DNA of 64,000 nt, taken from positions 310,001 to 374,000 of the forward strand of contig JBBELK010000451.1 of assembly GCA_037783545.1 (NCBI GenBank), in the 5' to 3' direction. A program made the translations under genes and the position numbers. The notes under the pieces are model-generated. The model saw nothing but the letters and a program-made list of their open reading frames with translations. It was not told the DNA's origin and ran no database searches. Shown piece after piece: positions 1-64,000 of this stretch (its first letter is position 1; each line of letters starts with the position of its first letter). Origin of the DNA: Henricia sp. BOLD:AAB3569 (lineage: Eukaryota; Echinodermata; Asteroidea; Spinulosida; Echinasteridae).

Positions 1-1050
1 TTAGTTTTTTATTTTACACCTGACATGTTATTTTTCGTACAAAAATCATTAAAATGGCTTTTAAACCATTTTGTATGAATTGTACTTTATGTACTCACTC
101 TTTGAGATGGAAAGTATTTAAAGAATGTGTCCTGAATTTACAAAAACAAGATGTAAAATGTAACGGGGACACTATCATTGGACCCCTAATTTATAGAAAG
201 ACCCGGAAGGCAATTTATTGGTACATTGTACCATAGGAGTGAAAAACATTGAACAATTTCCTTGAAAATATAACTTTTTCTGCCATGTTCCATAGACTTA
301 ACACACGGCATCTCAGTGGCGACCAGTGAACGGAATTCAGTGATCACATTTTTAACTCAACCCATTTTTCCTATGAGTGTTGAGATTTTGATACCATATC
401 AATTGCCATATTTTTTTCATCACCATTCTGAAATTTCGCTTTCTCAATCTGTATATTTTCAAGGATATCGTCCACAAACCACAAGTTTTGGAAACTAATT
501 TATCTGGTTCCATAAAGCTGTGCATTTAACTACACCAACCTTTTAACCTCCACATCCATATTGGAGATTACAGATTTCCTGTTTTCTTCCCATGGATAGT
601 ATTTTATATGATTGTACATGTGGGATTAAAATGAAATCCGGTTTTCTGAACACTTTCTTTAACATGTATTTTCCTGGAAAATCTAAATTCCACATGTTCT
701 ATCTGGACATGTATGGGGTATGGCACTTTTACCATACGTTTATTGTTGCCAATGTTTACAAATTTAAATGTTATGGCCTTGAAAACTTTGGCCTTGATCA
801 TAAATAATATCTGTCTGATTTGTAGAGACCTTGTTTTATTGTACTTGTAGTATGGTATAAAACAGATGTACGATAGGTTTTGGCCCAATCAATATATTGA
901 AGAGAAATTTGGATAACATCTGTACACACCACATGTACATGAACTCATATCGCCATTTAGATTTATTACATCCCACTTTTTCCCCACAGTCTATGCCTTA
1001 TAACATCCATTACCACACTCCATGTTTACGCATTTGCTCTCTTTCCCTAG
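1..1050. other. No gene recognised (probable intron upstream of the first visible exon)
   Basis: AT-rich sequence with only short, compositionally poor open frames on both strands. No protein family, tRNA or clear terminal inverted repeat was seen. A pyrimidine-rich tract ending in TTTCCCTAG at 1042-1050 serves as the splice acceptor of the exon at 1051. That exon starts with the last base of a split codon, so at least one more exon must lie upstream, outside the window or unrecognised here. Confidence 0.5.
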
Positions 1051-1218
1051 GGTCGGTGTGACCAGGGGTCTGTCGCCCTCGCCCCTGGCTATGCCACTAG
1101 GCCGCCGCGGGGGACGGATTTTTTACCCCGCGCACCCAGTACTGGACGAGATGTGCCAGTCGCCAGTTGAGGAGCTTCAGTCACTCATAAACAGTTCTTG
1201 TTATGGTGATGCCGACAG
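1051..1218 (+). CDS. CCSER-like gene, first exon in the window
   Basis: Acceptor CTTTCCCTAG and donor GACAG|GTACCA. The exon begins with one base of a split codon and ends with two, exactly complementing the single leading base of the next exon at 5607. It encodes a Pro/Arg stretch and then an acidic segment (VLDEMCQSPVEELQSL). GC content is clearly above the flanking introns, as expected of coding sequence. The start methionine is not in this exon. Confidence 0.6.
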
Positions 1219-4200
1219 GTACCAGTTATTCTTCAGCTCTGTACAGTTATCTATGTTGAGTGTAGTGAACCAGTTAACTATGGGTGTGACCAAGGAACAT
1301 TCTATTTTTGGAAAGGGTACGGGGAGAAATGACAGCAAATTTTGTAAAAATTATTTTGTTAGAAAGGCAAAAAAACCAGTTTATATCGGGTAGCGATAGT
1401 AGAGCGATTTTCACAAGTGTGGCAAATACATGTACATGTATGTACACATGGACCACTTTGCAGGAAAAATACAAATTCTGCATACATTAGCATGATTAGG
1501 CTGAGTTCGGGCGGTCTGTTTTTGACGTATCCAGTTGTCTGAGAAAACAAGGAAAATCTGTGTCTATGCTTTCCTGAAATTTCCTGAAACCACTGTCTTA
1601 TTTAGGCTGGTTCCCTAGCTATACTGCACAGAAAACGAAGCCATAATATCATGGTACTATAGGGTCCTAGTTTCATTCATACAAGGGCGCCCTTGTAAAA
1701 AAGTGCTTGTGCACATGCATTTATATAAATTAATCTTTAATTATGGTTTTATTATAAAAAGATATCATCTCGGGCGGAATCCTCCCCTTCCCCTTTCCCC
1801 GCGCGCCCCCCAAACAAATTTTAAAAAAATAAAACTTTCCGTTTTTAAAAATATTGATAACTTTCGCAACCGTTGGGGTATCTGCCTCATATATACATAT
1901 GACATCACACTTTTGCCTGCTTAAAGTGGTTCAATCTTGCCTGAGATCGCATCACAGAGCATCTACATGTAGAATCAAAAATTTGACCTGGGCCTTAGCG
2001 CTACGCGCTCGCCATTTGATTGTCTTCACCATTTCATGCTTTTTAAAACATTTCACACCCACAATGTCACTATACACATAATTATTCATAGACATCTTTA
2101 ATACTTGATCACTAGTCACTACACTCAGCATAGGAAACTGTATTTTCTACCAGCATCACTTAATACTTTCTATTTGGTTTGCAGTACTAACGGTGCTTGG
2201 TTTCTCGGGAATCTTCTCTCTAGAATGTCACCCTTTCCATCTCTCTTCAACGACTCTTCCATACTACCTCATACTGTTTGTGTAGAGTGTCTTCTAATTT
2301 TGCACTTTCACCCTCTTTCTAGTAGGAGCTGTCACATAACATCTGCTTCATGCTACATGTAGAGTAGTGCTCTATTCTTGGTAGTGTAACATTATTTCTG
2401 TGCTACATTATCTGATTATATTTATATACACATGTTTATGAGGTGGCTGGTATACAAATATTAGGGGGCTTTCGATTACATGACAGAGAGAGACACTACG
2501 GTGAATAGAAGCTGTCTGCAACCGTCGTTGCACAAAATTTACCGTGCTACATACTGGTAAACCCATTTCGACTTTCACGACGATGCGTTATGTTATCAGC
2601 CACGTGACCCTAAAATGCGGTGGACCACCTCATGTCGCCGTTCTCTAAACAATGCCAAAATACCCCAAGGTACGTTGCAAAATTTGGAAGAGAACGAACA
2701 GACAAGGTCGTCGCATGCGCAGTAGATATGCGTGACGTCATTTCGGTGTATTTCACGTCGCCGTCGCGTAATCGAAAGCTCCATATTGATTGCAATGAGG
2801 GGCACGGTTAAGATTATAGGTCCAAGGTGATCTTGAAGCCAGGGGAATAGTCATGGCTTCGAGATCACCCAGGGCCTACATGTACATGTATAGTCCTAAC
2901 CATGACCTGAATAAAAAGCAGTCAGTATTTGTTTCCTTAGATTTTTGGTTAAAAGTAGACCAGGCAATTTGTAGTCCATCTAGTTTCAAATTCGGAAGCT
3001 GGTCTACGGCGGAAAGGTTGGTATCTACAGCGGAATATTGGCATCATATTTCACCCTCAGGACCCTTTCTCTTTTCACTGTGAGCCGCTTCTGTGATTTC
3101 CTTGAGGACTTCATTATCTACGAGATCAAAATTACTGAGTTTCCGCCATTTCCCTGTTTTCAACAAGGAAATGTTTACATGTAACACTGTTCATGCACAG
3201 TTATGCTACGAGCTGCATGTACATTTGTAAACCTGACTATGCTCAGGGCATAGTCGGAATTCTACAAGCACGGCATCTACATGTAGCTAATTCAATGCCC
3301 CCACTTTTAACCAATCAGATGACAGGAATCTACACATGAGGTACAAAGTGTACATGTATCTAGACCATGTGAAATGTATCTAGACCATGTGAAAGTGCCC
3401 TCTATTGTTATTGTGCCTCCCTTAATTATGCATAAATTTGCATAAATTTGCTTAGAGAATGATGTCAAGGGTCACACAATTTCAGAGCTGATCAGACGGG
3501 TGCAAACAAATGTATTACTGTGCAAAAATGTGTTACCGTGCAGACATTTGACGTTTAATAAAAATTTCATTTTATTTTTGCAACATTTTTTTCACCATTG
3601 CTAATAAACATAAACAGTTTTTTTAACCTTGTGGTTTTTATACTAAATGTTATGGCATAGATGGCCACTGAACCATATGGCCGTATGACTAATACAAACG
3701 GTATGTCAAAAGCAGGTCATTTATAAAAGTCAAAACATTTCTATTTAATAGTTTGACATCTGCAATTCACGCTTCACCGATCACATACAATTGGCTTTGG
3801 TATGGATTGGGTATTGTTATGACAGTACTGCCAACGTGTACAGCGCAGGAAAAAAATATGTATTTCATATGGACGGCGGTGGAACTAAAGTATTAGCCAT
3901 GTTTGAAATTATGAGTGCCAGTTTTAACACATGTAGTTTCGACAAAACCTCCTTTGTTGAGTCCTGGCAGTCACAGTAAGTTTTGTGATGTAAATTTTGT
4001 AAATTTTACTGAAGAACAATTAACAGAGTAAAGGCCTGTCTGCAGTGGACTTTTTTGTGAAAACTTACCGAGACGATGGGTACTTTTCCCATTTTAAGTC
4101 CAATGCGGACAGCCTAGGACGATTTCCTCTCAGTAACTTTCCCGAGTCCAGCGGTTACTCTTTCTGGCCAACCTCTGCCCAGGAAAATTTACCAGGTAAC

Positions 4201-7200
4201 TTTTCCCAAGACGAAGGTCCAATGCAGACACAGCGAGTCGGTAAAAGCGCTCTGGAAGCGTACATCCGGGCTGTGAAGGTTAAACTGCGGAAGGGACACT
4301 CTGCATGCTCTCCCACGATCTCGGTAAAATTTTACCGTGTCAAAAAGTCCAAATGCAGACAGCAGTATAATTTAGCCATTTTTCATTTCACAATCGTCTC
4401 GGTAAAACCTCCCAAAATGCAAGTCCAATGTGGACGCGGCTTAATATTAAGACTGTACATGTACTTCTAGTCATAATCGTGTCCGCATCTTGTAAAAAGT
4501 TACAGCAAGTCACAGATTCCATCGTCATCATGGTAATTCTTCAGTGTGTTCACACTAACATTTATTTTCAGCATGTACAGTAACATGTCACCACAATGTG
4601 TGTTCTACATGTGTGTATCATGGTTTTACACTACAATGCCCGTTCACACAGGACTTTTTAGCAATGTAAAACTTACAATTTTGGGTGTTTTTCCAGCTGT
4701 CCATATTTAACTAAAATTGGTAAAAATCTTCTGTAAATTTTACCAAAATTACATGTACATTGTACATGTACCTGTAGTCCAGTGTGGATGTGGACGCAGC
4801 TTAAGATAATGCATACATGTAGCCTACAGGTAGTTTTGCAAAACATGTACCTGCAGGTGCACTGATCTGTGTACACAGGGGTTTATGGGGTACTTGCATT
4901 GTTGTCCTATTTTCCCTTTTCTTTAGAATTCCTCTGTGGGGTACACTGTTCCTTTTGAATTTCTTTATGGGGTACCATTGTTCCATTGTGTTTGGTACCC
5001 CACAAGTGTGTCCATGTTAGACCACCCAGCTACAGGTACATATAATTAATTTAGCACACTGTGAACATTTGCCAAAATGGTAATTTCGTTACTGAACATC
5101 TACATGTACATATAATATGGTGGTGTCAAGTCTTTACAAGTGACTTTTGTTTTAAGATCATTCTGCAAAATCTTTTGAATGTTTTTTTATTTTCTTTGGT
5201 TAAACTGTTAAAGGTACATCATTTGCAGTGACCCCAATTTTTGTTTTTCATGAGTTGACAAAAAAAACCTTACTAAAATAGTTGCATGTACTAACGGTGG
5301 CACCAAACACCACATGAATTTATTTCGTTCCAAAATGGTATTTTGTGTGAGAAATTAACAATTGAAGGTGGTTTTCTAAAAAAAGTCTTTTGCAAAGGAC
5401 TTTTTACAATTCAACTTAAAACAAAAGCCATGAATGAATTTTTCAAGTTTTCTGAAGTATTACTGCCTCTATGTGGCTGAAATTTCTACACGGCAGTTTT
5501 AACAAAATTGGCTTTTAATCACGAGTGGAAATAACGTCATTTGTAACAGTTCACCAATCATGTACTCTATCTTTGAATGTCGTATCCATTCTTGTTTTAT
5601 TTCCAGAAACAAGAACGACAACACCAACTGCTCCCGTAACCGGTCCCAGAGCGGGCCAGGAACCAGCCATGCCCTACGCCCCCCTAGATGGCCTACTTTG
5701 CCCCCTGACGAGGATGGAACCATTGTACTGGATATGGCTGTATACAGGCACATGATTCAGGACATGACTTCTGTCAAGACCATGCTGTTTAAACTGAAGA
5801 GAGTGCTGCAAGCAGTAAGTTTATATGTATACAGGGTTGTAATGAGTCTCCCTCTGCTCGAGTCCCAAGTCAAGTCAAGTCAAACTGCCCTCGAGTCCCA
5901 AGTCAAGTCAAGTCAAACTGCCCTCGAGTCCCAAGTCAAGTCAAGTCAAACTGCCCTCGAGTCCCAAGTCAAGTCAAGTCAAACTGCCCTCGAGTCCAAA
6001 GTCAAGTCAAACTGCCCTCGAGTCCCAAGTCAAGTCAAGTCAAACTGCCCTCGAGTCCCAAGTCAAGTCAAGTCAAACTGCCCTCGAGTCCTAAGTCTTC
6101 ATGTTTTCTTTGCATTTCTCTTATCAAATCCAGGTTGACAGCTCTTCAAATCCATTTGAAAATTCCTCAGCATTTGCTGTAAGTTGAACCTTATTTGTGG
6201 CAGTAAATTTACATGCATTTGATTTGAGATACTAAAAAGTATTGACAAATGTAACCCAGTAGTTTGATATACATGTAGATTGAAACTGAAACGTAAGATT
6301 GATCATGATACGCACTGCATACTACTTGTGGCTTCCTTGAAGACAAAAAAACTGTTAGTCACAACAGTCTTTTGTAAAAGGCCTAATATATCATTTGTAA
6401 GATGACATTTTGGACGGATTCCAGGAATATGGGAATAGCATATCAAAAGTAGATGTGGTGGTCTAGTGGATAGCGTGTCCATATTTTACAATCATATTAC
6501 AAATATTAACAGAATAATTTCACTGGGCACATCACATTTTCAAGAAATAGTTGAAAATGCATGTAAAAAATGGAAGTTTTTGTCAATTTTATTGATTATC
6601 CATCCCTCACGCATAAAAACAACCTCCGCATAAAACTGTAAAGTCAATTTCAACATGTGATAAACTGGGTGTGTGTATTAACATCAGTAGATGTTCACTT
6701 TCGTTTTCATTTGTTATTGACTAAGGAAAGGTATTTGTCTCTTGATTTCCGTCCCTCACGCACGAAGGACGAAATTGGATCATGCTCTGGTACATTTATA
6801 GTTCCACATAAATCTATTATGTGGAATTTAAAAACCATAGGCCTACAGTGTTTTCTTTTTTCATTCTTTAGAATAAAAGCTACTTTTTTTTTTTTTTTTT
6901 TTTTTTTTAGATTTTGTGAAATTTTGTGAAATTTTGATAAGTCACATGCTTGTTGTGTTTTATATACAGAGTCCATGTAGCAGTCAGCCTACGAGTCCTG
7001 TGACTGAGGCTAACCCTATACAAGAAGTTATCATAGAAGAACTTAGAGAGGTAAGATCAACTTATAAAGGAAGGGACAACACTTGTTTGCAGATATCAAC
7101 GAATTTAATTAAAAATATTACCGATGTATTGCCCGGTGTAAAACCTTCATGAGAATCACAGAATCTTGTTATCAACGTCGACAACCCAATTAATTTTGAT

Positions 7201-10200
7201 GATAAACTCTGCAACTATGTGCTGCGCCATATTTGAAATTTTGAAAGGGATGATGACGTCAACTATGCAGCGATTGCATGGATGACGTCAAGACCGTGAT
7301 GCCTTGTTTCCTGACTCCCATACGCCATGAAGTGTGTGTAAATCTGTTGTGTACTGACTCACGCCCTTTCAAGTCCGAGCGCCAAACTGCAAAAGATGGC
7401 GACTTACATGAAGCGTACAGAGTTAGGCAACCCTTTGCGAGGCCTTTTTCCAAAACTCGACTTGGGCTCAGGCTCCGGCTCCCAAGTCTAGATTTGGAAA
7501 AAGGCCCAAGTGTTGTCCCTTCCTTTAAGAGGCTATCTACACAAAAAATAAGGGCGTGTTTCTACTTACATGTACATGTAGAATGATTCGATTACCATGT
7601 TGGAAATGCTTTGGTACCGTTTTCCATCCAGTAAAAACAACCTTAAATGATTAACAGACAACCTTTAATGTAACAGACAACCAATTGCATGAGGATCTCA
7701 GCGGTAAAGATGTGTAAAGTTTTCAATTTGTTTGACATTGCCTGTCAGACAACCATGATTTTGCTTCGCCCAAAAGTTGGTGCCTTTCTATAAAAAACAA
7801 GAAAAGCTTTTCTTGTTTTTGCAATGACTAAAGCAAATTGCACACTGTTTCCATTAGCTTTTTTAGTGATGATAATGAAAACCATTTGTATTTAACACTT
7901 AATAATTCGAACAATGAAGAGATCCGGTTGTAGTCATGCCTCGTGCTTATTGTAATAAGTAATTCAACGTCCGTTGTCGCCCTAATTCTTTCAGGAAAAC
8001 TCCGTTCTTCGCAAGGAAGTGAAGAATTTGCAGCAGCTTCTAGTAGACACACAACACCAGTTGAAAGATTTGCAAGTTCAATGTCGGAAGGTACGTGGGG
8101 GACACATGGAAATTGTTTTGTCGATCATTGGCAAGCAGGCTAGTTTTCAACTGATCTGGGACCGATTTCATAAAATCCATAAGCACCCGTTTTTTGATAA
8201 AGCAGTGCTCTCTCCATTTCATAAAACCCATTTTCTGCTAAAGTACCTAGTTAACCAAACCGCATGTTAACCTACCGATTTTTTGCTAGCATGACGTCAT
8301 CTTTTTTTCGTCACCAGACTCCGGGAAAATACGAGACACATATTCCAACAGATAACAACTTTCAGCTGTTGTTGAAATATCCCAGTAGGCATAATATATT
8401 TTATGAAATCTCTGCTTCAGAGATGATTTTCTTTTGTAATATTTAATATGGATTTTGATGTACTGAATTCAAATATTAAAACATTGGCCACTATTTTTAA
8501 GATATTGAAAGGAGCGTGTCCAGATCACATTTTTGAGGCCCCTCCCCCCCCCCCCAATTTTTCCCAGGGATGTTGAGATTCTTAAATATCCCATGGATGT
8601 TAAAATGCCTTACCAAGGCCGTCGGAAGCTATACGGTCACTGCGGTCTTGACCGTACAACTTTTCGTTAAAAAAATTTCGGGCCCGCGAACTCTGTACTC
8701 TGTCAACACTGTACTTCGTTTTCATGCTAAATAGAAGCTTTAAAGAAAAATGGAGTTTACAACGAATGATTATTAAATGTTTTTGACCGTACCAATATGA
8801 AAATGCTTCAGACGGCCCTGCCTACTCAAGGACACATGTACGACCGGGTATCGAACCCGCAACACAGAGTTTTCACCCGAATGTTGCAAGTCATTGACCC
8901 AAACCACTCGGCCACCGTACCTCATGTATATGTAGGCAGTGTAATTTACGATGATGTGTCATTTATGTACAGACATCACTTCAAACAAAAACAATGTATT
9001 ATTTTTGACCAAGCAGAAAAATGCATGCTCTAATTACGCAGATATTTTATTGCGGGTATGCATTCCACTTGAATGATTCTGTGTATTAAAAGACAATTGT
9101 ACCTGGATGACAGACACACATTGTCACAGGAATAGGCGAAAACAGTCAGTTGAAGAAAACAAAATAAAAAACTGAACCACACCAATATCCTAACTTATTG
9201 TGAGTAGTGTATTTCTAGATTAACGACATAACCAAGCCATTTCTTCCTATCTTAACAGGGCAAGCCCGAGCAACAACATGTCAGTACTCAGTTTACCAGC
9301 CAAATGCAGGCTACCAGTCCAACCAGGGACCAATCGTTTCAAGTCAATTTGCCAACAACTGTAAGTGTAACTGTTCATGTGTGTGTATTAATCTATACAT
9401 CGTTAATTTCTCTGATGTAAAAGCTGTCTTAGGGTTGACCTGCGATTGTCTTGCGCCGCGACGGAACACTCGGCATCAAGCAAAAAAGTAACGCTCGGCT
9501 CACGAAACTGAAAAAATGTGTGGGACTATCGCTGAACTATCAGCAACTTGGTACAAAATAATCACAACTATGCTATATTAGTAAGGTTTCGGTCGCACAC
9601 GGTTAGGCAGAACAATGACTTTTAGTGTATTTAGCATCATCGGTATGTGTGTGTTGTGGCGTTTACACAAATCTTTTCAGTGTAGTGTTGTCAACACTGA
9701 TAGCAATGCATCTACACCCTCGTAAAAAACGGACATTGAAAAGGTAAAGATTTTGGGATTTTGCTAAAGGTAGTCGTGATCACTAACAGTGCACGCCGAA
9801 ACCTCACCAGTGTCTTATAGTGTGTTTCTACAGAGAATGATTACTATTTTGGAAACGCCTTGATTCCGTTATCTGTCCAGAAAAAAACAGCCGTAAATGG
9901 TTATTTGCCGATGTGTGCAATGACAAATTAAAACTTGCTCGGAGAATGTACTAAAAATGGCTGATATTTTTTTGGTAGTTGAACGATAAGCATGCCAAAT
10001 AGACCGTATTGAATAACTGCCATCTTGTAGGGCAGTTTCTTTGTTCTTCGAGGACATGCATGGTTGCACATTTTGTGCTTACGTTGTTGACCAATTTAAA
10101 CAACAAAAGTTGCCCTACAAGATGACAGCTAATCAATGTGGTCTATAGAGCTTTTGCGCTGGCGGCCATGACAGGGGGCAGGTTTTCATATTCAAATGAT

Positions 10201-13200
10201 GCGACAATAGATCCACAAAGTGCCTACTCGTGCCTGATGCACAGTGACAATGTGACTGTCCCCTGTCATGGCCGCCGTGCAAAGGCTCTATACTGGTATT
10301 TTGTCTTGCAGTAAAAGCAGCCGCGATGGCGGTTAAAAGCGTTGCCCGCCGCATCGCCAAAAAGTGTTTAAAGCCAATGCCCGCCATTTTTGTTGTTGTT
10401 TTTCCCAAAGCCTATACACGCCAAGGCAAAATAAAACCTCGCAGAAGTTTTTCTACTGCTCCAACATGCACATGTTGAGCCTTATTCGAACTACACGTAC
10501 TTGTCCATTTTTGCTTAAAATTTGTATCCATAGTTCTGACAGCAACCGTTCAACTCCGCATATCTAAACATGTGCGATAATGAACCAGATTTATAATCTC
10601 ATTTTAATAGACCGACTTTTACCGTAAACTCCCAGGTACCTATTTAACGACGCCCCTTGACACAGGGGACAAAATTGGTCGTACGATGGTCATTATATCC
10701 GTCGTTTGGTAATCCCTAATAACCTCAACATGAGTCACTACAAGAGAGAGATTTTTTGGCCTTCGTGGATTCCGAACCTTAAAGCCCCAGTACACTTGCA
10801 ATTACCCAAAATTTTACTTCACGAGTCGACAAGAAAAACCCGACTAAAAATGTTACCTTTGTGGGAGAAATTGCCAACTGAAGGTGCTTTTTTACAATTT
10901 GTTATTGTGTGCAGACAATTTGTTTACCATTCATTCAACACAAAAACCATGCATGGATTTTTCAGGTTTTCTGAAGTATTACTGCATCTATGTGGCTGAA
11001 ATTTCTACAAGGCAGTTTATCAACATTATTCTTTAGTTATGTAATGCTGTTCCTGTTTTTAAATGTTTTTCAGTCATGTAATATGTCTTTAAGTGAATGG
11101 ATAAAAATGTTTGCGCACACATTTTTCATCAACCACCTTCAGTTGTTTATTTCTCACAGAAATACATTCATGTGGTGTTTGTTACCATTGCTATCAACAC
11201 TTTCAGTCATATTTTTCTTGTCAACTCATGAAGTAAAATACTTATGGCGTAAGTGGACTTGCGCAATTGGGTAAAGTTTCGTGAAATCGGCTGCTGGTCA
11301 ACCATTTAGAACAAGCCCACAGGGCACGGTCGCGTTGGTCGCTGGTACCCATCAGGCATTGAATTGATGCAGCATTTTGCATGGAACCAGTTGACTATTA
11401 ACTGAAGGCGTTCGCACTTGAACGTTAGTGCGCATGTGTGTTGCCAGGATATGCTAGTCGTGAATCAAACTTGCTTGATGTGACACAGGGAATCTGTCGA
11501 CAATGGTTAATCAGGCTGCATGTATGCTAACTGCTTTGTCATGATCAATATAATTCTGAATAGCTGGTAGGCTTTTAGTCCATTTAGAAATAATAGTAGG
11601 GTTACTTCTACGAAATCTGAGAGCACATTTCACCCTACATTGTTTTTGGATATAAGAGAGCAATGAGGTACTACATGTCCCTTCTAGAAATCTTTGCTAA
11701 AATTCGTGCAGTTATTTTGTCTCAAAAATGGCACTGGATGAATTTAAAGTCAGACAAAAAGACAGTCACAGGTTTCTACTACGGTATACGATAATTAATT
11801 AAAGCCATTTTGGAGAAAAATTAGGTGCTATGTCCCTTCTAAAATACTCTTTTAAAACATAATTTTTTTCTAAAATGGGCACTTGCTGCATTGAAAAAAT
11901 GGAACTACATGTTCTATAGTACACTGTACATGTACTGTATTTTGTCTCAAGATCATTTGGAAGTGCCTTGTATATTTCTTTTTGCAAAGGAAACTTGCAT
12001 CTGAGACGTTTTTGCACAATTCATCTTTTGTACAACAAACATCAGACATCTGAGGCAGTTGGTGATCACATATATATTTTGGACTTTTAAGAATCATCAG
12101 GCATACACGTGTGTTTTGGGGAACATGGTGCCATGAACATGTACCGGGTACCACCAAAATCTACCTTTTTTCATTATACATTTTCGTGTAGCTTTCTGCT
12201 CTTTTACCCCAATCCCCACTACCAAGAAAAATCGGAAGCAAAAACAATTGCTCAACCCCAACTGCTTTACTGACAAACTGCTGTCACACACAAAGTACCA
12301 GAAGCATGATATGCATTGGCACTCGCATAAACGATAATGTTCACAGTATGCATGTGTTGGCCAAGCAGTTGGTGCCCTTGTAAATATTTGATGCTTTGGT
12401 GCTTACGCATGCAGGATAAGATTTGCAAAATCTAGTGTCAGATATTCGGATATCCGGTTTTTAAGAATTTGAATACCCGGATTTTCAAAACAAAAATTCA
12501 AAAAATAATTCAGGATTTCTTTCAAAATTGAATGCAATCGTACTATTTAAACACCAGTTTCTCTTTCTCTGTATTTGTGTTTGTGTCATCCCCCTCCCCC
12601 CACCCTAGTCTTTCCCCTCTAAAGCTCCGCCCACCTCCAGTCCAACTCGTCGCAAATGCCGGGCTGAAGTCAGGTAAACGATTAACACCTCATTGGGTCA
12701 TTTTTTTAAACTTTAGGTCACAACTGGAATTTAAGAAATTTCATTATTGGAATCGATAGGTTAAATGATTCTAAAATAGCCTTACCAACTTACAGTTCCG
12801 ACGCAAGTGTTGGGTTTTCGAGAACTATTACGAAAAGACGGTACATTCACTTTGTTTTCGGCGATGTACTGTGCATGTTGCAAATGCACCGCACACACGC
12901 AGAAGTACAAGTAGACGACAACCTTGCACGCGCTTAAACATCGAGCACCAAAGCGGCCCAGAAACCAAACAGACTCGCCCGCTATCTCTTCACACACAGC
13001 TTCTCCAGCCACGCAAAGCACACAAAGGACGCCATACGTACACCATTTTATTATTATTTATTCAGCCATTTCTGCAATACACAAAATAGGCAAGGAGGAA
13101 CAAAAGTAACAACTGTGATCCAAGGACCTACTGCCCCACACACTATGCAAGCGGGTGTGGTAAAAACACCAACATTTCTTGAAAATTTAAAGCTTGCGCG

Positions 13201-16200
13201 TGACGGAAACGTCAGTTTATCGATTTCAATAATTAATTTCTTTAAATTCCAGTTATGACCTAAAGTAAAAAAATATCCCTCAATGCAAAATGTGCTGGCT
13301 GCCATAGCAACAAGATTAACAATAATAGCATGACATTCTTTGTGGCTGTGCACGCATGCTACCTTGGTTAATGCCGCTTGCAATGCTACATATCCATGGG
13401 TTTTCCACAGTAAAGGGGGCATTTTGGCAACACAGACCATATTTTGTCTGGTCTAAAAATAAAATAAATAAGTTTCAGTTGTTCTGAAGAGATAACTTAG
13501 GCCCAAAAAGGGTTACACAAAGTGTGACAACATGCCTTTCTAAAAACCCTGTGTACAAATATCCAATATATACATGTACGCTCCTAACCGGGATGGACAC
13601 TTGTGTTGCATTTTAGCCCGTCCCGGTTACGAGCGTATATTGGAAATTTGTACACGGGGTTTATAGAAAGGCATGTTGTCACACTATTTGTAAACCTTTT
13701 TTGGCCCAACTTAAACTTTTTTAAATTTTATTTTGAGACCAGACAAAGGTATTTTCTGGAAAATATGGTTTGTGTTGCCAAAATTCCCCCTTTACTGTGG
13801 AAAGACCCAAATGCAAGTTGTTTTGCTACATTAAGTAAACAAGATGGCGTCTCCCATGATTGTCGTAATTCTCTCTATCAAGGGACTTGTTTTTAGATCG
13901 CCCTCTGTTGTCTGTTGTATGTTTGACCATTTTGGCCCAAAAGTAGGATTCATGTACTTAAAGATGTTATGCCGTGGAGAGAGGAATTTACCAAAATTAC
14001 ACATTAAACCATTAAATACATCTAATTATGCCAGGAAAATTGTTCAGAAAAAAATTAGACTGTGCGAATGTTTTTTTACAACAGCAGTTTTTGGCCCACT
14101 TTTCAGCCCAAACTCAAAGCAAAATCTGAACAACAGCCGTCGGGCCTAAAAGTTTTCCATTGGAAAATCAACGGATTCGTGACGTCATTTTACGGACGCG
14201 TCCGGCCGACGGCTGTTTCTTGTTATTCCACAACGTGGCGTTTTGGAATGTTGAAAATTGACTCCAGTGTTGACGTTTTTTCCGATGGAGATAGCGATGT
14301 TTGTTGTTGCTCATCGCATTCATTTCATGACGACAGCAATGAAGAATCATCCAGTGAATTTCCTACGGTTGAACCGTATCAGTTTGAGCCAGAAATAACC
14401 ATGTTAACCAAGGAAGAAATCCGAGAACAACGCGAGTCCGGTGTTCGAATCGACGACCGAAATCGACAACAGGAAACTGGAACGGTACTGCCTCGGCTTT
14501 CTCTTTCTTTCTCAACTTTTTCTCAACCCTTTTTCGTCAATAATTATTTAGTCCTTGGACGTTTTCATGGTAAATGTACCATGTTTGTTTGAGCCGATTG
14601 CCTAAATTTTTAGACCATGTAAATGTGGAATTTATATTCATCGTAAAACTTACCATGAACGTACGTTGTTGAGACGAAAACCAAACCCTAAAATATCCGT
14701 TTGATGGAAAAACTTAGACCTGTTCTTTCCTCTTCATTTGATACTTGTGTATGTTAAATTTAATCCCAACACTAGAACATTTATCCAGCAGTGTTTTGGG
14801 GGCGTCTTGTGATGTGACTGTGTCAATAATGCAATGTAACAAGTTTACGAGAATGTTCAGCGCGCACTCGCTGAAACCATACCGGCTGGCGGGCCGTTCG
14901 TTCGGCGTGTACTTCACAAGGCACTTGATCACGCACGCACGCGGGCGAGCATACCGACCATAGCGGTGGGATCAAGACCAAACACAGGTTTCTTCTTACA
15001 CAATGTGTGCGACACCAGACTATTGTATTGGCGCGGAGTGATATCGTGCGCGAGCCTTTCTTGGCTAAAAACGTCTCCGTAAAATGACATCACGAATTTG
15101 GCCAAATCTGTTTGCTGCCCGCAGCGGCGGGATTTCGACAGTTTCCAGAAAAGAGGAAAATCATGGGTTGGAATTAAGCCTACATTTTCACTTTTTTTAT
15201 TAATATAAAATGTAAAACAAGATAAGAAATCGATAATTAATATATCAAAGAATAGAAACATGCAAAAATAATTATAATTCCTCTCTCCAAGGCATAACAC
15301 CTTTAACGATGGTTAGTTATGCGTAGTCGACTATATAATGCAACATCTTGCTTGCCCAAAGCTACTTCTTTTTTTTATTATACATATTTGTTAGGTGTAT
15401 GAATAATAACATTATTAATTTTGCGTAGATTATGTTAAAAAGAAAAGCTTGTGTAGATTTTTAGTTGCATTTTGGCTTTGTGCTCCAAACCGACCATTAA
15501 AAAGGCGATTCTGTGTGTTGCTGTTCATAGCGCTTCAGGTTTATACTACCAGTGGTGAAATGAGACGGGTGTTAAAAAAAACCACCCCCCAAAAAAAAAA
15601 AAATTATAAAATGGGATTTAATTTGCTTTATGCACTTTAGAAGTTCTTGATAAAACTTGTACATGTTGTAGTGTTTGTCTACACTTTTCACAACTCTGGT
15701 TTTTGGCCGAAACAAAATAGGGCTTTGGAATAGGAAATTCGTTACACCGATACACTGGTCACCACGGTTCGTGCGTGCCAATAAACAGATGTCAGTTAAG
15801 CAGTGTTTGTCTTTTCACTCGACACTTCTTGAAAACCGCAGGGAAGGAAATCGATGCCATTGAGTGATTCTTTTTTAAGTGCCGACTTACACAAAGGATT
15901 TTGTATTGCATTTTGTTGAAATGGACCGAGAATAACATGCCAACTTGGGTGAAATGGCGACTTACAAATGGTGACTTGGAAACAAAAATTTCATTAGAAA
16001 TGTATTATAGACAATCGGGACTTTCGTCGGACGACCGACTTAAAGGGCCTGTGACATGCTAAACAACTTTTGCCTAAGCTTTGCTTCATAATGACAGATT
16101 ACTTGTTCAGCAAGACATACTATTGTTCGGTTGGATGTAAAATCTATAAAAGGTGGCCTTTTTCAACTTTGAAGATTTCATTGCAATAAATCACAGACAG

Positions 16201-19200
16201 AGGGCGCTGTTTTGAGTGCATCACATAAGGAAGACAGAAGGGAAAAGTTAAGAAAAAACATAAGACTTCAAGTTGGACTTGTGGCAAATTGCTGCAGTTT
16301 CTACCCCCAGTTTTGTCATGGCTTACAGCAGGCAATATGTAAAACAAACTCAAACAGCCATGGATTACAAAAGTTTACACCAGCATTTTTGCTTCCACAT
16401 TCAAATTGGAGATTGCAAATTTTCAAAGTACAGATAAATTTTCCATAATAAATTCCCAGGGAATAAAATAAACTCACTAAATAAACTCTCCAAATAAACT
16501 CTCCAGGCAGTTTTTGTATTGTTTGCATTGCATGGAGAAGTACAGAGCGAATGTTTTTATTTGGTGACCCCGTTTTACCCAAAGTTCCTGTCTTGTTTGT
16601 TTGTCTGTGTGCATTATGCATTGTGCTATGTATGTACATGTAAAATTTGCGTTTTGATAATTGTACATGAGTTTGTCATTGTAGTGAAAGTCTGCATCAT
16701 TTTAGCAGGAAAAAGTAGATAAAACATTTCCTTGCTAAATAAAATTGTAAAATGTTATCCATAATTAGGCCTAAAAGTTGATATTTGTTATACAGTTCAA
16801 GTGAGTTGTCCAATTAGCCAGTGTAAATTTCAAGCATACACGATGAGGTCCTTTTTTTTTCGTCCCAAGTTTGGTTGTTTCATTTTAATGGTGATTAGGC
16901 ACCATACCAAAAGTTGTGCTCGTTACTTTGCTCATTTGCGCTCCCACGCAACACTGAGAGAAAAATTTGGTTTGTAGGAAAAACCTGAGGGAGTATACCA
17001 CTATGCCTTATAGCTCAGCTGGTAGAGCATCTGCTGGGTGTGTCAGAGGTCTTGGGAGAAACCTAACGGAGTCTACCACTGTGCCTCATAGCTCAGCTGG
17101 TAGAGCATCTGCTGGGTGTGTCAGAGGTCTTGGGAGAAACCTAACGGAGTCTACCACTGTGCCTCATAGCTCAGCTGGTAGAGCATCTGCCCGGGGTGTC
17201 AGAGGTCTTGGTGAAAACCTGAGGGAGTATACCACTGCCTCATAGCACAGCTGGTTGAGCATCTGCCTGGTGTGTCAGAGGTCTTGGGGGAAACCTGAGG
17301 GAGTATACCACTGTGCCTCATAGCTCAGCTGGTAGAACATCTGCTGGATGTGTCAGAGGTCTTGCAAAAACCTGAGGGAGTATACCACTTTGCCTCATTG
17401 CTCAGCTGGTAGAGCATCTGCCCGGTTTGTCAGAGGTCTTGGGGGAAACCTGAGGTTGTATACCACTGTGCCTGATAGCTCAGCTGGTAGATCATCAGAG
17501 GTCTCGGGTTCAAATCCTGATGAAAACCATATGATTTTTCTCTCATTCCGTGTTTGGTTGTTTCGTTTCAGTGATGATTAGGCACAATATATTGTACATG
17601 TATGTGTTTGTCAACATGGTGATTTTAGAATGCGCCTTTGGCTATTTTGCGAACCGTGCACGAGCCATTTTTCCCCCTGCCCCAAATGACCAAAATTGTG
17701 TGGACTGATGTGTGTATTTTGTCAGGCCATGAAAAGGATTGTCCCAAATTGTTGTTTTTTCCTGTTGAAATCATCCTTGTCTTCAGTTCACGTTTCATTC
17801 TTGTGTTAACATTTACCGTTGTGGCCACCTTTATTGGCACATCTCCCCCCCGTCATCCAAAGTGGGTTTTTTTTGGTGCATTATTTTATGTTCGCACTCC
17901 ATGAAACTGTCAATGAAAATCATTCTGTATGCACATCCATCTAACATAAAACATGGTACAATATTAAGGAATTATTTTACACAGTTGTGACACTTGTCTG
18001 TCATGTTACATATTTTGTACGGAACCCTGACAGTGTTGATATTTTTTATTTTTATTTTTTTTATTGATTGATAATTTTCACAGCTGTAAAAACATGTATC
18101 CATAACCCCTATCCTCTTGTATACAAAAACAATGATGATGGTGATCTTTGTTCTGTGTCACAATCTGTCCATGCGTGGCAAAACTGAAAAAATTGGCCCA
18201 ACTTTTTCAAGTTCGGATAATGCATATCTTGTTCAATCATGGCCATTCTTTGTAATACGTCAGTATCAGTAATTCAGACTATGGTGTAGTTTAAGTGTCT
18301 GGTTGTTGTCCCGAATGCATCATTTCCTTTAGAACTTGCACTATTTGTTGTATATAGAGAAATCCGGTAACTTGGGACTCCTTCCATAGTGAGGAGCCAT
18401 CCATTGCATGAACTGTGTGTTTTGTATTGTTGTTAAATCGAACAGTGCGCATCCATGATGCTTGCAATGCGTGCAACGTGCAAAGAACCAATGACACTGG
18501 CTTTATACGTCTGAGCTCACAGGCACACACGCACATGTACGGTACGCCAAAACATCGGAAAGATTTGACGCATGCGCAAACTATGACACAGCCTCTTTAA
18601 AGTTCAATAGCTACTGCAGTATTGTCCGCAGATGTTTTTTTTAAGAAAGCGTTTTCAAAAAAAAAATGTTCAGTGTTTTTGTGTTTTATATTATTAAAGT
18701 GCATCTTGTGTGGCATTAAGTTTTACCATGCATCAAATCATGATTTTAAGCAACCCCTCTTTTGCGTTTTGTCAATTTGACCAAACAAAATCATCAAAAT
18801 TCTCATTATTTCATTTGATTTTAAGCAACATTTTCTCAATTAACTAACACCCTCTATTTGTCTAACATTTGTTTCCCATAGTAAGATAAAAGCTGCATAT
18901 GAGGAATACATTCGACTTCATAATGTGAAGGTAGTCAATTAACGTTAACATTTGGCGATTTAGTGCATTGTGGCATGGCTTTTCTGTTGTGCTTGAATAT
19001 GTTGCACACCTTGCGCACACCTTAACACTAGAACGCGTAGTTGGTGTTAAGCCTAACGTACATCAACCTTGCAACTGGAAGCAACTCAACTGGGGCCAAT
19101 TTCATAATGCTGTTTAGCAGAAAAATTTGCTTAATCCAACATTGATTGCTTTATAAAAATGGATTAATAGGAAAAAATGTATGTCAACTTGTGTTTTTAG

Positions 19201-22200
19201 CAAGAATAGCAGAACACCTGTCAATTTTAATGCACATCATATAAGATTTTGACTGAAAACCCATTTTTATAAAGCAAACAAATTTTGGATTAAGCAAATT
19301 TTTCTGCTAAACAGCTTTATGAAATTGGCTCCTGATCAGTTGCTGTTGATGTGCGTCTCACGTATTCAGACGCACTCATGCAACTGACGGCAACTAGTTG
19401 CAAGTACGCGTGCATCGACGAAACTGACTGCAACTGGTTGCCAGAAAGTAGAACATGAGCAACTCGCGGCAACTGGGATTTTTCTAGTTGCCAGTGGTTG
19501 CAAGTGCACGTACATCAACATTTTTACGCAACTGATCAGTTACTCCCAGTTGCCGCGAGTTGCTTCTGTAGTTGCAAGGTCGATGTACGCTAGGCTTTAG
19601 TGCAAATCATTGGTTGCGTTTTGAGTTGCTTTTCTAGATTAAAACATGTAAAACAGTTGGGAAAGCTCTAAGTTTTAGCTGCATGAACGATTCACACTTA
19701 GTAATGAGTCTTTCCACGGTAAAGGGCCGGGGCATTTTGGCAACACATACCATATTTTCCAGAAAATACCTTTGTCTGGTCTCAAAATAAAAGAAATAAG
19801 TTTCAGTTGTTCTGAAGAGATAACTTAGGCCCCAAAAAGAGTTACAAATAGTGTGACAACATGCCTTTCTAAAAACCCTGTGTACAAATTTCCAATATAC
19901 ACTCGTAACCGGGACAGCCTAAAATGTAACACAAGTGTTCATCCCGGTTACGAGCGTATAGTGGAAATTCGTACACATGGTTTTTAGAAAGGCATGTTGT
20001 CACACTATTTGTAACCCTTTTTAGGCCCAAGTTCTTTTATTTTGAGACCAGACAAAGGTATTTCCTTGAAAATATGGTCTGTGTTGCCAAAATGCCCCGG
20101 CCCTTTACTGTGGAAAGACCCATATGTATTTTCTCCCACAAAGGTACCATTTTACACAGGAAAACAAATCATGTGGTGTTTGTTACCATTGCTATCAACA
20201 CTTGAAGCAAAATTTCGGATCACTGCAAATAATGTAATGGTCCTTTAACTCTTGATGACAATTTAAATATTCTGGACCATATTGATGTCGACATACTGGT
20301 AACTGTAGAATTTGCACAGAAATAGTTTTCAGAACTTTTTTAAATGTACTCGCGGAGTTGCATACAGCCTATTTGATTTTCCCTGTTCATGCACTATGCA
20401 TTTGCTCTATTTTATTTTTTAACACGTAGTTGGTACACAGTAACCATAGTAACATACAGGATGCCCAAAGTGTACGTACATGTACATGTACGTAAGGGAA
20501 AGGCTTTCTTCCTGTGTGTTAAAGGCCCAGTGGATCATTTGCAATGACCCCAAAAAGTAATCGACGAGTTTACAGGGGAAAAGTTCTGAAAGTAAAGATT
20601 GAATTAATAGCAACTATCCATTGAAAGGTTTTTGCTCAAAATGATATAATTTTACCAGAAAATAATCCGTAAAGATGAAATTATTTAGATCGTTTGCAAA
20701 CGATTTACTTATTTTTGGTTCGCATCTACGCGGTCCAAAATGCATGGGCGCTGTGTACTCCGTGTGCGTGTTCCAACGCGATGCATTTTTATGGATCGCG
20801 CAGTATATGATGTGCGCCACAGAGTGCATGACGCAAGCCACATAGTACCCGATCAACTGAGAACGAATATTTGAAACACCCCGCCAAGACCAGGAAAACG
20901 CATATGGATTTTCGTGTTTTTTTTAAACGTGGTACATTTGACAAAGCTGACATTTCTTCGGATGAGTTTGTTTATGTCTTTCTTTTGATTTATAATGGTT
21001 TTATTCGCAGAATCGCTCAAAAACAGATCATCTACAGGGCCTTTAATGCACCTAACCATGCGTTTCTGCCAGGGACTAAATTAACCAATTACATGGTGTT
21101 GTCATGATTCATTGTCGATACTGCACATTTTATTAATTCACCAAAAACATCAGATAGGTGCCCTTTTTTAAACAAATGCTCTAGGCTGACTTAAAGACAC
21201 ATTGTATCATTTGCAATGACCCAATTTTGTTTTTCATGAGTTGACAAGAAAAACCTTACTCAAAGTGTTGATAGCAATGGTAACAAACATCACATGAATT
21301 TATTTACGTCCAAAAACCATTCACTTGTACACAAAATCCATATATAGATTTTCAAATAGGTTACTGCTGCACATGGATGCCGCTGATACCTGCGATACCC
21401 CCGATACCTGCGATACCTCCGATAAACCCGATACCCCCCGATACCTGCAATACACCCCCTATTTCCCGAAATCTTACAATTCCGCCGTATTTAGAAAAAT
21501 TTGCACAGAGCTCGGTGCATATGTGACTCAAGCATACATGTAACCTACTGATCCATTTTTGCCTCAAACAAATTGATGGAGATTGTTTCAAATGACATAC
21601 TAAAACTGAGTAAACTAATGCAGTGCAAATTTAATTCATTTAATTGAAAAACATTCCCTAAGCCACATTTGCACGTGTAGAATATCATGTCCATCATAAA
21701 ATACATGTAGTTTGGTGTAAAATCACCATTTCACCGTAGCAAATGTCCATGTAGTGCTTTAATAGTGATTTAAAATTTAAAACAGTATATATGCATAAAC
21801 CGAAACGATAACTTCAAAATTATTAGGGTTTGTTTTGCCTTGCCCGGCGTAACTTGATAAACACTGTATACTCATTGCTTCTGCGGAACAGATTCGCCTT
21901 TTTAAATTCTCCTTTTAGGTGGGGTTGAACCCCGCAATTGTCAAGGTCGCTTGTAGTGTAAATGCTACCCGAGTACATATTCGGCAGAGCTTGTGCAGTG
22001 TGCACAAATGTGTAGTAGATTTACCTGATGAATCCAGCGCCAGTTATGCAACACACAACTGCCCACGCTTAACCTGCGTGCAAAATTTTGCGGTTCGAAA
22101 GGCATATCGAACCTGAATCAAGTGTTAAATGCGGGAAATTTTCAGATTTGCAGTCGCAATAAAAATGCCGGGTCTGGATCCACCTTTGCCGTTTCGAGTT

Positions 22201-25200
22201 ACATGTATGCAGCGTATTGTAGTTGTAGAGTACAGTATGCACTTTGTTTGATTGCTTTGCAAATGTTTATTGGCAGTTTCAGACAGTCATTATATTATGA
22301 ATTCCACATCAAGATTTCATGACGTCGGGTTCCATTTTGTAAGTTCAGGATTGAGGTTTTTGTCGTAATGATTTCTGCCTGCTGCATCTGTGTGGAATTT
22401 ATTTATTTTTTATGAGACATTTATGATGAGTTTTAAATTTTGGCTGTGTGCATGGTATTTTGTCTTGCGCGTGGGTTCGAAAATACTAGAAAATTATTAT
22501 AATCCTAATAATTCTAAACCGTGAAAATCTTTAAAATGTAATAATGGTACATGTAGACACTCGTATAGCGCATATGTCTACCTACAGGGTACTCCTGCCG
22601 CTGTTTCCATTATTACTGCTGCCATCAGGAAATCACCAGAACCATTTCACTTCAACTAGGTGGCTGCCTGACCAAGGGGCACAACCCTGTCAGCAGTTAC
22701 ATGTAGATTGTGGCATTCCCCCTTAACAGCTCCCCGAATATCACTTGGGTTGACGAGGCAATGTGTGTTTCATCTATAGCACCATTAAAATGGCAGAAAC
22801 ATGTCGACCATCATAGTTAGATTTTGCAAACTTTAAAATATTTCTACTCTACATGTATACTGTACTAGGCATGGGCGACTCCAGCATTTTCGGAGTCGAC
22901 TCCGATTCAAAAAAAGAATCGCGATTTCATTCGGAATCTTCCATTTTTCGCGGGAAAACATTAAATATACTGAGCGTGTTTAATAGGTAAATGAGCGTGT
23001 TTACGTACATCGACGATACTAATTATTGTGCCGAGTGGCACTAAACGTCCCCGAAATGATGCCGGCCTTTACCACACACACTTTCTTAATAATGTGGAAA
23101 TGATCGGAGGCTAAATATTCTTACAAAAGTTGGAGTTTTGCCTTTGGAATTGCTAGGTAATTTCTCGAATCGAATCTAAATGAAAGGGAATCGATTTCTA
23201 CTGGGTATCGATTCCTCAAAAATCTGGAATCACGATTCCGATTCCCAAAGTGGAATCGATTTTACTTGATTCTGGCGTGGAATCCCCAAGCCTTTACTGT
23301 ACATGTACGTATATTGAGTGCTACCGGTATTTTCAGCCGCATTTTTCCATAATAACATTCTAGCTTGCTTGCTACATTTATGTTTCTGAAAACTAACAGA
23401 GAAAGACTAACAGTGTTCCTTATTGTGTGTGCATCTTAAGTCAATAAAAAGACTTACTGTCCAAACTTACTTGAGGCTTCGAAGAAAGAATCGAATTAGC
23501 AGATATTTGATAGAATAAATTTCAATTATGCATTAATGTGTGGATACTAACCGTCAATGTCTCAAACAAGTAGATCCATTTTTGTTTTCACTAAATGGCC
23601 ATTCTTTCGCTTAAAGAGTGCTCTAATACTTTTGCTTACTGACGACGTAAAATTAAGTTTACATAATTTCTTTGTCATCTCCGGAATGTTTGCACCTTCA
23701 ATTTATTTTGTGACTTAACAAGATTTTATAATTAAATAAGGGTAAAAGTAGAGTTGGTTTACGAGCCAGGTACTAGCTCATACAGCTGGTACATGTACTC
23801 ATCCCCGGTTTCTGTGGCATGGAGTGACTAGGAGCATTGCTACTCCCCTTGGATGGGATGCCAGTCCATCGCAGGTTTACCCCCATCAGTTAGTTGGGTT
23901 TTCCCAACAGGTTGTTAGTTTCCATGGCATGAAGTGACTAGGAGCATTGCTACTCCCCCTGGATGGGGATGCAAGTCCATTGCAGGTTTACCCCCAGCAG
24001 TTAGTTGGGTTTCCCAACCAATATTTGCCGGTACCCATTTATACACCTGGGTGGAGAGAGACAATGTGGAGTAAAGTGTCTTGTCTAATGACACAACGCG
24101 GTGCAATGACCAGGCCTCGAACCTCAAACTTTTTATCTGAAAGTCTGATGCGTTATCTACTAGACCAACATGCCTCTGTATACATATGCATCCTGTGCAT
24201 TACTTAATAATATTAATAATGGTAGATACTTATATAGTGCACATATCTACATGTACCCTACATGGGGGAATGCTGGCGCTGTTGCCATTATTACCGCTGC
24301 TATCAGGAAATCACCAGAACCATTTCGCTTCAACTGGGTGGCTGCTTGGCCAAGGCGCACAACCCTAGGCTATTAGCACTTATATTGTGGCATTCTCCCT
24401 AACAGCTCCCCAAATATCGCTTGGGTTGACGTGGCAATTGAGATTAAGTGTCTTGCCCACAGACACAAACATGTTGGCACAAGTGGGGCTGGAACCCATA
24501 ACCCCTCGATCACGAGCACAGCTGTCTATCCACTAGGCCAAACGTGTCTATTTAATGGTGATTTTATTTTGGGCCGTTTTGTTTCTGTGTGTTGCATGTG
24601 GGTAATGGTCACTCCAGCCCCTGTGGCTGGAGTGACCATTACCCACATGCAAGACACAAGATGCACTAACAGAAACCAAGTTTATTACTCAACAATCACA
24701 AAACAGTTTTGAAGTCGGATACTTAATAAGTTTTCTCCCTTTTTTCTGATGCAGGGAGGAGAGAGGCTGGAAAAACTGCCCCACGTAAACTCACAGGAGG
24801 GCAGTCCTCTTAAGGTAGGTCGCTCGCCAACATCGTCATCCCCGGAGAGAATCCCTTCCGCGTCATCCACAGAGACTACTCCACCAGAGAGCAGACGAAA
24901 TTTTCAGAACGGCGGCACTGCGAACGAGCCAGAAATCTACACTACACTCAAGACCTCAATTCCTACAAGTACGACCAAGGATAGTGCAGTTCGCGATGCC
25001 CTTCCGGTCACTTTTCAAGACTTGGAAAACTTGTCAGGTGGTCAGGCATCCCAAAGTGCTCCGTCGTCTCCAAATCTGAACCGAGTACATTCTCTAAAGT
25101 CAAGTGGGGCTAGGAGACCAAGGTCTAAGCTAGCTCAGCCGGTGTCCTACGTGTCCAAGCTCACCGGTTCCCAAGACAGTTTATTCTCAGAAGGCTCTCA

Positions 25201-25942
25201 AATTGACGACGGAACCCCATCAACTGAAGAGCGGAGAGGTAGTCCGCTGAAACGACAACTAGGATCCAGGCCCACAGGGATCCCACAGAGGTCCACCTCA
25301 GTTGGGAAGCAGTCGCTCCTAGAAGTCCAACAGAAGAGCATGCAGGAGGTTAACGGGAGCGCCGAGGGAATTCCCAAACCAAAAGAGATCCGGATGATGC
25401 CTGGTCGACAACTCTACGGGAAGATTTCAGGATTGCCTCAGAGAGCGCAAATCCAGGATGATACCCCACCTAAGATGCCATCGATGTTTCCTGTCCTTAA
25501 GACCTCGGTTGTCGGCAAGCAAGAGTTGGCAGCTAGTCCTAGAGGTGCAGCAGATCGACAGCCTACTCCCACGGACACCAACTCGAACCCAGTACCGCAG
25601 CAAAATGGGATTCCCGCTGCCACGAAAGCGTCGGGGTTAACGCAACCGCAGTTTGTCAGGAGAGCAGATTCAGCTACAATATCGGCAACGAGTGCTAAAG
25701 TCGGGCAGCTCTCACGAAGGAAACAATCCCCACCGAATCTGGCCCATCGTGCCCCATCGCAGTCGCCCGACCGTTATTCCATGTCGTCCGATGACCAGGT
25801 CACGCCGCCAACTTCACCGCACGGCAGGGAGCAGCAACGGCAGCAGCGAGACACGAGGATTGCCATGCCTGTACGGGGCCGTGGCTCGAGTAAACTACCG
25901 CGAGGATCCGGCATTCCAACCAGAAGAACTAATAACAGTTAA
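1051..25942 (+). CDS. Coiled-coil, serine/proline-rich protein with SxIP motifs (CCSER/FAM190-like), nine exons, 5' partial
   Basis: Nine exons join without a frame break: 1051-1218, 5607-5814, 6134-6178, 6970-7050, 7995-8090, 9259-9360, 12609-12673, 18882-18930 and 24755-25942 (about 666 codons, stop TAA at 25940-25942). Exon 2 carries a hydrophobic/basic segment (MTSVKTMLFKLKRVLQA) followed by NPF. Exon 5 is a coiled coil (ENSVLRKEVKNLQQLLVDTQ). The long last exon is Ser/Pro/Arg-rich with TSIP, TGIP and a terminal SGIP, each near basic residues, the pattern of microtubule plus-end proteins that bind EB1. The order (Ser-rich region, KLKRVLQ segment, coiled coil, basic tail) recalls the CCSER1/2 (FAM190) family, whose CCSER2/Gcap14 member tracks microtubules. 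That assignment is from memory and tentative; another +TIP such as a SLAIN or NCKAP5 relative is possible. The last three introns are rich in inserted repeats. Confidence 0.6.
2458..2787. mobile_element. Short TIR element (MITE), 5-bp target duplication
   Basis: GGGGCTTTCGATTAC at 2465-2479 is inverted at 2768-2782 with one mismatch. ATATT occurs immediately outside each end (2458-2462 and 2783-2787), consistent with a target-site duplication. There is no coding capacity. Confidence 0.5.
2826..2869. repeat. Imperfect hairpin
   Basis: GGTGATCTTGAAGCCA and TGGCTTCGAGATCACC form 16-bp arms with one mismatch around a 12-base loop. No function is evident in this intronic position. Confidence 0.4.
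4031..4445. mobile_element. MITE with CAGTGGAC-type ends, long copy
   Basis: The left end reads AAGGCCTGTCTGCAGTGGAC and the right end is its approximate inverse (GTCCAATGTGGACGCGGCTTA). Internal GTCCAATGCGGAC words repeat. Related sequence occurs at 4628-4804 and 35316-35535, so this is an interspersed family. The open frame across it is not a gene. Confidence 0.45.
4628..4804. mobile_element. MITE with CAGTGGAC-type ends, short copy
   Basis: A shorter relative of 4031-4445. It begins near GTTCACACAGGACTTTTTAG and ends GTGGATGTGGACGCAGCTTAAG, the same right terminus as the longer copy. Confidence 0.4.
5210..5520. repeat. Interspersed repeat family 'ATTTGCAATGACC' (copy 1)
   Basis: Contains CATTTGCAGTGACCCC, a stretch ending TCATGAGTTGACAA, and GAAGTATTACTGCCTCTATG. 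Parts of the same family recur at 10780-11270, 21190-21370, 28744-28810, 36185-36312 and inside the Polinton intron (49744-49905 and its copies). Confidence 0.5.
5607..5814 (+). CDS. CCSER-like gene, exon 2 (KLKRVLQ segment)
   Basis: Acceptor TTTATTTCCAG, donor AGCA|GTAAGT, leading base completes a split Arg codon. The second half (DEDGTIVLDMAVYRHMIQDM and KTMLFKLKRVLQA) is the most family-like stretch of the gene. The open frame runs on past 5814 into a minisatellite, but the perfect GTAAGT donor and the in-phase next exon argue that this extension is intronic. Confidence 0.7.
5852..6092. repeat. Minisatellite, about 33-35 bp unit, about seven copies
   Basis: Tandem units containing CTCGAGTCCCAAGTCAAG, a further CAAGT repeat and CAAACTGCC. 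One unit is shortened and there are very few substitutions. It starts about 40 bp inside the intron after the donor at 5815. The CAAGT sub-repeat suggests slippage growth. Confidence 0.85.
6134..6178 (+). CDS. CCSER-like gene, exon 3 (15 codons, NPF motif)
   Basis: A 45-bp micro-exon, phase 0 at both ends, with acceptor AAATCCAG and donor TGCT|GTAAGT. It encodes VDSSSNPFENSSAFA. NPF is an EH-domain ligand type, although here it may simply be part of a conserved linker. Confidence 0.65.
6455..6480 (+). repeat. tRNA-like fragment (SINE head remnant)
   Basis: GTGGTCTAGTGGATAGCGTGTC matches the A-box region seen in the SINEs elsewhere in the window. No B-box follows. Confidence 0.35.
6886..6909. 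repeat. Poly-T tract
   Basis: More than 20 T in a row, about 60 bp upstream of the acceptor of exon 4. It could be the tail of a retroposed copy on the minus strand or part of the polypyrimidine tract. Confidence 0.6.
6970..7050 (+). CDS. CCSER-like gene, exon 4
   Basis: 27 codons, phase 0 at both ends, acceptor TATATACAG and donor GAGAG|GTAAGA. A Ser/Pro start (SPCSSQPTSPV) passes into an acidic helix (EVIIEELRE) that leads into the coiled coil of the next exon. Confidence 0.65.
7066..7526. mobile_element. TIR element 'AAAGGAAGGGACAACACTTG' with a nested smaller element
   Basis: 20-bp terminal inverted repeats at 7066-7085 and 7507-7526. A second copy lies at 33626-34008. This copy carries an extra segment (about 7436-7506) that begins GAGGCCTTTTTCC and ends GGAAAAAGGCCC and is absent from the other copy. 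It is related to 36042-36120, a nested insertion. It lies 15 bp after the exon 4 donor. Confidence 0.7.
7580..7690. repeat. Interspersed repeat 'CCATCCAGTAAAAACAACCTTAAA'
   Basis: Similar sequence recurs near 9830-9960 and 28440-28570, each with a TACCGTTNTCCATCCAG-like core and a following TTAACNGNCNACC. No inverted ends or coding potential are obvious. Confidence 0.4.
7995..8090 (+). CDS. CCSER-like gene, exon 5 (coiled coil)
   Basis: 32 codons, phase 0, acceptor TTCTTTCAG and donor CGGAAG|GTACGT. The translation has a leucine/valine heptad pattern (VLRKEVKNLQQLLVDTQHQL), a clear coiled-coil segment. Confidence 0.75.
8140..8280. mobile_element. Foldback element fragment ('CCGATTTCATAAAA' family)
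   Basis: CCGATTTCATAAAATCC, CCATTTCATAAAACCC and TTTCTGCTAAAG words resemble the complete foldback at 19094-19333. Probably a degraded relative. Confidence 0.35.
8838..8920 (-). repeat. tRNA-derived sequence (type II tRNA-like)
   Basis: On the minus strand GGTGGCCGAGTGGTTTGGG resembles a Leu/Ser tRNA A-box, and GCGGGTTCGATACCC is a good B-box. The spacing includes a long variable arm, but the acceptor ends do not pair well. It is more likely a SINE head or tRNA pseudogene than a working tRNA. Confidence 0.45.
9259..9360 (+). CDS. CCSER-like gene, exon 6
   Basis: 34 codons, phase 0, acceptor ATCTTAACAG and donor CAACT|GTAAGT. Low-complexity Gln/Ser/Thr sequence (QFTSQMQATSPTRDQSF) with no recognisable domain. 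It is supported by phase and splice sites rather than by homology. Confidence 0.6.
9995..10143. mobile_element. Foldback element
   Basis: GACCGTATTGAATAACTGCC with CATCTTGTAGGGCAG near the left end is inverted at the right end (CTACAAGATGACAGCTAATC and GTGGTC). Related arms are seen near 44105-44250. Confidence 0.5.
10148..10292. mobile_element. Foldback element with GGCGGCCATGACAGGGG arms
   Basis: AGAGCTTTTGCGCTGGCGGCC followed by ATGACAGGGG is inverted as CCCCTGTCATGGCCGCCGTG followed by CAAAGGCTCT. It directly abuts the previous foldback, so the two may be one composite. Confidence 0.5.
10780..11270. repeat. Interspersed repeat family 'ATTTGCAATGACC' (long copy)
   Basis: Contains the CATGCATGGATTTTTCAGG / GAAGTATTACTGCATCTATG block and, further on in inverse orientation, ATTCATGTGGTGTTTG and TTGTCAACTCATGA. 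The copy is therefore roughly palindromic and resembles a foldback MITE. Confidence 0.5.
12609..12673 (+). CDS. CCSER-like gene, exon 7 (65 bp)
   Basis: A strong pyrimidine tract ends in CACCCTAG; the donor is GTCAG|GTAAAC. It starts in phase 0 and ends with two bases. This makes the next exon (18882) readable, because that exon opens with TAAG and would begin with a stop if joined directly to exon 6. It encodes a basic Pro/Ser segment ending RRKCRAEV. Confidence 0.55.
13400..13807. mobile_element. Palindromic MITE, copy 1
   Basis: The arms run from TTTTCCACAGTAAAGGGGG to the inverted CCCCCTTTACTGTGGAAAGA. They share internal blocks on both sides (GTGTGACAACATGCCTTTCT with its inverse, and GTAACCGGGAC-like blocks at the centre). 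Nearly the whole element can fold. A second copy lies at 19708-20120. Confidence 0.75.
13970..15305. mobile_element. Imperfect TIR element carrying exon-like sequence
   Basis: AAAGATGTTATGCCGTGGAG at the left end is inverted at 15277-15305 (CTCCAAGGCATAACACCTTT). Inner blocks also pair: GTGACGTCATTTTACGGACG (14180-14199) with its inverse near 15072-15093. Between these lies an open frame with coding-like composition. No transposase domain was recognised. Confidence 0.45.
14248..14484 (+). CDS. Possible first coding exon of an unknown protein inside the TIR element
   Basis: An ATG at 14248 opens 79 codons up to a possible donor (ACG|GTACTG at 14485). The sequence is acidic and Ser-rich, then reads VEPYQFEPEI followed by a charged helix (LTKEEIREQRESGVRIDD). 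PYxFEP-like segments near the N-terminus occur in uncharacterised invertebrate proteins with a P2X7-like cysteine-rich tail, but that link is from memory and weak. No second exon was found. It may be a gene fragment captured by the element, or chance. Confidence 0.25.
16869..17587 (+). repeat. tRNA-derived tandem array, seven units of about 78 bp
   Basis: Units start at about 17005, 17083, 17161, 17237, 17315, 17392 and 17470. Each begins GCCTCATAGCTCAGCTGG, a textbook tRNA D-arm/A-box with TAGAGC next. Only the last unit has a good B-box (GGGTTCAAATCC); the others read CTTGGGxGAAACCTGAGGG instead. The array is bracketed by two diverged direct repeats (16869-16904 and 17552-17587, containing TTTGGTTGTTTC and GATTAGGCAC). 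None of the units looks like a functional tRNA. Confidence 0.8.
18882..18930 (+). CDS. CCSER-like gene, exon 8
   Basis: Acceptor GTTTCCCATAG and donor GTGAAG|GTAGTC. The leading T completes a Ser codon with exon 7. The remainder reads KIKAAYEEYIRLHNVK, a charged helix with codons unlike the surrounding intron. The exon ends in phase 0, matching the final exon. Confidence 0.55.
19042..19608. mobile_element. Foldback element (outer) interrupted by another foldback
   Basis: The left end GCCTAACGTACATCAACC with TTGCAACT is inverted near 19575-19603 (AGTTGCAAGGTCGATGTACG). The body is rich in GTTGC/GCAAC words. The inner foldback 19094-19333 lies inside the left arm, so the outer element was present first. 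Confidence 0.65.
19094..19333. mobile_element. Foldback MITE (inner), GGGCCAATTTCATAA type
   Basis: Begins GGGGCCAATTTCATAATGCT and ends with its near-inverse (AGCTTTATGAAATTGGCTCC). Internal TTTAGCAGAAAAATTTGCTT is also inverted. Elements of this type are, to my knowledge, common in echinoderm genomes. Confidence 0.7.
19708..20120. mobile_element. Palindromic MITE, copy 2
   Basis: The same structure as 13400-13807. It begins GTCTTTCCACGGTAAAGGGC and ends with the inverse ending GGAAAGACC. About 410 bp and foldable over almost its whole length. Confidence 0.75.
21190..21370. repeat. Interspersed repeat family 'ATTTGCAATGACC' fragment
   Basis: CTTAAAGACACATTGTATC then ATTTGCAATGACCCAATTTT and TCATGAGTTGACAAG. 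The first part matches the end of the MITE inside the Polinton intron (49744-49905), which links the two. Confidence 0.5.
21384..21455. repeat. Short tandem repeat, 9-bp unit GATACCTGC
   Basis: Irregular repetition of GATACCTGC / GATACCCCC / GATACCTCC over about 70 bp. Confidence 0.7.
22541..22762 (-). mobile_element. SINE body fragment (same family as 24219-24552)
   Basis: Shares CATCAGGAAATCACCAGAACC, CAACTNGGTGGCTGC and CACTTGGGTTGACG blocks in the same order with 24219-24552. The tRNA head is missing, so this copy is truncated. Confidence 0.6.
23800..24180 (-). mobile_element. tRNA-derived SINE, minus strand
   Basis: Read on the minus strand: a tRNA-like head (GTTGGTCTAGTAGATAACGC A-box, GAGGTTCGAGGCC B-box, about 24178-24105), then a body with the block ACACTTTACTCCACATTG and CTCCACCCAGGTGTATAAAT, widespread in marine-invertebrate SINEs. 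The tail is GGATGGACTGGCATCCCATC-type sequence. That tail block is duplicated here and forms the tandem array at 29815-30803. Confidence 0.65.
24219..24552 (-). mobile_element. tRNA-derived SINE, minus strand, full-length copy
   Basis: The minus-strand head has a TTTGGCCTAGTGGATAGAC A-box and a GGGTTCCAGCCCC B-box at about 24545-24480, followed by a body shared with 22541-22762. It is adjacent to the SINE at 23800-24180. Confidence 0.6.
24592..24652. repeat. Perfect 28-bp inverted repeat with 5-base loop
   Basis: The left arm 24592-24619 begins TTGCATGTGGGTAATGGTCA and pairs without mismatch with 24625-24652. The loop is CCTGT. It lies about 100 bp upstream of the acceptor of the terminal CCSER-like exon. 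In RNA it would form a very stable stem-loop on either strand. Confidence 0.9.
24755..25942 (+). CDS. CCSER-like gene, terminal exon (395 codons, SxIP tail)
   Basis: Acceptor TTTTCTGATGCAG, phase 0, TAA stop at 25940. This long GC-rich exon encodes a disordered Ser/Pro/Arg/Gln-rich tail. Short Ser/Thr-x-Ile-Pro motifs occur near its start (KTSIPTS), in its middle (RPTGIPQRS) and at the very end (RGSGIPTRR), beside basic residues as in EB1 ligands. Many SP/TP sites suggest phospho-regulation (inference). Confidence 0.8.
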   Translation, partial: GGERLEKLPHVNSQEGSPLKVGRSPTSSSPERIPSASSTETTPPESRRNFQNGGTANEPEIYTTLKTSIPTSTTKDSAVRDALPVTFQDLENLSGGQASQSAPSSPNLNRVHSLKSSGARRPRSKLAQPVSYVSKLTGSQDSLFSEGSQIDDGTPSTEERRGSPLKRQLGSRPTGIPQRSTSVGKQSLLEVQQKSMQEVNGSAEGIPKPKEIRMMPGRQLYGKISGLPQRAQIQDDTPPKMPSMFPVLKTSVVGKQELAASPRGAADRQPTPTDTNSNPVPQQNGIPAATKASGLTQPQFVRRADSATISATSAKVGQLSRRKQSPPNLAHRAPSQSPDRYSMSSDDQVTPPTSPHGREQQRQQRDTRIAMPVRGRGSSKLPRGSGIPTRRTNNS

Positions 25943-26290
25943 TTTTGGGCAGTTTTCAATATACATTCTTCCCCAAAACAAACACAAATTTCTTCAAATA
26001 TAAATTCTTCACAACAGAACTTTGTCGAATACAGTGAACTTGTGGATAACAAGGCACTGATCAACCAATCACTTTCAAATTGCTTACATTCCGCTTTAAT
26101 GATTTCCTCCAGGTCCAAGTGGATCTGTTTAAACAAAGTGATTCCTACAGCTCTGAAATGTGATAATTCTTGATTCTGTGAGAATCCCGTAGGTATGGGC
26201 TCTCGGAAAACCACCTTGTTGGGTTTTCAACTTGCGTGGGATGAGCTGACCAAACAGCCCTAGTAGTGCAGGAGCTCAGGGAGGCACTTT

Positions 26291-26530
26291 AGGCAGAGTG
26301 GCACACACTGCCTCAGTGGCTCTTACAGAGGCTGGTGCAGCCAGCCTTGCCACAAGAGGTGTTCATACACATTACTGACTGATAAAATGTTACATCTCTC
26401 AGCCTCCTTCAGGCAGAGTGGCACACACTGCCTCAGTGGCTCTTACAGAGGCTGGTGCAGTCAGCCTTGCCACAAGAGGTGTTCATACACATTACTGACT
26501 GATAAAATGTTACATCTCTCAGCCTAAGCG
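26291..26530. repeat. Tandem duplication, 120-bp unit x2
   Basis: 26291-26410 and 26411-26530 are almost identical (AGGCAGAGTGGCACACACTG start). A single C/T difference was noticed (GTGCAGCCAGCC against GTGCAGTCAGCC). It lies about 350 bp after the stop codon, perhaps within the 3' UTR. Confidence 0.85.
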
Positions 26531-26708
26531 ATCTTTTGGTCAGCGTATGATTAAATCAAGTCCTCAAAAATATCGTTCAGTACATGCCGGTAAGTGATTT
26601 TGTTTTGTTTTTGAGTGGGTTGGAGAGGCCAAAAGTTTTGAAGAAAATTCAGTTCCGAATTACATTCCAACTTAAACATGGAATCATCGTACACAAATGT
26701 AGCTACAT

Positions 26709-27361
26709 TAAAGGAGCGTGACCAGATCACATTTTTTTCTAATTTATCGAGAGCGGACAGTGAGGTGTTGAACACACCGCCACATATGCGTCCGCATAAA
26801 AAATTGGGGATAGTGCGTTTTTGTCCCTAGTACGGTTTGTTCCTAGTACCCTGGCTTCATTTCTGCGAATCGCTACACACCGACTTGGTGGCGCTGTGCA
26901 GTTTTGTCAGGCTTGCGCTCTAGGTACGGTTCCCAGAAGGTCAGCGCAATGTGACACGGAGTGACACAGTATATGAATGGGCACCAGTCTCTTCCATGTC
27001 CGGCGAGTTCGTTACTGTCAATTTCAGTTCAAAAATGGGTCATTAAAAGTCTTTCTTTCGAGGTACTGATCTTGTGCATTTGAATATTTTGCATGGAGGT
27101 TCCAATGTGAGTACAAATTATGCTACAGCTATATTAGCACTATGAAATATAGTTGGAAAAGCAAACTTATGTATGATTTCTAATTCTGGTATGGAAGCGA
27201 AACGGCGCGATATCGTGTCTTACTGTCGTGTCACTATTTACGATCAAGACGTTAACTTACTCTCAAATTTTCACCTTAATATTTGTATTTCTTGTCATAA
27301 ATAGTATTTTTGGGAGGTATTTTATATGGATGTTAAGAAAATCTAGACACGCTCCTTTAAT
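26709..27361. mobile_element. TIR element, about 650 bp, TTAAAGGAGCGTG ends
   Basis: TTAAAGGAGCGTGACCAGA at the left is inverted as TCTAGACACGCTCCTTTAA at the right. A third terminus-like piece lies near 8510 (AAAGGAGCGTGTCCAGATCA). No transposase frame is present, so it is non-autonomous. Confidence 0.6.
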
Positions 27362-28111
27362 GCCGAAAAAAGTAAACAAATTACGTATGAATTTAAACAA
27401 ATCAAACATTTATTGTAAATGATGACAAAATAAAATATTTTAAAAAACAAATTTAGGAAATGCAAATTTTGCCAACGGACATGTACGTACATGTATCAGT
27501 GTAACAATTATAACTTAAATGTAAAGCGAAATAAATATAAAATAGCTAAGCAGGCATAACAGTAAATTAAGCAGCAGCTGTAGGTGAATTTAAATCGGGT
27601 AAAAATCATTACTATTAAAGAAAGTTGCTTATATTTAAATCAAAATTAATTGACAATATTCGGTGTAAGCTGATTGTTCTTGAAATAACAGTGCACTGGT
27701 ATCGCAAATTCCACGCTATGTACAGAAATAATGGGTGTTAGAGGTTTGAAAAAAAATGAAAGATTTTTATTTTTTATGGAAAATAATTAATTGAGCAAAT
27801 TACAAAGACTCTAATAATTTTCCCGTAAGTATTAATGTTTATTTCTTTGACCATGGGTAATGAAGCAAAACATTTTGAAGTTAATGAACAAAACTGCTCT
27901 ACTTTTTTTGGTTAAAAATAAAACTCTATAAATGTACTTTTAATAGCACATTTCACTTTTTTTGACGATTAAAAGAAAAATATAAGTATTTAAGGGCCAA
28001 AAAGCCGTAATAAAAACATATCTTTAATAATTTCAATGAAGTAATTTGTAAGAGTTAACCTAAACTTATAATTAATATATTCAGCGTTTTAAGGCCTTTT
28101 GTCGATAACTT

Positions 28112-28335
28112 TATGAAATTGCTCTAGGTAGCCACAGACCTTTGTGGATATTTTATGTCAAAAATTGTCGCCTCTACTCCAAAGCCTCTTAAGTGGTTCT
28201 GAATGAATCCTTCGAAGACGAAGGATTTATTTGAAGGATTTATTCAGAACCACTGAAGAGGCTTTGGAGTAGAGGCGACAATTTTTGACATAAAATATCC
28301 ACAAAGGTCTGTGGCTACCATGAGCAATTTCATAA
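28112..28335. repeat. Near-perfect palindrome, arms about 95 bp
   Basis: ATGAAATTGCTC at the left is inverted at the right (GAGCAATTTCAT). The arms carry CCACAGACCTTTGTGGATAT and GTCGCCTCTACTCCAAAGCC, each exactly inverted, with a centre near GAAGACGAAGGATTTATTTG. It may be a foldback MITE; no other copy was noticed here. Confidence 0.8.
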
Positions 28336-28439
28336 AGGTAACCTAAATGTTGTCGTATTACGTTTAAACCTTGTCTGTAGTCACTGTGTTTTAAAAAAAT
28401 GTAGAGCATGCTTCACCCGAGCACCATTACTATTACGGA

Positions 28440-28810
28440 AGCGCTTCAGTACCATTATCCATCCAGTAAAAATAGCCTTAAACGGTTAATTGCCGATGCG
28501 CTTAACCGCAAATTAAAACATGCTCAGGGAAGGTTTATGCCGATGCGTGCAACTGTATTTTTTGCCAGTAGAAACAGCTTATATTAAATGCTTTTTAGTG
28601 GGGCTTGTTGATCGAACTGCCATGCGCACTAAATACTATGTAACATTATTTCGTTTGCAGTAAAAAACAGTCAAGATAGTATACATGATTGGTAAACTGT
28701 TAAAAACAGCGTGATTTCCACTGGTACCAGTAATTAAAACCTTATGTCTAGAAAAATACGAAATTTCAGCCACATAGATGCAGTAATACTGAAAAACCTG
28801 GAAAATCAAA
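28440..28810. repeat. Mosaic of two interspersed repeat families
   Basis: 28440-28570 resembles 7580-7690 and 9830-9960. 28744-28810 carries the inverted AGCCACATAGATGCAGTAAT block of the ATTTGCA family. Confidence 0.4.
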
Positions 28811-29814
28811 GCATGGTTTTTTGTCGCCTACAAGCGATCTTTGGGGATTCAAATAGTTTTGTCATTTTTCTCAATAATGGGGGCACTTCAGACGAAATAG
28901 TTTCACAGGATAATTACTACCATTACCATCTTGATAACAATCTTTTAGATAATAATTCAGACATTTTTGTGGAGAGTAATTACCAAACATGTAGACTACC
29001 TTTAAAGGCGTTCCCCAATGCATTTTAACCAAAAAGACCGCAGTTGAAACACACTCATAAGCAGTTCAGTTTGCAAAGAGTTGCAAACCATGTGGTAACC
29101 TTGTGTGTGTGTCTTTTTGAGGCTCAAAAAATCAGTCGAATATGGCTGATTTTGTTTTCGGAGATTAATTAAGATTGTAAAATCTTACTTTTTGTTTTGT
29201 TTTTTTGTAAATTTTTGGCTGGACGTACTTAAGCAGTGTTTAATTTTATTAATCACTTGACGTTGGAGGACTCGTTTCACTAAAAATTCCCTTCACACCA
29301 CTTTTTCTAAAAGTGACGTGCGTGGCAATCATGCGCAAAGAGGCTCGGTATGAATTTGCGTGTACGAAAAGCGCAATGCGCAACAACAACAACTCAAAAC
29401 ACACAGTCCATGCGCTGGAAAAAGCTGCGTCCCAGCTATGGCGGACATGTATGGGGAAGGTGTCCTAAGAATGGTCTATACTAAGTGTAGCATGCATTAT
29501 AAACACTTCTGTTTATTTTTTTGTTACCAACAACTCTTGTAAAACATTTTCACAAGAATCAAACATATCTTTCCGAATTCCCAAGAATTACAAAACGTTC
29601 GTTGCATTTATAGCAGTCACAATCAAACCAGCAAAAATACATTAAGCATTGTTTAAATTATGTCTCAACAAATTGTATAGAAATTGTATATGTTAATATA
29701 AATTGTGCAATGTGTTGTACATGTATGCAGTCGGTAAAAAGCTAGGAATTAAATAACTAAAACTGCATCTTTTGTGTGTTGCGTTTTGGTTGTTTCACGA
29801 GCCTATTCGCTCCT

Positions 29815-30803
29815 ACATGTATGGCCAGTACTCATCCCCGGTATTCATGGCATGGAGTGACTAGGGGCACTGCTACTCCCCCTGGATGGGATGCCAGTCC
29901 ATCGCAGGTTTACCCCCAGCAGTTAGTTGGGTTCCCCAACAGGTTGTTAGTTTCCATGACATGGAATGACTAGGAGCCTTCGCTCATTCCCAGCTTGCTG
30001 GGAATGAGCAAACTAGGAGCATTGCTACTCCCCCTGGATGGGATGCCAGTCCATCGCAGGTTTACCCCCAGCAGTTAGTTGGGTTTCCCCAACAGGTTGT
30101 TAGTTTCCATGGCATGGAATGACTAGGAGCATTGCTACTCCCCCTGGATGGGATGCCAGTCCATCGCAGGTTTACCCCCAGCAGTTAGTTGGGTTCCCCA
30201 ACAGGTTGTTAGTTTCCATGACATGGAATGACTAGGAGCCTTCGCTCATTCCCAGCTTGCTGGGAATGAGCGAACTAGGAGCATTGCTACTCCCCCTGGA
30301 TGAGATGCCAGTCCATCGCAGGTTTACCCCCAGCAGTTAGTTGGGTTTCCCCAACAGGTGGTTAGTTTCCATGACATGGAGTGACTAGGAGCATTGCTAC
30401 TCCCCCTGGATGGGATGCCAGTCCATCACAGGTTTATCCCCAGCAGTTAGTTGGGTTTCCCCAACAGGTTGTTAGTTTCCATGGCATGGAGTGACTAGGA
30501 GCATTGCTACTCCCCCTGGATGGGATGCCAGTCCATCACAGGTTTACCCCCAGCAGTTAGTTTGGTTTCCCCAACAGGTTGTTAGTTTCCATGGCATGGA
30601 GTGACTAGGAGCATTGCTACTCCCCCTGGATGGGATGCCAGTCCATCGCAGGTTTACCCCCAGCAGTTAGTTTGGTTTCCCCAACAGGTTGTTAGTTTCC
30701 ATGGCATGGAGTGACTAGGAGCATTGCTACTCCCCCTGGATGGGATGCCAGTCCATCGCAGGTTTACCCCCTAGCAGTTAGTTTGGTTTCCCCAACAGGT
30801 TGT
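29815..30803. repeat. Tandem array of a SINE body, about 107-112 bp unit, about eight copies
   Basis: Units contain GGAGTGACTAGGAGCATTGC, TGGATGGGATGCCAGTCCAT, CCCAGCAGTTAGTTGGGTTT and CCCCAACAGGTTGTTAG. Two units carry an extra hairpin segment (CGCTCATTCCCAGC / GCTGGGAATGAGC) at about 29975-30010 and 30240-30275, giving a higher-order period. The same sequence is part of the SINEs at 23800-24180 and, inverted, 40515-40700. The array resumes at 32831 after the retroelement. Confidence 0.85.
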
Positions 30804-30947
30804 GGAATTTCTTTTCGTTTTAGAACGACAGGTGCCAGTGTATTCACACTGAACACAATAGAATTACATAACAACTGGCTATATAAACGCCACGTTCGCT
30901 TCAATAGCTCACTCTCGGTCAATCGTGTCAACTTTGCTGTACAATCC
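30804..30947 (+). repeat. Split direct repeat A1
   Basis: Begins GGAATTTCTTTTCG and repeats at 32066-32209 (offset 1262). It contains CTATATAAACGCC, a TATA-like motif that could drive transcription of the internal region. Confidence 0.85.
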
Positions 30948-30980
30948 TATTCTACACACTCTTCACGCACCGCATCGAAC

Positions 30981-31351
30981 ATGTCCCTCGAACCGGGCGT
31001 CGGCGGTTCGGAGTCCGGTACCAGCAGTGATCAGATACTGAACGCTATCCAGGCCCTTTCTAAGTCATTAGACTTCAAGGTCGAATCGGCTTGCAAGAAG
31101 CAACGCTTATCAGACGTTCCGACGTTCAAACGCGACGGCATCAACAGCAGCACAAGCACTGCGAGAAGCTTCTTTCGCTTGTCGAGTCGGCCATTCAGAA
31201 CATTGACAGCCTTGACATCGACTCGGCCAAGACCGACTGGAACGCCGCCGTTAAGTCCATCAAGGAACGTCAAAAGCTCATACGACTTGCTGACCGTTCT
31301 GATCTCGGCTGGGGAGTTGTGAAAGAGTACATCGCAGAAACGTCTAATTGA
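30981..31351 (+). pseudogene. gag-like ORF of the Ngaro/PAT-like element, frameshifted and truncated
   Basis: An ATG at 30981 (MSLEPGVGGSESGTSS) opens a frame that loses its sense near 31130-31140. The neighbouring frame then continues as HKHCEKLLSLVESAIQNIDS and ends RLADRSDLGWGVVKEYIAET before a stop at 31349-31351. The RLADRSDxGW...VxEY ending resembles the N-terminal product of DIRS/Ngaro-type elements of marine invertebrates. A one-base indel and the early stop make it non-functional. Confidence 0.6.
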
Positions 31352-31885
31352 GGCGGCATAGACATTTGCGTCCACCCAGTCGTATGGCACTGAGTTTATA
31401 ACACATTTTATTCGATCGTTTGGTATCGAATTCGATTTGAGGGACAGCGGATTTTTTGTCCGTCCAATATTGGCATCGAGCACATCGTTCAAAGTTTAAT
31501 CTCACAATGTTTTAAAATTGTTGATCTTTCCACACCGGAACTGGCAATCGTAATTTGTTATTTAATACCTTTTTTACCTTTGTTGTTTTTTCCGCGTTCC
31601 GCGTGCACCGAAGGCCAGTAAACGTCTATTTGAGGCGGCATATACATTTGCGTATACACAGTCGTATGGCACTGAGTTTATAACACATTTTATTCGATCG
31701 TTTGGTATCGAATTCGATTTGAGGGACAGCGGATTTTTCATTTTATTTTATTTTATTTTTGTCCGTCCAATATTTGGCATCGAGCACATCATTCAAAGTT
31801 TAATCTCACAATGCTTAATTGTTGATCTTTCCACACCGGAACTGGCAATCGTAATTTGTTATTTAATACCTTTTTACCTTTGTTT
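31338..31885. repeat. Internal tandem duplication of the Ngaro/PAT-like element, about 280-bp period
   Basis: 31338-31592 and 31620-31885 share AGGCGGCATANACATTTGCG, CAGTCGTATGGCACTGAGTT and CACACCGGAACTGGCAATCG in order. The second copy has an added TTTTATTTTATTTTA stretch. Confidence 0.8.
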
Positions 31886-31928
31886 TTTGTTTCCCCTTTG
31901 CCCTTTCTTTTGCGACTTTCTATAGACT

Positions 31929-32065
31929 ACAGCAAGGTTCGCACAACGACCTAGCCACTGTTCACCATTGGAAACATTTGACCTGTTTTTGTCCTTTTCT
32001 CGTCTCACATGAGGTATAAATAGAAAAGAAATGAATTTTCTGACGGAAGTATGGAGGAAGAAAGT
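31929..32065 (+). repeat. Split direct repeat B1 (joined to A2 at 32066-32209)
   Basis: Begins ACAGCAAGGTTCGCACAACG, ends GGAGGAAGAAAGT and repeats at 32694-32830 (offset 765). Its junction with A2 (AGAAAGT|GGAATTTC) is what circularising the two termini would give. Confidence 0.85.
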
Positions 32066-32830
32066 GGAATTTCTTTTCGTTTTAGAACGACAGGTGCCAG
32101 TGTATTCACACTGAACACAATAGAATTACATAACAACTGGCTATATAAACGCCACGTTCGCTTCAATAGCTCACTCTCGGTCAATCGTGTCAACTTTGCT
32201 GTACAATCCCGCCCACCCCATTTTCCCACTTCAATCGGAATTCGGACCGGGGGAGTGCACCCCTGTCGAGTGCCCTGGATGCACCCACGTTTCCTCCAAT
32301 GGCTGGGGGTTTTTCGTGGCCACCGAGCGCCAGCACACAGTGCTGGTCCGACACTCGACCCGAATTCAGTTTCAGTTCCGACACACGTGTTTTATTTTCT
32401 CTTTCGGCTTGATTGATTCTGACCGATTTTAGCACGGTGATAATTATTGAACTTCGACACTTTATTGTCGAGACCTAGATACTGTGAATTTTTTAAATTT
32501 GTTTACAGCTCGTAATTCATACATCAAACTTGGTTCAGATGCTAGTTTGATAGCCTCTAAATCGATAGGCCTTTAATACGGCTTACACCAGACGTGTATA
32601 ATTATTTTTTTTCAACCACATTTGAAGGATATTACATTTGTGCATATAATTTGATCCTAATCAAGCTGATTAGCGGAGTTTAAAATAAATCGAACAGCAA
32701 GGTTCGCACAACGACCTAGCCACTGTTCACCATTGGAAACATTTGACCTGTTTTTGTCCTTTTCTCGTCTCACATGAGGTATAAATAGAAAAGAAATGAA
32801 TTTTCTGACGGAAGTATGGAGGAAGAAAGT

Positions 32831-32970
32831 TAGTTTCCATGGCATGGAGTGACTAGGAGCATTGCTACATGTACTCCCCTTGGATGGGATGCCAGTCCAA
32901 CGCAGGTTTACCCCCAGCAGTTCTATGGGTTTCCCCAACAGGTTGTTGTGGCATGGAGTGACAAGGAGCA
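32831..32970. repeat. SINE-body tandem array, continuation
   Basis: TAGTTTCCATGGCATGGAGT followed by the same unit as 29815-30803. It is the right-hand remainder of the unit broken by the retroelement. Confidence 0.8.
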
Positions 32971-33625
32971 TTCGAACTACAGTGTATAGGAAAATGAAAT
33001 AAAATGAGAAAATTCAAATTAATGCACAGCACCTGATTGGCTCTAACGTGGTATTCACAAAATTGAGTTTTCTTAGTTTATTTCATCTACGCTCAATTAA
33101 AATAAAAATTATATTTGTCAAAAATTGCAACTTAACTTTATGAAGAACGTGTGGGAAGATCACATGTCAATCGCTTCACAGAAATGAGAATGAAATCGAT
33201 GAATATTGTCATGTCCCCAGAGCCCCATAGGTTTGCTAACCTTATTGTTTATCATCCAGTCCCATGATGCCTTGAGAACGTCAAGGTTTATTGAATTTAT
33301 TTACAATTTTCCCAAGCTAGTCTTTTATCAAGAATGCAGGTTCGATCACCTGATAGTCGTGCTAACTGCTGATGACCTGAGTTTTGATTGGGAGACGAAA
33401 AATGCTGGACCAAGGCGGAGAACGGTCGCGACCAACGTTGGATTCGCTGGCATCTAAAGCTGTATTCAGGTGAGGTTTGACATTTCTTTCTTGACAAATG
33501 TAGTTTATTTTCAATTTTGCTTGTCATATTAGGGGCGTTGACTCGACACGAACCGACATTTGTTGGCCAAACAAGGACCAACATAAAGTTGGAACTTGTT
33601 GAGCGTTGCAGTGCACAAGCTATTT

Positions 33626-34008
33626 AAAGGAAGGGACAACACTTGTTTGAAGTTATCAACGAATTTAATCAAAAATATTACCGATGTATTGCCAGGTGCA
33701 TATAAACCTTCATGAGAATTAGAGAATCTTGTTTTTAACGTCGGCAACCCAATTAATTTTGTTGATAAACTCTGCAACTATGTGCTGCGCCATAATTTTG
33801 AAAGAGATGATGTCAACCATGCAACGATTGCATGGACGACGTCAAGATTCATGGCTTGTTTCCGAACTCCCATACGCCGTTAAGTATGTAAAAATCTGTT
33901 GTGTCCCGACTCATATCCTCTGAAGTCCCGAGCGGCGAACTGCAAAAGATGGCGACTTACATGAAGCTTACAGAGTTAGGCAACCCTTTGCAAGTGTTGT
34001 CTCTTCCA
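33626..34008. mobile_element. TIR element 'AAAGGAAGGGACAACACTTG', unnested copy
   Basis: Same ends and interior as 7066-7526, without the nested GAGGCCTTTTTCC insertion (here CCCTTTGCAAGTGTTG runs uninterrupted). This defines the original structure. Confidence 0.7.
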
Positions 34009-34583
34009 AAGTTACAAAAAATGAGCTCTCATCGTGATTCCCCAGACCTGACGGGCGAATATCCACAGCAGGTCTGGGTGCGAGACTAGTCCTGTATTTG
34101 ACCAGGTTTTTTTAAACTGTTAAAATTGGGAGCTCATTTAACTTTTTGAAATATTTATTCATGTTGGTTTCCTCTCAAAATATAATAGGAGTAGAACACT
34201 GAAATCTCTTGAATATTTTTACAAAACTGAATTGTTGAAGAGCAAATTTGTTGGTCTCGGGCTGCAGTTTTGAACATGGATAAAGTCACTCGAGATAAAA
34301 TGGCTTTGGTTTATTGCTTTGTGTCTTAAAAATCACTGCACATTTACAATATATTGATAAACGCTAACAATATTCAGTACACATCACATATTTTTGTTGT
34401 TGTAATAACTGAGAAACATTAAGCAAGAAATCTTATGAGTTTAATATTGGCAATTTGACATTAAAGTGATTTTAATGACAATTGTTTTATAGTTGAATCA
34501 ACTAACTTCTACCAAAACCTTATGTTTTGCCATGTACTAGCGGAAAACATGCCCACATACAATTTCCTGCAACAATTTGGAAT

Positions 34584-34930
34584 ACTGTGGCAGAGCGGTC
34601 TAGTGGATCATATTTAAAACCTGGGTTAGTTCCAAAGCTAAAGGGTTCGAATCCCGGTCCGGTCCATCCATGGTGCATGTACCCTTGAACAAGGTACTTT
34701 GCCACGCATTGCTTCTCTCCACCCAGGAGCAAAATGGGTACCTGAGAGGGTAGCGAAAGTTGATGTTTGATTAGCCATTGAGCACCTAAGGCAGCCGGGG
34801 CTGTATACTCCCTAGGGAGCTGAGATGGTATATGGAGTGATTTAATGGAGCCCTATGATCAGGGTGATGATAATGTAGGCGCCTTGATCGGGATTTCCCC
34901 GGATAAGTGCGCGGTATAAATACATTAACA
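34584..34930 (+). mobile_element. tRNA-derived SINE, plus strand
   Basis: tRNA-like head: TGGCAGAGCGGTCTAGTGGA (A-box) and GGGTTCGAATCCCGG (B-box). The body has TTCTCTCCACCCAGGAGCA and ends GCGCGGTATAAATACATTAA, a typical SINE end. Confidence 0.7.
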
Positions 34931-35315
34931 ATTTCATCGTAAACAATTCAGAAAAATAGTGCTGAAGTGAAAATGTCACCCTTTGTGCCAAGGTTACTGG
35001 GTCTACACAAAAACCAGTAAACTGTTTCCCTGTGCTTTAGCAATGGACATTTCAGATTACCAATGAATGTTTAGACCCAGTTACTCTTGTAACTGACATC
35101 ACACTTTAGTAGTCTATACCAGAGGTGGACAGGTAGTAAATTGGTTACTAAAATAATTTACGATTTACTACGTCAAAATATCATGTATCGCTTGAGAAAT
35201 ACCAATAGCATTAATTATCGGTTTAAATTACATATAAAAAAATCATATCTTACCAAGATCAACAATTTATATACATATTCATTGTATGTAATTCAATTGT
35301 TCTTATTACTCCTAA

Positions 35316-35535
35316 GGCATGTCCGCATTGGACTTGTTTTTTGGATGATGGTAAAATGAAAAATGGCAAAATTTTACTGCTGTTTTGACTTTTTCGACAC
35401 GAGAACATTTTACCGAGATCGTGGGAGAGCATGCGCAGTGTCCCTTCGCAGCCTGACCTTCATAGCCCGGACTTACGCTTTCAGAGCACTTTTACCGACT
35501 CGGTGTGTCCGCATTGGACTAAAAATGGCACAGGC
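35316..35535. mobile_element. MITE with TGTCCGCATTGGACT ends
   Basis: AAGGCATGTCCGCATTGGAC at the left and GTGTCCGCATTGGACTAAAA at the right. The words match 4031-4445. The two ends are in the same orientation here, so this copy may be two fused termini. Confidence 0.4.
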
Positions 35536-36041
35536 CTCTAATCTATGCTTATCAAAAGCTTACACATGAGAATGTTTATTTCAATCTATGCTTGCAGAAA
35601 TTAACAGATTTTCAACAATCCGTAAATTTAAATGTACATACATTTTACCAAATATGAATAAAATATGCCTACTAGTAACGAATAGAATACTACAAATGGT
35701 AGCCTATTTTAGAAGTACATTTAATATTGATAATAAATAATTTAAGATGTACTACATATTCAGTTCATGTATCGTAAAATATAAAACATGCAGGCTAAAC
35801 GCGAGTTTTGGGAAGAGGGGCATATCTGCCATACATGTATGTTGTGCACACTGCCTAATGCGTAAAAATCGGTTGTTCGAAAAGCAACGCGGATACCATA
35901 TGTCCATGTATCCGTATTGCGTTGTCCGTTCAGATTTAATACGCTCCAGAGAGCATTTGAAATGGATGACACACATACGCATAGAAATCTTGTCACTGAA
36001 ATTCCCTGGAATTTCACTCTAATAGAGTGAGACCTACAGTA

Positions 36042-36120
36042 GGCCTTTTTCCAAATCTCGACTTGGGCTCCGGCTCCATGTAAACCACATGAAGACGGAG
36101 ACCAGATTTGGAAAAGCCCC
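36042..36120. mobile_element. Small foldback 'GGCCTTTTTCCAAATCTCG'
   Basis: GGCCTTTTTCCAAATCTCGA is roughly inverted as CCAGATTTGGAAAAGCCCCC. It is related to the segment nested in the 7066-7526 element. Confidence 0.5.
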
Positions 36121-36184
36121 CTCGTTCTAAGACAAAATCCTGCTTTGTATGACGTAAGTAGCAGTCTAAACAATGTTATTGTCC

Positions 36185-36312
36185 CTCTAACTTAACAATT
36201 TGTTTTTACCATTTATTCAACACAAAAACCATGCATGGATTTTTCAGGTGTTCTGAAGTATTACTGCATCTATGTGGCTGAAATTTCTACAAGGCAGTTT
36301 ATCAACATTATT
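36185..36312. repeat. Interspersed repeat family 'ATTTGCAATGACC' fragment
   Basis: Nearly the same as 10918-11030: CATGCATGGATTTTTCAGGT, TGCATCTATGTGGCTGAAAT, CAAGGCAGTTTATCAACATT. Confidence 0.6.
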
Positions 36313-36866
36313 TATTATTGTAATTTTGTTGACGATATTTCTATTCTACCTCGTCGACATGAAGTCATGGGTGTCGTCATATCGTCCCTGGGTCATGGTG
36401 TGTAGTAATGAGCCTATCTGTAATCGCAACAGCAAAAATTTAAAATTCAGCAAGGTACTAGATCTTAAAGGTAGAACACAAGATTGGTAAACCGTTACAA
36501 ATAGTTTCATCTCCCTGTGTGTACTTCGTCTAACTTCTGAGAAAACAGTCAAACAGTGTGTCGTTACCACTTCGCCCTGAACCACGGCCTGCACACAAAG
36601 TGGTGTATCGTTTATGTACCGTTTCCCAGTATACAGACGGTTTCTATTTTGACCTCGCGCCTAAATTCCCTAACGTAGTTCTTATTTCCATATGATGCAA
36701 ACTGTCCATTGGAATCAGTTTGTGGTCAATTCTCTTGCATTGTTAAAGTTATCAGTTTTCAAATAAGACACTGATAAAAAAATCAATCAACGCGAAGTTG
36801 TGAGAGAAAACAAATGTGTAATTTTAAAACCAACATCCCGCCAGTTTCATAAATTGTAAATTCGTT

Positions 36867-45602
<8,736 letters not shown>

Positions 45603-47030
45603 ATCAACAGTTTTGTCCTTTTAACAGCAATTCCTTCAATATTTTCAAGGCCCTAAGTCGTGATCGTTCGAAATCCACACACCATGCATGATGCACACCG
45701 GCAAATGTCAACAAATCAACCTTGTGATGCATCCATACTACCTAGAATCGATTTTATTATGTTTGCTTTTAAAATACATACAGCAAAAGGTAATTTTAAA
45801 AGGGTTATTGAGTCAATGACACGTAATGCACATTGTACAACCTTGTAATGCATCCATACTGTTTTAGTTTGGATAAACTGCGGCCCCACGTCTCGCGATT
45901 AGGAATATTGTCTTCGATAGAATCGATTCCCATCATTTTGGCGTTTCCATTCGTGCCCGGAATGGTGCAGAAATTACTAAAGTCCGAGAATTTGGCAATG
46001 TTTTGTATCATCAGGTTTGTGAGATATTTTGTTCAAATTTTAATTAAACTTTGTTTGTTTTGGAAATGGAATCGAATACAAATTTGAATTGCGATACCAA
46101 AAGTATTGGAATCGCTGGTCTGCCAAAACACAGATTGTTTTTGAAACGACTGTCTACGGTCAGGCTTGATACATCTCAGAAATGAACGCAGCTAAAGAAA
46201 CATTTAGCCTCAACACTAACTTAAACATTGATCTCTGATGATTGGATTTAAGGCCAGCAGGAAGACTTAAACCAGATAGCCACACACAGTACAGGGGAGA
46301 GACAAAAACAAATTACAAAGATAAAGCCTAAAGCCTAATTCATCGTTTTGAAAACGACTATATACATACTGTACGTGCGTTGTAACGTGCACTTAAAACA
46401 CATGCAGTAAAAGGCGAAAGTAATTTGTCGAGCGTCGTTCATGTTGTTGTGACCTATATAATTTTGGCCTGGGTGTGTACGTGTGTGCACGTGGCCGGCT
46501 TACGTGCAGTTCTGACAGTACACGCGCGGCGTGGCTTGTCCCTTTCTCGAGGGGTGTGGGGGGAGGGGGAGGAGGGAGGAGGCGGCATACAAAATATTCA
46601 TGAGTTCGGCGCACGGATCTCTTCCTATTTACATGTTGTTGTTAATTTTATGGCATCTTCGGCAACTAAGGGCCTTTATGCCATTAAACTGTACGGTTTT
46701 AGCTTTAACTATACTTTATTGTCAACTCGAGATGACGAGGAAGGGTTGCAGTTTTAGAAATGGGAGGAAAACCCCTAGAGAAATCCCCAGGGGAAAACCC
46801 ACGCGGTCAAGTAGGGACTGCAAACCCAATCCACATACACGCCCCGGCCGGATGCGTGTTTTTTTTTTTTTTACACCGCAGCCAGGGGTACACCTTAATT
46901 TTTCAACCCGAATAGAGTCTAAGTTTCCAATGACTGATACTTCTCAAGTGACAATCTTGGAAATAGTCACAACTCTTACTCTCACTATTAGAGAAAAAGA
47001 AGAAACCGAGAAACTTCGAAAAATCCCAAA

Positions 47031-47106
47031 CATGACTGAGATTCGAACCAGGGACCTTATGATTACAAGTCGAGCTCTCTTCTAACCAGACCAAGCAGCT
47101 GAACCG
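47031..47106 (-). repeat. tRNA-Thr(TGT)-like pseudogene
   Basis: On the minus strand GCTTGGTCTGGTTAGAAGAG (A-box), an anticodon loop CTTGTAA (TGT, Thr type) and CCCTGGTTCGAATC (B-box). The ends do not pair as an acceptor stem, so it is a tRNA-derived remnant. Confidence 0.45.
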
Positions 47107-47191
47107 TAACCTATTATATAGTCTCCTTTCAAGACGCTAAAAATGTACAAAACCCCTCATTTTCCCCTTGCAGTGGTGTAAAAAAAAATTA

Positions 47192-47263
47192 CGCGCCCCG
47201 GATTCGAACCCGGGACGTCAGAGGTGAAAGGCGAGGAAAGAACCGCTACGCCAACACGTCCGC
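47192..47263 (-). repeat. tRNA-like sequence (SINE head or pseudogene)
   Basis: The minus strand has TGTTGGCGTAGCGGTTC (A-box region) and a perfect T-arm CCGGGTTCGAATCCGG. The acceptor ends (GCGGACG and CGCG) are only partly complementary. Confidence 0.45.
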
Positions 47264-48541
47264 GCTCCTACTTACATGGGTGCACCCTGTAGAGGGTATT
47301 GAGAATTGTCTCTGCTTCTGATTGGTTCAAATGAGAATGAATATGAATATTCTCTATAAATTAGCGCCCTCAGGAGTTGTTAAAAAAAGAAAGAAACGAG
47401 TAGGTTTTAGCGAGTTTTATTTATTTATTTATTCCATTTATTTACCCAGGGTGTGCCCAAACAGTTTACAAAAAACTGGTTTCCATTGGGGCCCAGCAAA
47501 CACTCATAAAACAAATATATTAAATTAAACAACTTCACAATCACAAACAAACTGGAATAAGATACAACTACAACATCGAAAATAGACAAAACATCAACAC
47601 TCGGACAAAACTAATGGTTACAGAAGAACAACATCACAAGATATATTATACATGCACGTGACACTGACATTTACGCTAAATATGGGAAGGGTGAAAAGGG
47701 GAAATTCCCTTCTGGCTCCAAAATTAATTTTTTTTTATGGCAACCAAGTCATACGACTCCGTAAATCAGCATTTCTCCCTTGAAGTTGATCATGTGAATA
47801 TTATATATTTCTAACTCTCGAAACACAGCGTAGAATTGAGTTAAGTGAACAGATTACATGCTTTATGCAACACAATTAACACATACGCATGTGAGTAGTA
47901 TGTAGCGAGCTATGTACACCCCCGTAGGTGGTGACAATGTTCAAAATATGTGTGGTGCCGGGTGGTGTCGGGTGGTGCCGGGTGGTGTCATGAGCAAAAA
48001 TGGTGGTGTGGTGCGGTGCCATGACCCATATGGTGGTGTGAGGTGGTTGGTTTCCTCCTACCCCTAACTACAGCCCTAACTATAATCCCACTTGGTGGTG
48101 ACAGGTAGTTTGTTTCCCCCTAACTCACCCCGCCTCCTATCTCACCCCTCCCCCATCACACACCCCATTCATTTATTTAAAAACAATGTCGGAAAAAAGT
48201 TTGAACCGTCGTTAGCTATTGCAAGGACGGTGAGGGTGTCAAAGAAAGATTTACGAATCACGCTAACTTGTGAACATCATCATGACGATCGATGGTCGTT
48301 AAGCAGTAACAGAAAATCATTTCGATGTGACGTCGTCTATTTGGAGAAAAGATAACTAATAAAAATCATCATTAAGAGTAGAACATGTGAAGACAATGTA
48401 TATAAAATATCCACTTGATATAAGGAAATAAAATAAAATGTGTATGCAAGAGTATAAGGAAACAAGGTTTGATAGGGTGTCTCAATCTGCACGAAGTTAC
48501 AACCTGTATCCTTGCTTTACATTTCCTCCAACCTAACATTA

Positions 48542-49080
48542 CGCCCTTAGTTTCCTCATACTTATCTCGATGTCAGTTGAACATACATCCTCAAGTTCCG
48601 TTTCTTCAGTTTGATACATTTCTGTCACAGACAAATAGGTGTTCTTAGACCTAATCCGCACACCATCACATCCTTACGGTCTGTTTCCTCCAGCTCTACC
48701 TCGCGCCCTTAGTTTCCTTGTACTTATCACGTCACTACAACTTACTTCCATAGTTTCCTCATACTTATCTCGATGTCAGTTGAACATACATCCTCAAGTT
48801 CCGTTTCTTCAGTTTGATAAATTTCTGTCACAGACAAATAGGTGTTCTTAGACCTAATCCGCACACCATCACATCCTTACGGTCTGTTTCCTCCAGCTCT
48901 ACCTCGCGCCCTTAGTTTCCTTGTACCTATCACGTCACTACAACTTACTTCCTTAAGTTCTTTAACTTCCTTGTCACCGACATGCATGTACAATTTGAAC
49001 AATACTTCTATTTCCTCGTCACCGACATACAATTTGAACAATACTTTTACCTCCTTGTCACCGACATACAATTTGAACAA
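48542..49080. repeat. Subterminal tandem repeats of the Polinton, left
   Basis: A 203-bp unit occurs twice (about 48542-48744 and 48745-48954; for example GTGTTCTTAGACCTAATCCG at 48632 and 48835 areas). It is followed by about three copies of a roughly 45-bp unit with CACCGACATACAATTTGAAC. The inverse lies at 58912-59450. Confidence 0.85.
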
Positions 49081-49088
49081 GTCGGGAT

Positions 49089-49096
49089 CTATAAAA
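49089..49096 (+). promoter_or_regulatory. TATA box of the left Polinton polymerase gene
   Basis: CTATAAAA lies 56-63 bp upstream of the ATG at 49152, a normal spacing for a short 5' UTR. The inverse copy is at 58903-58896. Confidence 0.6.
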
Positions 49097-49388
49097 CCCT
49101 TGAGAAGTTTGTCCGAGGTTTCAATTCTTGTTGAGTGTTTGTGCTGGCATCATGTCTGAACCACCCGATGACGACCCCTACTACCCGTTTAATTCTCCGG
49201 ACCCAACGGCATCCCAGCTCGAGATGATCGCTGGTGCAGACGATTATCCCTTTGGTTCTCCAGACCCGACTTTGTCGCAGCTCGAGATGATTGTTTGTTT
49301 AGAGGAGGACGCGCTTGCTGGTCCATCTGATGAGTCGCTAGTTATCCCAGAGACGCCTCCTCATTTGCAAGGCAGAGCAGACGTGCAG

Positions 49389-50335
49389 GTAATTTATTAT
49401 TATTATTATTATTTATATATGTTAAGTCTGCACATTGAAAAGTTTGAAGATAAACCGTTACACTTTTTACTAATTTTAGAAAACGGATGGAAAAACGACT
49501 AAAGGTTTTTATTGACTGTCAGTGTATAACCACCACTCATGTTAACTGTATAATATAACCGCGTTTAAAGAAATTCTATATACAATATCAACTTAGTAAC
49601 TTGAGCCGCTGGTTGTTAAGAAAAAATTGTAGGATAATGTTTTGTCCCGATGATCTTTATTATAATGTACTAATACAACACTTTATAGTTAATGGCATCA
49701 CCTAAACGATAATTATAGTTTAAGGTCAAGTTCACGTTAATTAGTTTAAAGGCTCATTGTATCATTTGCAATGACCCAATTTCGTTGATGCCTCTATGTA
49801 GCTAAATTTTCGTGAGGTTAGTTTACCATCATTCTTCCTTAGTTAGATATGTTACACTCTTATTACACGAATTATCTTGCAAATGATACACAGCCCTTTA
49901 AAATCGGTATAATCACGCCAGTATATACGTTTATTATTTCGTGTCTATACGCAACCCCTATAGGTTAGTTAATAACATAATTTAAACGATCGCATTTTGA
50001 AGTCCGGTCCGTGTTAACTGGTTTAAAATCGAATTATGAGCAATAGGTCTAATTATGTCAGTACGTTTTCGTGCTTAATCTTGTCAGTGACGTCATATTG
50101 GTCGCATTTCCTGTTAATGCACACAACAAAACATAAATACAACGCTTGCTATATAGCACGTCTGGACTTGTCCATGACGTCACACATCCCACACTACGTA
50201 CCAAATAAAAACAAAATTTTGGCCTTAAAGTATATAATGCAAAACTACTGCAATAATATTCACATTTCCCATGTGTCGCTCAGTCGCTGACGCAACAAGC
50301 ATGTAACCGGGGGCTTTGTTAATTGTATATTTCAG
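49389..50335 (+). other. Intron 1 of the left Polinton gene
   Basis: Donor CAG|GTAATT followed by a TTA/ATT run; acceptor GTATATTTCAG. It carries a MITE at 49744-49905. The part from 49626 onward is duplicated at 52411. Confidence 0.6.
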
Positions 50336-52288
50336 AACGTGAATGCTGCTCCGGAGAGAAACGTTTTCGTATCTTCTCAACCCCTTTTGGATATGTCTGA
50401 AGAAGAACACATGGTAAGTAAAATACGTAATTTACAACTGCTTTTAATTGTAATTGTCTTAGTTTTTAACAAATAACTTAAGGTTAGCGGTGACTTGTAA
50501 GTAAATGGTGTGGAAAATATCTCTAGCTTGCTCGGTATTAAAATCAAATCATTTACTAAACATGGATGGATACGCCCAAATACCTTTGAATATAACCAAA
50601 AACAAACGATTACTTTCGCTTACAAAGCTTTTAAAAAATTTCAAACAGCCCAACCAACAAACAAACAAAAAATCGTAATGGCCTAATATGTTTAGTCATA
50701 CATGGTTTCAAGAATGGTTTTATAATTGGAAATTATCATTAATTACCCTGTTCTTCTTCTTTATTTTGTTAAAGGACATCTCAGATGTCGACAGCGTAGT
50801 TGTCGAGCAACCCGATGCACCACCCCAGGACGAGAATCGGCGAGTGACGTATCGCTGCTCTCAATGCGAGAAAACATTTACTCGCAAGTTCACCTTAAGC
50901 CGACACAAGCTCCGCCAACACATCGGACAAGATCAGCTCCCTCCCAACGAATACGAGTGCCGACACTGTGGCAAGTTCTTCAGTCGTCAAGATAGTCTGC
51001 GACGACACCAGAGGATCCACGCACGCCAACAGCAACAGGGACAACATGCACCAGCAGACAACCAACCAAACCCTGCCCTCCCACCACCACCACCAGAAGC
51101 TGCACCAGCTCGTCCGCGTTTTGCCTGCGATGTCTGCGAGAAAACATTTACCACAAACAGTAGCATGCAACGCCACAAAAGAACTGCTCACCGACCAGTT
51201 GAGCCACCGGGTAATGTTCCTGCTCCACCCGCACCGCCCGCACCTCCCGCACCTCTTGTTCCTCCAGCTGATCCTCCTGCTCCACCCCCACCTCCTGCTG
51301 CGGGCGCTCCACTTGCCCCGGCCAATATTCCTGCTGCAGACCCGATGGATGAAGATCCACAAGACTTCCCGGCTGACGGGGAGGATCTTGAGGATGATGA
51401 CGAGGAAATGAACGAACTTCTACGTCAGAACTGGGGATCTGTTAGAACCCATCACTATACAGGCCGACCAGTGCAGGACATGTATAATTTCAGATTAGTC
51501 GGATCAAGAAGATTGGGAGCCGGTATCAACCAAGAGCTTGCACTTCGATCCATTTTTGCTCGACTAAGGCGCCGCGTAAAAATCAATATATCGTTTGGCA
51601 TAGTGTTACGTCACTCAACTACGGGTGAGCTACGCTATTTTCACCCTAGTTACAACAACGCAAGGCTGTTCGAGGAACCGTTTACGATTGCGTCCGAAGC
51701 GGACTTTGAGCTTCTGTTGGAAGCTCTAGACGAAATAGACTTGGCCGAACATGGACGACGCAACCGTCCAGACACGAAATGGACCGTAGAGGGAACAACG
51801 AACATGACTGTTTTTGTCAACAAGACAGACTTTGTGATAGGTGCCCCCTTCGTCGAACTGCCTCCCTTCGTAAGCAATAACACGGGCCTTACGAAACTCG
51901 TACGGAACAGACACACTGGCCAGCGATACGACGACACACTCTGTTTTTTTAGGTGTTTGGCACTAGACAATAAACAAAACCCAATTGCCTTAGACAATGA
52001 AGCCAAACAGTTGCTCCACCGGTATCGCGCGGGTATTGGTAACCCGAGAGCAAACGGCGTGACTTTAGAAGACTTAGATAACGCGGAAAGAATATTCAGT
52101 ATTAACGTGCAGGTATATTCATTGATCCAGGCGAATGACGACGACGATGAAGACACCGCACAAGAGGATGCTGGGCATGGGCAACGGCGTCACAAGATTA
52201 GAGCAGAGCTCGTACGTCGATCTCGTCGACGATATCCGCGGACACTTAACCTGAACTTATTCGCCGGCCACTTCTCCTACATCACTGA
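49626..52288. repeat. Internal direct duplication of the Polinton, copy 1
   Basis: Matches 52411-55085 (offset 2785, becoming 2797 after a 12-bp indel near 52148). It starts at ATTGTAGGATAATG and ends at ATCACTGA. Confidence 0.9.
49744..49905. mobile_element. MITE inside the Polinton intron (copy 1)
   Basis: TTTAAAGGCTCATTGTATC then ATTTGCAATGACC at the left; CTTGCAAATGATACACAGCC then CTTTAAA at the right, roughly inverted. It belongs to the ATTTGCA family spread through the window. Identical copies at 52529-52690 and 58087-58248 show it was present before the Polinton rearranged. Confidence 0.7.
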
Positions 52289-52410
52289 TCAGGCCCGCAA
52301 CGTCATCTTTGATTACGCAAACTGAGGTTACCATGGACAGTTACGAAATCATCTGAGATGTCCTTTAACAAAATAAAGAAAGAGAACAGGGTAATTAATG
52401 ATAATTTCCA
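52289..52410. repeat. Junction between the duplicated blocks: filler plus inverted fragment
   Basis: 52289-52349 (TCAGGCCCGCAACGTCATCT start) has no other copy in the window and may come from the missing interior. 52350-52413 (CATCTGAGATGTCCTTTAAC start) is the inverse of 50724-50787, the intron 2/exon 3 border, with an AAGAAAGAG/AAGAAGAAG difference. Confidence 0.85.
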
Positions 52411-55085
52411 ATTGTAGGATAATGTTTTGTCCCGATGATCTTTATTATAATGTACTAATACAACACTTTATAGTTAATGGCATCACCTAAACGATAATTA
52501 TAGTTTAAGGTCAAGTTCACGTTAATTAGTTTAAAGGCTCATTGTATCATTTGCAATGACCCAATTTCGTTGATGCCTCTATGTAGCTAAATTTTCGTGA
52601 GGTTAGTTTACCATCATTCTTCCTTAGTTAGATATGTTACACTCTTATTACACGAATTATCTTGCAAATGATACACAGCCCTTTAAAATCGGTATAATCA
52701 CGCCAGTATATACGTTTATTATTTCGTGTCTATACGCAACCCCTATAGGTTAGTTAATAACATAATTTAAACGATCGCATTTTGAAGTCCGGTCCGTGTT
52801 AACTGGTTTAAAATCGAATTATGAGCAATAGGTCTAATTATGTCAGTACGTTTTCGTGCTTAATCTTGTCAGTGACGTCATATTGGTCGCATTTCCTGTT
52901 AATGCACACAACAAAACATAAATACAACGCTTGCTATATAGCACGTCTGGACTTGTCCATGACGTCACACATCCCACACTACGTACCAAATAAAAACAAA
53001 ATTTTGGCCTTAAAGTATATAATGCAAAACTACTGCAATAATATTCACATTTCCCATGTGTCGCTCAGTCGCTGACGCAACAAGCATGTAACCGGGGGCT
53101 TTGTTAATTGTATATTTCAGAACGTGAATGCTGCTCCGGAGAGAAACGTTTTCGTATCTTCTCAACCCCTTTTGGATATGTCTGAAGAAGAACACATGGT
53201 AAGTAAAATACGTAATTTACAACTGCTTTTAATTGTAATTGTCTTAGTTTTTAACAAATAACTTAAGGTTAGCGGTGACTTGTAAGTAAATGGTGTGGAA
53301 AATATCTCTAGCTTGCTCGGTATTAAAATCAAATCATTTACTAAACATGGATGGATACGCCCAAATACCTTTGAATATAACCAAAAACAAACGATTACTT
53401 TCGCTTACAAAGCTTTTAAAAAATTTCAAACAGCCCAACCAACAAACAAACAAAAAATCGTAATGGCCTAATATGTTTAGTCATACATGGTTTCAAGAAT
53501 GGTTTTATAATTGGAAATTATCATTAATTACCCTGTTCTTCTTCTTTATTTTGTTAAAGGACATCTCAGATGTCGACAGCGTAGTTGTCGAGCAACCCGA
53601 TGCACCACCCCAGGACGAGAATCGGCGAGTGACGTATCGCTGCTCTCAATGCGAGAAAACATTTACTCGCAAGTTCACCTTAAGCCGACACAAGCTCCGC
53701 CAACACATCGGACAAGATCAGCTCCCTCCCAACGAATACGAGTGCCGACACTGTGGCAAGTTCTTCAGTCGTCAAGATAGTCTGCGACGACACCAGAGGA
53801 TCCACGCACGCCAACAGCAACAGGGACAACATGCACCAGCAGACAACCAACCAAACCCTGCCCTCCCACCACCACCACCAGAAGCTGCACCAGCTCGTCC
53901 GCGTTTTGCCTGCGATGTCTGCGAGAAAACATTTACCACAAACAGTAGCATGCAACGCCACAAAAGAACTGCTCACCGACCAGTTGAGCCACCGGGTAAT
54001 GTTCCTGCTCCACCCGCACCGCCCGCACCTCCCGCACCTCTTGTTCCTCCAGCTGATCCTCCTGCTCCACCCCCACCTCCTGCTGCGGGCGCTCCACTTG
54101 CCCCGGCCAATATTCCTGCTGCAGACCCGATGGATGAAGATCCACAAGACTTCCCGGCTGACGGGGAGGATCTTGAGGATGATGACGAGGAAATGAACGA
54201 ACTTCTACGTCAGAACTGGGGATCTGTTAGAACCCATCACTATACAGGCCGACCAGTGCAGGACATGTATAATTTCAGATTAGTCGGATCAAGAAGATTG
54301 GGAGCCGGTATCAACCAAGAGCTTGCACTTCGATCCATTTTTGCTCGACTAAGGCGCCGCGTAAAAATCAATATATCGTTTGGCATAGTGTTACGTCACT
54401 CAACTACGGGTGAGCTACGCTATTTTCACCCTAGTTACAACAACGCAAGGCTGTTCGAGGAACCGTTTACGATTGCGTCCGAAGCGGACTTTGAGCTTCT
54501 GTTGGAAGCTCTAGACGAAATAGACTTGGCCGAACATGGACGACGCAACCGTCCAGACACGAAATGGACCGTAGAGGGAACAACGAACATGACTGTTTTT
54601 GTCAACAAGACAGACTTTGTGATAGGTGCCCCCTTCGTCGAACTGCCTCCCTTCGTAAGCAATAACACGGGCCTTACGAAACTCGTACGGAACAGACACA
54701 CTGGCCAGCGATACGACGACACACTCTGTTTTTTTAGGTGTTTGGCACTAGACAATAAACAAAACCCAATTGCCTTAGACAATGAAGCCAAACAGTTGCT
54801 CCACCGGTATCGCGCGGGTATTGGTAACCCGAGAGCAAACGGCGTGACTTTAGAAGACTTAGATAACGCGGAAAGAATATTCAGTATTAACGTGCAGGTA
54901 TATTCATTGATCCAGGCGAATGACGACGACGATGAAGATTCCGATGAAGACACCGCACAAGAGGATGCTGGGCATGGGCAACGGCGTCACAAGATTAGAG
55001 CAGAGCTCGTACGTCGATCTCGTCGACGATATCCGCGGACACTTAACCTGAACTTATTCGCCGGCCACTTCTCCTACATCACTGA
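52411..55085. repeat. Internal direct duplication of the Polinton, copy 2
   Basis: The second copy of 49626-52288. It carries the 12 bp missing from copy 1 and continues without a break into the exonuclease part of the polymerase gene, so it preserves the ancestral arrangement. Confidence 0.9.
52529..52690. mobile_element. MITE inside the Polinton intron (copy 2)
   Basis: Identical in structure to 49744-49905, in the duplicated block. Confidence 0.7.
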
Positions 55086-55890
55086 CTTAAAACGCTATAG
55101 CAAGTCGTACGCCTGCTCTAAATGTAGCCACGCATTTAATAAGCCACACAATTTGTTACGGCACGAGTTAATATGCGAGTCGAACGTGACACACAGGTTT
55201 CCCGGCGGTGCCTATACTCTCCCAAGAACCGTCTTTGACAAACTGGCTGAGATGGGTATAAACATTCCCAAAACCGATCAGTGTTATCCCTACCGCGCAG
55301 CTTTCGACTTCGAGTCCTACTTCCAGAAAGCGCCAAACGAAGGACAGGGCAACGGTAAATTGACATGGGAAAGTCGGCACGAAATTCTAAGTTGTAGCCT
55401 GGCAAGTAACGTCCCCGGTTTTGACGAACCAGTATGTTTTGTGACGACCGGCAGCTCCAGCGAAGTAGTCAACCAAATGGTGGATCATCTGCTCGCCGTC
55501 TCAGAGACCGCGCACAGACTGCTACTGGAGAAGTATAGGGACATCTTTGAGCAGCTCGACCAAATCATCGAGGAGGCTGGAGAGAACGACAGAGGGGGAG
55601 AGAACGACAGAGGAGAAGAGAACACCCGCAAAACACCCACCGAGCAGGTCAAGGAGGAGCTGAATGACTACTTGCAAGAGTTACCAGTTCTCGGTTTCAA
55701 CAGTGGTAAGTATGACATAAATCTTATCAAGCGATACTTGTATTCTAAACTCCAGAAAGACGATCCCTTAAAATTCATTGTCAAAAGGACTGCCGTTGCC
55801 CATGCCCAGCATCCTCTTGTGCGGTGTCTTCATCGGAATCTTCATCGTCGTCGTCATTCGCCTGGATCAATGAATATACCTGCACGTTAA
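53121..55890 (+). pseudogene. Polinton DNA polymerase B gene, middle copy: zinc fingers plus exonuclease start, chimeric 3' end
   Basis: Exons 53121-53198 and 53560-55890; exon 1 and promoter are absent from this copy. After three C2H2 fingers and the DDTLCFFRCLAL/FAGHFSYITD region, a fourth C-x2-C finger follows (KSYACSKCSHAF, with NLLRHELIC). Then come AAFDFESYF, fitting the ExoI D-x-E motif of family B polymerases, and VLGFNSGKYDINLIKRYL, fitting ExoII (N...D). ExoIII and the palm motifs (SLYP, DTD) are missing. At 55792 the frame crosses into the inverted arm and reads antisense sequence until 55890. The family (protein-primed PolB) is inferred from motif order and TIR context. The protein cannot polymerise DNA. 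Confidence 0.75.
54986..55791 (+). other. Single-copy loop of the Polinton palindrome
   Basis: 806 bp bounded by CAACGGC (54979-54985) and its inverse at 55792-55798. It encodes the fourth zinc finger, ExoI and ExoII. All surviving single-copy Polinton coding sequence is here, except the part shared with copy 1 up to 52288. Confidence 0.85.
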
Positions 55891-58840
55891 TACTGAATAT
55901 TCTTTCCGCGTTATCTAAGTCTTCTAAAGTCACGCCGTTTGCTCTCGGGTTACCAATACCCGCGCGATACCGGTGGAGCAACTGTTTGGCTTCATTGTCT
56001 AAGGCAATTGGGTTTTGTTTATTGTCTAGTGCCAAACACCTAAAAAAACAGAGTGTGTCGTCGTATCGCTGGCCAGTGTGTCTGTTCCGTACGAGTTTCG
56101 TAAGGCCCGTGTTATTGCTTACGAAGGGAGGCAGTTCGACGAAGGGGGCACCTATCACAAAGTCTGTCTTGTTGACAAAAACAGTCATGTTCGTTGTTCC
56201 CTCTACGGTCCATTTCGTGTCTGGACGGTTGCGTCGTCCATGTTCGGCCAAGTCTATTTCGTCTAGAGCTTCCAACAGAAGCTCAAAGTCCGCTTCGGAC
56301 GCAATCGTAAACGGTTCCTCGAACAGCCTTGCGTTGTTGTAACTAGGGTGAAAATAGCGTAGCTCACCCGTAGTTGAGTGACGTAACACTATGCCAAACG
56401 ATATATTGATTTTTACGCGGCGCCTTAGTCGAGCAAAAATGGATCGAAGTGCAAGCTCTTGGTTGATACCGGCTCCCAATCTTCTTGATCCGACTAATCT
56501 GAAATTATACATGTCCTGCACTGGTCGGCCTGTATAGTGATGGGTTCTAACAGATCCCCAGTTCTGACGTAGAAGTTCGTTCATTTCCTCGTCATCATCC
56601 TCAAGATCCTCCCCGTCAGCCGGGAAGTCTTGTGGATCTTCATCCATCGGGTCTGCAGCAGGAATATTGGCCGGGGCAAGTGGAGCGCCCGCAGCAGGAG
56701 GTGGGGGTGGAGCAGGAGGATCAGCTGGAGGAACAAGAGGTGCGGGAGGTGCGGGCGGTGCGGGTGGAGCAGGAACATTACCCGGTGGCTCAACTGGTCG
56801 GTGAGCAGTTCTTTTGTGGCGTTGCATGCTACTGTTTGTGGTAAATGTTTTCTCGCAGACATCGCAGGCAAAACGCGGACGAGCTGGTGCAGCTTCTGGT
56901 GGTGGTGGTGGGAGGGCAGGGTTTGGTTGGTTGTCTGCTGGTGCATGTTGTCCCTGTTGCTGTTGGCGTGCGTGGATCCTCTGGTGTCGTCGCAGACTAT
57001 CTTGACGACTGAAGAACTTGCCACAGTGTCGGCACTCGTATTCGTTGGGAGGGAGCTGATCTTGTCCGATGTGTTGGCGGAGCTTGTGTCGGCTTAAGGT
57101 GAACTTGCGAGTAAATGTTTTCTCGCATTGAGAGCAGCGATACGTCACTCGCCGATTCTCGTCCTGGGGTGGTGCATCGGGTTGCTCGACAACTACGCTG
57201 TCGACATCTGAGATGTCCTTTAACAAAATAAAGAAGAAGAACAGGGTAATTAATGATAATTTCCAATTATAAAACCATTCTTGAAACCATGTATGACTAA
57301 ACATATTAGGCCATTACGATTTTTTGTTTGTTTGTTGGTTGGGCTGTTTGAAATTTTTTAAAAGCTTTGTAAGCGAAAGTAATCGTTTGTTTTTGGTTAT
57401 ATTCAAAGGTATTTGGGCGTATCCATCCATGTTTAGTAAATGATTTGATTTTAATACCGAGCAAGCTAGAGATATTTTCCACACCATTTACTTACAAGTC
57501 ACCGCTAACCTTAAGTTATTTGTTAAAAACTAAGACAATTACAATTAAAAGCAGTTGTAAATTACGTATTTTACTTACCATGTGTTCTTCTTCAGACATA
57601 TCCAAAAGGGGTTGAGAAGATACGAAAACGTTTCTCTCCGGAGCAGCATTCACGTTCTGAAATATACAATTAACAAAGCCCCCGGTTACATGCTTGTTGC
57701 GTCAGCGACTGAGCGACACATGGGAAATGTGAATATTATTGCAGTAGTTTTGCATTATATACTTTAAGGCCAAAATTTTGTTTTTATTTGGTACGTAGTG
57801 TGGGATGTGTGACGTCATGGACAAGTCCAGACGTGCTATATAGCAAGCGTTGTATTTATGTTTTGTTGTGTGCATTAACAGGAAATGCGACCAATATGAC
57901 GTCACTGACAAGATTAAGCACGAAAACGTACTGACATAATTAGACCTATTGCTCATAATTCGATTTTAAACCAGTTAACACGGACCGGACTTCAAAATGC
58001 GATCGTTTAAATTATGTTATTAACTAACCTATAGGGGTTGCGTATAGACACGAAATAATAAACGTATATACTGGCGTGATTATACCGATTTTAAAGGGCT
58101 GTGTATCATTTGCAAGATAATTCGTGTAATAAGAGTGTAACATATCTAACTAAGGAAGAATGATGGTAAACTAACCTCACGAAAATTTAGCTACATAGAG
58201 GCATCAACGAAATTGGGTCATTGCAAATGATACAATGAGCCTTTAAACTAATTAACGTGAACTTGACCTTAAACTATAATTATCGTTTAGGTGATGCCAT
58301 TAACTATAAAGTGTTGTATTAGTACATTATAATAAAGATCATCGGGACAAAACATTATCCTACAATTTTTTCTTAACAACCAGCGGCTCAAGTTACTAAG
58401 TTGATATTGTATATAGAATTTCTTTAAACGCGGTTATATTATACAGTTAACATGAGTGGTGGTTATACACTGACAGTCAATAAAAACCTTTAGTCGTTTT
58501 TCCATCCGTTTTCTAAAATTAGTAAAAAGTGTAACGGTTTATCTTCAAACTTTTCAATGTGCAGACTTAACATATATAAATAATAATAATAATAATAAAT
58601 TACCTGCACGTCTGCTCTGCCTTGCAAATGAGGAGGCGTCTCTGGGATAACTAGCGACTCATCAGATGGACCAGCAAGCGCGTCCTCCTCTAAACAAACA
58701 ATCATCTCGAGCTGCGACAAAGTCGGGTCTGGAGAACCAAAGGGATAATCGTCTGCACCAGCGATCATCTCGAGCTGGGATGCCGTTGGGTCCGGAGAAT
58801 TAAACGGGTAGTAGGGGTCGTCATCGGGTGGTTCAGACAT
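55781..58840 (-). pseudogene. Polinton zinc-finger/DNA polymerase B gene, right copy, truncated
   Basis: Exons (minus): 58840-58604, 57656-57579, 57217-55781. Same start, promoter (TATA at 58903-58896), splice sites and three zinc fingers as the left copy. The frame ends a few codons past the loop junction (GHGQRQSF-stop), so the exonuclease and polymerase parts are missing. Transcripts from this gene and from the left genes would be complementary over kilobases and could form double-stranded RNA. Confidence 0.75.
58087..58248. mobile_element. MITE inside the Polinton intron (copy 3, inverted)
   Basis: Inverse of 49744-49905 within the right arm. Confidence 0.7.
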
Positions 58841-58895
58841 GATGCCAGCACAAACACTCAACAAGAATTGAAACCTCGGACAAACTTCTCAAGGG

Positions 58896-58903
58896 TTTTA
58901 TAG
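58896..58903 (-). promoter_or_regulatory. TATA box of the right Polinton polymerase gene
   Basis: Inverse of CTATAAAA at 49089-49096, 56-63 bp before the ATG at 58840. Confidence 0.6.
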
Positions 58904-58911
58904 ATCCCGAC

Positions 58912-59450
58912 TTGTTCAAATTGTATGTCGGTGACAAGGAGGTAAAAGTATTGTTCAAATTGTATGTCGGTGACGAGGAAATAGAAGTATTGTTCAAATT
59001 GTACATGCATGTCGGTGACAAGGAAGTTAAAGAACTTAAGGAAGTAAGTTGTAGTGACGTGATAGGTACAAGGAAACTAAGGGCGCGAGGTAGAGCTGGA
59101 GGAAACAGACCGTAAGGATGTGATGGTGTGCGGATTAGGTCTAAGAACACCTATTTGTCTGTGACAGAAATTTATCAAACTGAAGAAACGGAACTTGAGG
59201 ATGTATGTTCAACTGACATCGAGATAAGTATGAGGAAACTATGGAAGTAAGTTGTAGTGACGTGATAAGTACAAGGAAACTAAGGGCGCGAGGTAGAGCT
59301 GGAGGAAACAGACCGTAAGGATGTGATGGTGTGCGGATTAGGTCTAAGAACACCTATTTGTCTGTGACAGAAATGTATCAAACTGAAGAAACGGAACTTG
59401 AGGATGTATGTTCAACTGACATCGAGATAAGTATGAGGAAACTAAGGGCG
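58912..59450. repeat. Subterminal tandem repeats of the Polinton, right
   Basis: Inverse of 48542-49080, with the same 203-bp and roughly 45-bp units. Confidence 0.85.
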
Positions 59451-60104
59451 TAATGTTAGGTTGGAGGAAATGTAAAGCAAGGATACAGGTTGTAACTTCG
59501 TGCAGATTGAGACACCCTATCAAACCTTGTTTCCTTATACTCTTGCATACACATTTTATTTTATTTCCTTATATCAAGTGGATATTTTATATACATTGTC
59601 TTCACATGTTCTACTCTTAATGATGATTTTTATTAGTTATCTTTTCTCCAAATAGACGACGTCACATCGAAATGATTTTCTGTTACTGCTTAACGACCAT
59701 CGATCGTCATGATGATGTTCACAAGTTAGCGTGATTCGTAAATCTTTCTTTGACACCCTCACCGTCCTTGCAATAGCTAACGACGGTTCAAACTTTTTTC
59801 CGACATTGTTTTTAAATAAATGAATGGGGTGTGTGATGGGGGAGGGGTGAGATAGGAGGCGGGGTGAGTTAGGGGGAAACAAACTACCTGTCACCACCAA
59901 GTGGGATTATAGTTAGGGCTGTAGTTAGGGGTAGGAGGAAACCAACCACCTCACACCACCATATGGGTCATGGCACCGCACCACACCACCATTTTTGCTC
60001 ATGACACCACCCGGCACCACCCGACACCACCCGGCACCACACATATTTTGAACATTGTCACCACCTACGGGGGTGTACATAGCTCGCTACATACTACTCA
60101 TGTG

Positions 60105-60379
60105 GTTAGGCCAATCAGGAGCATGATGTGCCCTCGACCCTCCTAGGAAAAACAAAATACGCTGACCGGAAGGGGCACGCAAAGAACATTGTGGTTTTTT
60201 TTTAGACGTGGGATAATATTACGTGGACTTGAAACCAGTCTGATAGACGTCACTCGAAGTTGCTAGAGTTGTTTGTGTACATGTATATGAGGTCCGGAAA
60301 CCAGTCTAAACTCTTAATCTTGAGGGCGCTGAAAAAAATTGACTAGTAAAAAGCTGCACTCACTCAGTCTTGATCAAGT
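60105..60379. other. Presumed promoter region of the rightmost gene
   Basis: Unique sequence between the Polinton and the first exon of the rightmost gene. Contains ATAATATTACGTGGACTTG and a CACGTG (about 60393) just inside the presumed exon. No TATA box in a persuasive position. Confidence 0.35.
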
Positions 60380-60600
60380 TGTGTAAACAAACGCACGTGT
60401 TTGTTCTCTTTTCTTTTTTGGACTTTGAACAAGATTCTCGTCTGCTAACACCAAGTCAAAGACAACAACACGTCGGCACGATCGATTTTGCTTGCATTCG
60501 TTCATCTTCGTCAACGACGTCGCGTACGTTCCTATTCTCCGTCCAGGATAAAGTCGGCGCCTGTGCACTGCAGTTTTGCAGCCTGTAGTCAGAATCAGGT
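60380..60600 (+). other. Probable 5' untranslated exon
   Basis: GC-richer than its surroundings, ends in a strong donor CAG|GTACGT, and contains no ATG in frame with the next exon. The 5' boundary is arbitrary. Confidence 0.4.
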
Positions 60601-62905
60601 ACGTTGATATGTTATTTTTATACACGGAAAAATTTAGAAGTTGGTCATGGATTCCGACCTTGTGCACAAAACATTTGAGATTGGCTGAAATTTTCCAAGT
60701 GCTTTTTAAGAAAATCTTTTATTTTTCCTACTCCTAAATAGATTTGTGTTTTTCTATCAAATCTGCACTTAACTGGTACTTGATAAGTAATTTTCAAGTC
60801 ATGATCAACTTCTCAATTCTTACCGTCATTTTAAGGAGAAAATAGTGATGTCTAACTTGGACATACTTATACCCACATTTGGAGAAAAAATGGCCAGCAT
60901 GCCCATTTAGTTCACCTCACGTACGTATTAAAGTTATTAGATTTTAAACACGTATCTAATGATCTTCAGTATGGGGCCGCGACAAAAGTTGTCAACATTT
61001 TCACAACATTCCCTCCCCCCACCCCCCCGAAATACTACTTATCAACATTTTTTGTCACTACCATGAAATGTCAAAATTTTACAGTGCATGTATTGTAAAG
61101 TCATACACTGCCCTCGACCCCCTCACCCCTTTCTATGCTTTGTAGAACCGTAAAAATGTTGGCAACTTTGGAAGGCACATCCTTGAGGAAAGTTTAATTC
61201 AGGAAAAGATTGACGCTATTCTCAATAAGTGTGGGAGATTGTATAGGAAAACCACCTCATGCACCAAAAATAATAAGGGCTGAAAGGGAAACTTGTCAAA
61301 TAGCTGTTTGGTTGACAAACAAATTGCCTCTAGTGTCTCTTATAGAACGAGCAAATGCAGTAAAGTTGTTTTTAGGAAACACATACATGTATATAGTGAT
61401 CATGAAAAACAAAACAATAAAATTACAAATTCTTTCCTAATACTAACAATTGTCTGTTTCTTTATTTGACAGGATTTGTGCCATGCATGATCAAGACGAA
61501 GAAGGGACTGAATATAACGGGAGGGAGGTATGAGCGACAGTTTTACTTTTGTAGACCAATATGTTTTAGCCAGAGCGGTGTCTGGGTAGTATGCATTTCG
61601 GACACACGTTAACTAAAAAAGCATTGACTTATGGTGTTTAAAGTATCCCAGAGGTGTTCAAAGTAGCCAAGGGGTTGTCCAAAGTAATCAGAGGTTGTCC
61701 AAAGTAGCCCAGGCGGTGTTTAATGGAAGCCACACAAATCGTACCACTCAAAATAACAGCGGTACCGCTTTTATTACTGGCGGTTAGATTTGTGTGTCTT
61801 CCCTAAAGTAGCCCAGTGGGTGTCCAAAGTATCCCAGGGGGTGTCCAAAGTAACAGAAAGGGTTTCCAAAGTCGAAAAGTAGCCAAGGAAATGTTTCAAG
61901 ACACCCCAGTTGATAGAGAAGTCTAGATGCAAAACAGTCCAAAGGGTTTGTAATTTACCTCATGCACCCATATTGTATAATATCCAAACACACAACTGGC
62001 TAAAACTATTGGCTGTAGTTGTAACATTAGCCTGATGTTGGCTACAGGATATATATAAAAACATTATTTTGTTACTTTCAAAATGGTTATTCAAGTAACC
62101 ACTTGACGCCGGGATTATTTTTGGCAAAAGTACACTTGTTTGAAAAAAAAGGCAAATGTGATTGGCCAGAAGTTAAGACCAGGTCAAGTGCCACAAATAC
62201 TGACTCTTGAGAGTCATTTCTGCATTTATTGTATGAATCTCCGAGATTGCCGCAATGAAGCGAGATTTGCTAAACTGACAGGCCGTCCACAGCTGTCAAA
62301 TTCAAATTAAAAACACGGTGTATACAATTGAATGGTGGACAATAGGTTTACACGTCAACCTTGGAAGACGGTGGCAAAGCTGGCATTTTAACTCGTCAAC
62401 CACCCCTGTGACTATACATTGCCAAAATGACACATCCTCCTGCATCAAGTGGTTAATGTGAAACTTTATTTTTAAATCAGAAGGCCCTGACTGATTCTTG
62501 ATGTTTGATTCATTCTGTGAAATTTGAATACACTGACGGCAATTTTGTGATGTATAATGCATTCAGCTGTTTTCATTGAGTCTTGACACAATAGTCTGAG
62601 TACTCAGACCAGTGAATTTCATGCTTCTATGACTTTGTTTCTTATTTCTTTTCACAACATTTATTAAAATATTTTCAAATCTTAAGGGTAATTCATTTTC
62701 ATTGACTGTCAGTATACATGTGCATCAATCATAGGCAAAACAAAAACATTAAAGCACGTGGCATTGTTTTTTTTGTTTTTTTTAGAAGTTGGTAGCCTTC
62801 CAGCGGAATGTTGTTATAGCCAACATCATGGCATCGACAACAAGTGTTGCAGCTCACCCCACACAGGTCATTCAGGTTGATGACCAAACAAACTTGCCTT
62901 TCTGA
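60380..62905 (+). CDS. Unidentified spliced gene, 5' exons
   Basis: A likely non-coding first exon ends at GAATCAG|GTACGT (60601); its 5' limit is unknown. The second exon (61473-61527, acceptor TTATTTGACAG, donor GGGAG|GTATGA) contains the ATG at 61483 and encodes MHDQDEEGTEYNGRE. The third exon (62786 on, acceptor after a long T-rich tract ending TTTTTAG) continues in phase 0 with KLVAFQRNVVIANIMASTTS and VAAHPTQ. If it ends at ACACAG|GTCATT (62866) the gene continues to the right; if not, it stops at 62903-62905 after 54 residues. No family was recognised. The gene diverges from HIF1AN. Confidence 0.45.
61483..61527 (+). CDS. First coding exon of the unidentified gene
   Basis: 15 codons in an exon starting at 61473, with good acceptor and donor, phase 0. 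Confidence 0.5.
61640..61880. repeat. Degenerate short tandem repeat, about 20-25 bp unit
   Basis: Repeated AGTAGCCCAGNGGGTGTCCA and CAAAGTANCCCAGGGGGTGT phrases with irregular spacing, interrupted around 61725-61800 by a small inverted repeat (AATCGTACC / GGTNNGATT-like). Confidence 0.6.
61901..62326. other. Intron sequence, nothing recognised
   Basis: AT-rich intronic DNA without repeats or coding sequence that I can identify. Confidence 0.4.
62327..62460. repeat. Interspersed repeat shared (inverted) with 37020-37140
   Basis: TGGAAGACGGTGGCAAAGCT, CCCCTGTGACTATACATTGC and GCATCAAGTGGTTA are the inverse complement of the block in HIF1AN intron 7. TIR status is unclear. Confidence 0.6.
62786..62866 (+). 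CDS. Second coding exon of the unidentified gene
   Basis: 27 codons in phase 0. The donor GTCATT is weak. Reading on gives 12 more codons and a TGA at 62903. Confidence 0.45.
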
Positions 62906-63567
62906 GGGCCCTTGACAATATGATTCTCCCAGAAACAGAAAATGGATCATTTTATTACTGTGGGAACCGGTAAAGTTGTTCAACCAGGTCTCCTTGGACC
63001 TGAAAGAAATCACTGAAACGGAACAGTGTTGATTTCAAAGTGCCTTACTAGTGCCTGTCATCCACAAGTTCTCTTTGTATTCAATAGACCCGTTTTGATC
63101 AAAATTTCTGTTAAAATGTTTCTTTTGGTTATACATGTAGTTGGAAGTCATATGAGAGATGTTTACTTTTGCAGAATGTTTCGTGTTATGGTGTTCGTTA
63201 TAGCAATTTTCCACTGTAATGTGTTTGAAAAAAGTGTTAATTTTAGAGTAGATCTTCAATTAAAGATACATTCTGCCTCAACACTTTTCGAAATTGTGTA
63301 AAATTAACTACTGAAATGCATAATCTCTGTGATAAATTTATCCTGCTTACGATTGGACCATCTTTTCACATTTAACAATTTAGAGGTCCTTTTTATGGCT
63401 TAATCTCTGGCAGAATGCACCTTTAAAAGTTTTTATTTTATCATGTGTAGTCTTTTGCCCCATTATAAATTGTGTTTATATCACAATTGTGTTATTGCTT
63501 GCCATGTTGGCTCATTTTATTGTATTGTAATTTTGTCAACATTTTGCTTTTTTTTACAGAGCTCGTA

Positions 63568-63762
63568 AGGGGACTCAATTCCAAAAACATTTTTTATTTG
63601 GTTCCCTCAAAATACGTTTGTGCCGTCGAAATAGGTTTTGTTCCCTCAAAATTTGGAGGTAACGAAGTAATATTTTGAGGAAACAAAAAGTATTTCGAGA
63701 GAACAAACTTTATTTCGATCAGGGAATGAAATAAAAAATGTTTTTGGAATTGAGTCCCCTGA
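63568..63762. mobile_element. Foldback MITE
   Basis: AGGGGACTCAATTCCAAAAA at the left and its inverse TTTTTGGAATTGAGTCCCCT at the right. TTCCCTCAAAATA-type words and their inverse fill the interior. Confidence 0.8.
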
Positions 63763-63809
63763 CGGGATCTGCACTTTTAGCTCTTTTTTACATTTCTATT
63801 TGTCATTTT

Positions 63810-64000
63810 TAGTCATTTTATTGTAATTTTCTTTTCATCCTTCGCCCTTTAATAGCCAATTTATTGTAATTTTGTAATTGTTAGCCTTTTGAGCCCATTT
63901 ATTGTAATTTTGTAATTTTGGTGCCCCATCATTTATTTTGTAATTTTTAGCGTTTTTAGCCCATTTATTTTAATTTTGTCATTTTGGCGCCCCATCGTTT
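63810..64000. repeat. Degenerate tandem repeat, about 35-60 bp unit
   Basis: CCCATTTATTGTAATTTTGT and ATTTTGGNGCCCCATC recur several times to the window edge. Confidence 0.65.

Follow-up and report, generated by a model that had tools for sequence, protein, structure and literature searches.

The Henricia sp. genome assembly contains a palindromic Polinton/Maverick-like element that probably originated as a snap-back molecule, formed by fold-back template switching during protein-primed, strand-displacing replication and inserted by an integrase acting in trans. The element (47894-60098; 12,205 bp, bounded by (AGT)2 and (ACT)2) lies in the 64,000-nucleotide stretch of DNA analyzed here (the window). 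Folding back followed by integration had been proposed in a first-pass annotation, and it is still the best-supported reading given the Polinton family features, an empty site and further palindromes with target duplications and other folds, but the anatomy turned out not to be simple.

As the annotation had described, the element ends in identical terminal sequences, AGTAGTATGTAGCGAGC, one inverted relative to the other, and a 6-bp CATGTG duplication lies outside both ends (47888-47893 and 60099-60104). The duplication is perfect, and comparison of the left and right flanks revealed that the shared flank ends after these 6 bp. Inspection of other contigs covering the insertion site returned C386 as the sole match: it lacks the element, carries a single CATGTG and has blocks collinear with window positions 37219-47893 and 60095-64000, and no allele with an ordinary element was seen. 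The insertion appears to be polymorphic, and the process would therefore be recent.

Starting from the termini, the outer arms are identical for 4,260 bp, then differ by 12 bp found only in the right arm, and are again identical for 35 bp, which confirms the two arms of about 4.3 kb noted earlier. With no mismatch in 4,295 aligned bp, a flush target duplication and a contig without the insertion, chance similarity of the arms is ruled out. The 806-bp loop between the arms was recognized only in part: it is present at 54986-55791, but the outer arms (coordinate sum 107992) are separated by 3.66 kb and the loop is flanked instead by inner inverted copies of 2,576 bp, identical to each other (52410-54985 and 55792-58367; sum 110777).

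The left half begins with segment A (47894-49624, + strand), the PolB-side terminus, whose outer part corresponds to the terminal inverted repeat (TIR) of a sibling element on contig C399 and whose inner part contains 203-bp and 39-bp tandem repeats and a predicted PolB exon 1 (49152-49388). Segment B1 (49625-52288, +) holds predicted introns, exon 2 (50336-50413) and the zinc-finger part of PolB, and is directly repeated over 2.7 kb as segment B2 (52410-55085, +); the two differ only by the same 12 bp, which B1 lacks and both other copies carry. B1 and B2 are separated by a 121-bp joint made of two pieces, which the first-pass annotation had left out. The first is a 61-bp scrap (52289-52349, +) with the 3' end of a capsid-like frame and the start of a protease-like frame, matching C399:492515-492575 at 60 of 61 positions, and the second is a 64-bp inverted copy of 50724-50787 (52350-52413, - strand; 2 mismatches) that has AATT at 52410-52413 in common with the start of B2. 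The loop (+) lies in the PolB exonuclease region; positions 54986-55085 also occur once in B1, and the sequence is single-copy from 55086 onward. The right arm (55792-60098, -; 4,307 bp) consists of A and B in inverted orientation without the joint. We therefore rejected the simple symmetric palindrome of the earlier description: the left half has the direct duplication and the joint. The anatomy as a whole needs at least two rearrangements, and the left-right asymmetry (direct duplication and 12-bp indel) requires at least one further event beyond folding.

Each of the four junctions displays 2-4 nt of shared sequence. At the fold junction (55791-55792), AAAAGGAC is followed by a single T and then GCCGTTGCC; GAC at this junction is common to the fold-back template, and PolB homology stops at 55788-55790. 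Unlike the window element, both C399 and a second palindrome on contig C667 (see below) continue unbroken at this position from AAAAGGAC into CAGC. All pieces with a traced source, the scrap included, are Polinton DNA and none is chromosomal.

An 805-aa open frame (53473-55890, +) encodes the N-terminal part of PolB with C2H2 fingers and the start of the exonuclease, and crosses the fold into inverted sequence. Among the relatives to which it can be aligned is P0004 (36%, residues 91-772), which matches PF03175. The gene is truncated: a complete protein-primed type B DNA polymerase was not found, the gene extending no further than its zinc fingers and the beginning of the exonuclease region, and the core word DANALY of the relatives is absent from the element's PolB part. 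No retroviral-type integrase was found in the element, nor were capsid, protease or ATPase genes. The earlier statement that all structural and integrase genes are missing thus fits, save for the capsid/protease boundary scrap. Pfam gave no match for five other frames of the window and one frame of segment A, and a search of IMG/VR with the PolB part and an alignment of its relatives recovered no relative. Taken together with the 6-bp duplication that is single at the empty site, the PolB homology and the AG start within (AGT)2//(ACT)2 ends (AGTAGTATG... and ...CATACTACT), these sequence features led us to file the element as a putative defective Polinton/Maverick derivative and not as an autonomous member.

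The sibling on C399 is an ordinary, parent-like 16.8-kb Polinton with TIRs of about 490 bp and frames for PolB, an ATPase, an integrase (rve and chromo) and a capsid-like protein. Its long PolB frame had no Pfam match at E 0.01 and owes its identity to homology with P0004.

The phenomenon is not limited to one locus, since further palindromic Polinton copies exist in the genome. The palindrome on C667 has the target duplication TTTATC, a fold at integrase/PolB, a loop of 6,415 bp and 4.0-kb arms with 4 mismatches and a 3.45-kb insertion in one arm. We dropped a division of these arms into two strata (98.0% and 99.7%), the 98.0% reflecting two indels and no mismatches. The palindrome on C1 (3.7 kb; target duplication GTGCAT) has 1.6-kb arms of 97.5% identity; neither the C1 stretch nor its relatives C67 and C1038 gave a match to PolB, and C1 is therefore assigned to the family through its termini and terminal region. 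In both C667 and C1 the arms have diverged by substitutions and indels. C861 is a weaker candidate for a fourth palindrome. In the window element one terminus is inversely duplicated around a loop, and the left half has the direct duplication in addition. The fold points are independent: the arms end at window coordinate 52188 in the window element (contig C451), at 51786 in C667 and at about 1.6 kb in C1.

In the sequence alignments, rows nested in longer rows or below length floors of 30 to 250 bp were removed before counting. For the inverted pairs, all 92 (PolB region) and 49 (opposite end) match rows were clustered at 25 kb; the locus totals are lower bounds. Inverted pairs of the PolB region occur at 3 of at least 48 loci, the window included (about 0.04 expected with random locus placement), while matches lie on a single strand at 45 of the at least 48. 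By coordinates only, the opposite end forms inverted pairs at 5 of at least 31 loci (C364, C412, C599, C698 and C1960; about 0.016 expected with random locus placement). The pair at C599 may be two adjacent elements. At C1960 the symmetry is exact by coordinates and could reflect an assembly fold-back.

The first-pass annotation had looked to further insertions with the same fold junction as proof that the palindrome itself transposed, and took a single copy to favor a local event. A search of the genome matched the whole window fold junction at the window locus only, and the C667 fold was likewise found once. Since no second insertion shares either searched fold, the finished palindrome was not observed moving; yet a local event does not follow from the single copy either, because separate palindromes with target duplications recur in the genome.

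How might such molecules arise? A full-length parent Polinton would be copied off the chromosome by protein-primed, strand-displacing synthesis, and a growing strand begun at the PolB-side terminus would detach within the PolB gene, anneal farther back via about 3 nt and copy to the terminus from which it started. Copying through the hairpin-like product would yield a linear duplex, both ends of which are the PolB-side terminus. A second chain of switches, from PolB to the capsid/protease boundary, to the inverted PolB piece and on to upstream PolB, would leave one side with the direct duplication of 2.7 kb. Having two good termini, the molecule could be recognized by an integrase acting in trans and inserted at CATGTG. 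We infer the order (folding first, insertion later), the enzyme (the protein-primed polymerase) and the source of the integrase (helper copies).

Rearrangement after integration was the alternative named in the first-pass annotation. We consider it unlikely that an ordinary Polinton entered CATGTG and was rearranged there, a later break or stalled fork in PolB leading to fold-back copying to the left terminus and a second switch, between the homologous left and right TIRs, allowing synthesis to exit into the right flank with the target duplication intact. Target duplication and flanks would be preserved here too, TIR homology of about 490 bp (as in C399) could support the second switch, and short-homology junctions with a templated insert fit host break repair as well. 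However, synthesis would have to exit exactly via the other TIR each time, independently at three or more loci (C451, C667 and C1), the capsid/protease scrap must come from across the element or from another copy, and the sole other contig found for the site is empty rather than occupied by an ordinary element. It is very improbable that fold-back reads or confusion of shared TIRs misjoined the inner sequence and the right flank in the assembly: near-identity of the window arms and the symmetry of C1960 are compatible with such an artefact, but the palindrome ends exactly at the element ends with differing flanks, its halves are unlike (12-bp indel, 121-bp joint and direct duplication), and the diverged arms of C667 and C1, with the one-arm insertion in C667, could hardly be the product of a fold-back. 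Scarcely credible is a lineage from a single ancestor with ordinary TIRs of several kb including the PolB start, which would fit the duplication of the same PolB-side region in C451 and C667 and which we rejected on the short TIRs of C399, close in sequence, and on the differing arm ends (neither longer fold appears derivable from the other by deletion), the predominance of single-strand loci and the failure to find a second locus for either tested arm boundary (window and C667) also speaking against it.

Snap-back formation before insertion, the reading we prefer, bears on how Polintons replicate. How animal Polintons replicate is otherwise known to be deduced only from their gene content and end motifs, and palindromes with target duplications and different folds are a trace of the kind expected of a displaced-strand replication intermediate. 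We see an even chance that animal Polintons make snap-back genomes from both ends in extrachromosomal protein-primed, strand-displacing replication, and that helper integrase inserts these as a recurrent class. If so, the palindromes would be chromosomal fossils that document an active replication cycle of Polintons, and defective helper-dependent derivatives of a kind known from linear DNA viruses, possibly parasites of a parasite. The assumed replication mode would become testable from sequence alone; any assembled genome allows palindromic Polintons to be counted.

A literature search by title and opening of the abstract, mostly within papers free of subscription, returned no palindromic Polintons or Mavericks. 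Linear DNA viruses such as adenovirus produce snap-back or symmetric defective genomes in which one end is inversely duplicated around a central loop and which depend on a helper. The window element resembles these in its inverted-duplicated end, central loop, two functional termini and presumed helper dependence, but is known here solely as a chromosomal insertion with target duplications. The phi29 polymerase is protein-primed in its own phage. Among chimeras made by this polymerase in vitro, 406 of 475 were inverted joins with an intervening gap, mostly with at least 2 complementary nt (PMC1855051). The window joins are similarly gapped and inverted; those chimeras, described with 2-21 nt of complementarity and as commoner between nearby segments, are an in vitro artefact of isolated polymerase, whereas the window element is an inherited insertion (PMC1855051). 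The hairpin-capped ODIRA intermediates of yeast also involve fold-back template switching into linear palindromes that later enter a chromosome, but as described they arise at a chromosomal fork from close repeats and enter by homologous recombination, without integrase target duplications (PMC10766183). In the fork-bound inversion junctions recovered from yeast, the repeats used were separated by a few hundred bp at most (PMC10766183). The Henricia palindromes, whose loops measure about 0.5, 0.8 (or 3.7) and 6.4 kb, need long single strands. Foldback-type transposons such as Galileo share long inverted repeats containing internal repeats, but Galileo belongs to the P-element transposase superfamily (PMC3573991), whereas the window arms carry part of a polymerase gene. 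Polintons/Mavericks themselves share with the window element 6-bp target duplications, the (AGT)2//(ACT)2 end motif reported for vertebrate Mavericks and an inward PolB gene at one end (PMC8097293), and the C399 sibling has integrase, ATPase and capsid-like frames. In contrast to these relatives, the window element lacks integrase and polymerase core, has predicted introns in PolB where the genes of intact vertebrate Mavericks are given as intronless, and bears the same end at both termini, on 4.3-kb arms that exceed both the TIRs of C399 and the 46-1,447 bp reported for intact vertebrate Mavericks (PMC8097293).

The insertion at 47894-60098 (12,205 bp) is a defective, palindromic Polinton derivative. 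It is flanked by CATGTG target duplications (47888-47893 and 60099-60104) that are exactly 6 bp long and end at both edges of the element, and both ends read inward as AGTAGTATGTAGCGAGC, carrying the motif (AGT)2//(ACT)2, the commonest end motif among vertebrate Mavericks (PMC8097293). Compared inward from the ends, the two arms are identical over 4,260 bp, after which the right arm has 12 bp more than the left and a further 35 bp are identical; with 0 mismatches in 4,295 aligned bp, the upper bound on their divergence is ~0.07%. The palindrome claimed by the first-pass annotation is present in the assembly, but its anatomy is more complex than described there; a direct repeat left of the loop had been overlooked. 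Behind a terminal segment A (47894-49624), the copies B1 (49625-52288) and B2 (52410-55085) are identical bar the same 12 bp, while the right arm (55792-60098) repeats A and B in inverse orientation and lacks the joint that separates B1 from B2.

We searched the 740.7-Mb assembly (2,104 contigs, denoted here by C-numbers), in which the window occupies C451:310001-374000, and found one other full-length match to the left flank of the element, on C386, where the left and right flanks join over a single CATGTG. C386 is collinear in blocks with window 37219-47893 and 60095-64000 at 94.8-99.7% identity, with block 42436-45292 missing. Most simply, C386 would be the other haplotype of the window locus, in which case the locus appears to be polymorphic for the insertion, with the palindrome gained as a whole. 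Two Polinton-related copies whose shared flank lies in opposite orientation on their contigs (C1038:420719-421412 and C67:336771-337993) are probably haplotigs in the same way, which would make the assembly incompletely collapsed. Elsewhere in the window, an imperfect tandem repeat cluster with ~110 bp steps is common to 29846-30803 and 23753-24018.

An ordinary Polinton copy (C399:489672-506427; 16,756 bp; target duplication AGCGGG) has terminal inverted repeats (TIRs) of ~490 bp at 98.4% identity, showing that 4-kb arms are not standard in this lineage. It carries DNA polymerase B (PolB) at one end, with an ATPase (Pox_A32), an integrase (rve, chromodomain) and capsid-like and protease-like frames toward the other; these last two frames gave no Pfam match and their names are our reading. 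The joint of the window element (52289-52409) consists of two pieces. The first (52289-52349) comprises the 3' end of the capsid-like frame and the start of the protease-like frame, with 60 of 61 bases equal to C399:492515-492575, where the frames read ...DQARNIIFDYAN* and then MDSYEI...; ten further genomic sites match this boundary more weakly. The second (52350-52413) repeats 50724-50787 in inverse orientation, bar two mismatches. The three switch points have overlaps of TGA, CA and AATT. The fold site (55791/55792) is uninterrupted in C667 and C399 (GGAC|CAGC). In the window, GGAC is instead followed by a single T and then by GCCGTTGCC of the inverted arm; the template side being GTGAC|GCCGTTGCC, GAC is common to both sides and one T is extra.

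PolB homology stops at the fold, and the sole gene found in the element is a Polinton DNA polymerase, of which the front part occurs three times, cut each time. This part contains C2H2 fingers (Pfam) and the exonuclease-region words FDFE and GFNSGKYD; DANALY, a core word of relatives, is absent from it. Among named proteins, the closest come from the sea stars Patiria miniata and Asterias amurensis, at 39-50% identity across part of the frame, and PF03175 is found in many of the longer unnamed relatives. The predicted start of the gene has three exons (49152-49388, 50336-50413 and 50775 on) and matches an Asterias protein (E 4e-12). These hits suggest a sea star as the host.

The window palindrome is part of a recurrent pattern in its own genome. 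A second palindrome (C667:76588-94394) has AGTAGT ends and a TTTATC target duplication. From its right end it runs through A, B, a whole-length PolB frame, the ATPase and part of the integrase to a fold with a 3-bp overlap (CCG), from which the sequence re-enters PolB at the position equivalent to window 51786 and exits through B and then A. Its loop is 6,415 bp, and its arms differ by 4 mismatches in ~3.9 kb and by three indels of 4, 29 and ~128 bp; one arm also carries a 3.45-kb insertion. A third, of 3.7 kb (C1:2575812-2579530; target duplication GTGCAT, a few bases missing from the left end), has arms of 1,608 columns (97.5%, 17 mismatches) around a loop of ~0.5 kb; each half tracks C67 inward from the terminal side, with the fold somewhere in a 52-base unaligned stretch. 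No PolB match was found in C1, C67 or C1038, so the family tie of C1 is through its ends and terminal region only, segment A being common to all three up to ~49198. In C1038, the match between the inverted ends is limited to ~590 bp. C861 (target duplication CATGTA, AGTAGT ends) is only a candidate: near its far end it has the PolB start copied in inverse orientation (617 bp, 95%), separated from the TIR by ~3 kb.

Queried with a section of the PolB N-terminal region, the genome yielded at least 92 matches at no fewer than 48 loci, and both strands occurred within 25 kb at 3 of the 48, on C451 (the window), C667 and C861. For the opposite end of C399, searched as DNA, there were at least 49 matches at 31 loci or more; match coordinates place both strands at five of the 31 (C1960, C364, C412, C599 and C698). 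Expected pairs are ~0.04 and ~0.016, respectively, under a simple random-placement model that ignores nesting and clustering of insertions, and the C599 pair may be two neighbouring elements. At C1960:20905-32052, three inverted match pairs of equal score have one exact centre (26478.5), which would fit a very recent opposite-end palindrome or an assembly fold-back.

These searches also returned same-strand PolB N-terminal matches in a row at C877:199505-207637 (eight), C303:751864-758779 (11) and C38:387349-390437 (five), either tandem arrays or broken copies of the PolB part, perhaps connected with the window element's direct duplication. At C514:1331854-1332464 and C707:414598-415383, the PolB middle (window ~51850) is joined directly to the terminal region (~48640), making them internal-deletion derivatives whose endpoints nearly coincide. 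Three matches on C490 lie ~343 kb apart (312128, 655485 and 998864), with a second, less even set at 139383, 502189 and 844106, caused either by tandem triplication of a large region or by duplication in the assembly.

A single fold-back of a strand started at the PolB-side terminus would yield two identical termini, a loop and loss of the other end. Folding before insertion is favoured, because different folds with separate target duplications recur and because a folded molecule has two proper ends by construction; folding after insertion is less favoured, as each event would have had to leave by the opposite TIR. The first-pass annotation had proposed that the same fold at several loci would mark transposition of the palindrome itself. 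In genome searches, however, the window fold and the joint were matched only at the window and the C667 fold only at C667, so movement of a finished palindrome lacks support from copy number. Loops of ~0.5, 0.8 or 3.7, and 6.4 kb imply long single strands, as from strand displacement; under folding before insertion, the acting enzyme would be the protein-primed polymerase, and the integrase would come from a helper. The right arm could have been templated by B1, with a subsequent 12-bp deletion from B1 between repeats GATGAAGA, or by B2 with a crossover into B1; either origin requires no fewer than two rearrangements plus one small indel.

Among the titles and opening lines of abstracts listed in searches of the open literature, none described palindromic Polinton derivatives. 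Intact vertebrate Mavericks are described as intronless (PMC8097293), in contrast to the predicted three-exon PolB start of the window lineage (49152-50774). Fork-bound equivalents in yeast use closely spaced repeats (PMC10766183), whereas the Polinton palindromes have loops of ~0.5-6.4 kb. The same kind of join as in the palindromes is made in vitro by phi29 polymerase, for which PMC1855051 reports 406 of 475 chimeras as inverted, with two or more complementary bases in 76.8% of cases.
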